From an uncultured Prevotellaceae bacterium (lineage in GTDB: Bacteria > Bacteroidota > Bacteroidia > Bacteroidales > Bacteroidaceae), in NCBI GenBank assembly GCA_900316645.1, contig ONDP01000015.1, forward strand, positions 1 through 64,000: a stretch of 64,000 nucleotides of DNA. Reading direction: 5' to 3'. Of this stretch, positions 1 through 64,000 are shown one piece after another. A program made the translations under genes and the position numbers. The notes below the pieces were generated by a model, which was given only the letters and a program-made list of their open reading frames with translations, was not told where the DNA came from and searched no databases. The first letter of the stretch is position 1, and the number at the start of each line of letters is the position of its first letter.

Positions 1-211
1 CCGTGAAATTATCGGCGCTGAATTCAAAGTAGAAGGTGATCTCCGCAGTGAGATCCAGTTGAATATCAAGCGACTGATGGATATTGGTTGCTATCGTGGT
101 GTACGTCATCGCCACGGTCTTCCTGTTCGTGGTCAGAGCACCAAGAACAATGCCCGTACACGCAAGGGTAAGAAGAAGACTGTAGCTAACAAGAAGAAGG
201 CCACGAAGTAA
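1..211 (+). CDS. rpsM: 30S ribosomal protein S13, C-terminal part
   Basis: The in-frame sequence runs from base 2 to a TAA at 209-211 and encodes the last 69 residues of S13; roughly the first 55-60 residues lie before the window. Family features visible are the central [21 protein letters not shown] segment region, in which the GxYRGxRHRxGLPVRGQ-type motif contacts 16S rRNA, and the lysine-rich C-terminal tail that reaches toward the tRNA sites. It lies 31 nt before rpsK in the conserved Bacteroidetes order rpsM-rpsK-rpsD-rpoA-rplQ. The identification is secure; only the upstream end is missing. Confidence 0.97.
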
Positions 212-239
212 GTTTAAAGTTTAAGGTTTAAAGTTTAAA
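212..239 (+). repeat. Four-unit heptanucleotide array filling the rpsM-rpsK gap
   Basis: Four head-to-tail 7-nt units (GTTTAAA, with one GTTTAAG) occupy the whole spacer after the rpsM stop and are followed by GTT and then the rpsK ATG. The same arrangement, four heptads then GTT then ATG, occurs at 53878-53911. Function unknown; it would form part of the rpsK translation-initiation region. Confidence 0.9.
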
Positions 240-242
240 GTT

Positions 243-632
243 ATGGCAAAGAAAACAGTCACTTCAAAGAAGAGAAACGTGAAGGTTAATGCCCTTGGAC
301 AGCTTCACGTACATAGTTCTTTTAACAATATCATCGTTACTTTGGCCAACGATGAGGGTCAGGTTATTTCTTGGTCTTCTGCTGGTAAGATGGGTTTCCG
401 TGGTTCTAAGAAGAACACTCCTTATGCAGCTCAGATGGCAGCCGAGGATTGCGCAAAGGTTGCTTTCGACCTGGGTCTGCGCAAGGTGAAGGCCTATGTT
501 AAGGGACCAGGTAATGGTCGTGAGTCAGCTATCCGTGCCGTCCATGGCGCTGGTATTGAGGTCATCGAGATTATCGATGCAACACCACTGCCACACAACG
601 GATGTCGCCCTCCAAAGCGTCGTAGAGTTTAA
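243..632 (+). CDS. rpsK: 30S ribosomal protein S11
   Basis: A 129-residue protein of the usual S11 length. It has the S11 core ([15 protein letters not shown], then [19 protein letters not shown]), the conserved [13 protein letters not shown] loop, and the C-terminal [16 protein letters not shown] that binds 16S rRNA in the small-subunit platform near the mRNA exit. It is the second ribosomal gene of the operon; the ATG follows the heptad array directly. Nothing in the protein is unusual. Confidence 0.99.
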
Positions 633-638
633 TCGCCG

Positions 639-670
639 ATACTTCGAAACATCGAAATATCGAAACATCG
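639..670 (+). repeat. Four-unit octanucleotide array between rpsK and rpsD
   Basis: Four consecutive 8-nt units (ATACTTCG, AAACATCG, AAATATCG, AAACATCG) start 6 nt after the rpsK stop. It has the same copy number as the heptad arrays elsewhere in the window but an 8-nt period. It lies in the transcribed spacer of the ribosomal operon. Function unknown. Confidence 0.85.
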
Positions 671-695
671 TTTTAACGAATTTATATTTTTTATT

Positions 696-1301
696 ATGGC
701 AAGATATATTGGACCGAAATCAAAAATTGCACGCCGTTTTGGAGAAGCCATCTTCGGCGCTGACAAAGTTTTGTCCCGCAGGAACTTCCCCCCGGGACAG
801 CATGGCAATAACCGTCGCCGCAAGCAGTCGGAGTATGCTGTCATGCTGGCAGAGAAGCAGAAGGCCAAGTACACCTATGGTGTTCTTGAGCGCCAGTTCC
901 GTAATATGTTTGAAAAGGCAGCCAAGGCTGACGGTATCACCGGTGAGGTGCTGCTCCAGAACTTGGAGAGCCGTCTCGACAATGTAGTGTTCCGTTTGGG
1001 TATTGCCCCAACACGTGCTGCAGCTCGTCAGCTCGTAGGTCACAAGCACATCGTTGTTGACGGTGCTGTTGTGAACATTCCCTCTTTCTCAGTAAAGCCC
1101 GGCATGGTTGTTGGCGTACGTGAGAAGTCAAAGTCTCTCGAGGTTATCGAGGCATCACTTGCTGGTTCTACCCATAGCAAGTATCCTTGGCTCGAATGGG
1201 ATGAGCAGACCAAGAGCGGTAAGTTCCTGCACAAGCCCGAGCGTGCCGACATCCCCGAGAATATTAAGGAGCAGTTAATCGTTGAGTTGTACTCTAAATA
1301 A
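696..1301 (+). CDS. rpsD: 30S ribosomal protein S4
   Basis: A 201-residue S4 with the typical N-terminus ([17 protein letters not shown]), the basic NFPPGQHG segment, and an S4 RNA-binding fold around residues 90-155 ([24 protein letters not shown]). S4 is a primary 16S rRNA binder and nucleates assembly of the 30S body; in well-studied bacteria it also represses its own operon by binding mRNA. The spacer upstream is 63 nt, the longest in this operon segment, and contains the octad array. rpoA starts 11 nt downstream, consistent with co-transcription. Confidence 0.99.
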
Positions 1302-1312
1302 TCATTAAATTA

Positions 1313-2305
1313 ATGGCGATATTAGCATTTCAAAAACCTGATAAAGTCGTAATGTTGGAGGCTGACGACAAGTTCGGCAAGTTCGAATTTCGTCCTCTTG
1401 AGCCTGGCTTCGGTGTAACCATTGGTAACGCCCTGCGTCGCATTCTTCTTTCATCGCTCGAAGGCTATGCTATCAACACCATTCGTATTAGCGGTGTTGA
1501 GCATGAGTTCTCATCAGTACCTGGTGTAAAGGAAGACGTGACCAACATGATCTTGAACCTGAAGCAAGTTAGGTTCAAGCAAGTAGTGGAAGAATTCGAG
1601 AACGAAAAAGTCTCTATCACCGTTGAGAATTCTACCGAGTTTAAAGCCGGTGATATTGGCAAGTATCTGACTGGATTTGAAGTGTTAAATCCCGATTTGG
1701 TGATTTGTCATTTAGATTCCAAAGCTTCGATGCAGATTGATTTGACTATCAACAAAGGTCGTGGCTATGTTCCCGCTGATGAGAATCGCGAGTTCTGCAC
1801 CGATGTCAATGTGATAGCCATTGACTCAATCTACACCCCAATCCGTAACGTGAAGTATACAGTGGAGCCCTATCGTGTCGAGCAGAAGACCGACTACGAC
1901 AAGCTCGTATTGGAAATTCAGACGGATGGTTCCATTCACCCGAAAGATGCTTTGAAAGAGGCCGCTAAAATCCTTATCTATCACTTCATGCTCTTCTCTG
2001 ACGAGAAGATTACTCTCGAGAACACCGATACCGAGACGAATCAGGAGTTTGATGAGGAAGTACTGCATATGCGTCAGTTGCTCAAGACTAAGTTGGTTGA
2101 CATGAACCTCTCAGTTCGTGCACTCAACTGTCTGAAGGCTGCCGATGTCGAGACGCTCGGTGATCTCGTACAGTATAATAAGACCGACCTTTTGAAATTC
2201 CGCAACTTCGGTAAGAAATCGCTCACTGAGCTTGATGATTTGCTCGAGAGTCTGAATCTGTCGTTTGGAACCGATATTGCAAAGTATAAACTGGACAGAG
2301 AGTAA
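1313..2305 (+). CDS. rpoA: DNA-directed RNA polymerase subunit alpha
   Basis: A 330-residue alpha subunit of normal length. The N-terminal domain (about residues 1-235) carries the dimerisation and core-assembly motifs, including [21 protein letters not shown] linker leads to the C-terminal domain (about 255-325), with the helix-hairpin-helix segment around [16 protein letters not shown] that contacts UP-element DNA and activators. Its place between rpsD and rplQ is the standard arrangement in Bacteroidetes. Nothing unusual is seen. Confidence 0.99.
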
Positions 2306-2329
2306 TGTCCGCTTAAAGAAAAACGAAAA

Positions 2330-2845
2330 ATGAGACACGGAAAGAAATTTAACCATCTGGGCCGTACTGCAGATCATCGTCGTGCCATGCTTGCCAACAT
2401 GGCCATCTCACTGATCATGCACAAAAGAATCACTACGACCCTCGCCAAGGCAAAGGCACTCAAGAAGTATGTTGAGCCACTGATCACACGCTCAAAAGAC
2501 GATAGTACCAATTCACGTCGTGTAGTATTCAGCTACCTGCAGAACAAAGAGGCTCTGAAAGAGCTTTTCGGAGTTGTTGCTCAGAAGGTAGGTGACCGCC
2601 CCGGTGGTTATACACGCGTTATCAAACTTGGCTCTCGTCTTGGTGACGGTGCTGACATGGCATTCATCGAGCTCGTTGACTTCGATGAGAACATGCTGAA
2701 GACTCCAAAGGCAGAGAAGAAGACTCGTCGTTCACGTAAGTCTGCAGCTCCTAAGGCTGAGGCTCCCGTTGCTGAAGAGGCTCCTGCTGTTGAGGAGGCA
2801 AAGGTTGAGGAAGCTCCTGCTACTGAGGAAGCAAAGGCTGAATAA
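2330..2845 (+). CDS. rplQ: 50S ribosomal protein L17 with acidic C-terminal extension
   Basis: A 171-residue L17. The conserved core (about residues 1-115) begins [20 protein letters not shown] and includes the [20 protein letters not shown] segment; L17 sits near the peptide exit tunnel. After the core comes a short basic linker ([10 protein letters not shown]) and a low-complexity Ala/Glu/Pro tail of about 40 residues built from EEAP- and EEAK-like units. Such tails are common on Bacteroidetes L17. It is the last gene of the operon and is followed by a strong terminator. Confidence 0.98.
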
Positions 2846-2867
2846 CTTTTTTACACTGATAGATAGA

Positions 2868-2909
2868 AAGTGGGACACTGCCAAGATGCAAGTGTCCCAC
2901 TTCTTTTTT
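2868..2909 (+). terminator. Rho-independent terminator of the ribosomal operon
   Basis: A perfect 12-bp stem (AAGTGGGACACT at 2868-2879 pairing with AGTGTCCCACTT at 2891-2902) with an 11-nt loop, followed by CTTTTTTG. It lies 22 nt after the rplQ stop, between convergent genes. Confidence 0.93.
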
Positions 2910-2926
2910 GCTGAATGCATTTTGTG

Positions 2927-4033
2927 TTAGTTGTACTTCTTCATGTTCCGATAAAAGGAGCTGAGGGAGGCAAAGCCTGAATGGAGGGCGACATCATTCA
3001 TGGAAAGGGTAGGGTCGCTGGCCATAAGGCGCTTGGCATGGGCTATGCGGTAGCGGTTGATAAACTCGTTGAATGATATTCCCATCTGTTGATTGACGGC
3101 CTGATAGATATAGGTGCGGTTGGTATGCATCATCTGTGCCACGTCGTCGAGTTTTAAGTCGGGCTGCAGATAGATCTTGTCATTTTCAACCAGGGCAATG
3201 ATGCGTTCGGTCATCGAGCGGTTGACAGCGTCTTTTAAGGCTGCTGAATCATCGTTTGAAACTTGTTCCTTGTTGGTTCTCATATCGATGATAGAGAAGT
3301 GGCGGTGCAGTCCCTGATAGCCGATAGCGAAAAGCAAGGCGGAGAACATGAGGGACGTAGTGGTCAGAATGATTTCGTGGTCGGTGAAACGGGCTCGTCC
3401 GACGATATTGGCAACAAACGAGAGGACGGCGATGGTCAGTACCAGATAGAGGATGGACTGGATGTTGCGCATTGACTTATCGTCGGTATCGGCATAGAAT
3501 TCGTCGACCATACGATCGTAGCGTCTAATCATCATGCTTCCTATCACCACGGTGGCTATCACCTCGATAGCAAATACCAGTTTGCAGAATTGACGTATAT
3601 ATGCTTGGAAGAGTGCCATATCTGTCAATCCTGTTTGGGAGTTATGATAGAGGTAGTTGTGAACAAACATCCTATCTTCTTCGTCCGTCATGAAGATGTA
3701 GCCTGTGCCGGTAGCCAGCATAGCTATGAATCCTGGTATGAGCATCAACCAGTAAACGGCTCTCCATTTTGAGGTTAATCGTATAATATATATCAGGTAT
3801 AGGGGATAGACGGTGAGGTTGGCAGAGACATAGAGGATGTCGGATAGCGGTAACAAGTCGGCAGCGCGATTGAAGTAGATGTAATGGCCAACGTAGAGCA
3901 GGGTAGCTGTCAGCATAAAAGCTAATAGCGTGTGCTGTTCGCGCAATTGTCGGTTGCACCATTCCAGGAGAATGAGCATTGAGAACAATGCACATGTTAT
4001 CAATGGCAATGAAATAGCGAGATTTAATATCAT
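2927..4033 (-). CDS. Multi-pass membrane protein with C-terminal AraC-type HTH
   Basis: Predicted one-component regulator. Residues 1 to about 245 contain six or seven hydrophobic membrane spans (for example LLAFMLTATLLYVGHYIYF and IATVVIGSMMIRR); the last ~100 residues are an AraC/XylS HTH (RTYIYQAVNQQMGISFNEFI, then DVALHSGFASLSSFYRNMKK). The frame stays open upstream to 4072 and 4066. I chose the ATG at 4031-4033 because a well-formed promoter (4042-4073) lies immediately before it, so upstream ATGs would not be transcribed from it. This layout is common in Bacteroidetes but its ligands are generally unknown. It converges on the ribosomal operon and diverges from the lipoprotein gene at 4306, a possible target. 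Confidence 0.85.
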   Translation of the reverse strand: MILNLAISLPLITCALFSMLILLEWCNRQLREQHTLLAFMLTATLLYVGHYIYFNRAADLLPLSDILYVSANLTVYPLYLIYIIRLTSKWRAVYWLMLIPGFIAMLATGTGYIFMTDEEDRMFVHNYLYHNSQTGLTDMALFQAYIRQFCKLVFAIEVIATVVIGSMMIRRYDRMVDEFYADTDDKSMRNIQSILYLVLTIAVLSFVANIVGRARFTDHEIILTTTSLMFSALLFAIGYQGLHRHFSIIDMRTNKEQVSNDDSAALKDAVNRSMTERIIALVENDKIYLQPDLKLDDVAQMMHTNRTYIYQAVNQQMGISFNEFINRYRIAHAKRLMASDPTLSMNDVALHSGFASLSSFYRNMKKYN

Positions 4034-4041
4034 AACGAGAG

Positions 4042-4073
4042 CAAAAATAGGATTTATTTTTGACATTTGCAAA
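4042..4073 (-). promoter_or_regulatory. Bacteroidetes-type promoter of the membrane AraC regulator
   Basis: On the minus strand TTTG (4070-4073) is separated by 20 nt from TATTTTTG (4042-4049), a full match to the Bacteroidetes -33/-7 consensus. The expected start site falls within a few bases of the ATG at 4033, implying a leaderless or nearly leaderless mRNA. Confidence 0.75.
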
Positions 4074-4144
4074 GTTTTTTGCGGAAATTGTGATTATGAG
4101 AATAGATTTTGTGAATGTGGAAAGCCTATAATAGGAATAATCAT

Positions 4145-4152
4145 TATCTTTG
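4145..4152 (+). promoter_or_regulatory. Candidate upstream -7 box for the lipoprotein gene
   Basis: TATCTTTG lies within AATCATTATCTTTGCA, a 16-nt string repeated exactly at 4261-4276 (around the downstream -7 box). No convincing -33 box is seen, so this may be a weaker or vestigial second promoter. Confidence 0.45.
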
Positions 4153-4208
4153 CATCAAATAAAGTCGAGGTGACCTCGAGGAATGATAAATTAATGTTGG
4201 ATAGTTTT

Positions 4209-4275
4209 TTAGGGAAAACCCTATGTGATTTTCGGGAAATACCCCTTGTGGATTTCTCGAAAATCATTATCTTTG
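4209..4275 (+). promoter_or_regulatory. Promoter and repeat-rich operator region of the lipoprotein gene
   Basis: The -7 box TATCTTTG (4268-4275) is preceded at 19 nt by CTTG as a -33 candidate. Immediately upstream, GATTTTCGGGAAAT (4227-4240) and ATTTCTCGAAAATC (4252-4265) form a 14-nt inverted repeat with one mismatch. A smaller AGGG-aaaa-CCCT palindrome sits at 4211-4222. Two GGGAAA-A/T-ACCC segments also read as imperfect direct repeats. The arrangement suggests a regulator site overlapping the promoter. Confidence 0.6.
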
Positions 4276-4305
4276 CACCGTAATCAATTTAAAACGTAAA
4301 GCGAT

Positions 4306-5136
4306 ATGAAGAAGGTTGGAATATGGACAATAGGTGCTGCTCTGTTGTTGAGCAGTTGCGGTACATATACCGGAGAAGGTGCCTATGCAGGTGGCACATT
4401 AGGTGCTATTCTGGGTTCTGCTATCGGTGGAATCTCTGGCGGATGGCGCGGAAGCAACATCGGAACTGTCGTTGGAATGGCTGGAGGAGCCGCTGTCGGT
4501 GCCGCTATTGGTGCCCAGGCAGACCAAAGGCGTCAGGAGCAGATTGAAGGTTATCATCGCCGGATGGAAGAGCGCCAGCGTCAATATGACTATCAGCAGG
4601 ACAGCTATCAGCACCATACTGACAACAGTGGTTTCGATGCAACGAACAGTGGTGATGACCGCATTGATATTGGAATCGGTGGTCCAAATGGTGAAAAGCC
4701 TTCTGCTTCAAATACGCAGACTCATACCGACGGCAATGGTTCGGTATCGCTCAGCCAGTTGGAGCGCATGGATGCTGCCAAGCATGAGGTTGTACTTATT
4801 CGTAATGCCCGTTTCATAGATGCCGATCAGGATGGCATATTGAAGGCTGGTGAGGAGTGTAAGATTACGTTCGAGATAATGAACTATACTCGCCATACTA
4901 TCTATGATGTGCAGCCGACAGTGTACGAGGTGGAAGGCAACAAGAACCTGTATATCTCGCCCAACCTGCATGTAGAGAGTATTGCTCCCAACAGCGGCGT
5001 ACGATATACTGCCACCATCCTTGCCGATAAGAAACTGAAGGACGGTACGGCAAGAATCCGCGTAGGCGCTATGGTCAATAACTTAGAAGTAGAGCCGAAC
5101 AATCATGAACTTCTGATTGTCACAAGAAGGAAATAA
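4306..5136 (+). CDS. Glycine-zipper outer-membrane lipoprotein
   Basis: A 276-residue predicted lipoprotein: signal peptide with lipobox LLSSC (Cys at about residue 18), then a Gly/Ala-rich glycine-zipper segment (about 28-75: GGTLGAILGSAIGG...GMAGGAAVGAAIGAQ) likely to insert in or pack on membrane. A Gln/Arg/Tyr-rich charged linker follows, then a C-terminal beta-rich domain (about 160-275) resembling the CARDB/adhesion-type fold. A DADQDGILKAGEE segment looks like an EF-hand-type calcium loop. Similar proteins are common in Bacteroidales, usually annotated only as glycine-zipper proteins. It has its own repeat-rich promoter and a terminator 5 nt after the stop, so it is probably monocistronic. 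Confidence 0.85.
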   Translation: MKKVGIWTIGAALLLSSCGTYTGEGAYAGGTLGAILGSAIGGISGGWRGSNIGTVVGMAGGAAVGAAIGAQADQRRQEQIEGYHRRMEERQRQYDYQQDSYQHHTDNSGFDATNSGDDRIDIGIGGPNGEKPSASNTQTHTDGNGSVSLSQLERMDAAKHEVVLIRNARFIDADQDGILKAGEECKITFEIMNYTRHTIYDVQPTVYEVEGNKNLYISPNLHVESIAPNSGVRYTATILADKKLKDGTARIRVGAMVNNLEVEPNNHELLIVTRRK

Positions 5137-5141
5137 TTAAA

Positions 5142-5168
5142 GAAGGCTCCAATCGGGAGCCTTCTCTT
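5142..5168. terminator. Bidirectional terminator between lipoprotein and GH115 genes
   Basis: A perfect 9-bp stem, GAAGGCTCC (5142-5150) with GGAGCCTTC (5156-5164) and a 5-nt loop, followed by TCTTGTT on the plus strand; TTCTTTAATTATTT follows on the minus strand. It separates the convergent genes ending at 5136 and 5170. Confidence 0.85.
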
Positions 5169-5169
5169 G

Positions 5170-7668
5170 TTATTCCAGCATTATCTGTTGTACCATCATG
5201 CCAGGATCACCAGTAATGATGGTGATGGTGTGGTTTTTCTTCTTGGGATCAATGGCAAAACGGAAGCGACACGAAGCTTCGTTCTTTAGCACTTGATTCT
5301 TCCAAAGTCGTGAGTATTCTGCAAAGAGATTGTTGAATACTTGCGGCTTACCATCATCAATAGAAATTCCTATTCGGTTCTCACGTCCATCATACAGTGG
5401 CCAGAAAGGTACTGTTGACAATTGTACTTCTACACTGTCTTTACCTTCAAGAACAAACGAATATGTGACATGTGGACTCATGTGAGACGACGCATCACAC
5501 ATGGTATTTGTTGGCTTTGTCATTTGAACAGCCACCCAGTCTAAACCGATTCCTTTTATCAGTCTGATACCTTCTGATTGGTAGGTTGGATTCGACAGGT
5601 CGATGTGGATTGGCTTTCTCAGAGTTGTCTGCAGCTGAGGCTCTTTGACACCCTCTTCTGGATTGTAGGTGACAGCAGGCTTTTCTTGATATAGCGCACA
5701 CCAGCCAGTGGGGAGAGTCATGATGCCTTGCCACTTACCATGACATTGCTTGTTATACCTTTTATTGAGTGCCTGGATGCTGTCATAGGCTATATACATC
5801 TGCAGAGCAGCCCAGTTGGCACCTTCAGCGTTCAGACGGTTGGCCTGTTCATGGTTCAGTTGAGCCATAAGGAACTTCCTATTCATCTGATAGGCGGCAC
5901 TGATAGGAAATTCTACCAGTTGGAAATATGCATCACGACCTTCTGAGGGTATCATAGCCTGTGCTTTCTCAGCTGTCTGGCGGTAGTCTGTCAACCGTTG
6001 TTGAGCTGTGCCAGTGAAAAACGAGAAATCAGAGTCATGTAATCCGCTGTATGCCGCATTGTCCCATTCATATTCATAGCCCATGAATTCAGGCTTTCTT
6101 GACCAAGCAAGACGATAGTAGTTATCAAGCAACAGTTGGAAATCCTCTTCATGGATGCTGCCAAACAGGTTGGTCAGCAGATGTGCCTGATACCGATATG
6201 CCTTGTCTTCATCAAATGAAAGGAAGTCCCAAGCCATATCCATGAAGGTCTGTATGCCCAGCTCCATAGGTTTAATGTCACCCACGTTCAGCAGCCAGTA
6301 TCTGTCGGCTCCTGTATCGTAGGCTTTTTTGAGTTCCTCGTACATCAAGACAGGCGGGGTGGTGTTCAGCCATAGATAGTCGTGTGGGGCTCCTAGATAC
6401 GACAGGTGATAATAGACTCCTGAGCGCCCTGCCCTTTTTTGCTCCTTTGGTGCAGCCACGCGTTTCATATATCCATAATTGTCGTCCACCCATACGAGTG
6501 TGATGTCATCGGGCACGTTGAGACCGTTCTCATAGATATCCATAGTTTCTTTGTATGGTACAAAAATCTGTGGAATCTCAGAAGCAGACTTGTCAATGTG
6601 TTTCTCGAGAAGCTTGCGCTGGTCGCTGATGACTTGTTCCAATAGTGTCACACGCTGATGCTCGGAGATGTCACCTCTCAGTCCGGTGTCATGGAGTCCG
6701 CGCATGGCCACAGTATAGATGTTCTCATACTTTGAAGCCTCACTCAGGCGCTGGTCCCATTTTTTTCTGATGTTTTCTCCATTAGTCATATAGTTCCAAT
6801 CACCATCTTTCTGAATGTCCCACTCGCTCTTGGCGGCATTGTTCAACAATAACGGCTCGCAATGCGACGTGGTAATGATGATGCCAAAGGTATCTGCTAC
6901 CAGTTTATTCTCCGGATGGGAATAAAAGGCACCTGTGCATGGATGCATGGCAGGAGCCAGCATGTTGGCTTTTAGACGAAGTAGCAATTCACATACCTTG
7001 GCGTAAGTCTTTGGCCCAATGTCACCCAGACCACGTTCATAGTTCTTGGATGCCCATGGCTTCAGTCCCCAGTCCTCATCATTGATAAAGATACCACGAT
7101 ACTTGACTGATGGCTGTTTGGATACATAGTCGGCATCGACATAGACCTTGTTTCTTTTCTTTACAGGAACATCAGCCCACCAGTACCAAGGCGAAACGCC
7201 TAATGCCTCAGAGAGTGTGACGACACCATAGGCCGTTCCCCTGCGGTCGCTTCCTATGATATACAGATGGTTCTTAACACACTTAATCACGAATTGCTCC
7301 CAACCATTTCTGATACCGTCAACTTGAACGAGCCCCTCACTGACAGCAGTATCGATGAGAGGACTGCAGCCAAGAGTGCCGATAATGATAGTTGGAGAGG
7401 ATGTCGGTACTGTCACTTGCAGAGGATGCTTGCCAGTAACGCAACGTATGTCGTTACCCAATAACTGTGCAGCTTTCTTCACGACTAATGCCTCTTGAGG
7501 AGATACGCAGATTGTGGCTGTCTGAGAACCAGTGTAAAGAGCAAAGCCTTCAGGAAGCTCATGAATCCTCAAGTGATTGTCGGCAGAGCCATTTATGGGC
7601 GTGAATAGAAGAATATGGCACGTAATCACTACGCGCCATATTCTTTTTAGAGAATTCTTAAATCTCAT
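5170..7668 (-). CDS. GH115 family xylan alpha-glucuronidase
   Basis: An 832-residue secreted enzyme of glycoside hydrolase family 115, which removes 1,2-linked (4-O-methyl-)glucuronic acid from xylan. An N-terminal basic/hydrophobic signal precedes a small domain ending near GSDRRGTAYGVVTLSEALG. The GH115 core starts around VKYRGIFINDEDWGLKPW and contains ANMLAPAMHP, TSHCEPLLLNN, YTVAMRGLHDTG and LVWVDDNYGYM segments typical of the family. A C-terminal beta-sandwich (about residue 670 on) includes a VEVQLSTVPFWPLYDG stretch. It is the last gene of the PUL operon, 33 nt after susD. The family assignment is strong; the exact substrate is inferred from the family and context. Confidence 0.93.
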   Translation of the reverse strand: MRFKNSLKRIWRVVITCHILLFTPINGSADNHLRIHELPEGFALYTGSQTATICVSPQEALVVKKAAQLLGNDIRCVTGKHPLQVTVPTSSPTIIIGTLGCSPLIDTAVSEGLVQVDGIRNGWEQFVIKCVKNHLYIIGSDRRGTAYGVVTLSEALGVSPWYWWADVPVKKRNKVYVDADYVSKQPSVKYRGIFINDEDWGLKPWASKNYERGLGDIGPKTYAKVCELLLRLKANMLAPAMHPCTGAFYSHPENKLVADTFGIIITTSHCEPLLLNNAAKSEWDIQKDGDWNYMTNGENIRKKWDQRLSEASKYENIYTVAMRGLHDTGLRGDISEHQRVTLLEQVISDQRKLLEKHIDKSASEIPQIFVPYKETMDIYENGLNVPDDITLVWVDDNYGYMKRVAAPKEQKRAGRSGVYYHLSYLGAPHDYLWLNTTPPVLMYEELKKAYDTGADRYWLLNVGDIKPMELGIQTFMDMAWDFLSFDEDKAYRYQAHLLTNLFGSIHEEDFQLLLDNYYRLAWSRKPEFMGYEYEWDNAAYSGLHDSDFSFFTGTAQQRLTDYRQTAEKAQAMIPSEGRDAYFQLVEFPISAAYQMNRKFLMAQLNHEQANRLNAEGANWAALQMYIAYDSIQALNKRYNKQCHGKWQGIMTLPTGWCALYQEKPAVTYNPEEGVKEPQLQTTLRKPIHIDLSNPTYQSEGIRLIKGIGLDWVAVQMTKPTNTMCDASSHMSPHVTYSFVLEGKDSVEVQLSTVPFWPLYDGRENRIGISIDDGKPQVFNNLFAEYSRLWKNQVLKNEASCRFRFAIDPKKKNHTITIITGDPGMMVQQIMLE

Positions 7669-7701
7669 TATAATTTATCTATTAACTAACTTCTCTTTTG
7701 C

Positions 7702-9468
7702 TTAATAACCAGGATTCTGCTCCAGTTTGGCATCCTTGTTAGCTTGGATGGCTGACAGAGGAATAGGCAACAGATCGAAGTGAGCGTCATAATCCTTGTT
7801 GTCGGCACTGTAGGCAGCACTGAAATAAGGATTATACTTCTTAATACGCTCAGCGAGTTTGCCGACGCGTGACAGTGTCAGACGACGCTTCTCTTCGCAA
7901 GTGAGCTCGCGGAGGCGCTCATCAAGGATGTAGTCGAGGTTCATCTGGTCGGCAGTACAAGGCTTAGCGTTAGCACGCTTGTGTAGCTCGTTGATGTCGT
8001 CGGCAGCCTTGTTCTTGTCGCCCTTGTTTACGTAGGCCTCAGCACGCAAAAGGTAAGCCTCTGCCAAACGGAAGAAGTATTGGTCGGTGTAAGTCTTACC
8101 GCCTGTTCCAGCAAGCTGATAGGTTTCCTTGTTCTGATACTGAGCATCAGGATGATGGAATGGAGTTGTCATCTTTGTGGAATAGCCACACATGAAACGA
8201 TTTGGAAGTTTCGTGGTAGCAGTGACACCACCGGCAAAGCCGGTCTCCATAGACCATCCATCAGGCAATACGGTATTCTCAAGATCGAAGTATCCGTCAG
8301 GCATAGCAGCCTTCAACTCAGGATTGTCATCCAGTACGTTGGTGCGGTGGATCTTGAAACGGCGTGGCCAGTTATACTCAGAGTTACGCATATCGTCAAA
8401 GTCGTCGGCCCAGATTTCGTTATAGAGGTGATTAGTAGCATAGTGTGTACCGATACCACGACCACCAGTCATGTCACCGATAGGCCAATTGAAGAGCTGG
8501 AGTTTAGTGCCATCGGGCTTGATAATCTGGAACTTATCCACCTGAGGAGCAAAGAAGCGCTCGCCCCAGAAGCTGCCTGGATTCCAGAAGAAGTGGCTGG
8601 TGTTGTTACCACCACCTTCTATATTCGTCTCAAACTGAATCACCCAGATACCCTCGGTATTACCAGAGGCACGGTTCTGGTTGTTCGGACGGAACAAATC
8701 ATAGAATACATCACCGTCCTCTTTCGCCTGTGAACCGAAACGATTTTTCATCAAGGCGAGATTAGGATTGTTGATAACAGCAGATGCTGCATTGATGGCC
8801 TTATCGTTGTCACCTGTAGCCAGGTACATCTCAGCCAATAGCATATTGGCAGCAGGTTTGCTGATTTCACCATCCTTGACAGTGTTGATTTCTGGCAGGT
8901 TTGCGGCAGCAAACTCCAAATCTTCTACTACTTGAGCTTTCACCTTGTCTTTCGACTCGCGAACGAAGTCAGTTTTTGGAGTAGAAACCTCTTCCAACTG
9001 CAAGGGAACGTCACCATAGAGCAGCACCAGTGTACGGTATGCCAATGCACGGAAGAAACGGGCTTTAGCCTCATATACCTTCTTTTCGTCATCTGTCAGT
9101 TTCGAGGAATTAGGCAGACGGCTGATAACGGTGTTGGCCTGGGCAATCAGTTTATAGTTCTCGTCCCAGTAGAATTTAGCCATAGCACCCGATGGTGAGA
9201 GGTCTGCAACTACGTTAGACTTCAATGGGTCGGCAGTAATCCACATATCAGCGAATTTTGAGAGATCCGTTGTACGGTCGTAAGTGGTGTAGAACTCTTC
9301 TCGGGTGAGGAAGTAGAGTTCAGTGATGGCGGCATCATAATCGGCAGCCGTTTCGTAAGAGTTGGAAGCCGAATTGAAGTCGAGTGGTTTTTCTTCCAGG
9401 AACTTATCTTCGTTACATCCAGTTAGCAGGAAGGCTGCAAACATGGATAAAATTAAATACTTTTTCAT
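7702..9468 (-). CDS. SusD/RagB-family glycan-binding lipoprotein
   Basis: A 588-residue SusD homologue with lipobox LLTGC (Cys at about residue 18), so a predicted surface lipoprotein that caps the paired SusC channel. Family features visible are the TPR-rich helical scaffold (EAKARFFRALAYRTLVLLYGDVPL, KPAANMLLAEMYLATGDNDKA) and the C-terminal helical segment RLAEAYLLRAEAYVNKGDKNKA followed by LDYILDERLRELTCEEKRR. It begins 6 nt after the susC stop and precedes the GH115 gene, so the ligand is probably a glucuronoxylan-derived oligosaccharide (inferred). Confidence 0.96.
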   Translation of the reverse strand: MKKYLILSMFAAFLLTGCNEDKFLEEKPLDFNSASNSYETAADYDAAITELYFLTREEFYTTYDRTTDLSKFADMWITADPLKSNVVADLSPSGAMAKFYWDENYKLIAQANTVISRLPNSSKLTDDEKKVYEAKARFFRALAYRTLVLLYGDVPLQLEEVSTPKTDFVRESKDKVKAQVVEDLEFAAANLPEINTVKDGEISKPAANMLLAEMYLATGDNDKAINAASAVINNPNLALMKNRFGSQAKEDGDVFYDLFRPNNQNRASGNTEGIWVIQFETNIEGGGNNTSHFFWNPGSFWGERFFAPQVDKFQIIKPDGTKLQLFNWPIGDMTGGRGIGTHYATNHLYNEIWADDFDDMRNSEYNWPRRFKIHRTNVLDDNPELKAAMPDGYFDLENTVLPDGWSMETGFAGGVTATTKLPNRFMCGYSTKMTTPFHHPDAQYQNKETYQLAGTGGKTYTDQYFFRLAEAYLLRAEAYVNKGDKNKAADDINELHKRANAKPCTADQMNLDYILDERLRELTCEEKRRLTLSRVGKLAERIKKYNPYFSAAYSADNKDYDAHFDLLPIPLSAIQANKDAKLEQNPGY

Positions 9469-9474
9469 TATGGG

Positions 9475-12400
9475 TTAGAGATTAATGTTCATACCAAATG
9501 TAATACTCTTCATAACAGGGCGGTCCTCATAGCGCATACCAGTGACACGGTTCTGACCGTTGATGTCCTGATATGTTGCGTTGGGTTCGGGATCCCATCC
9601 GTTCCAACCAGTGATGGTCAGCAAGTTCTTGCAGCTCATGTAAACATTGATGCCCTCAATGTGAATAGCCTGCATCCACTTGCGTGGCAAGTCGTACGAC
9701 AATGTAATATCCTGCAGACGCAAGAATGAACGGTTTTCGTAACGGAATGGATTGATGGCTGGGTTTGCGTTATAGAGTGCATAGATTCCACCAGGATTGC
9801 TTGGCGTCCAGAATTTGTCAACCTGCTCTGTCAGACGGTTATGGCGCAAGGTGTTATCGTTAACCAGTTCAGCATACGAGTTCTTACCCATATAGCTCTT
9901 GCTACCACCGACAACGGCATTGAGGAAGAAGCTCAAGGTCAGACCTTTGTATTTGAAGCTGTTCAGTAAGCCCATGCGTACAGTAGGATCGGTCTTACCG
10001 ATGATGCTACGGTCTTTCTCGTTAATCTCGCCGTCGTTGTTGATGTCGACGATACGATAGTTACCTGGATGATAGCCTTCGGGGATGTCATCACCTATCT
10101 GATAGATGCCGTCAATGGTGTAATCATAGATGGCAGAGAGTGGTTCTCCGATGAACAAAGAAGAAGATGTGAGGTCGTCTTCTTTACCGTCGCCGTCAGT
10201 ATCGAGACCAGCCAGTTTTGTAATCTTATTGCTGTTTGTTGACAAGTTGAACATTGAAGTCCATTCGAAGTCCTTCGTGATAATGTTACGCGAATTGATT
10301 GTCAACTCGAAACCGTGGTTTTTGATTTCACCCACATTCGACATGATGGAGTTAAAACCAGTAATCGATGGGATTGATACAGCATAGAGCAAGTCCTTGG
10401 TCTTGGTGGTATAGAACTCGATGTTACCATTGATTCTATTGTTGAACAATGCGAAATCAAGACCGAAGTTAAAACCGGAAGTTTTCTCCCATTTCAAGTC
10501 AGAGTTCTGCATGGAGGCAAGTTCCTGACGCATAGAACCTGGCTGGCCGTCACCGAAGACATAGCCAATAGAAGAGTTTACTCTTGCCAATGAAGAATAG
10601 CGGGATGTCTGGTTACCGCTGACACCATAACCAGCGCGTAATTTCAAATAGTCAATATGTGGAACTTTGAACCATTTCTCATTGGTGAGCACCCAACCGA
10701 GAGCTACAGAGGGGAATACGGCCGACTTGTTGTTGGCAGCGAAGCCAGAGAAACCATCTCGACGTACAGTCGCAGTAATCATGTAGCGTCCATCATAAGA
10801 ATAGTTGACACGAGCCATCTGATAGAGCAACGTTTCTTTCCAGGCGTCAGAATTAGTAGTCTGAATCTCAGCCAGCTCCAATGAATTGTAGCCAAGCGTC
10901 ATTCTTGGAAAGAGTTTTGCATCAGCGGCTGTGTAACTGTACTTACGGCGTGATGCACCATAAACCAATGTGGCACCTACGGTGTGCTTGTCGAAAGTAT
11001 TGTTGTAGTTCAGAATGTTATCAAGCGTATAATCATAATAGGTAGAGTGGTGCTTATATGCCTGACCCTTACTGTTCTCAGCAAACTCACTGGCATAGTT
11101 GTGCTCACCGATACGGTAGTTGTTACCGAAGTTGATGCGATAGGTAAGTCCCTTCAGCGGCAGTTGAACCTCTGCATAGAGATTTGCAAAGAATGAGTTG
11201 TTGCGATCGTAGTCATCAACCAATGATCCGTGGAAAGGATTCTCACGTGCATCGTGAGCGGGATAGTGGTTCATGTTGCCTTCGTCGTCGTATGGCTTTG
11301 TGAGTGGACTGCACTCAATTAAGAAGGGCAGGTAAGTCTCCTGACCATCACGCTTCTCAAATGAGCCGAAAGCCTGTACACCAGCCTTCAACCACTTTAC
11401 TGGCTGAATGTCGAGGTTTACACGAATAGAGTTACGACTGTAGTCATCGTTGAGAAGATAGTTTTTTTGCTGGGTATTGCCCAAAGAGATGAGGTATGAC
11501 ATAGCGTCACTTCCACCTGAGATGCTCAGTTTGTTTTCCCATATAGAACCGTTACGTGTGAAGTCGTCCCACCAGTTGTAATCGCCAGGGATGATATTAC
11601 CTTGCTCGTCTGTCATCCAGGCATCTGGCATACGCTCAGAAAGTTTGAAGTTTGGATCTTGCTCTCTATAACCAGAAGCCTCGGTTTTAGAGTACTGCCA
11701 CAGACATTCGTTGTCGAATCGCAGCATTTCGTCGCGATTCATGGTGTGCAACTTGTGTGTAGGTGTCTGAATACTGTAGCTAGTAGAGAAGGTAACCTTT
11801 GCCTTACCCTTAGCACCTTTCTTAGTAGTAATCAGCAATACACCATTAGCAGCCTGTGCACCATAAACTGCAGTAGCTGAAGCGTCCTTCAGTACGTCAA
11901 CACTCTCGATATCTGCAGGGTTGATACTTGAAATGCTACCTGTATAGATAATACCATCAAGAATAATTAATACGTTGGCATTACCAGAAATGGTATTTGC
12001 ACCACGAATAGACATGATGGGGTCTGCACCGGCAGCGTTAGCCTGACCTATGTTCAGACCAGGGACAGTACCTTGCAATGACTGTAGCAGGTTGGTGTTG
12101 GTTGATTTCTCGAATGCTTGGATGTTGGCTCTTGAAACAGCTCCTGTCAAGTCGCTCTTCCTCATGGTGCCATAACCAACCACTACTACGTCATCCAGCA
12201 AGTTGGCATCTTCTGAGAGAACGACTTTGATTTCGCCGTTTCCCGTAGGAGTTACTTCCTGAGTAGTAAAGCCAATGTAGGATACCACAAGAGTGGCTTT
12301 CCCTTTCACTGAGAGTTGGAACCTACCGTCCATGTCGGTAACAGTTCCGTTAGATGTGCCCTTTTCAACGACAGAGGCTCCAATGATTGGTTCGTCATCA

Positions 12401-12498
12401 GTCGCAGAAATCACAATGCCGCGCAGCACGTTTTGTGCATACGTTCCCACTACACATAGCCAAAGCATTGGTAGTAGAAGAAATAGTTTTTTTCTCAT
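9475..12498 (-). CDS. SusC/RagA-family TonB-dependent transporter
   Basis: A 1007-residue outer-membrane transporter. Order: signal peptide (about 1-21, ending GTYAQ), carboxypeptidase-regulatory-like domain (about 23-105, with GTVTDMDGRFQLSVKG and SYIGFTTQEV), TonB plug (from DDVVVVGYGTMRKSDLTGAV to about 230), then a 22-strand beta barrel ending in the typical aromatic/hydrophobic terminus (KSITFGMNINL). It imports oligosaccharides with its SusD partner. It is the first gene of the operon, with a promoter at 12552-12559 and a terminator of the upstream HTCS gene separating the two transcripts. Confidence 0.97.
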   Translation of the reverse strand: MRKKLFLLLPMLWLCVVGTYAQNVLRGIVISATDDEPIIGASVVEKGTSNGTVTDMDGRFQLSVKGKATLVVSYIGFTTQEVTPTGNGEIKVVLSEDANLLDDVVVVGYGTMRKSDLTGAVSRANIQAFEKSTNTNLLQSLQGTVPGLNIGQANAAGADPIMSIRGANTISGNANVLIILDGIIYTGSISSINPADIESVDVLKDASATAVYGAQAANGVLLITTKKGAKGKAKVTFSTSYSIQTPTHKLHTMNRDEMLRFDNECLWQYSKTEASGYREQDPNFKLSERMPDAWMTDEQGNIIPGDYNWWDDFTRNGSIWENKLSISGGSDAMSYLISLGNTQQKNYLLNDDYSRNSIRVNLDIQPVKWLKAGVQAFGSFEKRDGQETYLPFLIECSPLTKPYDDEGNMNHYPAHDARENPFHGSLVDDYDRNNSFFANLYAEVQLPLKGLTYRINFGNNYRIGEHNYASEFAENSKGQAYKHHSTYYDYTLDNILNYNNTFDKHTVGATLVYGASRRKYSYTAADAKLFPRMTLGYNSLELAEIQTTNSDAWKETLLYQMARVNYSYDGRYMITATVRRDGFSGFAANNKSAVFPSVALGWVLTNEKWFKVPHIDYLKLRAGYGVSGNQTSRYSSLARVNSSIGYVFGDGQPGSMRQELASMQNSDLKWEKTSGFNFGLDFALFNNRINGNIEFYTTKTKDLLYAVSIPSITGFNSIMSNVGEIKNHGFELTINSRNIITKDFEWTSMFNLSTNSNKITKLAGLDTDGDGKEDDLTSSSLFIGEPLSAIYDYTIDGIYQIGDDIPEGYHPGNYRIVDINNDGEINEKDRSIIGKTDPTVRMGLLNSFKYKGLTLSFFLNAVVGGSKSYMGKNSYAELVNDNTLRHNRLTEQVDKFWTPSNPGGIYALYNANPAINPFRYENRSFLRLQDITLSYDLPRKWMQAIHIEGINVYMSCKNLLTITGWNGWDPEPNATYQDINGQNRVTGMRYEDRPVMKSITFGMNINL

Positions 12499-12551
12499 TG
12501 TTAATTGTTAGTTGTTTAACTGATTAATAAAATGTGCATAGTCTCTGGCTG

Positions 12552-12583
12552 CAAAAGTATTAAACATATTTTATACGACGTAT
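12552..12583 (-). promoter_or_regulatory. susC promoter with palindromic candidate HTCS site
   Basis: On the minus strand TACTTTTG (12552-12559) matches the -7 consensus, giving a leader of about 45 nt. Just upstream is the palindrome ATACGACGTAT (12573-12583), nested in a wider CGAC...GTCG inverted pair to about 12596. This is the usual place for an HTCS AraC-domain operator. The -33 box is poor, as expected for an activator-dependent promoter. Confidence 0.6.
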
Positions 12584-12621
12584 GGGAAAATGTCGCATAA
12601 GGATTAAGAAATGTTTCAATA

Positions 12622-12661
12622 CAAAAAAAACATGCACTTTGCAACAAGTAACAAAGTGCAT
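12622..12661 (-). terminator. Rho-independent terminator of the HTCS gene
   Basis: On the minus strand ATGCACTTTG pairs perfectly with CAAAGTGCAT (10 bp; arms at 12652-12661 and 12632-12641, 10-nt loop), followed by GTTTTTTTT. It lies about 25 nt after the HTCS stop and ends that transcript before susC. Confidence 0.9.
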
Positions 12662-12685
12662 GATACATTTGGCAAAGTCCCAGGA

Positions 12686-15600
12686 CTATTGGTTATTATC
12701 TTCAGCGTAATTCGAAGGTGTCTTACCAAAGTAAGATTTAAATACTGTGGAGAAGTGAGTCTGATCACTGAACCCGACACTATATGCTACTTGGCTGATG
12801 TTAATTTTCTCCTCTTTGATAAGACGCGCAGCCTGTTCCATTCGAATGTTGCGAATGAATTTACCAGTCGAAATCCCAGTCATTTCCTTCATTTTTCGAT
12901 GCAATTGAGCCCTACTCATACCAATATCTGCAGCCAATGCGTCTACGTTGTAGTCAGGATTCGACATGTTGGCATTGACGGATTTCATGATGCGTTCCAT
13001 CAGCGCATCGTTATTGCTTACGACTTCAATGTTCTCTACGCGTTTAGCCTGTGAAGAGGCCCCGCTGAACTTTCCACGAAGACGACGCACATTATTGATA
13101 AGATTGTCTATCTGAATATGGAGTTCTTCCATGTTAAATGGTTTAGCAATATAGGCGTCGGCACCTTTTTTGAGCCCTTCAAGTTTGTCACTAATCTCCG
13201 CCTTGGAGGTTAATAGAATGACGGGTAAGTCAATGGTGTTCGGATTGCTTTTTATTTGTTTGAGAAGCGCAATACCATCCATCTCGGGCATCATAACATC
13301 ACTGATGACAAGATGATATGTATGAGTCAGCAGTTCCTTCAATGCTTCTTTGCCATTTAGGCAGTGTGTGAACTTGTATTTACCACCTAGCTCTCCCATG
13401 ATATAATCCGCTATCTCCACATCGTCATCTGCGATAAGGATGCAGAATTCTCTGAAGGTCTGATTCCCTTTGCTTTCAGAGATTACTTGTCTGCCAGGGG
13501 TGTCAATTAGTAGCTCAGAAGGCTTAAGATGCTTGTTGCCTAAAGGAATAGTGACAACGAACGATGTTCCTTGTTGGCCATCTGTTCTATGTCGTGCCTT
13601 AATCTTTCCACCATGTAATTCCACGATAGAGCGACTTAAGTTCAGACCGATTCCTGTTCCTTGCATTCCTATTCCTAAATTGTTTTTGCCTTGATAAAAA
13701 CGGTCGAAGAGATGATTGATCTCACTGTTTTTTATGCCAATTCCATTATCTATAATTTCGATTTCCAAATTCTGGCTGGTTTCCTTGAGTTTTATTTTTA
13801 TTTCACCACCGTCATAGGTGTATTTGAAAGCGTTGGAAAGCAGATTGGAAATAACTTTGTCGAATTGAGTACGGTCAATCCATGCAATCAGATAGTCACT
13901 TTCATGCTCGATACTAAACGTGATGTTTCTCTGATTGGCCGTGTATTGGTAGAGTTTGCAAATGTTACTTATGAAACCGACCATGTTGGTCTCTCTGCAA
14001 TGCAAATGCATCTGGTTCTTGTCGAGTTTCCGCTCATCAAGAATCTGGTTAACCAGGAGCAGTAACCTTTGTGCATTGCGATCTATAGTTTCAATGTATG
14101 TAAGACAATTATTATCCTTAACAGCATCCTTGAGTTTTGCTAAAGGTCCCATGATGAGCGTTAGCGGAGAGCGAATATCATGAGTCGTATTCATCAAGAA
14201 CTTCATCTTTTCGTCATTGAGTTCCATCCGCTTCATGCGTGTGTAATAACGGAAAATTGCGATGATGACAGTTCCCAATAGTATGGCGTAACATAAATAG
14301 GCCCAAGGACTGCCATACCAAGGATTCTCTACTTTAATTGTCACGGTGGCATACTCTGTTGAGTAGTGGTTGCCGAACTTCGCGCGTACATCTATTATAT
14401 ATTTACCAGGTCGCACACGGTTGAACGGGAAAGTATTTGTGTCTGTGATATTACCTTGCCATTCTCCTCCGTTGATACGATATTCATAGCTAATGTCTTC
14501 TGCCCACATAAAGTCGAACAGTGATGCACTGATTGAGAAGTTGTTTTCGTCATAAGGGACGGTGATATATTCTTGTTCTGGCGAAACCCATTGGCCGTTA
14601 ATATTTATATCTGTGATATGAACGGTACCTATTTCGTGATGGATGTTCTTTATTTCTTTAGGATAGAACGTTGTAAGGCCATTACTGATACCAAAGGCAA
14701 TCATTCCGCTTTTGGTACGAATGCTGATGCCATTCAGATACTCTCCTGTGACTTGTCCGTTCCCCGAATTGTAGGCAATTGTTTTCTTGGTCTTTGCCTC
14801 ATACTGCCAGATGCCTATAGGAGTACTTATCCATAGATTGTCTTCTTCGTCACATTGGATACCGCAGATTCTCGTATCAGTTAAAGCTTCTCCATGGGGT
14901 AGAGGAAATGCTTTGTTTTGTTTGCGGTCATATATGAAGATGCCGGCATTTGTCCCAATAATGACATTGTTCTTAGAGTCAATGCACATGGGACCACAAG
15001 CTATACTATCCAAAAGAACTTCCCAACCGAGACTCCTGAAATTGTCATCGGCAAGATTCAGACACGATAGTCCACGAGCAGTTGAAATCCACATATATCC
15101 CTGCCTGTCAATCAGCATGGTATATACCCAGTTGTTACATAGGTGACCTCCATCGCCAGGCATACGGGTGTAATAACGTTTAATCTCGCCAGTCTGTTTG
15201 TCATATCTTATAAAACCTTGGCCGAATTCCGAAACAAACAGCCATTGCCCAGCATCGCAGGCAGAATTGAGCCATTCTGATGACTTGAATACCTGACGTG
15301 TGTTGCCGCTTTGGGGATCAAATTTAAAAAAACCGTTTTCTGCCCCAATCCAATAGGATCCATCGTTGCCTCGATAAATCAGGCTTGTTCCATGGGGTGT
15401 GTTGGGATGAGCAGCAACTTTACCGTCAGAATCAAATAAATAGAGTCCTTGATACCAGACGCTACACCATAATCCGTTGTTATCAGCCTGAGCCACAGAA
15501 GATATCTGAGAATTGTTTAGTGAGGTATCTGTTGGAGAGAATGTCCAGGCATGAAAAGCTGTTTGCTGCTTACTGAGTAGGGCGACTCCCTTAAGGAAGC

Positions 15601-16555
15601 AGCCTATCCACAAATTTCCAAAACGATCTTCTGCCAGTGCAGATGTCGTGGATTCCGAGAGTTGAAAAAGCTTGTCCCTAAAGTTAACGACACGTGAAGT
15701 CTTCTGTCCTTTAGGGAAAACGAAAACACCATGTCCGGATGTTCCAATATAAAAGTCACCGCTATGGGTTATTAAGGCATGACGAATGTCTGCCTCTTTC
15801 GTTATAGACTCCAAAATAAATCCTGCGTCTTTCCAGTTCTTGTCTTTGTTGTCAAAGAACATGATTCTCTTAGAGTAAACAGTAAGAAGTTTCCCATCTG
15901 CGTCAGTCATTATTTCTTGGACAGCTCCATCTACTGGGAGGTGCTTTCTTACTTGAGTGGCTTTGCCACCTTTTACGGTGAATTGATATAATTCATTGCC
16001 ACGACTTTTACACCAGATACTTCCTTGTTTATCTTCGTAAAGACGGCTTAGGAAATTATCTTGAACCAAGTTAAAGAAACTCTTTTCCTCAATCATTGTA
16101 TCAGTACCTTTCTTGATATAAAAGATACCCATGCCTGCTGTGCCGATATAAAAGTCTCCTTTTTTAGTTTCGATGATACTGTTAACTCGTGGATAAAGAT
16201 TCCTTGGGAAATGAATATTGACAAATGCATTACGTTTGAAATCATATCTGGCCAATCCTTTACCAGTCCCTACCCATAATCGACCTTGGCTGTCGCAGAG
16301 CAATGTGCATATTTCATTTTGCGGGATACTGGTAGAATCACTGCTACTGTATCTATAGTTATAAAAACGATACCCGTCAAATCTGTCAAGACCATAAGTC
16401 GTTCCAATCCAAATATATCCATATCCGTCTTGAGTGACACAGGTAACATCACTACAGGAAAGCTTTCCTGTTGAAAACAATTTTCCATTTATCTGTGCAT
16501 GTCCAATTGTAGACATGCACAGACTTATGATGCAGATTAATAATCTTTTAAACAT
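12686..16555 (-). CDS. Hybrid two-component system sensor/regulator (HTCS) of the PUL
   Basis: A 1289-residue single-chain sensor-regulator. Order: signal peptide; two beta-propellers of Reg_prop repeats (IWIGTTYGLDRFDGY, LWVGTGKGLARYD, LWIGCFLKGVALLSK, MWISTARGLSCLN and others); a Y_Y_Y domain (about 670-750); one TM helix (AYLCYAILLGTVIIAIFRYY); HisKA with the phospho-acceptor in NTTHDIRSPLTLIMGP; HATPase_c (NAFKYTYDGGEI, DNGIGI, GTGIGLNLSRSIV); a receiver with acceptor Asp in ISDVMMPEMDG; and a C-terminal AraC HTH (ADIGMSRAQLHRKM...YSVGFSDQTHFSTVFKSYFG). HTCS proteins bind an oligosaccharide in the periplasm and activate the adjacent susCD genes. Its start lies 3 nt after the gdhA stop, so read-through from gdhA is possible. 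Confidence 0.97.
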   Translation of the reverse strand: MFKRLLICIISLCMSTIGHAQINGKLFSTGKLSCSDVTCVTQDGYGYIWIGTTYGLDRFDGYRFYNYRYSSSDSTSIPQNEICTLLCDSQGRLWVGTGKGLARYDFKRNAFVNIHFPRNLYPRVNSIIETKKGDFYIGTAGMGIFYIKKGTDTMIEEKSFFNLVQDNFLSRLYEDKQGSIWCKSRGNELYQFTVKGGKATQVRKHLPVDGAVQEIMTDADGKLLTVYSKRIMFFDNKDKNWKDAGFILESITKEADIRHALITHSGDFYIGTSGHGVFVFPKGQKTSRVVNFRDKLFQLSESTTSALAEDRFGNLWIGCFLKGVALLSKQQTAFHAWTFSPTDTSLNNSQISSVAQADNNGLWCSVWYQGLYLFDSDGKVAAHPNTPHGTSLIYRGNDGSYWIGAENGFFKFDPQSGNTRQVFKSSEWLNSACDAGQWLFVSEFGQGFIRYDKQTGEIKRYYTRMPGDGGHLCNNWVYTMLIDRQGYMWISTARGLSCLNLADDNFRSLGWEVLLDSIACGPMCIDSKNNVIIGTNAGIFIYDRKQNKAFPLPHGEALTDTRICGIQCDEEDNLWISTPIGIWQYEAKTKKTIAYNSGNGQVTGEYLNGISIRTKSGMIAFGISNGLTTFYPKEIKNIHHEIGTVHITDININGQWVSPEQEYITVPYDENNFSISASLFDFMWAEDISYEYRINGGEWQGNITDTNTFPFNRVRPGKYIIDVRAKFGNHYSTEYATVTIKVENPWYGSPWAYLCYAILLGTVIIAIFRYYTRMKRMELNDEKMKFLMNTTHDIRSPLTLIMGPLAKLKDAVKDNNCLTYIETIDRNAQRLLLLVNQILDERKLDKNQMHLHCRETNMVGFISNICKLYQYTANQRNITFSIEHESDYLIAWIDRTQFDKVISNLLSNAFKYTYDGGEIKIKLKETSQNLEIEIIDNGIGIKNSEINHLFDRFYQGKNNLGIGMQGTGIGLNLSRSIVELHGGKIKARHRTDGQQGTSFVVTIPLGNKHLKPSELLIDTPGRQVISESKGNQTFREFCILIADDDVEIADYIMGELGGKYKFTHCLNGKEALKELLTHTYHLVISDVMMPEMDGIALLKQIKSNPNTIDLPVILLTSKAEISDKLEGLKKGADAYIAKPFNMEELHIQIDNLINNVRRLRGKFSGASSQAKRVENIEVVSNNDALMERIMKSVNANMSNPDYNVDALAADIGMSRAQLHRKMKEMTGISTGKFIRNIRMEQAARLIKEEKINISQVAYSVGFSDQTHFSTVFKSYFGKTPSNYAEDNNQ

Positions 16556-16558
16556 TCT

Positions 16559-17896
16559 TCATACGATGCCTTGGGCAAGCATGGCTTTGGCTACTTTCAT
16601 GAAGCCGGCAACATTGGCGCCCTTGACGTAGTTGATGTAATTGCCCTCTTTACCGTATTTCACACACTGTTCATGGATACCTGACATGATGTGGTGCAAC
16701 TTCTGGTCAACCTCCTCGCCAGTCCAGGCGATGCGCATGGAGTTCTGTGTCATCTCCAATCCTGAGGTAGCCACACCACCGGCATTGACGGCCTTGCCGG
16801 GAGCAAAGAGCTGACCGGCAGCAATGAATTTGTTGACGGCTTCTGCCGTACATCCCATGTTGCTGACCTCTGCCACGCAGATAGGTTTGTTGGCCAATAT
16901 GAGGTCGGCATCGTCACCATTCAGTTCGTTCTGGGTTGCACAGGGCAGATAGATGTCGGCTTTCTGTTCCCAGGGCTTCTTGTCCTTGAAGAACTGGCTG
17001 CCAGGGAATTCATCAGCGTAGGGCTGACAGATGTCGTTGCCCGAGGCACGCAGCTCCAACAGATAGTCAATCTTCTCAGCATCCAGTCCTGCTGGGTCGT
17101 AGATATAGCCGTCGGGTCCTGAAATGGTAATCACCTTTGCTCCCAGTTCTGTAGCCTTCTTGGCTGCTCCCCATGCCACATTACCGAAACCGGAAAGCGC
17201 CACCGTCTTACCTTTTATGTCATGTCCATGGGTCTGCAACATCTGATGAACGAAATAGAGGGCGCCATAACCTGTTGCCTCAGGACGTAGGATGCTGCCG
17301 CCCCATTCAATACCCTTACCCGTCAGTGTGGCACTATGGAATTCGCTTGTGAGCTTTTTGTACATACCGAACAGATAGCCTATCTCACGACCACCGACAC
17401 CGATGTCACCGGCAGGTACATCCACATCGGGACCAATCACCTTATAGAGTTCCCACATGAAAGCTTGGCAGAAACGCATAATCTCCGCATCGCTCTTGCC
17501 GCGTGGTGAGAAGTCGCTACCGCCCTTGCCACCACCCATAGGCAGTGTGGTCAGCGCATTCTTGAAAGTCTGTTCGAAGCCCAAGAACTTCAGGATACTG
17601 AGGTTGACAGATGCGTGGAAACGCAGACCGCCCTTATACGGACCGATAGCACTGTTGAACTGCACGCGATAGCCGATGTTCACCTGTACCTCACCTTTAT
17701 CGTCAACCCAAGGCACACGGAAAGTAATGATGCGCTCGGGTTCCACGATACGCTCCACTATCTTGGCTTTCTCAAACTCAGGATGTTGGTTGTACACGTC
17801 CTTGATGGATTCCAATACTTCGCGTACGGCTTGCAGGTATTCAGCCTCACCTGGATGCTTCTTCTCCAGGTCCTGCATAATCTTCTCTACGTTCAT
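16559..17896 (-). CDS. gdhA: Glutamate dehydrogenase, hexameric class
   Basis: A 445-residue glutamate dehydrogenase, the usual length for the bacterial hexameric NADP-type enzyme. It interconverts 2-oxoglutarate plus ammonium and glutamate. Visible motifs: GPYKGGLRFH (substrate-binding Lys), LPMGGGKGGSDFSPRGKS (catalytic Lys region), PAGDIGVGGREIGYLFG, and the nucleotide-binding ALSGFGNVAWGAAKKATELGAKV. Coenzyme preference is inferred from subfamily resemblance only. The promoter with its large inverted repeat lies just upstream, pointing to regulation, perhaps by nitrogen status. The TGA stop is 3 nt from the start of the HTCS gene, with no terminator between them. Confidence 0.98.
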   Translation of the reverse strand: MNVEKIMQDLEKKHPGEAEYLQAVREVLESIKDVYNQHPEFEKAKIVERIVEPERIITFRVPWVDDKGEVQVNIGYRVQFNSAIGPYKGGLRFHASVNLSILKFLGFEQTFKNALTTLPMGGGKGGSDFSPRGKSDAEIMRFCQAFMWELYKVIGPDVDVPAGDIGVGGREIGYLFGMYKKLTSEFHSATLTGKGIEWGGSILRPEATGYGALYFVHQMLQTHGHDIKGKTVALSGFGNVAWGAAKKATELGAKVITISGPDGYIYDPAGLDAEKIDYLLELRASGNDICQPYADEFPGSQFFKDKKPWEQKADIYLPCATQNELNGDDADLILANKPICVAEVSNMGCTAEAVNKFIAAGQLFAPGKAVNAGGVATSGLEMTQNSMRIAWTGEEVDQKLHHIMSGIHEQCVKYGKEGNYINYVKGANVAGFMKVAKAMLAQGIV

Positions 17897-17947
17897 AGTT
17901 TTAAGGTTTTTTATTTGTTAAACTAACATTTTGTTACTTTGTTAATG

Positions 17948-17990
17948 CAAAAATAGGGAAAATTCTTGAAATGACCAAGAAAATTCCCTA
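17948..17990 (-). promoter_or_regulatory. gdhA promoter overlapped by a 15-nt inverted repeat
   Basis: The minus-strand -7 box TATTTTTG is at 17948-17955. TAGGGAAAATTCTTG (17954-17968) and CAAGAAAATTCCCTA (17976-17990) form an inverted repeat with two central mismatches and a 7-nt spacer, covering roughly -10 to -45. It lies upstream of the start site and so behaves as an operator candidate, not a terminator. Confidence 0.65.
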
Positions 17991-18027
17991 TTATTTTATA
18001 GAGGTGCTTGCAAAATGCTAATTTTGC

Positions 18028-18227
18028 TTAGGGAAGGGTAGTGAAGTCGAAGTCGTCGAAGAATTCGGCGCACCGCCCCAGCCGCCTTTCAGTGTGCCAT
18101 TGCTGAGGTGGAGTTTCGCATCTTTACGTACCGTGATTACCAGACCGCCATTTTCGCCGCGCTTCGTCAACCTGCGGTCCAGCGTGAAGCCGGCATAATA
18201 GGTCGTAATTCTTGACAATTTTCTCAA
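18028..18227 (-). pseudogene. Decayed C-terminal gene remnant with a frameshift
   Basis: An open frame (18227 to 18018) reads ...GLVITVRKDAKLHLSNGTLK-GGWGG, then turns into low-complexity Ser/Thr. Shifting frame right after GGWGG gives CAEFFDDFDFTTLP followed by TAA at 18028-18030, which looks like the genuine end of a protein. The best reading is a truncated, frameshifted 3' fragment of a lost gene. I do not recognise the family. It lies between gdhA and the 22-bp palindrome array. Confidence 0.4.
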
Positions 18228-18259
18228 AGTGCAATTCAGGGTCTAGATTCACTTAATCA

Positions 18260-18319
18260 TTTGACTCGAGTCAAAAGACGAATTGGCTCGAGCCAAATCA
18301 CGAATTGACTCGAGTCAAT
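18260..18319. repeat. Three CTCGAG-centred palindromes at exact 22-bp spacing
   Basis: TTTGACTCGAGTCAAA (18260-18275), TTGGCTCGAGCCAA (18283-18296) and ATTGACTCGAGTCAAT (18304-18319) are perfect palindromes whose centres are 22 bp apart. The 8-nt spacers are similar and both end ACGAA. The middle copy differs at symmetric positions (A to G and T to C), so the palindrome is preserved. They lie in the 3' region of the surface-protein operon. Likely a tandem protein-binding site; function unknown. Confidence 0.92.
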
Positions 18320-18396
18320 ATTATGAGGTACTTGGTATATGTTTAATAGTTTCTTTTGAAATGCCGAAAATATTTTACATTATCGGTTTGGCCATG

Positions 18397-19194
18397 CTAT
18401 TCTGCTTCGTTTTGTCCTGTATTTTCGCTGGGATCCACAGGGAAGTCATCACCAGTCACCTTGATAGTAATGCTATGGGTTATTTCAGAATTATCGACAG
18501 ATGCCACAGTAATATTCACCGTTCCACTTCTCATGAATGTCACCATGCCATGATCGTCTATCAGGGCCACCGCTTCATCACTGGTACTCCACGTCACATT
18601 GGTTTCTGTTGTGTAGATGGGAGTGAAACTGGCCAGTAACTGCACAGAAGTGCCTACCATTTGCTGTTGGGTGAGGTCTGTCATGTTTGCACACGTGATG
18701 TCTACAGCAGTAGGATGAGTCACAACGAAGACTGGCGTATAGGTACTGGTAAAGGACAATATGCCGTCGCTGAAGACAAGGGCGAAGGCATAGTCGCCGT
18801 CATACTCGAAGCCACTACTGGGTGTCGCCGTCATTGTTATCACACCTGCTGTGGCGTCTCCCTGCACATTAGAGATGCTCAGCGAGGGACTCGAAGCATT
18901 TGTCTTGCTGTCGAATCGCAGTTGTTGACTATTGGTCGCCAGTGCCGTGGCAAGTTTCTTCGGTTCCACCCGATAGCGTAATGTCATCGGTGTTGTTCCG
19001 TCCACGCGGATGAAGCCGTTACTATACTCTGGGACAAAAACCAGTGACTGCAACTGTTTGACAATACCATTCAGGTCGTTTTCCAGTGAGTCAAGTCGTT
19101 CACCTTGTCTGTTGATGTCGTCCTGATAGTCACTACATGCCATCATCAGCAGAAGAGCTGGGAAAAGCACTTTAAGGAGTGTTTTATTATTCAT
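18397..19194 (-). CDS. Ig-like (BIG2-type) domain lipoprotein
   Basis: A 265-residue predicted lipoprotein. I chose the ATG at 19192-19194 (MNNKTLLKV) because it gives a clean signal peptide ending in the lipobox LMMAC; the frame is open for 10 more codons but overlaps the preceding gene. After the Cys comes a short predicted coiled coil (DINRQGERLDSLENDLNGIVKQ...), a beta-rich domain, and a bacterial Ig-like domain (about 165-250, with VTWSTSDEAVALIDDHGMVTFMRSGTVNITV). It is the last gene of the surface-protein operon, 11 nt after the OmpA-like gene. A role as a surface accessory of the MBG proteins is inferred from position only. Confidence 0.82.
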   Translation of the reverse strand: MNNKTLLKVLFPALLLMMACSDYQDDINRQGERLDSLENDLNGIVKQLQSLVFVPEYSNGFIRVDGTTPMTLRYRVEPKKLATALATNSQQLRFDSKTNASSPSLSISNVQGDATAGVITMTATPSSGFEYDGDYAFALVFSDGILSFTSTYTPVFVVTHPTAVDITCANMTDLTQQQMVGTSVQLLASFTPIYTTETNVTWSTSDEAVALIDDHGMVTFMRSGTVNITVASVDNSEITHSITIKVTGDDFPVDPSENTGQNEAE

Positions 19195-19205
19195 AATACA
19201 TATAT

Positions 19206-20324
19206 TTATTCGTTCACAATACAAATGACCAATCTGTTGTCTTTATTTCTCTGTTTAGGCTGTATCTCGTCACCTAGTCCTTGGATGGTCATCCGTTCAT
19301 AGGGGATGCCATTCTCTAGGAGATAGTTACTTACCGCTCGTGCCCGTAGCCAGGAGATGCTTTTGTTTATCTTCCTCGTACCTGTATTCCTGTCAGCGTA
19401 ACCTTTTATGTCTACTATCGTTTCAGGATGTGCTTTCAGATAGTCGATGAGCGGATTCAGTTGTTGACGTTGAGGTTGCAGAATACGATATTGGTTGATG
19501 CAGAAGAATACTTCTGTAGGTGTCGCTGACTCTTTCTTCTCCTCAACGGGTGGGGGAGTCTCTTGGATGGTATCAGCGACAACAGGTGTCTCCACCACTG
19601 GTTCAGTCACGATGGGGGTTGCTTCTGGTTGTTGCTCGATAGGCTGAGGCTCTTCTACGACGATGAGTCTGCTGGTCTTTCCCAATGCAATCTTCACACC
19701 GGCCATCAGTCCTATCTGCCAGTCAATGCCCTTTCCTTTACCAATCTTCGAGTTGAAGTCTTCTGGCAGCATATTCGCTACCGCCTCCACACTTATTGAC
19801 AGACGGTTGGAGAGTCGGTAATCAGCACCGACACCACCACGTGCGGCAAACATACTCTTACTGCCTGTCCATAGTTTCTCAAAGTTACCACCTTCCTCAT
19901 GCAGTTTATTTGCCTCATCGTTATTGAAGGCGAAAGCCATCCCTACACCTAAGAAGACATAAGCGTTCAGTCGCCTGCGAGGTTTCCTACTACTCAACAG
20001 GTTCGACAAAGAGAGGGTAACATCGACCTGAGGCTGTATGTAGTTCCATTTATATTTAGCCTTGGGATGTGCCTGCCAGTTGTGCGCTTCCCAGCCGGAG
20101 ATACCAGCCCGTACACCCCAAAGAGGTGTCATCTGGTAGCCTCCATACAAGGCGGCAGCAGGGGAGAGCTGTTTGCTGAAACTTGCTTCGCCCTCCACCC
20201 AGTTGACGCCAACTTGAGGCAACAGGTACCAGTGGGGACGAAACACTTCGCTTTGTCCCTGCGCTGTCACCTTTCCCCAAGAGGTTAGTAACACAACGAG
20301 TAATATGGTCAGTCTGCCTCTCAT
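19206..20324 (-). CDS. OmpA-like outer-membrane protein
   Basis: A 372-residue protein: signal peptide ending KVTAQ, an N-terminal OmpA-type beta barrel (about 25-215, with GGVGADYRLSNRLSISVEAVANM), a Pro/Glu/Thr/Val-rich linker (about 220-265), and a C-terminal OmpA peptidoglycan-binding domain (about 275-370) with VDIKGYADRNTGTRKINKSISWLRARAVSNYL and MTIQGLGDE. It probably anchors the outer membrane to peptidoglycan and may hold the giant MBG protein on the surface (inferred). Its ATG overlaps the TGA of the 2981-residue protein gene by 4 nt (ATGA), indicating translational coupling. Confidence 0.9.
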   Translation of the reverse strand: MRGRLTILLVVLLTSWGKVTAQGQSEVFRPHWYLLPQVGVNWVEGEASFSKQLSPAAALYGGYQMTPLWGVRAGISGWEAHNWQAHPKAKYKWNYIQPQVDVTLSLSNLLSSRKPRRRLNAYVFLGVGMAFAFNNDEANKLHEEGGNFEKLWTGSKSMFAARGGVGADYRLSNRLSISVEAVANMLPEDFNSKIGKGKGIDWQIGLMAGVKIALGKTSRLIVVEEPQPIEQQPEATPIVTEPVVETPVVADTIQETPPPVEEKKESATPTEVFFCINQYRILQPQRQQLNPLIDYLKAHPETIVDIKGYADRNTGTRKINKSISWLRARAVSNYLLENGIPYERMTIQGLGDEIQPKQRNKDNRLVICIVNE

Positions 20325-23300
20325 TTAATCACGACCTTTTTACCATTCACGATATACACGCCCTTCTTTACAGGACGTCCCTCTATCTTGCGACCGTTCA
20401 GGTCGTACCAATCGGCGGTAGCAAATTTTTCACTATTCACTTTTACCTCTTCACTTACACTCGTCGTTCCCTCATTGATGACATCCAGGACGGTGCTATA
20501 GCTTCTTCCCTGAGCGACGGCAGGCAGATGCAGCACCGCCTTACCGGCAGGCACTTTCACCGCTTCGTCTTCCAGTTTGATGCTGCAGAACTTATTATCT
20601 TTCAGGATATAGTAGTCATTCTCGTAGTGTGTAGCCTCAATGACTGGCTCCAGACAGTTCTCCTCACCATAGTCCTTATGGTCGTCCGTACTGATGAACG
20701 TACCACTGCTCATCCGTCGTGGACAAGCCACGATATCGTATGAGGTGTCACTGTTGCCAGACAAGAGGACGCCGTTATTGGACTTGATGACGCTGACGCC
20801 GTTGACATTCAGTTCTGTTGACGTCAGTTCTACGATGGCTACTGTCGTGGTGGTACGTTCCTGAACGGTGAAGACGGTTATGTTCTCAGGAACGTAGACA
20901 TCTACGCCACTCGAGAAGGTCCAGTATTGGTTCTTGGCCTTTACCGTCGTCATCACCTTGTCGTTTCTGAAGTTAGCACCCAACGACGGCATCAGGGCAT
21001 AGTCGTCGAGCAGTGCCAGCGACGTATGTATCGTCGTTGTTGCGGGAATGGCATTGTCGCCGATAGTGAGGGTCTCTTCCGTATCAGGCAGATAGAGGTT
21101 CTGCAGATGCTCTGCATCCTCAAAGGCGTAGGCGGCAATTTCGGTGATAGTATAGGTCACTTCATCAACGGTGCAGTTAGCAGGTATGGTAAGATCAATC
21201 TCCTTGTCCTTCTCAGACTCTGGAATCTTGACACCTTTAACCCTGATATTGTTGTTTTCCTCGTCAATCAGTGAGACAATGAGCGAGACGGCGAACTCTT
21301 TCTGTTCCTCGTCGGTAGCTGTGATATCGACAGAGAAGTCTGAACGCTCTATCACATACGTCTTGATGACCTCACTGGTATAGTTGCCCAGACCAGTGAC
21401 CTTCACCTCATAGCTGCCTACTTCCGTACCACCTTCATTGACGATGGTGTAGTCCGTCTCTTCTACCAGTGTATTCTCGCCGTCCTTCACCTCAACGTCA
21501 GGCCGTTGCAGTTCTCCGTTATAATAGAACACCTCTTCGCTTAGAATCACCATATTGTCCGTGATCGGCTTGGGGGTAATCTCGAAGGTCGTTGAAGCCG
21601 TACCCGTGAAGTTCTCCTTACCAGTCACGGTAACAGTGACTGTACCCACATTGACGTTGGGAGATATCTCGACGGTATAACTGCTGGTAGGAACAATCGT
21701 CGAACTAATCGCTACCTCGCGAACACCAGGATTCTTTGCCGTTCCGTCATAGACATAGCTTGCCATCTCGTAGAGCACCACTTTCGCAGTCTCGATACTC
21801 AATGGCTTGATGGTAAACTGCTTGGTAATTACACCCGTATAGTTGTTCCTACCAATCACTACCACATCATAGTCGCCATGATTAATACCACCGTCATTTG
21901 TCAGGGTATAGTCATTGGCAGTGAGGAAGGACTGGTCGCTGACAGTGACAGTAGGCTTCTGTTGCAGTGTGTTATAGGTATATGACGTACTGCTCAAGAA
22001 GACCATATCCTCTGTGAGAGGTTTCGGCTTGATGATGAAGGTCTTCGTCGTCGTACCGCTATACTCGCCCTGACCGGTAATCGTCACTGTGGCCGTACCT
22101 GCATTCGTATTATCCGTATAGCTGACAGAAAACTCGCTTCCTGGTGTCAACGTCTTATCACCGTCTTTCACGGTGACGGTAGGACGATGCTCACTACCCG
22201 TATAGACCACCTGTTCTGTACTCAGCGTTACATCGAACGAGCCGATACCCTTTGAGATGATGCAGAACTGTTTGGTAGCCATACCGTTGTAATTGCCCTT
22301 ACCGTTGGCAATGACATCATACACGCCTACAGAGACACCTCCCTCGTTGGTCAGTGTGTAGTCGGTATCCAGTACCATTTCCGTACCACCGTTCATCAGG
22401 ACGACGACGGGTTTCTGAGTGGCACCGTTATAGACATACTCCTCATTGCTGAGAATAATCATATCAGCCGCCAGTGACTGGCGCTCAATGGTGAATTCCG
22501 TCGTCAGCGTACCCGTGTAGTTGCCTTGTCCTGTAACGGTGACGCTAGCCGTACCGGCATCCGTGTTATTCGAGTAAGCCACCGCATAGCCAGCCGTCGG
22601 TATCACATCTTCACCGAAGGCAACCTCCTTCACACCAGGTTTCTTGGCTTTGCCGTCATAGACATAGCTCTCCAGTTCGTAGAGCGTCACCTTAGCCCCC
22701 TCAATACTCCTTTTGGCGATAACATACGGATAGTCGAACTCTCCGCTGTAGTTGCCCGTCGCTGTTATGATGGCATGATAAGTACCTTGGTTCACACCAC
22801 CGTTGTTCGTGATGACATAGTCACTCGCCTTCAGGGCTGTTCCGTCTCTCACTACTACCGTAGGAGTCTGGTTCTTGCCATTATAAATGAAGCCGTCAGC
22901 TGTCGTATAGCCGGAAACGGTAATCATTGCAGCCGTCAAAGGCTTCTTGGTAATCTCGAAGGTTGTATTGCGTGTACCGGTATAGTTACCTTTACCTGTG
23001 ACAGTGACTGTTGCCGTACCTGCATTCGTATTATCACTGAACACAACGGTATAGTCAGTCTCAGCCTCCAGTTTCTTGTCGCCGTCCTTCACGGTAACAG
23101 AGGGTTTCTTCTCCGTTCCGTCATACTCCACACTGGCTTCTCCCAACGTAATCGTGAAGTGGTTGATGACAGCATCCTTCTCCCAGATACTGTACTGCTT
23201 CTCGGCCTCACCCTTGTAGTTGCGCTTGCCGACAATCTTCACCTTGTAGTTGCCTACCTCTATACCACCGTCGTTCGTGAGTGTATAGTCATCGGCAGTG

Positions 23301-26300
23301 ATACGCTCAGTGTCACCGTTCTTGTCACTGACAGTCACCGTAGGCTTCTGCAGTTCACCCGTATAGTTGAAGTTCTCCTGACTGAGTGTGATCATGCTGC
23401 TGTTGACAGCCTTCTTCTCAATCTCGAAGGTGGTAGAGGCAGTACCCGTGAAGTTGTTCTTACCTGTGACGGTAACCGTTGCCGTACCTGCGTTGATGTT
23501 ATTGCCATAGGCCACGTCATAGCCCACCGTAGGCACGACGATATTGGCTGCAGTCACTACCTCGCGCACACCAGGTTTCTTCTCCGTACCGTCGTACGCC
23601 TTGTCTGGCAACTGGTACAGGGTGATGGCGGCATCCTCAATACTCAGCGGCTGGATGTTGAATGTCTTGGTAACTGTTCCTGTATAGTTGTTACTTCCCG
23701 TGATGGTTATCTCATAAGGTGACGAAGTCTCATTCACGTTCAGTCCGCCATTGTTTACCACCACATAGTCGTCAGCAGTCATTGCACTGCCGTCAGCCAC
23801 CGTGACAGCAGGTTTCTGTATGGCACCGTTATAGATGAATCCGTCACCTGTCGTGAGCGTGTACCCCGTCACCTGTACCATATCCGCTGTCAGGGTCTTC
23901 GGATTGATCTTGAACGTCTTGGTGGCAGTACCCTGATAGTTACCGATACCCGTCACATTGGCTGATGCCGTACCAACATTCGTGTTGTTGGTGAAATTAA
24001 TGGTATAGTGGGTGTCTTTTGTCAACACGACATCTGGATTGTTGGCATCCCTGACAACGACGGTGGGCTCCTGGTTCGTACCATTATACGTCACATCGCT
24101 GATGTTGTCAATGGTAAAGCCTGCGGAACCGGTGGCAATGATATTATACTCCTTCGAGGCCTGTCCTCCATAGTTCCCTTGTCCAGTGATAGATACAGAA
24201 TAGGTTCCTACATTCACCGCACCGACATTTACCAAGGTATAGTCTTCTGTGGCTCCTTCTGTTAGGGTATTTTCGCCATCTTTCACGGTGACTGTTGGTT
24301 TGAGGAGCGAACCGGTATATTCCAGATTACTGTTACTAAGGATAATCATATCACTGGTCACAGGCTTCGGTGAGATGGTGTAGTCTTTTGTGACGGTTCC
24401 CGTGAAGTTGTGCTGTGCCGTGATGGTGATGGTCTTCTGACCATGACTCGTAGCGTCGGCAGGATAGGTGATGTCATAGTCAGTGCTGGGAACAGTCAGG
24501 GTACCCACCTTCACCTCACTCACTGCCGGCTTCTGGGCTGTGCCGTTGTAGGTGTATGTCAATGCTTCCAAGGTGACAGAGGCTCCCGTGATGCTCAACG
24601 GACTGATGGTATATTGCTTAGTGACCGAACCGGTATAGTTATGAGTTCCAGTTACCGTTATATCATAAGTGCCCACATCACTGTGATCAGAGTTGCTGAT
24701 GGTGTAGTCGAGAGATGTCATTGCATTACCGTCACTGACGGTGACAGTAGGCTTCTGGATATTGCCGTTATACGTAAACGTGGTGGGTGTCGACAGTGTC
24801 ACCATATCCGCAGTCAGTGACTTTGCTGTAATATTGAAGGTCGTTGTCTTGGTACTTGCATAGTTCCCCTTACCCGTTACGGTGACAGTGGCTGTACCCA
24901 CGTTCACATTGTCGCTATAAGCTACGTCATAGTCCGTACCCGGATTCAATGCTGTTGTCGTACCGGCTTTGTTAACTGTCACTGTCGGTGTGATAGGCGA
25001 CCCAGTGTATGTCTGGTTGCCAATCGCGACGATGTCAAATGCAGTCCCACTTTGTTTAGCTACGATACTGTATTGCTTCGTAGCCGTTCCTGTATAGTTC
25101 TGCTTACCCACAATCTTTACCTCGTAGTTGCCTACTTCCGTACCACCAGGGTTCGTGAGTGTATAGTCATCCTCTGTGATGATATTGGTAGCCGGATTAT
25201 TCGGGTCTTTCAAATCCTGAATGGTCGGATTGGGCTTGAGCACCTCACCCGTATATACCATGTTCATCTCTGCCTCAGGAATCACAATCATGTCGGCAGT
25301 GACAGGCTTGGGTGAGATAGTGAAGGTCTTATCAATACTGCCTGAGAAGTTGCCTGATGCTGTCACGGTGACCGTAGGAGCAGTAGTTGCTGTTGATAGC
25401 GCTGCATTTTGGTTGTTTGCATAGGCGGTAGAGTAGGTTGGTACAACCAGTTCACCCACCTTTACTACCAGCACGTTCGGTGTCTTGTTGTCACCGTCAT
25501 AGATAAATGTCGACTGATCCAGCGTGACTGCTGTTGTGGCAGGCAGTACGTAAGGTCTGATCTCATAAGTCTTTATCACTTCGCCCGTATAGTTTCCATC
25601 CTCATTACTGCTGATAGTCACTGTATAAGGAGTGCTGGAGGCATTGATATTACCCTCGTTGGTAATCGTATAGTCCTTACTGCTGATGATTGAAGGTGTT
25701 CCGTCAGTCACACTGACGCCTGGCTTCTTCAGCGTTCCGTCGTAAGTGTAGTAAGTTTCAGTAGAAACCACAGGAATACCCGTCAGTGCTATCGCCGCAG
25801 TGCTAAGTTCTTTCTTTCCAATGTTGAATGTCGCCTCCTTGGTGAAGCTGTAGTTGCCGATACCCGTTATAATGGCAGTCGCAATTCCAGCATTGATATT
25901 GTTCACATAGGTCACATTATAATCGGTACCAAAGTCCAAAGGTGTTTCTCCTTTCTTAACCGTAATGTTACTGGTGCTGTGTGGTGTCTGTGCCGCTCCG
26001 TTGTAGGTATAGTCGCCGCCTATGGTAACGGTAATATCATCATCACCTATTTTATTAATAACATACTTTTTGACGATAGTACCGCTATAGTTGTTCTGAC
26101 CGACAATCTGTACTTCCTTCTCACCGGGAGCCGTAACATCATCGGGATAGCGGACTACATAGTTGGCACTTGCTACCGTACCAGGCAAAGCCACATCCGT
26201 TACTGTCACAGTAGGCTTCAACACACTGCCAGTATAGGTCACACTGGTATATGACAATTCCACCATTGCGTCCGTCAGCGGCTTTGGCAGAATGGTGAAG

Positions 26301-29266
26301 TGTGTTGAGGCTGTTCCTGTAAAGTTGTCTCCGCCAATTGTAATTGTTGGAGCCGTTGTACTTGCATTCTGATTATTGCTGTAACTGAAAGTATATCCAG
26401 AAGTTAATGTCAATTGGGTGTTGTTTGTCAGTGTAATCACCACCTTCTGAATGCCAGGTTCTTTGTCAGTGCCGTCATAGACAGCGTTTGGTAATGGATA
26501 GAGGCCGATATCCACATTGCTTACCTGCGTTGAGCTTAAATCGAGCGCAGAGATGGTATATCTCTTTTCTGACATTTCTGTATCTGTGGATTTCAAAGTG
26601 CCTGTGAAGTTGCCGATACCTGTTACCTTGTAATAACCTGTGCCTACATTCGTCGTTCCCTCGTTAGTCAGCGTATAGTCAAGACCTTCCGTCCGTACAC
26701 CATTATAAGTTACTGTGATGTTTGGCTTCTGGGCACTGCCGTTATAGGTGAAGTCGCTTGCTGACAATGTCACCATATCTGCTGTCAGCGGTCGTTTTTT
26801 AATAGTGAATGGTATATGCTTTACGAAGTTATAGTTGTTTCTACCGATGACTGAGATGGTTGCTTGACCAACATTGGTGTTATTGTTATAAACCACCTCA
26901 TAGTCATTCTCATTTCCTTCAGTCAACGGATTATTGTCTTTCGTTACTGTGAGGGTTAGTGTAATGGGATTGCCCGTATAGATAATATTATCATCATTTT
27001 CGGCATAAGTTACAGAAACACCAGTATCTGAGTTGTTTGACACAATGCTATATGGCACTTCAACTTTACCTGTATAGTTTCCCTTACCTTCAACTTTCGC
27101 ATAATACACGCCAACCGCTGTTCCACCATCATTAGTTAGTTTATATTCATTGACTTCTGTTGAAGTACTTGGTGTCAGCGTTACATCACCATCCTTTACT
27201 GTGACAACAGGAACATGAGCAGAACTATTATAGGTAAAACTGTTGTTTACAAATGGGTCTGTTGTTGGATCACTACTGCTCAGCGTCACCATCGAACTGG
27301 TAATCGGCTTTTGCGCAATCATGTATGTTACATCTTTCGACCCACCAAAGTTGCCTGTTCCAGAAATACGAATAGTTTTCGTTCCCTGATTTGTATAATC
27401 AGAAGTTGGATACGTAACGGTAGAATCATCTTCATTTAGTTGAATACCATTCACCGTTACTCTCTCAATGTCAGGTTTCTGTTCGCTTCTATTATAGACT
27501 GTACTGTTATACTCTAGGGTGACTATTGTATTGGTAGTTGTCATATCGAGAGTACCAATGGTGTAATTACCAGATACTTTTGAGCCATCATAATTGCCTT
27601 TACCTGTAACCGTGACTGTATGATTTCCTGCATTGACAGCTCCGTCACTAAGGGTATAGTCTATACCTTCTGTTAATAAAAGTCCGTCACCTGTGGCCCT
27701 GTCTTTATCCCTCACTGTTACAGAAGGACGTTGTTTGCTTCCATTATAGGTGAGCGTCTCTGAGCCTAAGGTAACTGTTATATTGCTATTGTTGGTAATA
27801 TCCTTTGCAGTAATCTCGAAATTTGCATTGGCCATAAAGTCGTAACCACCTTTACCAATAGCAGTGACAGTAGCTGTTCCAACATTGATATTATTGTTGT
27901 AAACGAGTCGGTAGTATGCCGTTCCCAGTACGGGGTCACTGCTTGCTGGCGCAGTACCTTCTTGCTTCCTGACGAAGATATTCGTGCCTGGGGTAAGTTC
28001 TATCTGACTACCGGTATATGTCTTACTAAGTGTTGTGGTAACAGAAGAACTGTTATATGAAATATAGTAGCCGTCATTGCTCACATTAATCGTAAATGGC
28101 ACATTGACAGAACCTGTATAGTTGTTAATACCAGTGACCGTCGCATTATAACCGCCAACGGCAGTCTTTACATTGCCGGCAATAGTATAATCCGTGTTTT
28201 CCTCTAATAGCTGTTGATTTTTGTTATCCCTTATTGTAGGATCAAATGTAATCTCTGAACCAGTATAAGTGAAAGAACCTGTCGCTGGACTTATGTCACA
28301 TGTGGATATTTCTTTCCTATTGATGGTATAGGTTGCTCTTGCATAGGTCGTCTCGTCAAAATTACCCTTACCCTTTATTATGATAGTATATGTTCCTGCA
28401 TTTTTCGAATCAAAGTCCTCATAAGCAGTACCGGGTACTGTAGGATCTGAAGAGCTATAATCGCCCGTATAATACTTCACCTCTTGATAACCGTTTGTAC
28501 TACTACCTAAAGTTAATTCCTGGCCATTAAGATACACTCCACTTATTGTAGCTATCTGTTTCGTGCCTTTTTTATATACATAACTCTCATTCGACAGCAT
28601 GATTGTTGCATCACTGATAGAACGTGCAGTTATGCCATATGTTTTTGTTGCCGTACCTTTAAATTTTCCAATACCTGTTAGGGTGATGGTTCCTGAACCA
28701 ACATCGGTAATGGATGTAATCCCTTCTACGGTATAATCCGTACCTTCTGTAAGAGTGACGGTACCACTATTTATGGTGACATTGCTAATAACCGGCATAT
28801 GTGTCAACCAGTCATATTCTCTCGTTCCTGAGGCAAAGTCGCCAGAAAGGGTAATCGTTGCTCCGCTGATGTCATCACATTCTACAAACATCGCGTCAAT
28901 CTCCACGTTGAAATTGGGCATAGTGAACGTGTAAGTGTTGGCTCCACTACCTGGAGTCAGAGGAATCGTACTTGTTATCACAGGTGCTCTGTTGGCCCCT
29001 CGTGAAGCAGCACTGCCAGAATCCCCATAAGGAGTTACAGTCAATGTACTCAGATAGTACCCCGCACTAGGTGTTACCGTCAGCGTAACTACTTCTGTCG
29101 GACTCACTGATATCGGATTTGTTGTCGCTGTTGATTGAGAGCCTTGAGTGGCAACGACACTACCATTAGTTATCGCATTGACCTTAACGTCGCCTGCCCA
29201 TGATGCAGTGGCCATCAACAGGCTGACGATTGTAACAAATATCTTCTGTATCTTATTCATAGTCAT
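20321..29266 (-). CDS. Giant MBG-repeat surface protein, 2981 residues
   Basis: A secreted protein: signal peptide (ending SWAG), an InlB/Flg_new-like domain ending YTFTMPNFNVEIDAMF, then about 31 MBG-type beta modules of 75-100 residues. The module consensus is roughly YxG...KPxVxVxDG...L...DYxVxYxNNxNxGTxTVTVTGxGNYTGT. Modules follow a fixed order, ABC then seven DABC blocks (block starts near 28075, 27030, 26045, 25045, 24123, 23165 and 22238; the last ends near 21338). The C-terminal ~345 residues hold a short BspA-like segment, a beta-rich domain, and the tail YDLNGRKIEG...NGKKVVIK. The first ATG (29266) lies 3-4 nt from the GGAGGG box and the second (29260) about 9 nt, so MNKIQ may be the true start. 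Likely an adhesin; MBG domains are typical of large cell-surface proteins. Confidence 0.9.
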   Translation of the reverse strand: MTMNKIQKIFVTIVSLLMATASWAGDVKVNAITNGSVVATQGSQSTATTNPISVSPTEVVTLTVTPSAGYYLSTLTVTPYGDSGSAASRGANRAPVITSTIPLTPGSGANTYTFTMPNFNVEIDAMFVECDDISGATITLSGDFASGTREYDWLTHMPVISNVTINSGTVTLTEGTDYTVEGITSITDVGSGTITLTGIGKFKGTATKTYGITARSISDATIMLSNESYVYKKGTKQIATISGVYLNGQELTLGSSTNGYQEVKYYTGDYSSSDPTVPGTAYEDFDSKNAGTYTIIIKGKGNFDETTYARATYTINRKEISTCDISPATGSFTYTGSEITFDPTIRDNKNQQLLEENTDYTIAGNVKTAVGGYNATVTGINNYTGSVNVPFTINVSNDGYYISYNSSSVTTTLSKTYTGSQIELTPGTNIFVRKQEGTAPASSDPVLGTAYYRLVYNNNINVGTATVTAIGKGGYDFMANANFEITAKDITNNSNITVTLGSETLTYNGSKQRPSVTVRDKDRATGDGLLLTEGIDYTLSDGAVNAGNHTVTVTGKGNYDGSKVSGNYTIGTLDMTTTNTIVTLEYNSTVYNRSEQKPDIERVTVNGIQLNEDDSTVTYPTSDYTNQGTKTIRISGTGNFGGSKDVTYMIAQKPITSSMVTLSSSDPTTDPFVNNSFTYNSSAHVPVVTVKDGDVTLTPSTSTEVNEYKLTNDGGTAVGVYYAKVEGKGNYTGKVEVPYSIVSNNSDTGVSVTYAENDDNIIYTGNPITLTLTVTKDNNPLTEGNENDYEVVYNNNTNVGQATISVIGRNNYNFVKHIPFTIKKRPLTADMVTLSASDFTYNGSAQKPNITVTYNGVRTEGLDYTLTNEGTTNVGTGYYKVTGIGNFTGTLKSTDTEMSEKRYTISALDLSSTQVSNVDIGLYPLPNAVYDGTDKEPGIQKVVITLTNNTQLTLTSGYTFSYSNNQNASTTAPTITIGGDNFTGTASTHFTILPKPLTDAMVELSYTSVTYTGSVLKPTVTVTDVALPGTVASANYVVRYPDDVTAPGEKEVQIVGQNNYSGTIVKKYVINKIGDDDITVTIGGDYTYNGAAQTPHSTSNITVKKGETPLDFGTDYNVTYVNNINAGIATAIITGIGNYSFTKEATFNIGKKELSTAAIALTGIPVVSTETYYTYDGTLKKPGVSVTDGTPSIISSKDYTITNEGNINASSTPYTVTISSNEDGNYTGEVIKTYEIRPYVLPATTAVTLDQSTFIYDGDNKTPNVLVVKVGELVVPTYSTAYANNQNAALSTATTAPTVTVTASGNFSGSIDKTFTISPKPVTADMIVIPEAEMNMVYTGEVLKPNPTIQDLKDPNNPATNIITEDDYTLTNPGGTEVGNYEVKIVGKQNYTGTATKQYSIVAKQSGTAFDIVAIGNQTYTGSPITPTVTVNKAGTTTALNPGTDYDVAYSDNVNVGTATVTVTGKGNYASTKTTTFNITAKSLTADMVTLSTPTTFTYNGNIQKPTVTVSDGNAMTSLDYTISNSDHSDVGTYDITVTGTHNYTGSVTKQYTISPLSITGASVTLEALTYTYNGTAQKPAVSEVKVGTLTVPSTDYDITYPADATSHGQKTITITAQHNFTGTVTKDYTISPKPVTSDMIILSNSNLEYTGSLLKPTVTVKDGENTLTEGATEDYTLVNVGAVNVGTYSVSITGQGNYGGQASKEYNIIATGSAGFTIDNISDVTYNGTNQEPTVVVRDANNPDVVLTKDTHYTINFTNNTNVGTASANVTGIGNYQGTATKTFKINPKTLTADMVQVTGYTLTTGDGFIYNGAIQKPAVTVADGSAMTADDYVVVNNGGLNVNETSSPYEITITGSNNYTGTVTKTFNIQPLSIEDAAITLYQLPDKAYDGTEKKPGVREVVTAANIVVPTVGYDVAYGNNINAGTATVTVTGKNNFTGTASTTFEIEKKAVNSSMITLSQENFNYTGELQKPTVTVSDKNGDTERITADDYTLTNDGGIEVGNYKVKIVGKRNYKGEAEKQYSIWEKDAVINHFTITLGEASVEYDGTEKKPSVTVKDGDKKLEAETDYTVVFSDNTNAGTATVTVTGKGNYTGTRNTTFEITKKPLTAAMITVSGYTTADGFIYNGKNQTPTVVVRDGTALKASDYVITNNGGVNQGTYHAIITATGNYSGEFDYPYVIAKRSIEGAKVTLYELESYVYDGKAKKPGVKEVAFGEDVIPTAGYAVAYSNNTDAGTASVTVTGQGNYTGTLTTEFTIERQSLAADMIILSNEEYVYNGATQKPVVVLMNGGTEMVLDTDYTLTNEGGVSVGVYDVIANGKGNYNGMATKQFCIISKGIGSFDVTLSTEQVVYTGSEHRPTVTVKDGDKTLTPGSEFSVSYTDNTNAGTATVTITGQGEYSGTTTKTFIIKPKPLTEDMVFLSSTSYTYNTLQQKPTVTVSDQSFLTANDYTLTNDGGINHGDYDVVVIGRNNYTGVITKQFTIKPLSIETAKVVLYEMASYVYDGTAKNPGVREVAISSTIVPTSSYTVEISPNVNVGTVTVTVTGKENFTGTASTTFEITPKPITDNMVILSEEVFYYNGELQRPDVEVKDGENTLVEETDYTIVNEGGTEVGSYEVKVTGLGNYTSEVIKTYVIERSDFSVDITATDEEQKEFAVSLIVSLIDEENNNIRVKGVKIPESEKDKEIDLTIPANCTVDEVTYTITEIAAYAFEDAEHLQNLYLPDTEETLTIGDNAIPATTTIHTSLALLDDYALMPSLGANFRNDKVMTTVKAKNQYWTFSSGVDVYVPENITVFTVQERTTTTVAIVELTSTELNVNGVSVIKSNNGVLLSGNSDTSYDIVACPRRMSSGTFISTDDHKDYGEENCLEPVIEATHYENDYYILKDNKFCSIKLEDEAVKVPAGKAVLHLPAVAQGRSYSTVLDVINEGTTSVSEEVKVNSEKFATADWYDLNGRKIEGRPVKKGVYIVNGKKVVIK
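20428..20455 (-). repeat. Four-heptad array within the giant MBG gene
   Basis: On the minus strand four 7-nt units of the AGTGAAG/AGTGAAT type are followed by AATTTGCTACCGCC. The array encodes SEEVKVNSEKFATA just before the YDLNGRK tail. The same array plus downstream flank occurs in frame inside an unrelated gene at 43500-43538. Confidence 0.88.
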
Positions 29267-29275
29267 TTTCCCTCC

Positions 29276-29417
29276 TTATTTAATCACGATTTTCTTACCA
29301 TTTACAATATAGATTCCCTTGGTAGGATATAATACCCTTCGCCCACTGAGGTCGTAGTATTTATCATTTTCAATTTTCAATTCTCCATTTTCAATTGAAA
29401 TAACATTTGTCGTTTCA
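29276..29417 (-). repeat. 3'-end duplication, copy in the 594-residue protein gene
   Basis: About 140 bp at the 3' end of this gene is nearly identical to 31070-31215 at the 3' end of the 1592-residue protein gene, including the heptad array and the tail-coding segment. The neighbouring tail copies invite recombination or gene conversion. Confidence 0.88.
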
Positions 29418-31060
29418 TCGTCCAAGTCTAGTCCTCTACTTAGACTGAGGCTGGGTGTTGAGAACTGATTTTTAGGTAGTTTCAAATAGCATTTTCCTGC
29501 AGTTAATGTACCGCTTTTGGTGCGTACGAACTGATCACGGATAAGTATCCAGTAGTCGTTATTCGCATCACCACTGGTTGTTGTTGCCATATCAATGTCT
29601 GATGCAGCCCCTATAAAAGCGGCATCTTGAGTTCCATTCTTGGTAGCTGTCGTTGATTTGACCAGTTCGGGATAGAAGGTGACAGGATTATCCCCAGAAT
29701 GATAGAACAACATTGGAACCCCACTCAGAATATAAGTCTGGAGTACAAGTCCTACTCCTGGTTCTGTAACGCTACCAACGGTATAGGCTTCCATACCAGT
29801 AGGCACTATCATGTTCAAAGGAGTGTAATAATATGTACTCCAATGAAAACCTCCTGGCAGCGTTATCTCTGGCCTGATTTGGTAGTTCGCCGTCATACTT
29901 CCTGTATAGTTGCCTGTGAAAGTAATGTCAATGGTGTAAATGTCAGGACGGGTGTAGTCCGTACCATTTGTATAGACACCGGGTGTTGTCGTATAATTAA
30001 AAGTAAAGTTGGTACCCAGTGTCAGTCTCGTATTTCCATAATAGACTTTCATGTTGCTCTCTTCCGTATTGTCGATTGACGGCTGATGTGGACTGCCGTC
30101 ATAGTTATGGTAGTCCTTTGTGAAGGTAACGGTAGCAATCCCACTCAGGTCTTTCTGGGTGATGGTCAGAAGTCCTGTATTGTAGGTCACGTTATAGTTA
30201 CTGATTCCCTTTGTAGTGGTAGCAGCACTGGGCGTGATAGTTCCTGCAGCAGTAACCTGAGAGGTTGAAGGAGTCAATGTGATGCCAGTCAGTCCATCAT
30301 TTGTCACTAGGCCTGTGATATTTACTTGACTAACACCTGTCTGAATGCTACTTCCATAGGAAATGGTTTGAGCTTTGGCAGTAATAGTCAGATTCTTTCG
30401 GGTAATACTGAGCGTTGTGGAATTGATAGTACCTTTATATTTACCAATACCTGTTACTTCTGGAGTTGCACTAAATACATTTGTCCAACTGTTTGTACCT
30501 GGATCAGAAATAGTATAGTCCACGTCTATTGTTAATGGAGTATCACCATTCTTCAGAGTAAGAACATGTTCAGAGCCATCATATATTGTGCTTGCAGCCG
30601 TTCCGTCGAGCGTAAGAGAAAAACTGCTGATGTCGGTGCGTGCAGCGAAGGTGGCATAAATGACAACATCGGAAGCAGGCATCGTGAAATTATAATCTCC
30701 TGCATAGCTATGTGCATGATCTGTATTGATGGCTATCGTCCCCCGTGTGGCAAAGCCCGGACCCGGAGCACGATTCCAACGACTCTCAGCACCGCCTAAG
30801 TCCATCACATACTCATACTCGAGTTTCTTTAAGTAATAGTCATTGCCAGACAATGCGATGGTCAGCGTAACGTTACTGCTGGCCGGGATGTCCGTTGAGT
30901 TTACCACCACTGGGCTACTATTATACGTAGCTGTGAATGTGGCACCAGCTCCACCATCACCCTCTTTGACTAAACCTGCAATCTTCCAGGCATATCCTCC
31001 CGTGAATGTCAGGAGGCAAGCCATTGTGAATACTATTCTTTGTATTTTGTTCATAGTCAT
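29276..31060 (-). CDS. MBG-domain surface protein, 594 residues
   Basis: A secreted protein that begins like its giant neighbour (MTMNKIQRIVF versus MTMNKIQKIFV), then has a Flg_new/InlB-like domain ending YNFTMPASDVVIYATF and three MBG/YDG-like modules (including YDGSEHVLTLKNGDTPLTIDVDYT and a YDGSPHQPSI module). The C-terminal region is beta-rich and ends in the tail YDLSGRRVLYPTKGIYIVNGKKIVIK region. RBS-like GGAGG is 2 nt from the first ATG and 8 nt from the second (31054), favouring MNKIQ as start. It is the second gene of the operon, with 9-nt gaps on both sides. Probably a smaller structural partner or paralogue of the 2981-residue protein. Confidence 0.87.
   Translation of the reverse strand: MTMNKIQRIVFTMACLLTFTGGYAWKIAGLVKEGDGGAGATFTATYNSSPVVVNSTDIPASSNVTLTIALSGNDYYLKKLEYEYVMDLGGAESRWNRAPGPGFATRGTIAINTDHAHSYAGDYNFTMPASDVVIYATFAARTDISSFSLTLDGTAASTIYDGSEHVLTLKNGDTPLTIDVDYTISDPGTNSWTNVFSATPEVTGIGKYKGTINSTTLSITRKNLTITAKAQTISYGSSIQTGVSQVNITGLVTNDGLTGITLTPSTSQVTAAGTITPSAATTTKGISNYNVTYNTGLLTITQKDLSGIATVTFTKDYHNYDGSPHQPSIDNTEESNMKVYYGNTRLTLGTNFTFNYTTTPGVYTNGTDYTRPDIYTIDITFTGNYTGSMTANYQIRPEITLPGGFHWSTYYYTPLNMIVPTGMEAYTVGSVTEPGVGLVLQTYILSGVPMLFYHSGDNPVTFYPELVKSTTATKNGTQDAAFIGAASDIDMATTTSGDANNDYWILIRDQFVRTKSGTLTAGKCYLKLPKNQFSTPSLSLSRGLDLDDETTNVISIENGELKIENDKYYDLSGRRVLYPTKGIYIVNGKKIVIK
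29368..29395 (-). repeat. Four-heptad array (ATTGAAA type) in the tail-coding segment
   Basis: Minus-strand units ATTGAAA, ATGGAGA, ATTGAAA, ATTGAAA followed by ATGATAAA encode IENGELKIEND upstream of the YDLSGRR motif. Confidence 0.88.
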
Positions 31061-31069
31061 GTCCTCCTA

Positions 31070-31215
31070 TTATTTAATCACGATTTTCTTACCATTATAT
31101 ATATATACGCCTCCCTTGGTTGGATATAATACCCTTCGACCACTGAGGTCGTAGTATTTATCATTTTCAATTTTCAATTCTCCATTTTCAATTGAAATAA
31201 CATTTGTCGTTCCGT
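31070..31215 (-). repeat. 3'-end duplication, copy in the 1592-residue protein gene
   Basis: Partner of 29276-29417. The two copies differ mainly around the KGG-V/I-YI codons, where this copy reads GGVYIYNGKK. Confidence 0.88.
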
Positions 31216-34200
31216 CTCCCTCGCCAATCTCCAAGTAATCAGGTATTGCTCTTGCACCCGCTGTTGGATTTGCGATATAACAGCGATTAGCTGGCAACGT
31301 ACCACTATAAGCTCTGTAGAATTTGTCACCTCGTAATACATAGATGGCGGTTTTGCCAGCCATCAAGGATTCATAGCCTCTTGCATCATTTTCTCCCTTA
31401 CCGATATAATTTGCTGAATAACTTGGTACGTCGCCTGTTGTAGCTTTTAAGTGATAAGTGCCATTGCAATATCCGTCTGATTTATATAGTAGGACTGGAG
31501 TGCCGGCTGGAAGATAATCAATTTCTTCAATGGTTGTCGAACCTTCTCCAAAATCAACCCCTGTTACCTTATAGGCTCGCAACCCAGAAGGACGTGTCAA
31601 GGGGACTGCGTCGAAATTATAATAGGTAGAATAATGTCCTGTAGCACCACTAATGACAATCTTTCTGGTGATATAGAAATCCTTAGCTCCTGTTGTTCCA
31701 GCAAAGTCTCCATGACCTGTAATGTTAACGGTGGCGGTGCCTATGGCTGTGTTATTGGAGTAAGATGTTATTTCATAATCATACGGATCAGAAGGATTAT
31801 CTTTTAATTTCAAAGGCAATCCTCCAAGCGTAACAGTGACGGAAGGCGTTTTCGGATTACTATCGTAATCAGTATATTTTACTCCATCAGAATAAGTATC
31901 ATATCCTGTAATTTCAATAGTTGCCTGTTCCAGGTCTAACTCAAAGATACGATCAGAGTAACTAGCTCCCCAAGCAGTTGTATAGGTTGTTTTCAATCCT
32001 TTCTTTACAAAAGCTTTATACGATTCACTATCACTCATGAAACCACCACTCGATGGAATGGGATATGTGCTATTATCGTGAAGGAAGATAATCTTTTTCA
32101 GTGTGGTTTGCCATAAGAACACATTATAATCAAACTGTGTTACCGTAGTTGGGACATAATAGGTATCACCTTCCTTCGCAAGCGGGTAGCAGATAAGTTT
32201 CGTTTTACTTTTGTCATATAGTATTCCGTCATCAGCGGTATAGTTGGGATTGTCATCATGAACCGTAATACTTTCAAGATTTTGACAATACATAAATACA
32301 CCAGCACCAAAGGTTGTGACACTTTCGGGAATATGGAATGTTGTCAAACCAGAACACCAGCAAAAAGCATTATCACCGATTGAGGTCACACTGGTAGGAA
32401 TGGTAATAGATGGGATGGTGTAACAATTATTGAAGGCGCTATTGCCAATTGTAGTGACCCCAGCAAGTGAAATAGTGGACAGTGAAGTACATTGGTTAAA
32501 GGCCTGTTGTCCAATAGTTGTAGTACCGTTTATTGTTAATGATGTTAAATGGGAACAACCTCGGAACGCAGATGAACCTATGGATACCACATCTACTAAA
32601 CTGATTGTTTGAAGAGTCGTGTTGTTGTAAAAATAATTGTTTGGGATAATAAGTGAGCCGTCCCCTGTGATGTTGAGCGTTGCCAAAGAAGTACAACCAG
32701 AGAAGACGGTTTCTCCTATCGTTGCAACCCCTGTTAATGCAACTGATGACAGATGCGTACAGCCCTTAAACGCATTATTGCCTACAGTTGTCACACTTGA
32801 CGTAGGAATTGTTGTCAAATGAGTATTATAGGCAAATGCTTCTTCTGCGATGGTTGTCACCCCCGCTGGTATGATATAACTATCATTATCATCATCAATA
32901 TCTTTTCCAGCAGGGTAGCAGATGAGTTCACTTCCTGTTTTGTTGAACAGAACACCGCTTTCGGATTTATAAGCAGAATTCCCTCCATCTACTGAGATAC
33001 CTGTCAGATGCGTGCAATTTCCAAAGGCTTTAGTACCTATTGTAGCAACTGAGGCTGGTATTTCAGGAGTAGCAGTCAGACCACTACCATAGAAAGCATA
33101 AGGACTGATGCTCGTCACGTGGTTTGAAAGGTTAACCGATGTATAGCTCAGATTCTTCCAAGGAATTGTTGATGAAGTATATGTTGCCATATCGCAGTTG
33201 GCATCATTCTCCGTAACAAATGTGAGACAATCGCCATTTAGGTAGTATTTCATCTTTTCCTCATTGCCAGACGCTCCACAGTAGCCTCCCTCTCTGAAAA
33301 CCACCTTAATCTCTGTGTTGACGTTGGGCATGGTTATGCTATAGTTCCCATTCTTGGGATAACTGCTGATAGACTGTTCAAGACCGCCAGATGGTGTATA
33401 TGTCAATGATACAGGTACATAGCTATGGTTATTATATGTACCTGCTGATATAGAAATAGGTACAACCTCACCTTGCACAGCGTTTGACTTAACAGTCATG
33501 GAACAACCCGTAGTGATGTTTATATTTTTGGTGATGGTTAGCAATGCGCCATAAATAGCCTCATTGCCGCTACTATGTCCAATACCATAACCGGAATTGT
33601 CAGCAGAGAATATTTCACCACTACCATCCCAACCTAACCCACTAGTAAATGTGAATGGGGTGTTCGAATGAGTAACTTTTATCTTAGAACTTGCACTAAG
33701 TCCATCAATCGTTATTGTTTTACCAGTAGTAAGATAAACATTGCTGGCCACATCGGGACTCCCCTTAATGACGTTGTCGGTGTTAATCTTGAGATAACCT
33801 TGCATTTTGAGCAAAGTAGCACTGCCGTTCTGGTATATACCTGCACCAAGATGGCCATTGGTCACTTTATTGCCTGTAATATCCAGGCTGTTCGTATTAC
33901 CTCCTGTGTCATTGTTTAGTGTCAGGGAATAATTATTCAGGATACCACCACCATGACCGTCGTTATAGCCTCCTTTTATGACACCATAGCCAGTGATAGT
34001 CAGTGTACCCTCGTTTTTGATGACATAACCATCCGAAGTTGCAATGGTCAGTTTGCGGTCAATAGTATGTCCTGCCATATTGAGAGTGACAGTGTTACCT
34101 GATGGCACTACCAATCCTCCTACATCATTGGGGTGGGGTTCATAATCCCTGTCTAATGTAATATTTGCATTGTTAACCGTCATTTGATCTTGCAGCATTC

Positions 34201-35848
34201 CCCAGTGTGACTCAAGCTTGGCCTCGGAGCCACTAAGGCTTAGGGTTAAACGGGCGTCATCGGATGAGAAATTCGGCAGTCCCCCTCCCGTGCCAAGTCC
34301 AGAGGTGAAAATACCAAGCGTCTGCATAGAAACCCCAATTACACCCGTTGTCAGTGCTACAGGAATAGTGATAACCTTACCTGTAAGCAAATAGACGTTA
34401 TTAGGCTCAAGATTTGCGGTGTTGCTTGTGATATTTGGCGCACCCTGAATATTCAAGGAATTGACTGCAGTGCCATTATGATAAATTCCACCACCGTTTC
34501 CTGTAGCCGTATTGTCAGTGATGGTTCCTCCTTGAATGTTCAACGTTCCTTGGTTGTTGATTCCGCCACCATTAGTGCTCGTAGAGTTACCGGTAATTCT
34601 ACCTTTGATTATAGTTAATGTTCCTTGATTATCAATGCCTCCACCAGCATAGGAATTTTTTCCGCCCGTAATGACACCTTCAGTCCCTCCACTAGTATCT
34701 CTGATAGTTAACTGACCTCTATTCCATATAGCACAGCCATTAGTTGCAGCGCTACTTAAGTTACGATTGATGGTGTGTCCGTTCAAATCAAGCTCCAGGA
34801 TTTTACCCTCTGGTACTGTAAGGCATTCATCTGTTGATGAGGCTGTATAGGTTTTGGTTAGAGTGATATCTCCACCCTGCATAAAGCGTTTCCCTAAAAC
34901 TATCCAATTTCGCTGTAGCGAGGCTTCGTTAGTTGCAGACTCATCAAAATATGGATCGTAATTGCCGTCGTCTGACTTGAAATATTTCCAACCATCGGTA
35001 CTATAAGTAGTGAGGTCTTGGGTAAAGACGCCTGGTGTTTGCATCTTAATACCAATATCTCCTTCATTTCCGTTCAATGAACCGTCAATGGTTATTTTCA
35101 TTTCTGTAGGCAGGTAAATATTGCCATTCGAATTGTTTTCGATTTTTGGATCACCAGAGATGTAAAGTGTTGCACCTAAAGTATTATGAATACCGTCAAC
35201 GGTATTATTGGTTGTATTACTACCGTTATTGTAAATATAACCACCCTTAAGATATAGCGTACCGGCATTGTAGATTCCACCCACCTGATGAGCTTGGTTG
35301 TTATATATCTCACCTCCTTCAATCGTCAGAGTAGCAACTGATTCATTGTATATGGCGCCACCTCCTCCGGTATAAGTGCCAGCTCCACCTGCTATAGCAG
35401 CATTATTTCCAGAAATCTTTCCACTCTGAATAGTTAACGTTCCGTAATTATGAATTCCGCCACCTTTAACACTAGTAAAACTATCGCCTCCCGTTATTAT
35501 ACCTTTTCCTTCACCACTGCCATTACTATCTTTAATGGTCACAGTGCTTCCGTTATGAATAGTGATAACAGAGCTCTTAGATGAGGTATTATAGTTATTT
35601 GAGAGTGTATGTCCATTGAGATCTAGAGTAACGTTAACAGTAGTGTTACTACCAATAGTAAAGCCATTGTTCGTTGCAGCGGCAATGTCTCCTGTCATTT
35701 TGATATGCCCACTTGTATTCAAAGCAGTTTGTAAAGCTGTCTCATTCGAAACCTCCGTCCAAGATGGTTCCTGTCCCCATACCCCTGTTGGGAGAAGGGT
35801 AGCGGCTAGAATGAGAAATAATTTAGTAGTGAATTTTATCATTTTCAT
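31070..35848 (-). CDS. Beta-helix / BspA-LRR / MBG mosaic surface protein, 1592 residues
   Basis: First gene of the surface operon. Order: signal peptide (ending GVWGQ); a long right-handed beta-helix region (to about residue 780) with Pmp-like GGGIxNxGTLTIxxGxIxGN repeats, in three blocks each opened by a VPxGxxLxLxGHTIxR-type motif; a Flg_new-like domain (YSITMPNVNTEIKVVF); BspA-type leucine-rich repeats (about 900-1280; units such as TTIGNSAFNNCYTIPSITIP and TSIGDNAFCWCSGLTTFHIP); one MBG-like module (YTDYDSNPKTPSVTVTLGG...); a beta-rich domain; and the YDLSGRR...NGKKIVIK tail. These modules are all associated with surface adhesion. Start: ATG at 35846-35848, with an in-frame ATG two codons later. 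A promoter and operator array lie upstream. Confidence 0.9.
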   Translation of the reverse strand: MKMIKFTTKLFLILAATLLPTGVWGQEPSWTEVSNETALQTALNTSGHIKMTGDIAAATNNGFTIGSNTTVNVTLDLNGHTLSNNYNTSSKSSVITIHNGSTVTIKDSNGSGEGKGIITGGDSFTSVKGGGIHNYGTLTIQSGKISGNNAAIAGGAGTYTGGGGAIYNESVATLTIEGGEIYNNQAHQVGGIYNAGTLYLKGGYIYNNGSNTTNNTVDGIHNTLGATLYISGDPKIENNSNGNIYLPTEMKITIDGSLNGNEGDIGIKMQTPGVFTQDLTTYSTDGWKYFKSDDGNYDPYFDESATNEASLQRNWIVLGKRFMQGGDITLTKTYTASSTDECLTVPEGKILELDLNGHTINRNLSSAATNGCAIWNRGQLTIRDTSGGTEGVITGGKNSYAGGGIDNQGTLTIIKGRITGNSTSTNGGGINNQGTLNIQGGTITDNTATGNGGGIYHNGTAVNSLNIQGAPNITSNTANLEPNNVYLLTGKVITIPVALTTGVIGVSMQTLGIFTSGLGTGGGLPNFSSDDARLTLSLSGSEAKLESHWGMLQDQMTVNNANITLDRDYEPHPNDVGGLVVPSGNTVTLNMAGHTIDRKLTIATSDGYVIKNEGTLTITGYGVIKGGYNDGHGGGILNNYSLTLNNDTGGNTNSLDITGNKVTNGHLGAGIYQNGSATLLKMQGYLKINTDNVIKGSPDVASNVYLTTGKTITIDGLSASSKIKVTHSNTPFTFTSGLGWDGSGEIFSADNSGYGIGHSSGNEAIYGALLTITKNINITTGCSMTVKSNAVQGEVVPISISAGTYNNHSYVPVSLTYTPSGGLEQSISSYPKNGNYSITMPNVNTEIKVVFREGGYCGASGNEEKMKYYLNGDCLTFVTENDANCDMATYTSSTIPWKNLSYTSVNLSNHVTSISPYAFYGSGLTATPEIPASVATIGTKAFGNCTHLTGISVDGGNSAYKSESGVLFNKTGSELICYPAGKDIDDDNDSYIIPAGVTTIAEEAFAYNTHLTTIPTSSVTTVGNNAFKGCTHLSSVALTGVATIGETVFSGCTSLATLNITGDGSLIIPNNYFYNNTTLQTISLVDVVSIGSSAFRGCSHLTSLTINGTTTIGQQAFNQCTSLSTISLAGVTTIGNSAFNNCYTIPSITIPTSVTSIGDNAFCWCSGLTTFHIPESVTTFGAGVFMYCQNLESITVHDDNPNYTADDGILYDKSKTKLICYPLAKEGDTYYVPTTVTQFDYNVFLWQTTLKKIIFLHDNSTYPIPSSGGFMSDSESYKAFVKKGLKTTYTTAWGASYSDRIFELDLEQATIEITGYDTYSDGVKYTDYDSNPKTPSVTVTLGGLPLKLKDNPSDPYDYEITSYSNNTAIGTATVNITGHGDFAGTTGAKDFYITRKIVISGATGHYSTYYNFDAVPLTRPSGLRAYKVTGVDFGEGSTTIEEIDYLPAGTPVLLYKSDGYCNGTYHLKATTGDVPSYSANYIGKGENDARGYESLMAGKTAIYVLRGDKFYRAYSGTLPANRCYIANPTAGARAIPDYLEIGEGDGTTNVISIENGELKIENDKYYDLSGRRVLYPTKGGVYIYNGKKIVIK
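31165..31192 (-). repeat. Four-heptad array, second ATTGAAA-type copy
   Basis: Identical in sequence and frame to the array at 29368-29395, as part of the duplicated 3' ends. Confidence 0.88.
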
Positions 35849-35872
35849 CTTATATTTTTATTATTTTTGGTG

Positions 35873-36021
35873 TAAAGTTAGGAGAAAATGACGGAAGAGG
35901 GACTAACAATTCTTGAAAAATGACTAACATTTCGTGAATTAAGAGTAAAATTAAGTCATTTTGGAGGCGGAAAAGACTAACATTTCTTGTTTTTGTAAGT
36001 AATTTGCAATAATTGTTAGTC
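35873..36021. promoter_or_regulatory. Operator array and promoter of the surface-protein operon
   Basis: Four copies of a 15-nt motif: GACTAACAATTCTTG (35901-35915), GACTAACATTTCGTG (35922-35936), GACTAACATTTCTTG (35975-35989) and, inverted, GACTAACAATTATTG (36007-36021, minus strand). Copies 1 and 2 are 21 bp apart, and 2 and 3 are 53 bp apart, so the direct copies share a helical face. The minus-strand -7 candidate TAACTTTA (35873-35880) places copy 1 at about -35, as for an AraC-type activator. The motif was not noticed elsewhere in the window. Confidence 0.82.
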
Positions 36022-36041
36022 CGTTGAATGGATGATTTTAT

Positions 36042-36049
36042 TACCTTTG
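36042..36049 (+). promoter_or_regulatory. -7 box of the propeller/AraC regulator gene
   Basis: TACCTTTG fits TAnnTTTG exactly and lies 4 nt before the GTG at 36054. The inverted motif copy at 36007-36021 sits about 20 bp upstream, suggesting autoregulation. Confidence 0.6.
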
Positions 36050-36053
36050 CAGT

Positions 36054-37760
36054 GTGAATGATAAATTAAGAAGTCTGGTAATCTTAGGATGTATGCTCAC
36101 ACAGGTAATATCGATGTTTGCCAGTGGGGTGAATACGGCATGTCCGACGGTGAAGATACAGCCCGAACGGTTGCCCGACCTGAACATTCCGCGTACCGCC
36201 CACCATGTGCTTTGCCTGAACGGTGAAGTCACGGCGATAGGGGGACACACGACGGCTTTCATTCCAACACCTACATTAGAATATTATAAGGATGGGGAGT
36301 GGCACGTGCTGCAGATGGCATACGCCCATAATGATGCCATTGTCGTTCCGTTGTCGTCGGGGAAAGTCCTCATTGCAGGAGGTTATGAGAAACCGCTGGG
36401 TATCGGACAGACTTACTCCACGGAGATTTACGACCCTGTCACCCATACTTTCGGCGATTTCGGTTGCTTGGACAGGAAACGGGCCCAGTCTATGGGTGTG
36501 GAACTGGATAGCGGCAAGGTGATGATAGCCGGTAACTGGTATCATGATGACGGCATAGAGATGTTTGACGGGCATAAGTCATTCGCCTATGTGAAGGATG
36601 TGGAAACAGGATACGGACATCCGTTCCTGCTCCGTACGGCCAAAGACGATGCTATCATCTTCGGAAGTTTCTCCTTTAAGGGCGACTCACTTCAGAGTTC
36701 GACAGTGGAGCGTCTGAAGGGCGACCCCGTCAATGTGCCGCTGTTGGAGCAATGGCATCCTAAATGTATGTATATTCCGAACAGCTCCGCTGACTATTTC
36801 ATCGGTGATGCGAAAAAGGGCATTTATTCCTATCTCATTCCTGTGGAGAACAACGACGGGCAGATCGCTATCGCCCAGGTGCGTAACGGTGAGTTCTCAC
36901 TTCTGCCGACGGCATGTGCGGTTCCTGTGAAGAGTCCCTGGGGACAGAAGATAGAATACGCAGGTTCTCTGGTGGTTGACAGACAAGTTCAACGGGCCTA
37001 CCTCGTTGGCAGAGACATTTTGATACAGGGAGATGATGCCCATGACGTCAATAATCGCAGGGGATACATCCTTTGTATCGAGTATGGGAAGGCACAGCAG
37101 GGTAACGGTGCGCCCATGACACTCTATTATACTGAGCCCATGGCCGAGAACGTCCTCCATCTGCCTGTCGTGACAAAAGACGGCGACCTGATGATAGTCG
37201 GCGGCAACCGTGAGGATAATTACACCCCATTGAGCACCGTCCTGTTGTTCCGCATGGGTCTCTCGTCCGAGACAGCAGAAGAAAACGCTTTTGCGGGATG
37301 GTTGTTATGGACCCTTGGCGTGTTGCTGTTCGCAGGTGTCCTTTTGTCGTACTTCCTCCTAAAGCGTCGCCAAAGGAAGGTGTTGGCTCGTAATCAGGAA
37401 GAAGCAGCCCTTTCTTACGCTGCCGGTGAGGAAATGGTGAGACGTGTCAGTGAACTCTTTGAGCAGAAGAAACTGTATTTGAACAGCGACCTGAAAGTCT
37501 CCGACGTGGCAGCGGAGTTAAGCACCAACACCCGTTATGTCTCTGAGTGTATTAAGATGGTCAAGGGTTATTCGTTCCCACAGTTCATCAACAGCTACCG
37601 TGTTGACCATGCCAAGCAGATGCTCCGCGACAATCCAACGATGAAGACAGCGACAGTATGCAGTGAGTCGGGCTTTGCCAACGAGGCGTCATTTTTCCGT
37701 ACCTTCAAGGCATATACTGGTATGACGCCAAGAGAATGGTTGGCACAGGCAGACGCTTAA
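36054..37760 (+). CDS. Kelch-like propeller / TM / AraC one-component regulator
   Basis: A 568-residue predicted membrane sensor-regulator. Order: signal sequence (about 1-23); an extracytoplasmic Kelch-like beta-propeller (about 30-400; blades with GEVTAIGGHT, GKVLIAGGYE, GKVMIAGNWY, DLMIVGGNRED); one TM helix (about 415-437, AGWLLWTLGVLLFAGVLLSY) followed by the basic KRRQRK; and an AraC/XylS HTH (about 465-565, with SDVAAELSTNTRYVSECI and CSESGFANEASFFRTFKAYTG). There is no kinase or receiver, so it is not an HTCS. The frame opens with GTG at 36054, close to the -7 box; the ATG at 36093 would shorten the signal peptide. It is divergent from the surface operon, its likely target. Confidence 0.88.
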   Translation: MNDKLRSLVILGCMLTQVISMFASGVNTACPTVKIQPERLPDLNIPRTAHHVLCLNGEVTAIGGHTTAFIPTPTLEYYKDGEWHVLQMAYAHNDAIVVPLSSGKVLIAGGYEKPLGIGQTYSTEIYDPVTHTFGDFGCLDRKRAQSMGVELDSGKVMIAGNWYHDDGIEMFDGHKSFAYVKDVETGYGHPFLLRTAKDDAIIFGSFSFKGDSLQSSTVERLKGDPVNVPLLEQWHPKCMYIPNSSADYFIGDAKKGIYSYLIPVENNDGQIAIAQVRNGEFSLLPTACAVPVKSPWGQKIEYAGSLVVDRQVQRAYLVGRDILIQGDDAHDVNNRRGYILCIEYGKAQQGNGAPMTLYYTEPMAENVLHLPVVTKDGDLMIVGGNREDNYTPLSTVLLFRMGLSSETAEENAFAGWLLWTLGVLLFAGVLLSYFLLKRRQRKVLARNQEEAALSYAAGEEMVRRVSELFEQKKLYLNSDLKVSDVAAELSTNTRYVSECIKMVKGYSFPQFINSYRVDHAKQMLRDNPTMKTATVCSESGFANEASFFRTFKAYTGMTPREWLAQADA

Positions 37761-37774
37761 GGTTATAAAAAAAA

Positions 37775-37805
37775 CCGAAGGAAATTTTTCCTCCGGCTCT
37801 CTTTT
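37775..37805 (+). terminator. Terminator of the propeller/AraC gene
   Basis: CCGAAGGAAA (37775-37784) pairs with TTTCCTCCGG (37787-37796) apart from one mismatch, followed by CTCTCTTTT, 14 nt after the stop. Confidence 0.82.
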
Positions 37806-37869
37806 GATGGTGAACATTTTCTGACTGCCGCATCGGATGATAGCCATTCTTGAGCTTGTGCGTTAAGGT

Positions 37870-38072
37870 CACAGAGTCTCTGTGAGCACATCACCCTTTC
37901 TTGAAAAGATCGTCTGCTATTATCTGTTTAGTGACCTTTCTCACGACCAACAATCGATTTTCCCATATCGTATCATTTATATTCTGGCGCAATGTTAATA
38001 AAAATATCTGATTGCGCCAAATAATAATGCTATAATATGGCGCAATCTTGCAAAAATGTTGAGATAACGCCA
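37870..38072. repeat. Convergent intergenic region with palindromic repeats
   Basis: The 458-bp region between convergent genes (37761-38218) has no convincing gene. It holds the palindrome CACAGAGTCTCTGTG (37870-37884) and two 35-nt inverted-repeat elements: TGGCGCAAT (37985-37993) with ATTGCGCCA (38011-38019), and TGGCGCAAT (38038-38046) with the weaker ATAACGCCA (38064-38072). The two elements are offset by 53 bp. A 71-codon frame on the minus strand (38106-37891) has no ATG start and is not called. Confidence 0.75.
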
Positions 38073-38154
38073 AGTTATAATTATTTATTTTTGGGTTTTT
38101 AGACAAGATTGCAATATTTCAAGACAAAATTTAAAGGATTCGGTCGTCACAACA

Positions 38155-38190
38155 CAAAAAAGGTAGAACTTCCCGAGGAAGCTCCACCTT
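38155..38190 (-). terminator. Rho-independent terminator of the DASS transporter gene
   Basis: On the minus strand AAGGTGGAGCTTCC (38190-38177) pairs with GGAAGTTCTACCTT (38173-38160) over 14 bp with two G-U pairs and a 3-nt loop, followed by a T-run. It lies about 28 nt after the stop. Confidence 0.9.
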
Positions 38191-38218
38191 ATTATTATTT
38201 AGGGACTGTGACCTTAGC

Positions 38219-39724
38219 TTAGAGAACCTTCAAAGTCCCCATCAAATAAACCAGACCGAAGCCTAATACCATCGATATGATACCCATGATAGTACCCAGT
38301 TTCATCATGTCGTTCTGCTTAACAAAACCTGTAGCGAATGCCAAAGCATTGGGTGGGGTGGAGATGGGCAGAATCATAGCCGATGATGCTGCAATAGCTA
38401 CGCCGATCAGTACGGTAGGTGTACCACCGATAGGGTCGAGTTTGTCGCCCATTGCCGAACATACAATCGCAAGGATGGGCATGAGGAGCGCAGCTGTAGC
38501 AGAGTTGGAGATGAAATTAGACAGGACATAGCAGATAGCACCGCCAAGTAGCAGGATAAGCAGGGGCGAGAATTCTCCGAAAGGAATACTCTCAACGGCG
38601 TTGGCTGCCAAACCCGATGCATTCAGTCCATAGCCTAATGCGAAACCGCCTGCCACCATCCAGATAACGCTCCAGTTGACTTGCTCAAGGTCGCGTTTGT
38701 TGATGACACCTGTCAGGGCGAACACCATGAATGGTATCATGGCTACGGTATAGGAGTTGATGCCGGTCAGACGGTCTAATAGCCATAGTGCCACTGTCAC
38801 GAAGAAGGTGACGATGACCACCCACGAATGAAATCCTTTCTTCATACCGCCTTCGATATTCAGTTCGATGCGTTTCTGGGTAAAGGGGAATACTATCAAA
38901 AGGATGCGCCAACTGATGAACAGCAGTACGACAACCAATGGGAACATGAACATCATCCACTGGCCGAAACCCAGTCCGAGGTTCAGTCCCTCTGGGTCGT
39001 TCAGGTATTTCAGTGCGATGGTGTTAGGCGGTGTGCCGATAGGCGTTCCCATACCACCGAGGTTGGCTGCTATGGGGATAGACATGGCAAGTGCGATACG
39101 CCCTTTACCTTCAGGAGGCAGTTGACGGAACACAGGTGTCAGGAAAGTCAGCATCATAGCCGCTGTTGCCGTGTTGGATACGAACATTGAGAACAGACCG
39201 GTGATGAGTAGGAATCCCAACAGGACCATCTCACTTTTCGTACCGAAAGGTATCAATAATACTTTTGCCAACTGGGCATCCAGTCCTGTCTTGGTAGCGG
39301 CGATAGCTAATACGAAACCACCGATAAACAGCATGATGACAGGATCGGCAAACGTTGCCATGACACCTTTATAAGATAGCAGTTTTCCGACTTCCTCCTC
39401 GTTCACCATAGGCAGTATGCCGCTGTCACTACAAAAAAGTAGCATCAATACGATGATGGCGACGGAAGTAGCCCATGACGATACTATCTCCATAATCCAC
39501 ATCAGTGTGGCGAATGCGAAGATAGCGATGATGCGCTGTTGGATAACCGTTAGATTCTGGATGCCGAACCATTCGGAAGGCATGTTCCAAAGAATGAGTG
39601 TGACCAAGGCAACAAAAGCTATCTTTACTGCCCGTTTAGTGCTGTCAGCAGGATGGTATTTCCGTTGATGACGCATGTTGTGGTAAGCGTCAACAAGATG
39701 GAAACCATGATAAATGTGAAACAT
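38219..39724 (-). CDS. DASS (SLC13)-family anion/sodium symporter
   Basis: A 501-residue inner-membrane protein with 11-12 hydrophobic spans. The two family signature repeats are present: VSNTATAAMMLTFLTP and ISNSATAALLMPILAI, which build the sodium and substrate sites, with GTPIGTPPNTIALKY and STPPNALAF loops. DASS proteins carry succinate, malate or related dicarboxylates, and some carry sulfate; the substrate cannot be told from sequence alone. It starts 30 nt after the O-acetylhomoserine sulfhydrylase gene with no clear promoter between, so the two may be one transcript. That pairing makes sulfate possible, but dicarboxylate remains the default. The ATG at 39724 was used; MRHQRK further in is an alternative. 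Confidence 0.92.
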   Translation of the reverse strand: MFHIYHGFHLVDAYHNMRHQRKYHPADSTKRAVKIAFVALVTLILWNMPSEWFGIQNLTVIQQRIIAIFAFATLMWIMEIVSSWATSVAIIVLMLLFCSDSGILPMVNEEEVGKLLSYKGVMATFADPVIMLFIGGFVLAIAATKTGLDAQLAKVLLIPFGTKSEMVLLGFLLITGLFSMFVSNTATAAMMLTFLTPVFRQLPPEGKGRIALAMSIPIAANLGGMGTPIGTPPNTIALKYLNDPEGLNLGLGFGQWMMFMFPLVVVLLFISWRILLIVFPFTQKRIELNIEGGMKKGFHSWVVIVTFFVTVALWLLDRLTGINSYTVAMIPFMVFALTGVINKRDLEQVNWSVIWMVAGGFALGYGLNASGLAANAVESIPFGEFSPLLILLLGGAICYVLSNFISNSATAALLMPILAIVCSAMGDKLDPIGGTPTVLIGVAIAASSAMILPISTPPNALAFATGFVKQNDMMKLGTIMGIISMVLGFGLVYLMGTLKVL

Positions 39725-39754
39725 ATTGTTTAAATATTAAATGGTTGAAAATAA

Positions 39755-41038
39755 TTAGATTTTTTCAAGTGCCTGTTTGATGTCGTCGAGGATATCCTCC
39801 ACGTCCTCTATACCTACCGAGAGGCGAATCAGATCGGGAGCCACACCTGCCTCACGCAGTTGTTCATCGCTGAGCTGCCGGTGGGTGTGACTGGCTGGAT
39901 GCAGTACGCAGGTACGGGCATCAGCCACATGGGTCACGATGTTAATCATTTCAAGGGAGTCCATCCATTTGATGGCTGTTTCGCGGTCGCCCTTCAGTCC
40001 GAAGGCTATGACACCGCACGAACCGTTGGGCAGATATTTCTGTCCCAGTTCGTAATACTTGTCGCCCTTCAGTCCGCAGTAGTGTACCCAAGCCACTTTC
40101 GGACAGTCGTTGAGGAACTCAGCAATCTTCTGGGCATTCTTACAGTGCTGTGCCATGCGCAGATGGAGCGTCTGCAGACCCATGTTCAGGAGGAACGAGT
40201 TCTGCGGAGCAGGAATCGATCCGAGGTCGCGCATCAGTTGTGCGACCAGCTTGGTGGTATAACCCATCTTGCCGAAGGCTTTAACGTAGGTCAGTCCATG
40301 ATACGAATCGTCAGGTGTGCAGAGACCGGGGTATTTCTCGGCATATTTCATCCAGTCGAAGTTGCCGCTGTCAACCACAACGCCGCCTACCTGAGTAGCC
40401 AGTCCGTCCATATATTTCGTGGTAGAGTGGGTGACAATGTCAGCACCCCACTCGAAGGGGCGACAGTTGATAGGAGTTGCAAATGTATTGTCGATAATCA
40501 AGGGCACCCCTTTCTTGTGGGCAATACGGGCAAACTTCTCAATGTCCAATACGGCACAGCCTGGATTGGTAATCGTCTCACCGAACAAAGCTTTTGTGTT
40601 GGGGCGGAAAGCAGCCTCTATCTCCTCGTCAGTGGCATCTGGCGATACGAATGTGCATTCGATACCCAGTTTCTTCAAGGTCACACCGAATAGGTTGAAG
40701 GTGCCTCCGTATATCTCATTGGACGTCACAAAATGGTCGCCAGCCTGACAGATGTTGAACAGCGCGTAGAAGTTGGCAGCCTGTCCTGAAGAGGTCAGCA
40801 CAGCCCCTACACCGCCTTCCAGTGCTGCAATTTTGGCAGCTACAGCGTCGTTGGTGGGATTCTGTAAGCGGGTATAGAAATATCCCTCTTTCTTTAGGTC
40901 AAACAACTGTGCCATCTCGTCAGAGTCGTCATACTTAAAAGTAGTGCTCTGTATGATAGGCAATTCAATAGGTTCTCCGTTTTTGGCTTTGTACCCTGCT
41001 TGAACGCAGAGAGTAGCACGGCGTAATTTCTTGTCCAT
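39755..41038 (-). CDS. metY: O-acetylhomoserine sulfhydrylase (PLP-dependent)
   Basis: A 427-residue Cys/Met-metabolism PLP enzyme. Family motifs visible: YTRLQNPTNDAVAAKIAALEGG, SSGQAANFYALF, NEIYGGTFNLFG, the PLP-lysine segment THSTTKYMDG (about residue 205-210), and the C-terminal RLSVGIEDVEDILDDI. The length and the long insert after the PLP lysine favour the MetY type (O-acetylhomoserine plus sulfide to homocysteine) over cystathionine gamma-synthase. The gene is divergent from the receiver/PPDK_N gene and precedes the DASS transporter. No riboswitch is visible in the short leader. Confidence 0.94.
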   Translation of the reverse strand: MDKKLRRATLCVQAGYKAKNGEPIELPIIQSTTFKYDDSDEMAQLFDLKKEGYFYTRLQNPTNDAVAAKIAALEGGVGAVLTSSGQAANFYALFNICQAGDHFVTSNEIYGGTFNLFGVTLKKLGIECTFVSPDATDEEIEAAFRPNTKALFGETITNPGCAVLDIEKFARIAHKKGVPLIIDNTFATPINCRPFEWGADIVTHSTTKYMDGLATQVGGVVVDSGNFDWMKYAEKYPGLCTPDDSYHGLTYVKAFGKMGYTTKLVAQLMRDLGSIPAPQNSFLLNMGLQTLHLRMAQHCKNAQKIAEFLNDCPKVAWVHYCGLKGDKYYELGQKYLPNGSCGVIAFGLKGDRETAIKWMDSLEMINIVTHVADARTCVLHPASHTHRQLSDEQLREAGVAPDLIRLSVGIEDVEDILDDIKQALEKI

Positions 41039-41063
41039 AATGTTACTAATTCAAATTTTGGCG

Positions 41064-41092
41064 CAAAATTACAAAATTTATTTGTAACTTTG
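41064..41092. promoter_or_regulatory. Divergent overlapping promoters of metY and the PPDK_N gene
   Basis: On the minus strand TAATTTTG (41064-41071) is the -7 box for metY, with GTTG about 21 nt upstream. On the plus strand TAACTTTG (41085-41092) is the -7 box for the gene at 41112. The two RNA polymerase footprints overlap, so the genes probably compete or are co-regulated. Confidence 0.68.
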
Positions 41093-41111
41093 CAACCATG
41101 ATTTAAGAAAT

Positions 41112-44100
41112 ATGGAAGAAACAAGTAAAATACCCCAGGAATGGAACCAATTTTATCTTAAAGATGTCTCGTTTGTCAATTTGATGACGCGACGCATCTT
41201 TAATATCTTGATAGTTGCTAATCCCTATGATGCCTTCATGTTGGAGGATGACGGGCGTATCGACGAGAAACTTTTCGATGAGTATATGGAGTTGGGATTG
41301 CGTTACCCGCCGACGTTTACGCAGGTGAGTACCACCGAGGAGGCAGAAGAGGTGTTGAAGACTACCGACATTGACCTCGTCATCTGTATGCCAGGTAATG
41401 CCGATAACGATGCTTTTGCTGTGGCCCGTGATGTCAAGCAGTCGGCTCCCCACATTCCTTGCGTCGTGCTGACTCCCTTCTCGCATGGTATTACCAAGCG
41501 CATTGAGAACGAAGACATGTCTATCTTCGACTATGTGTTCTGCTGGTTGGGCAATACCAACCTCATCCTTTCCATTATCAAACTGATAGAGGACCGCATG
41601 AACATAGAGCATGATATCAAGGAGGCTGGTGTCCAGATGATACTGTTGGTAGAGGATAACATCCGTTTCTATTCTTCCGTACTGCCAAATCTCTACAACT
41701 ATATCATTGCCCAGTCGAAGAATTTTTCGACAGAGGCTTTGAATCCCCATGCTGCTGCCCAGCGCAAGCGTGGTCGCCCGAAGGTGGTATTGGCCACCAA
41801 CTATGAAGAGGCGATGTATTGGTATGACCGCTATTCTGATAACGTGCTGGGTGTCATCAGTGATACCCGTTTCCCCATCAAGACCAAGGCAGGTCGACTG
41901 TCGCATGTGGAAGAGGGCGATGCCGAAGCCGGTCTGAAACTGCTGCGTGAGATACGCCGTCGCGACGAGTATGTGCCTTTGATCTTGCAGAGCAGTGAGA
42001 TAGCCAATAAGGAGAAGGCTGAGGCTGAGGGCTTTGATTTTATCGACAAGAACTCCAAGAAGATGAATGTTGACCTACGTCACATCATTGAGGAGCACAT
42101 GGGTTTTGGCGACTTCATCTTCCGTGATCCGGTAACCAAGGAAGAGGTGGCGCGAGTCTCCACGCTGAAGGAGTTGCAGGATAATATCTTTAAGATTCCC
42201 CGTGACTCCATGCTCTATCATATCTCACGTAACCACATGAGCCGTTGGCTGTGTGCCCGAGCCATTTTCCCCGTTTCGGCATTCCTGAAAACGGTGACGT
42301 GGCATAAGTTACAGGATGTTGATGCCCACCGTCAGATTATCTTCGACGCCATTGTGCAGTACCGTCGGATGAAGAACATCGGTGTCGTAGCCGTGTTCGA
42401 CCGCCTGAAATTCGACCGCTATGCCCACTTTGCCCGTATTGGTGAAGGTTCGTTAGGCGGTAAGGGCCGTGGCCTTGCTTTTCTCGATAATATCATCAAG
42501 CGCCATCCCGAACTCAATCAATTTGAGAATGCCACAGTCTCTATTCCAAAGACGGTGGTACTCTGTACCGATTTCTTCGACGAGTTCATGGACAACAACA
42601 ATCTTTGGTCGATAGCCCTGAGCGATGCTGACGATGAGGTTATTCTGCAGCACTTCCTGCGGGCTCAGTTACCAGATTCACTGATAGCCGACTTCTTCAC
42701 TTTCTTCGATGCAGTGAAGTCGCCCATCGCCGTGCGTTCATCTTCCTTGTTGGAAGACAGCCACTACCAGCCCTTTGCCGGTATCTACAGCACCTATATG
42801 ATTCCATATTTGGAAGATAAATATGAGATGTTGCGCATGTTGGCCTGTGCCATTAAGGGTGTTTATGCCTCTGTTTATTATAAGGATTCAAAGGCCTACA
42901 TGACAGCCACCTCCAATGTCATTGACCAGGAGAAGATGGCTGTGATACTGCAAGAAGTGGTGGGTTGCCAGTATGGCGATCATTATTATCCCACTTTCTC
43001 GGGAGTCTTACGCTCGCTCAACTATTATCCCATTGGTGACGAAACAGCCGAAGAGGGCATTGCATCGCTTGCCTTGGGTTTGGGTAAATATATCGTTGAC
43101 GGAGGTCAGACACTCCGAGTGTCACCCTATCATCCCCACCAGGTACTCCAGACATCCGAGATGGATACGGCGCTGAAGGAGACACAGACCCGTTTCTATG
43201 CCTTGGACATGTCGCATGTGGGTGATGACTTCAAAGTTGATGACGGATTCAACATCAAGAGTCTTCGTGTAAAAGAGGCCGATAAGGATGGCTCACTGAA
43301 TGGTATCGCCTCCACCTACGACCCTTACGACCAAGTGATCCGTGACGGCATCTACGAGGGAGGGCGTAAGGTTATTTCCTTCTGTGGCGTGTTGCAACAA
43401 GGCATTTTCCCATTGCCGGAAATATTACAGATGTCTCAGAAGTATGGTTCTGAAGAAATGCGCCGCCCGGTGGAGATAGAGTTTGCTTGTAATCTTAGAA
43501 GTGAAAAGGGAAAAGTGAATAGTGAATTTGCTACCGCCGGAGATTTCTATCTGTTGCAGATTCGCCCAATTGTTGATTCCAAGCAGGTGTTGGATGAAGA
43601 CTTGGCGGCTATCCCCGACGAGCAGTGCCTGTTGCGTTCACAGAATTCCTTGGGACACGGCATCTCAGAAGATGTGGTTGATGTAGTCTATGTCAAGACA
43701 GACGACGACTTTACGGCAGCCAATAATCCCACTATTGCTAACGAGATAGAGCAGATTAACCGGAAATTCCTGGATGCCGACAAGAATTACGTATTGATAG
43801 GACCTGGCCGTTGGGGTAGCAGTGACTACTGGTTGGGCATTCCTGTGAAGTGGCCCCATATATCAGCAGCCCGAGTCATCGTAGAAAGTGGTTTGAAGAA
43901 CTATCATGTTGACCCCTCTCAGGGAACGCATTTCTTCCAGAACCTTACCTCTTTCGGAGTGGGTTATTTCACCGTCAACACCTATACTGGCGACGGCATT
44001 TTCCAGAAGGATATCCTCGACAGTATGCCTGCCGTTGAAGAAACGCAATATGTACGCCATGTCCGTTTCGAGCGTCCGTTGAAGATTATGATGGATGGTA

Positions 44101-44138
44101 AGAAGCAAAACGGAGTGGTCTTATTGCCAGAGGCCTAA
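41112..44138 (+). CDS. Two receiver-like domains fused to a PPDK/PEP-synthase N-terminal domain
   Basis: A 1008-residue cytoplasmic protein. Residues about 25-165 and 175-340 are receiver-like folds; the second has an acidic start (LLVEDN), a possible acceptor Asp in VISDTRFP and a conserved Lys (FIDKNSKK). From about 430 follows the PPDK/PpsA nucleotide-binding domain (GEGSLGGKGRGLAFL, SPIAVRSSSLLEDSHYQPFAGIYSTY, YYPTFSGVLRS), ending about 985 with a GPGRWGSSDYWLGIPVKW region. The swivelling phospho-His domain and PEP-binding barrel of real PEP synthase are absent, so automatic naming as PEP synthase would mislead. A heptad array adds RSEKGKVNSEFATA before LLQIRPIVDS. A signalling role is inferred. 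Confidence 0.85.
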   Translation: MEETSKIPQEWNQFYLKDVSFVNLMTRRIFNILIVANPYDAFMLEDDGRIDEKLFDEYMELGLRYPPTFTQVSTTEEAEEVLKTTDIDLVICMPGNADNDAFAVARDVKQSAPHIPCVVLTPFSHGITKRIENEDMSIFDYVFCWLGNTNLILSIIKLIEDRMNIEHDIKEAGVQMILLVEDNIRFYSSVLPNLYNYIIAQSKNFSTEALNPHAAAQRKRGRPKVVLATNYEEAMYWYDRYSDNVLGVISDTRFPIKTKAGRLSHVEEGDAEAGLKLLREIRRRDEYVPLILQSSEIANKEKAEAEGFDFIDKNSKKMNVDLRHIIEEHMGFGDFIFRDPVTKEEVARVSTLKELQDNIFKIPRDSMLYHISRNHMSRWLCARAIFPVSAFLKTVTWHKLQDVDAHRQIIFDAIVQYRRMKNIGVVAVFDRLKFDRYAHFARIGEGSLGGKGRGLAFLDNIIKRHPELNQFENATVSIPKTVVLCTDFFDEFMDNNNLWSIALSDADDEVILQHFLRAQLPDSLIADFFTFFDAVKSPIAVRSSSLLEDSHYQPFAGIYSTYMIPYLEDKYEMLRMLACAIKGVYASVYYKDSKAYMTATSNVIDQEKMAVILQEVVGCQYGDHYYPTFSGVLRSLNYYPIGDETAEEGIASLALGLGKYIVDGGQTLRVSPYHPHQVLQTSEMDTALKETQTRFYALDMSHVGDDFKVDDGFNIKSLRVKEADKDGSLNGIASTYDPYDQVIRDGIYEGGRKVISFCGVLQQGIFPLPEILQMSQKYGSEEMRRPVEIEFACNLRSEKGKVNSEFATAGDFYLLQIRPIVDSKQVLDEDLAAIPDEQCLLRSQNSLGHGISEDVVDVVYVKTDDDFTAANNPTIANEIEQINRKFLDADKNYVLIGPGRWGSSDYWLGIPVKWPHISAARVIVESGLKNYHVDPSQGTHFFQNLTSFGVGYFTVNTYTGDGIFQKDILDSMPAVEETQYVRHVRFERPLKIMMDGKKQNGVVLLPEA
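43500..43527 (+). repeat. Four-heptad array inserted in the PPDK_N gene
   Basis: Units AGTGAAA, AGGGAAA, AGTGAAT, AGTGAAT followed by TTGCTACCGCC. The array and flank match the copy in the giant MBG gene (20428-20455, opposite strand) and are read in the same frame (KVNSE-FATA). The surrounding protein is otherwise conserved-looking, so this appears to be an in-frame insertion. Confidence 0.85.
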
Positions 44139-44157
44139 ATATAGTCGGGGCTTCCCA

Positions 44158-45147
44158 TTACTGACCTCCGAGCCGTGAGAAGTATTCAATGATGTCGTCC
44201 CACGTCTTGAACGTGTCGGAACCGAAGTCCAGGACGGTGCAAAGAGTACCTTCCAAATTCTCCTGTTCCGGAGCGGCGATGAGATAATCACCGTAAAGGA
44301 GTTCTCGGCGGTGGGTAAAGATGATATGCTGATAGGTGGGAACATCGAAATATTCCGTGAGCCACGATTCCGTCGTGGTGTAATCCAATGCAGGAGCAAC
44401 GAAGAACACTTGGTAATGCTCTATGAGTTGGCGCACAGCTTTCTGAACTGATGATGCCGGTTTTCGATAGCTGTCCATCATTGTTTCTACACCTATATAT
44501 ATAATAGGGCGCTCCCGTTTCTCTTGTCTGTCGTCTATCCAGCGGATGACAGGTACTACCGAATGCATATAGCTCTTGTCGTCCATGCGGTGCTCCCCAT
44601 GAAAGTGAGTCGCATTGGGATAGACGGCATGAAACATATCAAAGGTATCCACCAAATCGTCCTTGTCGCCAAAGAGTCCATAGACACGCCGCTTGTCCTC
44701 TGGGGTAACTCCTGCGAAACGCTGTTCGGAAATCTCTTTGTAAGCTTTGACGAGTGCCTTGTCAACATAGAATTCCTGGATGCCATCCAGTCGGGGATTC
44801 TGAAACTGTTGTGTTCCAGTCATACCATGTGCCTTCATCGTTTCAGCTATCTCCAGGGCAGGGTTGATGCAGATGCGGTCGAAACCACGCAATTGTTCTG
44901 TGTACATGCCACCCATCGAGGTGCCGATAATCAGGTCGGGCTTCTCCTCCTGGCAAATAGTGTGAAGCAGCGCAATGGCCTCGTTGGGGTCAACAGGCAG
45001 GTCGGGAGCCAACACGCGGGCATTGGGCATCACCGTGCGCAATCTCGTCACAGTACCAGATTGTCCACTACTGCCAAAGCCGTGGACATAAAGTACAGTC
45101 TTGCCCTCCATCAGCTCCGGAAACTGTTTGATATACGGATTTTCCAT
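44158..45147 (-). CDS. YqiA-type alpha/beta hydrolase fused to a HAD-like domain
   Basis: A 329-residue protein with two parts. Residues 1 to about 205 are a UPF0227/YqiA-like esterase fold: KTVLYVHGFGSSGQSGT, nucleophile elbow GTSMGG (Ser about 95), a GDKDDLVD acid segment, and a late His before the end of the domain (GEHRMDDKSYMH). Residues about 215-329 resemble a 5'-nucleotidase (NT5C)-like HAD domain (IIYIGVETMMDSY, IIFTHRRELLYGDYLI, a late TWDDIIEYF), but the catalytic DxDxT motif reads IGVETM, so it is probably inactive or regulatory. It is convergent with the PPDK_N gene and divergent from the dCache pair. The fusion reading rests on motif recognition only. Confidence 0.8.
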   Translation of the reverse strand: MENPYIKQFPELMEGKTVLYVHGFGSSGQSGTVTRLRTVMPNARVLAPDLPVDPNEAIALLHTICQEEKPDLIIGTSMGGMYTEQLRGFDRICINPALEIAETMKAHGMTGTQQFQNPRLDGIQEFYVDKALVKAYKEISEQRFAGVTPEDKRRVYGLFGDKDDLVDTFDMFHAVYPNATHFHGEHRMDDKSYMHSVVPVIRWIDDRQEKRERPIIYIGVETMMDSYRKPASSVQKAVRQLIEHYQVFFVAPALDYTTTESWLTEYFDVPTYQHIIFTHRRELLYGDYLIAAPEQENLEGTLCTVLDFGSDTFKTWDDIIEYFSRLGGQ

Positions 45148-45169
45148 GTGTTTGTAGAATTATTATGCG

Positions 45170-45177
45170 CAAAGATA
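45170..45177 (-). promoter_or_regulatory. -7 box of the esterase fusion gene
   Basis: TATCTTTG on the minus strand, 22 nt upstream of the ATG at 45147. No clear -33 box. Confidence 0.55.
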
Positions 45178-45220
45178 ATAAAAAAATCCCTTTTGAGTGT
45201 TATTTATACAAAAAATTATC

Positions 45221-45228
45221 TATATTTG
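45221..45228 (+). promoter_or_regulatory. -7 box of the dCache gene pair
   Basis: TATATTTG lies 7 nt before the ATG at 45236, implying an almost leaderless transcript and ruling out the upstream GTG at 45197 as start. Confidence 0.6.
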
Positions 45229-45235
45229 CATCCGA

Positions 45236-46741
45236 ATGTTACTAATTGACCGCATAATCAACCGAAAGCTATCCGTACAGATAAGTGCTAAGGTAGTACT
45301 TGCGATAGCGTTGCTACTAACCATAGCCCTCTTTGTCATGCTTACTTTTTCGCGTGAGGCAGTGACGAAGGAAGCCCACCATAATGCAGAACACACCCTT
45401 GAATATACGGCTAGGCAGATTGATAATGTGCTGTTGGATGTAGAACAGGCATCGGGCAATATCTACTGGGACTTGCTGACGCATCTTGATAATCCCGACA
45501 GGATGACGAAATACTGCGAGGAACTTGTTCATGCCTGTCCGTTTATTGCCGGCAGTGCGATTGCTTTCGAACCGGATTACTATAAGGAGAAAGGTCAGCT
45601 CTTCATGACTTACGTCCATCGCTCCTATGACGACAGTCTGGGCAACGAGGATTCCCCGCTTATCCATCGGACTGCGTTTGGCACGAAGCCCTATACTGAG
45701 CAGTCTTGGTATCGCCAACCTATCGATTCCGGCCGTCCCGTCTGGATTGACCCGTTGAAGAACGAAGATGCAGAAGGTGTAGCTATCACTTCGTTCTGTA
45801 TGCCTATCTATGGTAAGGAAGGTCGTCGGGTAGGCGTATTAGCCGTAGATGTTACCCTCAGCCTGCTATCTAAGATAGTCTTGGCAGCCAAGACCTCGCC
45901 TAATTCCTATGCGGTATTGCTGGGCAGCGACGGTTCTTATATCGTTCATCCAGAAAAGCAGAAGATTGACCATCAGTCAGTTTACAATGTGGCAGATGCA
46001 GACCCAGCTCTTCGTGAAGCTGTTGAGGCTGTCATGTCTGGCGAAACGGGTTTTAAGGCTTTCCGTATCCACGGTGTCGACAGTTATGTGTTCTACAAAC
46101 CCTTCGTTCGTTCCGTTGTTCCAGGTCGCTCCTTGGATGATGCCGGTTGGCACATAGGCCTTGTCTATCCAAAGAGAGAAATTTACGGTGACTTTTACAT
46201 GGTGATAGGTATTATAGTTCTGATAGGTGTTATCGGACTCATCATCTTGTTCATAGGCTGTCGGATGGTCACCCATCGCCAGTTATTGCCCTTGCGCATG
46301 TTGTCCGATTCGGCTCAGCGTATTTCAGAAGGCAATTATAATGATGTCATTCCCGATACGCGTCAGCAGGACGAGGTTGGTACGTTGCAGAACCATTTCC
46401 AGCAGATGCAGCAGGCGCTCTCCGTCCATGTGGGCGAACTGGAACGCCTGACAAATCGCCTCCGTAAGCAGGGCGATGTGCTCAGTAAGTCGTACGACCG
46501 TATAAAGGAGGCCGATCGTGTAAAGACGGCTTTCCTGCATCATATGACCGACCAGATGATTCCTCCTGTCAGTAAGATAGAAAGCGATGTAGAGTCTTTG
46601 GAGGCTCACGTTACCGACCAGCAGGAGGAAGGAATAGCATCGTTGGTTCAGGAGATAGACGAGCAGGGAAAGGTCGTCACGGGATTGTTGAACCATCTGT
46701 TGGATGTTTCACAGGCAAAAGAGAAGGAGGACGACGTATGA
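45236..46741 (+). CDS. dCache/HAMP membrane sensor lacking an ATPase domain
   Basis: A 501-residue membrane protein. Order: TM helix (about 18-40), extracytoplasmic dCache_1 sensor domain (about 45-320, with PYTEQSWYRQPIDSGRPVWIDP and VGVLAVDVTLSLLSKIV), TM helix (about 332-357), HAMP (QLLPLRMLSDSAQRISEGNY), coiled coil, then a stretch resembling a HisKA dimerisation helix (KTAFLHHMTDQMIPPVSKIES). It stops after that helix with no HATPase domain. I chose the ATG at 45236 because the promoter lies just before it. Its stop overlaps the next gene's ATG (ATGA at 46738-46741), so it is translationally coupled to a full dCache kinase and may partner with it (inferred). Confidence 0.88.
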   Translation: MLLIDRIINRKLSVQISAKVVLAIALLLTIALFVMLTFSREAVTKEAHHNAEHTLEYTARQIDNVLLDVEQASGNIYWDLLTHLDNPDRMTKYCEELVHACPFIAGSAIAFEPDYYKEKGQLFMTYVHRSYDDSLGNEDSPLIHRTAFGTKPYTEQSWYRQPIDSGRPVWIDPLKNEDAEGVAITSFCMPIYGKEGRRVGVLAVDVTLSLLSKIVLAAKTSPNSYAVLLGSDGSYIVHPEKQKIDHQSVYNVADADPALREAVEAVMSGETGFKAFRIHGVDSYVFYKPFVRSVVPGRSLDDAGWHIGLVYPKREIYGDFYMVIGIIVLIGVIGLIILFIGCRMVTHRQLLPLRMLSDSAQRISEGNYNDVIPDTRQQDEVGTLQNHFQQMQQALSVHVGELERLTNRLRKQGDVLSKSYDRIKEADRVKTAFLHHMTDQMIPPVSKIESDVESLEAHVTDQQEEGIASLVQEIDEQGKVVTGLLNHLLDVSQAKEKEDDV

Positions 46742-48645
46742 AGAATATTGTCAGATATTTCCACCAGTCGCTCTCGCTGAAACTCAGTATCGGCGTTCTG
46801 CTGATGACCGCCCTCATCTTCTTTGCCACCTTGGGCATTGTCTTCGTGGAGTCTCGTCGCAACATCCGCCAGGAGTCCATCGAACATGCTGCCAGTGTGC
46901 TGAACAATGTTGCGCAGAATATCAGTCGCTATCTCAATACCGTCGAGACAGCCACAAATGCTAATGCATGGATGGCAATTGAGACGTTCCGTCCTGACTC
47001 ACTGATTAATCTCACGCGTCGCATACTATTGCTCAACGGCAATGTTGATGGCTGTTCCATTACAGCAGCTCCAGGAAGGTTTGGCGAGAATGACAATTTC
47101 TCTGCCTACACCGTGCGTAAAGCCGATACGATAGTCTCTGTCCGTGAGGAACAGTATGACTATTACGAGAAGGAATGGTACAGGGCTCCCGTCAAAAAGG
47201 GCAAGGCCTGCTGGGTTGATCCCTTCGACGATAATAACCCGGGAAACCTCTCCGCAGTTGATTTAATCGCCTCTTATTGCAAGCCCCTTTATAATATCCA
47301 TGATGAATTGCTTGGGGTTATTTCTACGGATATCCTTTTCTCTAAATTGGAGAAGGTCATGATGGAAGATAAGCCTTACCCCAATTCCTATTTCATCATG
47401 TTAGGCTCGCAAGGACATTTCTTTGTGCATCCTGACTCCACCCGACTGGTCAATCAGACTATTTTCAATACCACCGATGCACAGCAACATCAGGACATTG
47501 TCACCTTGGGTTATGAGATGATTAGTGGAAAGCAGGGTTGTATGCGTGTTGATGTGGATGGTAAGTCCTGTCTCGTCAGCTATCGTTCCGTACCTAATAC
47601 CCCATGGAGCGTAGCACTGGTTTGTCCGGAGAAAGACATCTTCAAGAGCTACCATCGTCTTACCAATGTCATCATCCTGCTCGTCTTGCTCAGTCTGATT
47701 CCCATCTTCCTGTTCTGCCATCGTATTGTGAATCGGGCCATCCGTCCTCTCAACCGTCTGCTCGACCAGACGCAGCGCATAGCAGCAGGCGACTATAGTG
47801 TGGTGATTCCTCGCACCAAGCGTTTTGATGTTGTAGGGCGAATGCAAAACAGTTTCGCTATGATGCAGGAGTCCATTAATCGCCATGTGTCCGACATCCA
47901 GTTGATTAACAAAGGTTGGGTACAGCGCAACGAGGAACTCCATCGTGCACGTCAGTTGATAGAGGAGTCAGACCGTCAGAAGACCATCTTCATCCAGAAT
48001 GTCACCCACCAGATTCGCACCCCGTTGAATATCATCTTGGGTTTTGCACAGATTATGCGCGACAGTGTGGGTTCGTTGCCACTCGAAGAGGTAAAGGGCT
48101 TTATCGGCATGATGAAGCATAATGCCCTGTCTCTCAATCGTATGGTACTGATGCTCTATGACAGTTCAGAATCAGGTGCCACCGAGGAGCTCAACAATAT
48201 GCATTTCGAACCTGTTTCATGCAACGAGTTAATCCGTTCCGCCATTGATGCTACGCATTATCGCTTCCCTGATCTTAAAATCAGCCTTGAGACGGTGATT
48301 CCTGATAGTGTCTGCATCAAGAGCGATAATGAGTATCTGATGCGTAGCCTGCGCGAACTGCTCTATAACTCCGCCAAATATTCTGACGGAAAGCATATCT
48401 CCGTACAAGTGTCAGCCAATGACACCATGGTGCGTTTCGTCTTTACCGATACCGGCCGGGGTATCTCCGATGATTATTTCGACAAGGTGTTCATTCCCTT
48501 TAGCAAAGTCGACGACCTCTCCGAGGGACTCGGTTTGGGATTGCCTTTGGCAAAGCGTCATATCGACAATCTGGGTGGCAAACTTATTCTCGACAGGGAC
48601 TATCGTGAGGGTTGTCGCTTCATAGTTGAGTTGCCTATATCATAA
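46738..48645 (+). CDS. dCache/HAMP sensor histidine kinase
   Basis: A 635-residue membrane kinase paralogous to its upstream neighbour. Order: TM helix (about 16-38), dCache_1 sensor (about 45-315, with KEWYRAPVKKGKACWVDPFDD and LGVISTDILFSKLEKVM), TM helix (about 320-345), HAMP, HisKA with the H-box NVTHQIRTPLNIILGFAQ, and HATPase_c (NSAKYSDG, TDTGRGIS, GLGLGLPLAKRHIDNLGG). There is no receiver domain, and no response regulator is adjacent unless the receiver/PPDK_N protein nearby serves, which is speculative. dCache domains usually sense small organic ligands; the ligand is unknown. Confidence 0.94.
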   Translation: MKNIVRYFHQSLSLKLSIGVLLMTALIFFATLGIVFVESRRNIRQESIEHAASVLNNVAQNISRYLNTVETATNANAWMAIETFRPDSLINLTRRILLLNGNVDGCSITAAPGRFGENDNFSAYTVRKADTIVSVREEQYDYYEKEWYRAPVKKGKACWVDPFDDNNPGNLSAVDLIASYCKPLYNIHDELLGVISTDILFSKLEKVMMEDKPYPNSYFIMLGSQGHFFVHPDSTRLVNQTIFNTTDAQQHQDIVTLGYEMISGKQGCMRVDVDGKSCLVSYRSVPNTPWSVALVCPEKDIFKSYHRLTNVIILLVLLSLIPIFLFCHRIVNRAIRPLNRLLDQTQRIAAGDYSVVIPRTKRFDVVGRMQNSFAMMQESINRHVSDIQLINKGWVQRNEELHRARQLIEESDRQKTIFIQNVTHQIRTPLNIILGFAQIMRDSVGSLPLEEVKGFIGMMKHNALSLNRMVLMLYDSSESGATEELNNMHFEPVSCNELIRSAIDATHYRFPDLKISLETVIPDSVCIKSDNEYLMRSLRELLYNSAKYSDGKHISVQVSANDTMVRFVFTDTGRGISDDYFDKVFIPFSKVDDLSEGLGLGLPLAKRHIDNLGGKLILDRDYREGCRFIVELPIS

Positions 48646-48658
48646 TTTTCCGATTTTT

Positions 48659-48690
48659 CTTGCATAATTGAAAGATTATTACTATTTTTG
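48659..48690 (+). promoter_or_regulatory. Promoter of the aquaporin gene
   Basis: CTTG (48659-48662), 20-nt spacer, TATTTTTG (48683-48690): a good Bacteroidetes -33/-7 pair, with a leader of about 40 nt. Confidence 0.72.
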
Positions 48691-48735
48691 CCGTCAATAA
48701 ATCAATGTTATTAATCACTTAAACTAAAAAACATT

Positions 48736-49416
48736 ATGAAAAAGTATTTAGCAGAAATGGTAGGCACATTTGTGCTGACATTCTTAGGATGCGGTGCTGC
48801 CGTCAGTCTGAATTGTGGTGTTGACACTGCATCAGTCGTTGGTACAGCCATTGCTTTTGGTCTTTCTGTAGTAGCTATGGCATACGCTATCGGTGGCATT
48901 TCCGGTTGCCACATCAATCCCGCCATCACACTTGGTGTGTTCCTCAGCGGACGCATGAATTCCAAGGACTGTGGTATGTATATGCTTTTCCAGGTCATCG
49001 GTGCTATCATTGCAGCAGCACTGTTGGCATTCCTTGTTTCCACCGACCCTGGTCTGGCTCGCGGCACAGCAACTGGTGCCAATGCCTGTGCTTCTGAGAA
49101 TGTGATGAACGGCCTGTTGGCTGAGATAGTGCTCACCTTTATCTTCGTACTCGTTGTATTGGGTTCTACTTCCAAGACCAACGGTGCCACCAACAACTTT
49201 GCCGGTCTCGCTATCGGTCTTGCCCTCATCCTGATTCACCTCGTAGGTATCAACTACACCGGAACATCCGTTAACCCAGCCCGTTCCATCGGTCCTGCTC
49301 TCTTCGAGGGTGGTAAGGCTCTTTCTCAGCTATGGGTATTCATCGTTGGTCCGTTCGTAGGCGGTGCCCTTGCAGCATTGGTTTGGAAGGTCATCGAACC
49401 AGAAGAGAAGAAATAA
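48736..49416 (+). CDS. aqpZ: Aquaporin Z-type water channel
   Basis: A 226-residue MIP-family channel with six hydrophobic spans and both half-helix signatures: SGCHINPAITLGVFLSGR (first NPA) and GTSVNPARSIGPALF (second NPA with the selectivity-filter Arg). The His in place before the second half and the short loops favour the water-selective AqpZ type over glycerol facilitators. It has its own promoter and terminator, so it is monocistronic. Confidence 0.95.
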   Translation: MKKYLAEMVGTFVLTFLGCGAAVSLNCGVDTASVVGTAIAFGLSVVAMAYAIGGISGCHINPAITLGVFLSGRMNSKDCGMYMLFQVIGAIIAAALLAFLVSTDPGLARGTATGANACASENVMNGLLAEIVLTFIFVLVVLGSTSKTNGATNNFAGLAIGLALILIHLVGINYTGTSVNPARSIGPALFEGGKALSQLWVFIVGPFVGGALAALVWKVIEPEEKK

Positions 49417-49437
49417 CATTAACGATATTTTAACCAG

Positions 49438-49482
49438 ATTATCCCGATAAGCGCCTTGTTTATCGGGATAATTGTGTGTTTT
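49438..49482 (+). terminator. Rho-independent terminator of aqpZ
   Basis: ATTATCCCGATAA (49438-49450) pairs perfectly with TTATCGGGATAAT (49460-49472), 13 bp with a 9-nt loop, followed by TGTGTGTTTT. The next ~165 nt up to the fba promoter hold only an imperfect 11-bp hairpin (49557-49598) and the heptad array. Confidence 0.9.
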
Positions 49483-49611
49483 ACACCTCTATATGGGCAA
49501 GGTGAAGTAAGCAGTATCGGCAAAAATTGACAATTGTAGTTTACATTTTGGCATTAGTTACCCGTTTGATTTGTTAATCAATGAAAAAAACGGGCAACTT
49601 GGAATAAAAAC

Positions 49612-49639
49612 TCTAAACGCCAAACTATAAACTCTAAAC
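49612..49639 (-). repeat. Four-heptad array just upstream of the fba promoter
   Basis: On the minus strand four 7-nt units (GTTTAGA, GTTTATA, GTTTGGC, GTTTAGA). It ends 7 nt before the fba -7 box and so occupies the -33 region on the opposite strand. Confidence 0.87.
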
Positions 49640-49646
49640 TTTTTAG

Positions 49647-49654
49647 TATCTTTG
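49647..49654 (+). promoter_or_regulatory. -7 box of the aldolase gene
   Basis: TATCTTTG, about 50 nt before the ATG at 49705. The place of the -33 box is taken by the heptad array, with no TTTG. Confidence 0.6.
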
Positions 49655-49704
49655 CGCTCAGATTTGAAATTCAAACTAATTATTATTTTTAAGTTAATAA
49701 AATT

Positions 49705-50608
49705 ATGGTAAACTACAAGGATTTGGGTCTCGTAAATACTCGCGAGATGTTCAAGAAGGCCGTTGCCGGTGGTTATGCTATTCCTGCTTTCAACTTCAAT
49801 ACAATGGAGCAGATGCAGGCTATCGTTCAGGCTGCTGTTGAGACAAAGTCTCCTGTTATCATGCAGGTTTCTAAGGGTGCACGTAACTATGCTAACGCTA
49901 CTATTCTTCGCTATATGGCTGAAGGCGCTGTGGCTTATGCTAAGGAATTGGGTTGCGAGAAGCCTGAAATCGTGCTGCACCTTGACCACGGTGATAGCTT
50001 CGAGCTCTGTAAGGATTGTATCGACATGGGCTTCTCAAGCGTGATGTATGATGGTTCTTCACTGCCTTACGAGGAGAATATCAAGATTTCCCGTCAGGTT
50101 GTAGAGTATGCTCATAAGTATGATGTTACTGTTGAGTGCGAGCTGGGTGTGCTGGCTGGTGTAGAGGACGAGGTTGCCTCAGAGGTAAGCCATTATACAA
50201 AGCCTGAGGAAGTAATCGACTTCGCTACCCGTACTGGTTGCGATTCTCTGGCTATCTCTATCGGTACTGATTGAGAAGAAGCTTCCTGGATTCCCCATCG
50301 TGCTTCATGGTTCTTCTTCTGTTCCTCAGGAAGAGGTTGACACCATCAATAAGTTCGGTGGCAATCTGCCCGATGCAGTAGGTATCCCCGAGGAGCAGCT
50401 CCGCAAGGCTGCTAAGAGTGCTGTATGTAAGATTAACATCGACTCAGACTCTCGTCTGGCTATGACTGCTGCTATCCGCCAGTATCTGGCTGAGCATCCA
50501 GATCACTTCGATCCTCGTCAGTATCTGAAGCCAGCTCGTGAGAACATGAAGAAGATGTACATCCACAAGATTAAGGAAGTACTTGGTTCTGACGGAAAGC
50601 TTGGATAA
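49705..50608 (+). pseudogene. fba: Class II fructose-bisphosphate aldolase broken by an out-of-frame deletion
   Basis: The first frame (49705-50274) encodes 189 residues of a class II aldolase: N-terminal barrel, HLDHGDSFELCKDCIDMGFSSVMYDGSSLPYEEN with the first zinc His, then VECELGVLAGVEDEV, up to SLAISIGTD and a TGA. The other frame resumes at 50270 with IEKKLPGFPIVLHGSSSVP (another ligand His) and runs to the normal end at 50608. Between IGT and IEKK the family normally has about 30 residues, including the GTSHGxYKF loop with a zinc His and substrate contacts; these are missing. The two halves total about 300 residues versus an expected ~330. This is either a real inactivating deletion or an assembly error; loss of this glycolytic enzyme would be surprising. 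Confidence 0.9.
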
Positions 50609-50630
50609 TCCAATAGATTCCCAATAAATG

Positions 50631-50667
50631 ATAAGCCTCGGACGTATTTGTCTGAGGCTTATTTTTT
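50631..50667. terminator. Terminator after fba, usable in both directions
   Basis: ATAAGCCTCGGAC (50631-50643) pairs with GTCTGAGGCTTAT (50650-50662), 13 bp with one G-U pair and a 6-nt loop, followed by TTTTT. It sits between convergent genes. Confidence 0.92.
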
Positions 50668-51736
50668 ATTCAGGAATCTCTGCTTGAAGCTTTTCAATAG
50701 CTCCTGTAATGGGGTTGAGCACCAAGTGGGTAGGGTATTTCTTGAAAAGGCTGCCTCCATGAAGCTCGGTGAAACCGAACTGGGCAAAAGGATAGTTGTA
50801 GGTAGCTAATTGCTGGTTTTCCCTGTAAAGGGTGAGTTTGACGATACCAGGTATATTAGCATAGAATCCTCCGTCTTTTTTGTTTTCAGGGAAGTCAAAT
50901 TGCTGTTGGTTGTGTTGGTGCAGGTCTTCTAACGAGAGATAGAAGGGTATGCCGGACAGGTCATCCTTGTCAACAAGTCCCAATTGCTTGCTAATGCGGA
51001 AGATGACTTCGTGTTTCAACTCTTTGTCAGGACAGATGACAATCTGCTGCTCTGTAGTATCGCAGACAGTGGTACCAACAAAGAGCGACATCAGTTGTTG
51101 GGTAGTGCGGTCTATCTCGTCGAGCATCAGTTGCAACTGGGCGCGGTCGGTAGGCATTTCCTCTGCCTCACCGGTAATGAGTTGTTGACGGTGCTCTTGT
51201 AGTTCGGCAATCTGCAGCGCAGTGAGTTCTGCCTTGCGTGCCATGCTGCCAGCCTGCATTATTTCCGAACTGAGTAGCAGTATGGGCTCACTCACTGGCT
51301 GACGGGGGGCAGGGATGAAGTGCTGCGGTTGGCTGACAACCATCGGAGTGTCGTTAACTGCCAGCAGGATTCCGTCTTCGCTGCGATGTATCTCTGATGT
51401 GGCACTTCTGCCTTTGAGGTTGACAATAAAACATTTTGAGGTGTCACGAACACCTGACAGACTTAGTTGGAAGTTCAGGAGCCGATGACTGATAGCCTTC
51501 TCTCTGGCCACGTCCTTACGCAGCAAATAACGCTCGGCATAGTCGCAGAAGATACCTGGGGTATAGACTTTCTTTTCGACAAGAAGATGGAAATGAACAG
51601 CGGTTTTGGGTAAGTAGTAAACTGTTCCTTCCGGCATTTTCTCTGATTCAAGAAGGGAAACGGAAATAGGCTGCGCCAGCAATGTCATGGGACAAAGCAA
51701 TAGGGCAACATATATAAGGATAATCAGTCGTTTCAT
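50666..51736 (-). CDS. DUF4831-family secreted protein
   Basis: A 356-residue protein with a signal peptide (ending LLAQP) and the DUF4831 architecture: a VYYLPKTAVHFHLLVEKK segment near the N-terminus, a Gln/Glu-rich helical stretch in the middle (about 160-225), and a C-terminal domain ending near FTELHGGSLFKKYPTHLVLNPITG. This family is common in Bacteroidales and has no known function. It starts 6 nt after the nnr stop, so the two are probably co-transcribed, with no functional link apparent. Confidence 0.85.
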   Translation of the reverse strand: MKRLIILIYVALLLCPMTLLAQPISVSLLESEKMPEGTVYYLPKTAVHFHLLVEKKVYTPGIFCDYAERYLLRKDVAREKAISHRLLNFQLSLSGVRDTSKCFIVNLKGRSATSEIHRSEDGILLAVNDTPMVVSQPQHFIPAPRQPVSEPILLLSSEIMQAGSMARKAELTALQIAELQEHRQQLITGEAEEMPTDRAQLQLMLDEIDRTTQQLMSLFVGTTVCDTTEQQIVICPDKELKHEVIFRISKQLGLVDKDDLSGIPFYLSLEDLHQHNQQQFDFPENKKDGGFYANIPGIVKLTLYRENQQLATYNYPFAQFGFTELHGGSLFKKYPTHLVLNPITGAIEKLQAEIPE

Positions 51737-51742
51737 GAATGC

Positions 51743-53257
51743 TTACTCTTTCAATCGCTTGAAGGCGCGTGACAGATAGCGGATAATATCTTCAGCAATC
51801 AGACTCTCTTCGCCTAAGTCGCGGGCAGCTAAATCACCAGCCAATCCATGCAGATAGACGCCTACAATACAGGCTTCTTTCTGATGGTATCCACGTGCCA
51901 GAAGTGCTGTGATAATACCTGTCAGTACGTCACCGCTTCCCGCTGTTGCCATACCGGCATTACCGGTGGAATTGAAAACGACATGGCCGTCGGGCATGCA
52001 GATGGCAGTATAGTGCCCTTTGATAATGACATACCCTTGTATTCTCTCTGCCAAATGGCGGGCTTTGGTAAGCCGCTCGTAAGAGTCGGCAGAAGGACCT
52101 TCCATGCGGTCAAACTCCTTGACATGAGGCGTCAGGATGATACCTTTAGGCAATTGCTGCTGCCAAGCGCGATGGGAACCCAAGATGTTGATGGCGTCAG
52201 CATCGGCAACAATAGGACAGGTGGCTCGGCGTAGCTGCGTAATCATTGGAATCGCCGTAGTCTCGCTTTGCCCGATGCCAGGACCGATACCCAATGCCTG
52301 GAAATCTTCTGTATCGACGGCTTCCGAGAAAATGGTTTCCTCTGGGTCAAACTGAAGCACGGCTTCTGGAACAGCTATCTGTAGAATTTCACGGTTTTTC
52401 TTAGGGGTATGTATGGTTACCTTGCCCACGCCGGAACGTAAACAGGCTCGAGCTGACAGGATGGCTGCACCGGCCATTCCATAGCTGCCTGCTACCAAGA
52501 GGGCATGTCCCATCTGTCCTTTGTGAGAAAAGGGGTCGCGACCAAGGAGCATGGAGCGCACCTCAGCTTCCTCAACCACTGTGTAATTGGCCTCTATTTT
52601 GTTGATGCCTTCCTGACTGAGGCGGATGTCAAGCACTCGCAATTGTCCAATGAAAGGTTGGTTCTCTTGGAAATAGAAGGATAGTTTGGGCTGTTGGAGT
52701 GTCAGGGTAAGCGTTGCCTTAATAATGTTCGCGCGTACATTATAAGTATTGTCCTCTGTCATTAGGCCGGAAGGAACGTCAATAGATACGATGTCGGCAG
52801 TAGAGGCGTTGATGTATTTAACCAATGAGGCAAAGCCGCCGGCTAAGGGTTTGTTAAGTCCTGAACCGAACAGTCCGTCAACGACCAGCATGCCTTTCTC
52901 CAAGCGTGGCGGGTCGAATTCCTGAGAGACCTCGGTAAAATCTTTTACATGTTTCGATTCTGTCAATTTGCGTTTGTTCGCAGCACATTCTTCAGCAAGA
53001 TGCCCGGAAATATTGAAAAGATAAACACTGACCTGATAACCTTGGTCGCCCAACATACGGGCTACTGCCAAAGCATCACCACCATTATTGCCGGGTCCGG
53101 CAAAGACCACTACGGGTATAGCATTATTCCATACTTCAGTGATGGCTCGTGTCAGCGCTTTTGCTGCACGCTCCATCAAATCGATGCTGGGTATAGGCTC
53201 GTTTTCAATGGTAAATCTATCGAGCTCTTTGATCTGAGCACTAGTGAATATCTTCAT
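51743..53257 (-). CDS. nnr: Bifunctional NAD(P)HX epimerase / ADP-dependent NAD(P)HX dehydratase
   Basis: A two-domain repair enzyme for hydrated NADH and NADPH, 504 residues from the chosen start. The N-terminal YjeF_N epimerase domain (about 1-215) has VVFAGPGNNGGDALAVARML and DGLFGSGLNKPL. The C-terminal ribokinase-like dehydratase domain (about 225-500) has GHALLVAGSYGMAGAAILSARACLRSG, GIGPGIGQSE and NAGMATAGSGDVLTGII. The frame is open to 53299, but MKIFTSAQIKELD at 53257 matches the family N-terminus and lies just after a -7 box, so I start there. It is divergent from hpt. Confidence 0.95.
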   Translation of the reverse strand: MKIFTSAQIKELDRFTIENEPIPSIDLMERAAKALTRAITEVWNNAIPVVVFAGPGNNGGDALAVARMLGDQGYQVSVYLFNISGHLAEECAANKRKLTESKHVKDFTEVSQEFDPPRLEKGMLVVDGLFGSGLNKPLAGGFASLVKYINASTADIVSIDVPSGLMTEDNTYNVRANIIKATLTLTLQQPKLSFYFQENQPFIGQLRVLDIRLSQEGINKIEANYTVVEEAEVRSMLLGRDPFSHKGQMGHALLVAGSYGMAGAAILSARACLRSGVGKVTIHTPKKNREILQIAVPEAVLQFDPEETIFSEAVDTEDFQALGIGPGIGQSETTAIPMITQLRRATCPIVADADAINILGSHRAWQQQLPKGIILTPHVKEFDRMEGPSADSYERLTKARHLAERIQGYVIIKGHYTAICMPDGHVVFNSTGNAGMATAGSGDVLTGIITALLARGYHQKEACIVGVYLHGLAGDLAARDLGEESLIAEDIIRYLSRAFKRLKE

Positions 53258-53265
53258 AACAACTG

Positions 53266-53325
53266 CAAAAATAAGAAAAATAAACCAATTGTTAGCCATT
53301 CTTTGGTAAAAAATTTGTATTTTTG
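53266..53325. promoter_or_regulatory. Divergent -7 boxes of nnr and hpt
   Basis: Minus strand TATTTTTG at 53266-53273 serves nnr (8 nt before its ATG, so an almost leaderless mRNA). Plus strand TATTTTTG at 53318-53325 serves hpt (24 nt before its ATG). Neither has a clear -33 box at the standard spacing. Confidence 0.55.
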
Positions 53326-53349
53326 TACCAAATTTAAGACTTTTGAGCT

Positions 53350-53889
53350 ATGAGTATTGTGAAAATCAAGGACAAAACGTTCAAAACTTCTATTCCTGAG
53401 CAGGAGATAAAGGAACGAGTTAAGAAGTTGGCTTTGCAGATGAGCAAGGACTACGAGGGAAAGAATCCATTGTTCCTCGCTGTGCTGAATGGTTCATTTA
53501 TCTTTGCAGCTGACTTGATGCGAGAGATGACAATACCATGTGAGATCTCGTTTGTGAAGTTGGCGTCTTATCAAGGTACAACGTCAACAGGTAAAGTGAA
53601 GGAGGTAATCGGTATCAATGAAGACCTTACCGGACGCGCAGTCGTTATCGTGGAAGATATCGTAGAGAGTGGACATACCATGAAGCGGATGATAGAGACG
53701 CTGGGTACTCGTAATCCTGCATCGGTTGACATCTGCACGCTCTTTGTGAAGCCCGAGAAACTGGCGGTGGATCTCGATATAAAATATGCGGCATTCTCCA
53801 TTCCTAATACTTTTATCGTAGGCTATGGCTTGGACTACGATCAGCAAGGCAGATGTCTGAAGGATGTATGTTCACTAGTTGAGAGTTGA
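53350..53889 (+). CDS. hpt: Hypoxanthine phosphoribosyltransferase
   Basis: A 179-residue purine-salvage enzyme joining PRPP to hypoxanthine or guanine. The PRPP-binding signature is VVIVEDIVESGHTMK (about residues 96-110); FLAVLNGSFIFAADLMRE and FIVGYGLDYDQQGR are the other family segments. The stop codon lies inside the heptad array at 53878-53905, so the array supplies the last codons (VES). Adk follows on the same strand. Confidence 0.96.
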   Translation: MSIVKIKDKTFKTSIPEQEIKERVKKLALQMSKDYEGKNPLFLAVLNGSFIFAADLMREMTIPCEISFVKLASYQGTTSTGKVKEVIGINEDLTGRAVVIVEDIVESGHTMKRMIETLGTRNPASVDICTLFVKPEKLAVDLDIKYAAFSIPNTFIVGYGLDYDQQGRCLKDVCSLVES

Positions 53890-53905
53890 GAGTTTAGAGT
53901 TTAGT
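53878..53905 (+). repeat. Four-heptad array across the hpt stop codon
   Basis: Four 7-nt units (two GTTGAGA, then GTTTAGA and GTTTAGT) followed by GTT and an ATG at 53909. This matches the layout at 212-245 before rpsK. The ATG opens a 43-codon stretch in frame with adk. Confidence 0.88.
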
Positions 53906-54037
53906 GTTATGAGAGAGGTTAAACTGCCACATTTACCAAGTGATGTGGAGGCACGTCAGAGTGACCTTCTGCAAGATTTATGGTATAAGGGGAAAGAGGC
54001 ACAAGTTAAACAAGACGAACAAGAAAAAATTATACAA

Positions 54038-54610
54038 ATGAAGAATATCGTAATTTTTGGCGCTCCTGGTTCTGGAAAGGGAACTCAGAGCGAGTTGTTG
54101 ATAAAGCACTATGGGTTGGGACATATCTCGACTGGTGATGTGCTGCGTGATGAAATAAAGAAGGGAACCGAGCTTGGAAAGACTGCCCAGCAGTTTATCG
54201 ACAAGGGTCAACTGATTCCCGACGAGTTGATGATCAGTATTTTGGCTTCCGTTTACGATTCGTTTGGAAGGGGTCATAAGGGTGTTATCTTCGATGGCTT
54301 CCCCCGTACCATTCCACAGGCGGAGGCTCTTAAGAAAATGCTTGACGAACGTGGTGACAAGGTGGCTGCTATGATTGAACTCGACGTTCCCGAGGAAGAA
54401 CTGATGAAGCGTCTCGTTCTGCGTGGACAGCAGAGCGGTCGCGCTGATGACAACGAGGAAACCATCAAAAAACGTCTGGTTGTTTATCATTCACAGACAC
54501 AACCGCTCATTGAGTGGTATAAACAGGAGGGGCTTCACCACCATATCAATGGTTCGGGCACACTGGAGCGTATCTTCGAGGATATTCGTGAGGTGATAGA
54601 TGGAATCTAA
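54038..54610 (+). CDS. adk: Adenylate kinase
   Basis: A 190-residue adenylate kinase (ATP + AMP to 2 ADP) starting at [17 protein letters not shown]. The P-loop [10 protein letters not shown], the AMP-site [12 protein letters not shown] and [14 protein letters not shown], and the lid [21 protein letters not shown] are all present; the lid is the short form. The frame is open upstream to 53879, and an ATG at 53909 would add 43 residues (MREVKLPHLPSDVEARQS...). I prefer 54038 because the enzyme core and usual length begin there. The 3' end overlaps obg by 11 nt. Confidence 0.95.
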
Positions 54611-55772
54611 TTTCGTTGACTATGTCAAGATATATTGCCGTTCGGGCAAAGGCGGACGAGGATCTATGCATCTTCGTCATGTGAAGTATAACCCTAACGG
54701 TGGACCTGATGGCGGTGACGGTGGCAAGGGTGGCAGTATTATCCTGAGGGGAAACCATAATTACTGGACATTGCTGCACCTTAAGTTTGAGCGTCATATC
54801 TTTGCAGAGCATGGAGGTAATGGCGGACGCGATAAATGTCATGGTACCGACGGAAAGGATGTGTATATCGACGTGCCTTGCGGGACGGTGGTCTATAATG
54901 CGGAAACAGGCAAATACGTCTGTGATGTCACTTACGACGGACAGGAGGTTGTGCTGCTGAAAGGAGGTAGGGGAGGACTGGGTAATTTCCAGTTCCGCTC
55001 AGCCACCAATCAGGCACCTCGCTATGCGCAGCCTGGAGAGCCGATGCAGGAGATGACCATTATCTTGGAATTGAAACTCCTGGCTGATGTTGGACTGGTG
55101 GGCTTTCCCAATGCAGGGAAATCGACTTTGGTGTCTTCTCTGTCGAATGCCCGTCCGAAAATAGCGAATTATCCGTTTACCACTATGGAGCCTTCGTTGG
55201 GCATTGTGGGCTATCGCGATGGGAAATCGTTCGTGATGGCTGATATCCCGGGTATTATTGAAGGCGCCAGTGAAGGCAAAGGTTTAGGTCTGCGATTCCT
55301 CCGTCATATCGAACGTAATTCGTTGTTGCTATTTATGGTCCCGGGTGACACCGATGATATCAATCGCGAATATCATATTCTGCTCAACGAATTGGCGCAG
55401 TTCAATCCCGAACTGTTGGATAAGCATAGGGTGCTGGCAGTGACCAAATGCGACCTGCTGGATGCCGAACTCATCGAAATGTTGCGTGAGACACTTCCTG
55501 ATGACCTCCCGGTGGTCTTTATCTCTGCAGTAGCCAATATGGGGCTGGACGAATTGAAGGATGTGTTGTGGCGAGAGCTCAATGCGGAGAGCAACAAACT
55601 GGCTTCAGCGATGGCAGAGGATACCTTGGTACATCGCGATAAGGATATGTCGCGCTTTGCCCAGGAACTGGCTGATGAGGGCGAAGATGAGGAGATAGAA
55701 GTGATTGATATAGACGATCTGGATGAACTAGAAGATGTGGAGTATCTAGACGACTTGGAAGATCTGGAATAA
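54600..55772 (+). CDS. obg: GTPase Obg
   Basis: A 390-residue Obg/CgtA ribosome-assembly and stress GTPase. It has the glycine-rich Obg fold (about 1-158: [51 protein letters not shown]), a G domain (about 160-335; G1 [10 protein letters not shown]3 [10 protein letters not shown]4 TKCD) and a strongly acidic C-terminal tail (about 355-390). It overlaps adk by 11 nt and abuts pgeF with no gap, consistent with an hpt-adk-obg-pgeF transcript. Confidence 0.98.
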
Positions 55773-56525
55773 ATGAGAATCCCCCAACTGCTATATTATC
55801 CACTCGCTGAAGAGGTCATTGCTTTCAGCTCCACCCGTCATGGTGGCGTCAGTGAGGGCAACTATGGCGAATTCAATATAAATGCCTATTGTGGCGACAA
55901 TCCTCAACACATTGCCGAGAACCGCCGTGCGTTAAGTGCCCTGCTCGGTATCTCCGAGGAGCGTATCATTATGCCCCATCAAGTTCATGGAACGGAGGTG
56001 CGACGTATTGATGCCCCTCCGTCGGAGATTATCGAGGGCGTGGATGCCGTGATGACGGATGTCCCCGGTTTGTGTATTGGTGTATCTACGGCAGACTGTA
56101 TTCCCATATTGCTTTACGACGCTCGTCATCATGCTGCCTGTGCCGTGCATGCGGGATGGCGGGGAACTGTGAAGCGGATTCTCCATAGGGCCGTTGCGGC
56201 AATGACTGATGCCTATGGTTGTATTCCTTCTGAAATGAAGGCTGTGATAGGTCCAGGTATATCGTTGGAAAGTTTCGAAGTAGGCGATGAGGTTTATGAG
56301 CAGTTTGCCGATGCCGGATTTGAAATGGGGGTGCTGGCTCGTAAATATTCCAAATGGCACATTGACCTTCACTTGTGCAATCGTCTCCAGTTGGAAACGT
56401 TGGGCGTAAAAGATATTATGACATCAACTATCTGCACATATAAAGATTTTTCTCATTATTTCTCAGCACGTCGGTTGGGTGTGCAGTCTGGACGCGTGTT
56501 TTCAGGCATAATGCTTGGACATTAA
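55773..56525 (+). CDS. pgeF: Peptidoglycan editing factor / multicopper polyphenol oxidoreductase family protein
   Basis: A 250-residue YfiH/PgeF-family protein. Conserved metal-site residues are visible in MPHQVHGTEV (His), GVSTADCIPIL (Cys) and CAVHAGWRGTVKRIL (His), with a C-terminal CTYKDFSHYFSARR segment. E. coli PgeF removes wrongly incorporated residues from the peptidoglycan stem peptide; other members have purine nucleoside phosphorylase or oxidase activity. The ATG directly follows the obg stop. It is followed by a nonad array and a terminator. Confidence 0.93.
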   Translation: MRIPQLLYYPLAEEVIAFSSTRHGGVSEGNYGEFNINAYCGDNPQHIAENRRALSALLGISEERIIMPHQVHGTEVRRIDAPPSEIIEGVDAVMTDVPGLCIGVSTADCIPILLYDARHHAACAVHAGWRGTVKRILHRAVAAMTDAYGCIPSEMKAVIGPGISLESFEVGDEVYEQFADAGFEMGVLARKYSKWHIDLHLCNRLQLETLGVKDIMTSTICTYKDFSHYFSARRLGVQSGRVFSGIMLGH

Positions 56526-56560
56526 CTTAAATTACGTTAATCGCGTTAATTATAGTTAAC
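56525..56560 (-). repeat. Four-unit nonanucleotide array after pgeF
   Basis: Plus-strand units ACTTAAATT, ACGTTAATC, GCGTTAATT and ATAGTTAAC follow one another, overlapping the last base of the pgeF stop. It has the same copy number as the heptad and octad arrays with a 9-nt period, though the units are more divergent. Confidence 0.65.
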
Positions 56561-56585
56561 ACCCCCCCCTAATAATGGGGGTTTT
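56561..56585 (+). terminator. Terminator of the hpt-adk-obg-pgeF region
   Basis: A run of C residues (ACCCCCCCC, 56561-56569) pairs with GGGGGTTTT (56577-56585) across the loop TAATAAT. The stem is short but very GC-rich, followed by TTTT. Confidence 0.7.
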
Positions 56586-56598
56586 AAATATAATTATG

Positions 56599-56606
56599 TA
56601 TCTTTG
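56599..56606 (+). promoter_or_regulatory. -7 box of the type V pilus operon
   Basis: TATCTTTG about 45 nt before the ATG at 56652; no clear TTTG at -33. It rules out the open frame's 5' limit at 56604 as a start codon. Confidence 0.58.
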
Positions 56607-56651
56607 TCCAAAGTTGTCCAACACTTCAATGTTAAAGAAAGTATTGTATTA

Positions 56652-57938
56652 ATGACCATAATGTTTAAAAACAGATTGTATACAAGCCTTCTACTGTCAA
56701 CACTTATGTTGTTGACGATTCCTGTGAAGGCACAGCAAGTAACCATCAGTAACAACTTGCTATATGATGCTACGCTGACGCCCAACCTGAGGGTAGGGCT
56801 GCGGTTGGCGCCCCATTGGTCAATGGGTGTGACGGCAGGTTACAGACCTTGGCCTACTGATGATCACAAAGAGAAAAAGTGGAAGCATTTGCTGGTTTCT
56901 CCAGATGTGCGTTATTGGACTGATTCCGTGAATGTACATCATTTCTTTGGAGTGAACCTCATCTACGCTCATTTTAACATTGCCAATGTAAAATTCCCAT
57001 TCGGGCTTTATAAGGGATTCCGCAATGAGCGTCGCCAGGGCGACCTTGGCGCTTTGGGCGCATATTACGGATACTCCTGGCCATTAGGACGCCACTGGAA
57101 TATCGAGGCGTTGATAGGTGCAGCTGTGGGCTATACCAAATACAACCGTTATGAGTGCGGACAATGCGGCTCGAAGATTGGCGAAAGCAGAAAGTGGTTT
57201 GTCATTCCTCAGGCAGCGTTGAATATTGTGTTCAATATCCCCGGACGTCCAAAGAAGGATGTTACACCTGTTGAACCTTTCCAACCTGTCGTCCAGACGG
57301 AACCTGCATTGCCTACAGAGCCCGAACTGCCAGTTGTTGAGGAAACGGTGAAGGAGCGTCCTATCGACGTATTGGTTCGCGAGAATCCTGTTTTGTCTCA
57401 TATCTCAGAGTATAAGGCATACGACCGAAGTCAGGTCGTACGTCGCGATCCACATGCCATGTTCGTGTACTTCAAGCAGTCGGAGGTGAAGATTCGTCCG
57501 GAGTGGCATAATAACCAACAGGTTCTTGACCGCATTATTGAGGTCATCCAGAAGATGCAGGCTGACGGCGAAGGTCAAATCTGCAAGATACAGATTGTTG
57601 GTATGGCTTCGTTCGACGGTCCTGAGAAACTCAATGAAAGTATTGCCAAACAACGTGCATGGGCTCTCAAGCGCCATGTACAGGAAATATTGCCCATTGG
57701 CGACGACCAGTTTGATATGGCCTATGGTGGCGAGGGTTGGACAGACTTCCGCGACCAGTTGGAGGAGGTTATTGCCGGTGGTGATGAGAAGTCTGCTGAA
57801 CTGCGTCAGGTGATTGACATCATCGACAATGAGCCAAATCTGACGCGTCGTGAGCAAAAAATCAAGAAGCTCAACAGCGGGCGTACCTATAAGTACATAC
57901 GCGACCACCATCTGGGTGAACAGCGTAACTCCGGTTAA
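56652..57938 (+). CDS. DUF3575 beta-barrel / OmpA-like protein heading the pilus operon
   Basis: A 428-residue protein from the ATG at 56652 (MTIMFKNRLY; the ATG at 56661 is an alternative). Signal peptide ending VKAQQ; DUF3575-type N-terminal domain (about 25-205: NNLLYDATLTPNLRVGLRLAPHWSMGVTAGYRPWP, with a CGQCG pair); Pro/Glu/Val-rich linker; and a C-terminal OmpA-like region (about 270-400) with IQIVGMASFDGPEKLNESIAKQRAWALKRHV. Such proteins often open fimbrial operons in Bacteroidales and are thought to help assembly or anchoring at the outer membrane. The fimbrillin gene follows after 25 nt. Confidence 0.85.
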   Translation: MTIMFKNRLYTSLLLSTLMLLTIPVKAQQVTISNNLLYDATLTPNLRVGLRLAPHWSMGVTAGYRPWPTDDHKEKKWKHLLVSPDVRYWTDSVNVHHFFGVNLIYAHFNIANVKFPFGLYKGFRNERRQGDLGALGAYYGYSWPLGRHWNIEALIGAAVGYTKYNRYECGQCGSKIGESRKWFVIPQAALNIVFNIPGRPKKDVTPVEPFQPVVQTEPALPTEPELPVVEETVKERPIDVLVRENPVLSHISEYKAYDRSQVVRRDPHAMFVYFKQSEVKIRPEWHNNQQVLDRIIEVIQKMQADGEGQICKIQIVGMASFDGPEKLNESIAKQRAWALKRHVQEILPIGDDQFDMAYGGEGWTDFRDQLEEVIAGGDEKSAELRQVIDIIDNEPNLTRREQKIKKLNSGRTYKYIRDHHLGEQRNSG

Positions 57939-57963
57939 TAAAGGAAAATAAAAGCATATCGAT

Positions 57964-60213
57964 ATGAAGAAAATCAAGATTTTAACTTATGCGAGTGTTT
58001 GTGCACTGCTAAGTTTAGTAGGATTCTCGGCCTGTTCATCAGGAGACTCGGCAGCTGCTGAACCAGTTACGCCAAGTCCTAACTACAATCCTGTATCAGA
58101 CGAGGTGGTAGCCCAGTTCGTTTTCAATCTGTCGCTTGGAAATACCCCGTCAATGCGTATGACATCGGCTGCAACCCAGGCAGTCAATACGGAAACCTTC
58201 CGTGGTATCGACAAGGCGGGGCTCTTCTCTTATAAGCAGAGTGCCGATGGTAAGCATCTGGCTACTCCGGAAAATGCGGATAAGCGCTTTGATATTGCCC
58301 GTATTCTCGGACGAGCTACTATCACCAAGGATAAGTCACATCGCGTGATTGAGACATCTTTGCCGCTGAATACCAATACGCTTTTGTTCTACGGAAAAGC
58401 CATTCGTGGAACAATGACTCCGGAACAAGAGGAGCAAACAGGTCTGACAGCTAAGGATGTTTACGGCTGGTTAGAGAAATACACCTTGGCAAATGGCGAT
58501 GGTGACCAGGATTTGAAATTGTCGGATACCACCTTCGAACTTCAGTCGCGCATAGAAGATCACAAAGAAGCTTTCGAGAGGATTGAGTCTTTGTTGGCAG
58601 GTATTATGACTTGTATCATGAATACTAATCTGGCAGGTGAGAATCATGTTAAATTGCCAAAAGACGAATGTGGATGGTCTGAGGATATAGATGTTGACAA
58701 ATATCCGGAGGTGTATTGGGCAGACTTTAACTCAGCAGATAGAAAGAGTCCGATTGAGACAACCCACGCGCTCTATGCCTTGGAGGTGAAGATGGCAGAT
58801 GCCTATCGTGAGATGACGACTATTAAACAGGCTAAAGGTGAGTTGCGTGCCGGCTATGGCACAGCCATCCTCAGTACTATCCAGAACCTTTGGTCCGTTG
58901 TCAACGAGGTTCGTTGCGCTACTCCGTTCAGTGTGCCTGAAGCCGTGGCTAAATATATGGCAGAGCGTATTCATGAGCGAATCAAGCAATATTTCAATGG
59001 AACTGTACCAAGTAACGGTATGAACGTGACAGAAGTGTCTTTCGAAACAATGACCAACTTGATCACACACTTCACTTCCGACACGGCATGGCCTACTACG
59101 GCAGACAAAAGACCTGATGCACCTTATTATGAATCAATTAAGGGTACAAAGTTGGTTGACTTCCCCCAGAAGAGCTATCGTGTTCCTGTTGGTTCTACTC
59201 ACTATCTGTTCGATAAAGACAAGAAGCAGTTCTACTATGTCAAGAACTACAATACCAGTGCTGTGGGTGACGCTACAGGATTTACAGTAGAGAGTTACTA
59301 TTATCCTCCCGAACTGCTTTATTTCGGTAACAGCCCTCTCCGCATCTCCAATCAGGAACATAAGCCTGAAGGTTATCCTGATGGTGTAGCCAACTGGGAT
59401 GATGATAAAAACTGGGATACTTCCTCTTGGACAAAGAATAGCCATGTCACCTCAGCCACACAGAGTGTCGCTATGGTGAACGATATCAACTATGGTACAT
59501 CCTTGCTGAAGACCACTGTCAGCTTTGGTTCTTCTATTTTGAGAGATAATAACCACGCTATCCAGAAGGTTAAGGATCCCTCTATTACTGAAGAAGATGA
59601 GCCCGACAAGAGAATTACAGCCGACGCAGGTCTCTTCCAGTTGAATGGCGTTATCATCGGTGGTCAGTGGAAACAGGTAGGATGGAACTTCCTTCCAAAA
59701 GGCGACAAGCAGGGTTATGTTTACGACTGCGATATTGCCAGTCCTGATATTCCTACATCAACACCTAACTACACATTGGTGTTTGATAACTACAATGCCC
59801 TGATGGCAAAACAGGACAAGGTGTATGTTGCACTGGAGTTAATCAATAACGGTGAAATGTTCTTCGGCGAGCACGGAATGATTCCACATGGTGGAATTTT
59901 CTATCTGATTGGTGAACTTGACCCGAACAAGGCAGGACTGGAGAAACCGACATGGCCCCAACACCATCCTCTGCCTCCGTATAATGCCGATGGCTCATCG
60001 ATTGAGACAGCTCGCGTGTTTATGCAAGACTATATGACTACTGCCAATTTTGTGATTGGCGAGAACTCCCTGAAACATGCCTATATGACAGTGCCCGACC
60101 TCCGCTATAGCGCCCTGACACTGGGTATGTCGGTGGATATCAACTGGTCGACAGGTATCGACTTCGGTGATGTCATCTTAGGAGGCGACGGCGCTAATAA
60201 TACAGGAAACTAA
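57964..60213 (+). CDS. Type V pilus fimbrillin, large (FimA/Mfa-like) subunit
   Basis: A 749-residue lipoprotein precursor with lipobox FSACS (Cys at about 24). It is longer than classical FimA or Mfa1 (about 350-560). Its C-terminal half shows fimbrillin-like features: YYYPPELLYFGNSPLRIS, LFQLNGVIIGGQWKQVGWNF, RVFMQDYMTTANFVI and a final strand SALTLGMSVDINWST. In this pilus class the lipid is attached for export, a protease removes the N-terminal strand, and a C-terminal strand completes the next subunit. The protein at 61310 is a paralogue with matching C-terminal motifs. Which of the two is the shaft subunit is not clear. Confidence 0.84.
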   Translation: MKKIKILTYASVCALLSLVGFSACSSGDSAAAEPVTPSPNYNPVSDEVVAQFVFNLSLGNTPSMRMTSAATQAVNTETFRGIDKAGLFSYKQSADGKHLATPENADKRFDIARILGRATITKDKSHRVIETSLPLNTNTLLFYGKAIRGTMTPEQEEQTGLTAKDVYGWLEKYTLANGDGDQDLKLSDTTFELQSRIEDHKEAFERIESLLAGIMTCIMNTNLAGENHVKLPKDECGWSEDIDVDKYPEVYWADFNSADRKSPIETTHALYALEVKMADAYREMTTIKQAKGELRAGYGTAILSTIQNLWSVVNEVRCATPFSVPEAVAKYMAERIHERIKQYFNGTVPSNGMNVTEVSFETMTNLITHFTSDTAWPTTADKRPDAPYYESIKGTKLVDFPQKSYRVPVGSTHYLFDKDKKQFYYVKNYNTSAVGDATGFTVESYYYPPELLYFGNSPLRISNQEHKPEGYPDGVANWDDDKNWDTSSWTKNSHVTSATQSVAMVNDINYGTSLLKTTVSFGSSILRDNNHAIQKVKDPSITEEDEPDKRITADAGLFQLNGVIIGGQWKQVGWNFLPKGDKQGYVYDCDIASPDIPTSTPNYTLVFDNYNALMAKQDKVYVALELINNGEMFFGEHGMIPHGGIFYLIGELDPNKAGLEKPTWPQHHPLPPYNADGSSIETARVFMQDYMTTANFVIGENSLKHAYMTVPDLRYSALTLGMSVDINWSTGIDFGDVILGGDGANNTGN

Positions 60214-60222
60214 TTATAAAGA

Positions 60223-61296
60223 ATGAATTTGAGAAGATATATCTACGGAATAGGACTGTTGCTTTTAGTCAGTCTGCTGACAGGTTGTTCAAAGTTTATT
60301 GACGACGACCTGAGCGACTGTCCTCCTGGCCCTAATCCACCAGTGCCGCCGGTAGAGGATGAGTATGAGTTGAATTATGAACTTCGATTGGTGACGAACA
60401 TCACCACGGAAATTAATACTCAGCTCGACACGGAGACGGAAGCCTACGTGGCTGATGCCTTGCGTTCTCATCTGAGTACAATCTTCACAGACTATGCCCG
60501 TGATGTGGACCTCTCCTTCTATGATACAGATAACGACAAAGAGCGTCTGTACCATGAGAATCCAACGATGAATGCCAGCGAGAAGAGCTATACTATCAAT
60601 TTGCCGAAACGTGAGTATATGCATCTTGCCGCAGCTAACCTCAAGGATAATAAGGTGGTGGCACTGACGGGCGATGAGCGTAGCCTGACATCCCAACTCG
60701 CGACAGTCTCTACCGACGAGGAAACTATCGATTCCCATACCACAGGACTCTTCACGGCTCGTCAGTCGATGAGGGTGCTGGAGAATGTGGATCAGACTTT
60801 CCATGTCAAGCTTTATATGGCCAACTGTGCGGAAGCTCTTGTGATAGAACCGCGCGGACATACCGTCAAGGACATCAAGGTATTTGCCACAGGCTTTGCC
60901 AGCCAGTTCCATATTAGCGACAGCGTCTATACATTTGCAGAGAAATCGCCTGTTGTCCGTAGCGTGAAAGTGGAGACAGGAGGCGAAGACCTGTGTTTCT
61001 GTGCTGTCAACTTCCCTTCAAAGGACGAAGAGGGCATGCGTACAGTCATTGAGACCGATTTCGATGAGACAGATTTGGGCGAGACATGCTGGCAGTTCAT
61101 TGTCTATGTGACGTGTGAAGACGGTACTATCACGCAGACCATATTAAGTATCCCAGAACCTCTGAATGCCGGACAGTTCAGGATTATCAAGGGTTACATC
61201 GGTGACCAAGGTGAAATCAAGACAAATGACCAAATGGTCGGTGTGAGTGTGAAAATCGATTGGAATGATGGAGGCACCCACAATGTTGATCTATAA
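60223..61296 (+). CDS. FimB/Mfa2-family fimbrial anchor lipoprotein
   Basis: A 357-residue lipoprotein with lipobox LLTGC (Cys at about 22) followed by the Mfa2-like signature DDDLSDCPPGPNPP. Two beta-sandwich domains are expected, with the family segments YTINLPKREYMHLAAANL and YMANCAEALVIEPRG. Mfa2-type proteins anchor the pilus base in the outer membrane and limit its length; they lack the protease-removed strand. It starts 9 nt after the large fimbrillin gene. Confidence 0.9.
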   Translation: MNLRRYIYGIGLLLLVSLLTGCSKFIDDDLSDCPPGPNPPVPPVEDEYELNYELRLVTNITTEINTQLDTETEAYVADALRSHLSTIFTDYARDVDLSFYDTDNDKERLYHENPTMNASEKSYTINLPKREYMHLAAANLKDNKVVALTGDERSLTSQLATVSTDEETIDSHTTGLFTARQSMRVLENVDQTFHVKLYMANCAEALVIEPRGHTVKDIKVFATGFASQFHISDSVYTFAEKSPVVRSVKVETGGEDLCFCAVNFPSKDEEGMRTVIETDFDETDLGETCWQFIVYVTCEDGTITQTILSIPEPLNAGQFRIIKGYIGDQGEIKTNDQMVGVSVKIDWNDGGTHNVDL

Positions 61297-61309
61297 TAAA
61301 TAAGGTATT

Positions 61310-62959
61310 ATGAAGAAGTATTACATCATCCTCCTGTTGACAAGTTTGTACGCGATATTGACTTCGTGTACTAGCCATGATGATGTAATCGCTGAACCAG
61401 AAGACGGCGTCTATCAGTTCGACTTGGTGATCAGTGTTGCTCGTCAGAATGGGATGCGTATGGCCAACGAGGTGATACAGGCAGAGAATCAACCGTTTAG
61501 AGGCTTGCAAAGTCTGACGGCTATTCCTTATATTACCAATGGTCCTGTAACAGCTAATGACGAAGCGAAGACATCAACTTTCACCAGAGCCGTTATCAAT
61601 AGGATTGATATAGATGGTGGCTATCACTATTATCTCGTGGTCAACTGTTCCTTTGCCAAGCATACCAATCACTTGTTGGTCTATGCACAGGCTTCAACAG
61701 TGCCTGGGATGGAGACAGATACCCAGAATGGAAAATTGGTAGCGACGTTGTCAGAAACAGCAAATCAGAAGCCTTCGGCTTTCTCCTTCAGTCTGCAGTC
61801 CATTCGTGAAACGGAAGAATCGCACGCAGAAGCTAAGGCACTGGCTGAATATATGACGACTATTGCCAACACTCCTGGTTGGAGCACTACGACGAATTCC
61901 GTATTGCGTGCGTATTATTCTAGCTTTATCCATGCTAATGCGGATGGTAATGGCTTGATGGCGGGTTCTGCAGCTAATGTGAAGGCATACGTGGCAGCCC
62001 TTAAGACACAGCTACAAACGGTTAGCAATTCTCTGAGTACGGCGATTATTGCCAATATTGATAACCAAAGCAGTATTGCGGATAATACCTACCCGTCATC
62101 GTTGGGACTTCCTGACGGTTCTACTGCTCTTCGCTGGAATGACGGCGCTTTCACGGTTCGTACAACGACTACCCCGCTGGACAATATCAATAATGTTACC
62201 CGCTATACCTATCCCGCAGAATTATGGTATTATGCCAATAGTGCTATCCGTACATCCAGGGATGAAGTGTCAAAGACCACTTACGAGAGTACGTACTGGG
62301 ACGAATTGTTGAGTCATTATTATACAACGGGATCTGAAGTGACCAGTGAGACGAAGTCGGTTGCCATTGCCGATCCGTTGCAATATGGAGTAGGGCGTTT
62401 ACAGGTATCCTTGAGTCCTATCACGGGAACCTTGAACGACTCGAAGGGAGCTGTGGTTAATTATGGTGATGCCTCGAAGTTGCCCCTGACAGCAGTGCTT
62501 ATAGGAGGTCAGCATACCGTGGGCTTCGATTTCAAGCCTGTTGGAGAACCGAGTGATGTGGATGCCCGTTTCATTTACGATCCCATTGTGGGAAGTGCTG
62601 ATGCCAGTGGCGTTTATACCGTGAACACCTTGGTGCTCCAGTCGTACGACAACGAGAAGGTACCTGTCATCCTGGAGTTCCAGAACAATTCCGGACAGCA
62701 GTTCGCTGGCAAGGACGGTATCGTCTATCCTGGTACGAAATTCTACCTGATAGCACAAATAGATCCTGCAGGTAAGGGCGAAGGTGTTTACGCCAATCGC
62801 GTGTTTACCCAAGACTATACCACGAAGATGACGATGAAGGTCACTTCGTTGGAGAATGCTTACTCCTGTATGCCCGACCTGTTGCAGCCTCGTCTGGAAG
62901 TCGGAGTGGAAGTACAGACACAGTGGATCCAGTCAACAACGACGATAGTGAAGCTGTGA
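61310..62959 (+). CDS. Second fimbrillin-like (type V pilus) subunit
   Basis: A 549-residue lipoprotein with lipobox ILTSC (Cys at about 20). Matching segments with the 749-residue subunit include YTYPAELWYYANSAIRTSRDE, LTAVLIGGQHTVGFDFKPVG, RVFTQDYTTKMTMKV and the C-terminal strand LEVGVEVQTQWIQS, so it is a shorter paralogue. It follows the Mfa2-like gene by 13 nt. Two different fimbrillins in one operon suggest shaft plus accessory/tip roles (inferred). Confidence 0.84.
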   Translation: MKKYYIILLLTSLYAILTSCTSHDDVIAEPEDGVYQFDLVISVARQNGMRMANEVIQAENQPFRGLQSLTAIPYITNGPVTANDEAKTSTFTRAVINRIDIDGGYHYYLVVNCSFAKHTNHLLVYAQASTVPGMETDTQNGKLVATLSETANQKPSAFSFSLQSIRETEESHAEAKALAEYMTTIANTPGWSTTTNSVLRAYYSSFIHANADGNGLMAGSAANVKAYVAALKTQLQTVSNSLSTAIIANIDNQSSIADNTYPSSLGLPDGSTALRWNDGAFTVRTTTTPLDNINNVTRYTYPAELWYYANSAIRTSRDEVSKTTYESTYWDELLSHYYTTGSEVTSETKSVAIADPLQYGVGRLQVSLSPITGTLNDSKGAVVNYGDASKLPLTAVLIGGQHTVGFDFKPVGEPSDVDARFIYDPIVGSADASGVYTVNTLVLQSYDNEKVPVILEFQNNSGQQFAGKDGIVYPGTKFYLIAQIDPAGKGEGVYANRVFTQDYTTKMTMKVTSLENAYSCMPDLLQPRLEVGVEVQTQWIQSTTTIVKL

Positions 62960-62982
62960 GAAATGAAAAAAGAAAATAGAGA

Positions 62983-64000
62983 ATGAGATTGAGAATACAT
63001 ATTAGCGGTTTGCTGTTGGCCATCAGCTGTTGGCTATTAGCTGTAGGTTGTAGTTCTTCCGATGAAACGGGAGGAAAGCAGACCACAGTTCTGACAGTCT
63101 ATGTGTACTCACCGGCCCGTCCGATGCTCATCCGTTCATCCGTAGGTCCTGTTGATGCTTCCGCAGCAGAAACAGAAATCAATAAAATACAGATATGGAT
63201 TTTCGAGAGCAGTAGTGGGCGCAAGGTCGGTTATTTATATTCGGATGAGACCTCTCTCTTGAATACGAGTGAGGGTGCGACATATCAGATGATTGTTGAC
63301 GACGACTTCGCCCAGCATAAACCCGATGTGGATGTCTATGTGTTGGCCAATGTCGGTCCAGGCAACTGTGGTGTTTCTTCATTCAATGAAAGTAGTACGC
63401 GTGATGCATTGAGAGATAATGCCAAGATAACAGAAGCTCATTTCGGATTGTCTACTCTTATGACAGAAATTCCCACTGAGGGAATTCCTATGGTTGGCGT
63501 ACTGAGAAACCAACCCGTTATCGGAGATGCCCCTGTGCTGCGTATTGGTACCCAGACCAGCATGGCCAATGTGAGATTAGAGCGTGCCGTGTCGAAAATG
63601 CGTTTTGTCTTTGCCAACACCGAAGGCGACGACGATTTGGTCATCAAGAATATCACGTTGAATGCCGGCATGATGCCTACCGAGGAATATCTCATACCGC
63701 AACAAGGCAAGACATTGACCTATAACACTGCTGCTGCTTCGTTATTACCGAATGAAATCAAAGCGCTGATTAATCCGGTAAATCAAGTGGCTAATCCCAC
63801 CATTTATATCTATGACGGGCAGAAAGCACAGGAGTATGAAACAAAGATTAACAATGCCAATCTGACCACTGTTGGTCCTTATTACCTGCGTGAGTCAGAC
63901 AAACAATTGGCTGGTACGATATCCTATTCTATTGGCGGTGTTGCACAAGAGCCCGTCACCTTTCAGATGCAGCAGGCTGGCGACTTCAAGCGAAACCGCA
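62983..64000 (+). CDS. Fimbrial anchor/tip-type lipoprotein, 5' part
   Basis: An open frame of 339 codons from the ATG at 62983 runs off the window with no stop. The signal peptide is short, with lipobox LAVGC (Cys at about 23) followed by SSSDETGG. Downstream: VLTVYVYSPARPMLIRSS, INKIQIWIFESSSG, DVDVYVLANVGPGN, LERAVSKMRFVFANTEGDDDLVI; the last resembles the FimB/Mfa2 and fimbrillin-accessory folds. It starts 23 nt after the previous stop. Most of the hydrophobic core of the signal peptide is encoded by the heptad array at 63015-63042. Anchor or tip role not settled. Confidence 0.8.
   Translation, partial: MRLRIHISGLLLAISCWLLAVGCSSSDETGGKQTTVLTVYVYSPARPMLIRSSVGPVDASAAETEINKIQIWIFESSSGRKVGYLYSDETSLLNTSEGATYQMIVDDDFAQHKPDVDVYVLANVGPGNCGVSSFNESSTRDALRDNAKITEAHFGLSTLMTEIPTEGIPMVGVLRNQPVIGDAPVLRIGTQTSMANVRLERAVSKMRFVFANTEGDDDLVIKNITLNAGMMPTEEYLIPQQGKTLTYNTAAASLLPNEIKALINPVNQVANPTIYIYDGQKAQEYETKINNANLTTVGPYYLRESDKQLAGTISYSIGGVAQEPVTFQMQQAGDFKRNR
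63015..63042 (+). repeat. Four-heptad array encoding a signal-peptide core
   Basis: Units GTTGGCC, ATCAGCT, GTTGGCT and ATTAGCT alternate two half-types (GTTGGCY and ATYAGCT). They are read as LAISCWLLA directly before VGC of the lipobox. Confidence 0.85.

Follow-up and report, generated by a model that had tools for sequence, protein, structure and literature searches.

In a 64,000-nucleotide stretch of an uncultured Prevotellaceae genome (hereinafter the window), the gap that separates a large minus-strand operon (first gene at 35848) from the GTG start of a divergent regulator gene on the plus strand (36054) contains several copies of the word GACTAACAWTTCKTG, which raises the question of what they are and what reads them. 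A scan of the window recovers three exact copies on the plus strand (35901-35915, 35922-35936, and 35975-35989) and a fourth, inverted copy on the minus strand with one mismatch (36007-36021). An earlier note on this DNA had described three direct copies, spaced 21 and 53 bp apart, and one inverted copy; count and spacings are borne out, with the mismatch in the inverted copy to be added. Genome-wide (2,879,477 bases in 57 contigs), GACTAACAWTTCKTG has three exact and two one-mismatch matches, and all three of the former and one of the latter fall inside a mere 121 bp (35901-36021). At up to three mismatches the 64-kb window has eight matches against a shuffle mean of 5.97, i.e., not above chance, and hence the evidence for GACTAACAWTTCKTG is the clustering of its near-exact copies and not the number of its loose matches.

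We hold it very probable, from sequence and comparative evidence, that the four copies are half-sites of two divergent operators of the adjacent regulator, a predicted Kelch/TM/AraC protein, which would activate both the operon and itself. The earlier note took the copies as three direct sites plus one; the copies stand, and that layout gives way to one in which copies 1 and 2 are directed toward the operon and copies 3 and 4 toward the regulator. The two-operator arrangement is preferred on the grounds that each of the outer GTTAGTC words has a −7 box at a distance of exactly 20 bp. The first copy had also been said to abut the −7 candidate of the operon, which is incorrect: between GTTAGTC (35907-35901, minus strand) and TAACTTTA (35880-35873) there are 20 bp (35881-35900). 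The inverted copy does face the regulator gene as claimed, with its GTTAGTC (36015-36021, plus strand) 20 bp ahead of the regulator −7 box. The elements of the gap are, with H3 denoting the half-site nearest the −7 box:

35873..35880, minus strand: −7 box of the operon promoter, TAACTTTA, whose last letter departs from TAnnTTTG
35901..35907, minus strand: H3 of the operon-facing operator, GTTAGTC inside copy 1, 20 bp before the −7 box
35922..35928, minus strand: H2 of the operon-facing operator, GTTAGTC inside copy 2, 21 bp from H3
35941..35947, minus strand: expected place of H1 of the operon-facing operator by the 26-bp spacing of the family, TACTCTT, weak and degenerate with the ACT core alone kept
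35975..35981, plus strand: H1 of the regulator-facing operator, GACTAAC within copy 3; the span from here through H3 is 47 bp
35995..36001, plus strand: H2 of the regulator-facing operator, GTAAGTA, degenerate, with an H1-H2 total of 27 bp and 5/7 pairs
36015..36021, plus strand: H3 of the regulator-facing operator, GTTAGTC in the inverted copy 4, 20 bp before the −7 box
36042..36049, plus strand: −7 box of the regulator promoter, TACCTTTG, a full match to TAnnTTTG

Both window operators are weaker than their counterparts in relatives: in each, two of the three half-sites are good, the best full score is 15.5 against a threshold of 17, and the strict operator pattern described below has no match in this genome, thus missing them both. 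The degenerate H2 form GTAAGTA also serves as H3 in two other loci (L117 and L118), and a displaced H1 candidate, GACTTAA (35957-35951, minus strand), is found one helical turn farther out. The combination GTTAGTC-N19/20-TAnnTTT has two sites genome-wide, both in this gap and in opposite directions (one match for the reversed control; chance expectation below one per genome by simple arithmetic), and GACTAAC-N12..16-GACTAAC has a single site in the genome, viz., the operon-facing pair.

The main promoter of Bacteroides thetaiotaomicron has boxes near −33 and −7, those of B. fragilis being given as TTTG (−33) and TAnnTTTG (−7), in the accessible part of PMC7366714. The latter form, that of the sigma-ABfr −7 box, is present in TACCTTTG, while TAACTTTA is one letter off. 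A TTTG box near −33 is absent on both sides and GTTAGTC occupies that place, as expected for an activator-dependent promoter. As H3 ends 19/20 bp before the −7 box, it occupies the −33 place, and the best reading of this geometry is that of class II activation, with the AraC domains binding the operator half-sites and the regulator replacing the missing −33 contact on both sides. With one operator directed toward the operon and one toward the regulator, the protein would activate both; thus, we infer from the geometry operon activation together with positive autoregulation. A sigma-70-type promoter scan, with three matches versus 1.2 in shuffles, was set aside.

The genes on the two sides of the gap are:

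36054..37760, plus strand: regulator gene with a GTG start, coding for a signal-like N-terminus, a Kelch propeller, a single predicted TM stretch (about 411-437), and a double HTH of the AraC type
31070..35848, minus strand: first operon gene, a 1592-aa protein with BspA-type leucine-rich repeats
29276..31060, minus strand: operon gene, a 594-aa protein with a signal-like N-terminus and no match to a Pfam family
20321..29266, minus strand: operon gene, 2981-aa repeat protein with a weak MBG_3 match below the Pfam cut-off
19206..20324, minus strand: operon gene, 372 aa, OMP beta-barrel and OmpA domain
18397..19224, minus strand: last operon gene, 275 aa, Big_2 domain

The 568-aa regulator has Kelch and AraC-type domains and nothing else in Pfam (HTH_18, E 1.3e-18, residues 486-564; HTH_AraC, E 2e-9). 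Its double HTH, the AraC-type identity of its nearest solved chains, and the direct half-sites about 21 bp apart by the promoter (35901/35922) agree with membership in the AraC/XylS family. Hydropathy reveals two hydrophobic stretches in all, one N-terminal and one at about 411-438, pointing to a protein that would be tethered to the inner membrane by a single TM helix and have its propeller on the periplasmic side. Its GTG start is just 4 bp 3′ of the −7 box (36042-36056), which would leave its mRNA with little or no leader; where H3 and the −7 box are both strict, the same distance is 4-5 bp in six of seven cases (L054 and L074 being near-identical). Searches of the open-access literature yielded no description of a Kelch/TM/AraC regulator class in Prevotella or Bacteroidales, nor anything on AraC binding sites or RegPrecise in Prevotella. 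The operon across the gap comprises five genes over about 17-17.5 kb of the minus strand, with intergenic gaps of 9 bp or overlaps. A C-terminal motif, DL.GR...KG.YI.NGKK.VIK, is common to its three largest proteins (31070-35848, 29276-31060, and 20321-29266), whose C-termini had no match to NCBIfam sorting-domain models at E 0.01.

The full form of the operator is seen beside homologous regulators in Prevotella, where H1 (GACTNNC) and H2 (GNNAGTC) form a palindrome with a gap of 12 or 13 bp, and H3 (GNNAGTC) follows in the same orientation as H2 after a gap of about 14 bp, for 47-48 bp overall. The H2-H3 period is 21 bp in 88 of 97 unique operator strings (20 in six, 22 in three). By a loose score that leaves out the −7 box (threshold 17), such an operator is found at 65 of 91 unique regulators versus 1 of 455 Markov shuffles, a set enriched for palindromes because palindrome matches served to fetch 37 of its loci; three more came via direct-repeat matches near regulators and the rest by protein similarity (some of these also being direct-repeat places), and two of the 91 regulators are fragments (L091 and L109). 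On real sequence the background of this score is a value of exactly 17.0 in 3/54 window segments and 1/15 loci with propeller-less AraC proteins. In 75 of 78 operators the end of H3 lies 19 or 20 bp from a −7 box (TAnnTTT[GC]) that was not used in finding them, with the remaining offsets in the 110 bp scanned contributing eight −7 boxes altogether. A held-out set of 43 regulators, picked by protein similarity alone and with none identical to earlier ones, has the operator at 37, and the 19/20-bp spacing recurs in 41 of 43 operators. A search free of letter constraints likewise recovers an operator with a −7 box at 67/91 regulators versus 12/543 shuffled segments. As many loci come from close relatives (and from fragmentary genomes), these counts are not independent. 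An operator of this type is absent at 26 of the 91 and 6 of the 43 held-out regulators; some of these carry a TCCGACA-type palindrome instead, which replaces GACTNNC in a regulator subgroup (L066, L068, L070, L077, L083, and L165).

The operator lies either directly behind the regulator gene or ahead of it, at 53-64 bp from its start (at 118 bp in L090). In several of the former loci (L056, L059, L067, L095, L114, L125, L131, and others) the regulator stop codon falls inside half-site H1 (GAC-TAA-C or GAC-TGA-C). Given that in many relatives the palindrome sits at the stop codon and is then followed by GATTTT, it could be taken for an RNA hairpin, e.g., a terminator behind the regulator gene, instead of a protein-binding site. 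This is very improbable: the same element also precedes regulator genes, its third half-site has matching letters, and the −7 box follows at a fixed spacing; in the window, sites 1 and 2 have the same orientation, and a search of 35840-36120 turned up nothing terminator-like. We accordingly dropped the hairpin on the shared H3 letters, the fixed spacing, and the lack of a terminator-like site.

The two placements of the operator also bear on the sign of the control exerted on the regulator gene. Autorepression is common among divergent AraC-type regulators, and the protein might, as in the case of AraC, repress its own gene via copies 3 and 4 while activating the operon via copies 1 and 2; a protein bound at the regulator-facing H3, which overlaps the −33 region, could also block the polymerase. 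We consider this unlikely, as the 20 bp between operator and −7 box on the regulator side match the geometry on the operon side and that of the operators ahead of relatives' operons, and the 19/20-bp spacing is common to operators upstream of regulators and those downstream of them.

The tie between operator and regulator extends across genomes. Homologs of the regulator (E ≤ 1e-60) occur in 128 of the 398 genomes of the genus examined, with three candidates scored per genome, and the named matches in a second collection are chiefly ruminant Prevotella MAGs, including Xylanibacter ruminicola D31d. The strict pattern GACTNNC-N11..13-GNNAGTC-N39..41-TAnnTTTG occurs in 92/398 genomes at 146 places (5 for the reversed control), namely in 84 of the 128 genomes with a listed regulator versus 8 of the 270 without one (Fisher p 2e-43). 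In one of those eight (G095) the operator adjoins a regulator broken into three pieces, and in six only AraC-domain matches were found. In the remaining one (G346, locus L119) a truncated regulator remnant stands behind an intact operator and −7 box at 4001. Among unique GACTAAC palindromes in the fetched loci, 45 of 50 are within 1.3 kb of the sensor part of a regulator, and one of the other five (L107), located where a contig ends, has a −7 box 19 bp away; the exact palindrome is absent from 24 searched genomes of other families. Counted genome by genome, neither the plain palindrome (41 genomes versus about 35 for the reversed-pattern control) nor the plain 21-bp direct repeat rises above control. 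These counts are uninformative because the reversed controls match a similar number of genomes or more, and for both plain forms only the position beside regulators tells. The earlier note had held that a motif scattered at random in the genome and not conserved beside orthologs would speak against its proposal; it is instead clustered here, and the operator recurs beside homologs of the regulator.

This distribution likewise bears on whether another transcription factor might own the sites and control the promoter pair. The genome does encode further AraC-domain proteins (12 matches including the regulator), and binding by the adjacent regulator is itself an inference. Nevertheless, we judge another factor improbable, since the operator is found beside homologous regulators in many genomes and rarely without them, loci with propeller-less AraC proteins lack it except for the one borderline score in 15 mentioned above, and, as described next, the letters of the half-sites track a residue of the regulator.

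The two variable letters (NN) of the half-sites differ by locus (AA, GA, TA, GC, CA, CT, AC, and others) and agree within a locus. Among strings found with the −7 box as part of the search pattern, NN is identical between H1 and H2 in 84 of 97 unique strings (no shuffle above 56) and between H3 and H2 in 36 of 78 (no shuffle above 24). The top covariation partner of NN is residue 545 in the second HTH (z 8.7, next 4.8), which by comparison with MarA we take to lie in the DNA-reading helix. R, K, or S at this residue goes with G as the first variable letter (13 and 1 versus 5 and 56); of 92 clean labels, 85 entered the covariation ranking and 75 the letter association and the test by independent pairs. 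The 545-NN link draws on about 10 changes on the tree, with 4.3 independent pairs for it, 0 against, and 2.7 showing no difference (p about 0.125, short of significance), and the covariation is unproven because the independent changes are too few. All seven regulators labeled as TCCGACA-type have K at the position of residue 545. The prediction of the earlier note, that the propeller/TM/AraC protein binds the copies and controls the operon and itself, thus draws support from the recurrence of the operator, its co-occurrence with the regulator, the fixed spacing to the −7 box, and the link to residue 545.

In relatives, the first gene past the operator codes for a protein with a signal-like N-terminus in 71/72 cases versus 3/62 for an interior-stretch control. 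Their Pfam assignments include BspA-type repeats (18/72), the Por secretion tail (6), and Peptidase C10 (4); this count leaves out 5 of 77 downstream genes, viz., three regulators (L056, L059, and L182:4663-6378) and two near-duplicates (L122 and L245), and for four operators no downstream gene was found. Such signal-like starts and Pfam families indicate that the regulator family would govern exported and surface proteins, as appears to be the case on these sequence criteria, and the leucine-rich-repeat operon of the window is typical of these predicted targets.

The proposed system combines features of several known ones. AraC itself is a soluble protein with a cupin sensor, whose araI1/I2 direct half-sites are 21 bp apart. 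Like AraC and the class II AraC/XylS activators, the system described here pairs direct half-sites at a distance of 21 bp, the proximal of which lies in the upstream promoter box, and has a divergent regulator gene; it differs in having a membrane protein with a propeller, a Bacteroidota −33/−7 promoter, and an inverted distal half-site. Hence, the likeness to araI1/I2 drawn by the earlier note is apt for the 21-bp pair and fails to cover the family operator, which also has the inverted half-site. The AraC-type HTCS of Bacteroides have predicted direct-repeat motifs at an average distance of 21 bp, according to the part of PMC3878776 available. As far as that part describes them, they share with the present regulators a periplasmic sensor and an AraC-type DNA-binding domain in one membrane protein (topology here being predicted from hydropathy) and directly repeated half-sites with a period of about 21 bp, which the H2-H3 pair fits. 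On the same basis, the present regulator differs in being without a histidine kinase or receiver domain in Pfam and in having a Kelch propeller as the putative sensor, an inverted H1 is added in relatives' operators (degenerate in the operon-facing operator of the window), and the predicted targets are surface/exported proteins, as opposed to polysaccharide-use genes. A periplasmic input domain, one TM helix, and a cytoplasmic DNA-binding domain are reported for CadC/ToxR in the accessible portion of PMC9214523. The hydropathy of the regulator predicts the same plan, with the difference, within what that portion covers, that the present protein has an AraC-type double HTH and a Kelch propeller.

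More broadly, it is quite possible, though less likely than not, that a family of membrane-tethered Kelch/AraC activators in rumen Prevotella operates many separate surface-protein switches on one promoter plan, in which the operator stands in for the −33 box, NN is a specificity code read by residue 545 that keeps paralogous switches apart, and the regulators drive themselves via near-leaderless mRNAs. If so, self-driving regulators would make for all-or-none expression of surface proteins. The regulator class is widespread and, as far as the open-access searches show, undescribed, and in abundant rumen bacteria its predicted targets are surface and exported proteins. The promoter rule (operator, H3, 19/20 bp, −7 box) would let the targets of a regulator be read from sequence, and the correspondence of half-site letters to one HTH residue makes operator recognition directly testable.

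Two further arrangements are seen among the strict matches. In four contigs (G228:C26, G176:C2, G105:C62, and G097:C78) these matches overlap on both strands, with one palindrome between divergent −7 boxes, which is a predicted shared divergent operator. In G290:C1 (230372-246306), a 16-kb stretch next to a regulator carries four strict operators in succession on the same strand, suggestive of consecutive co-regulated units.
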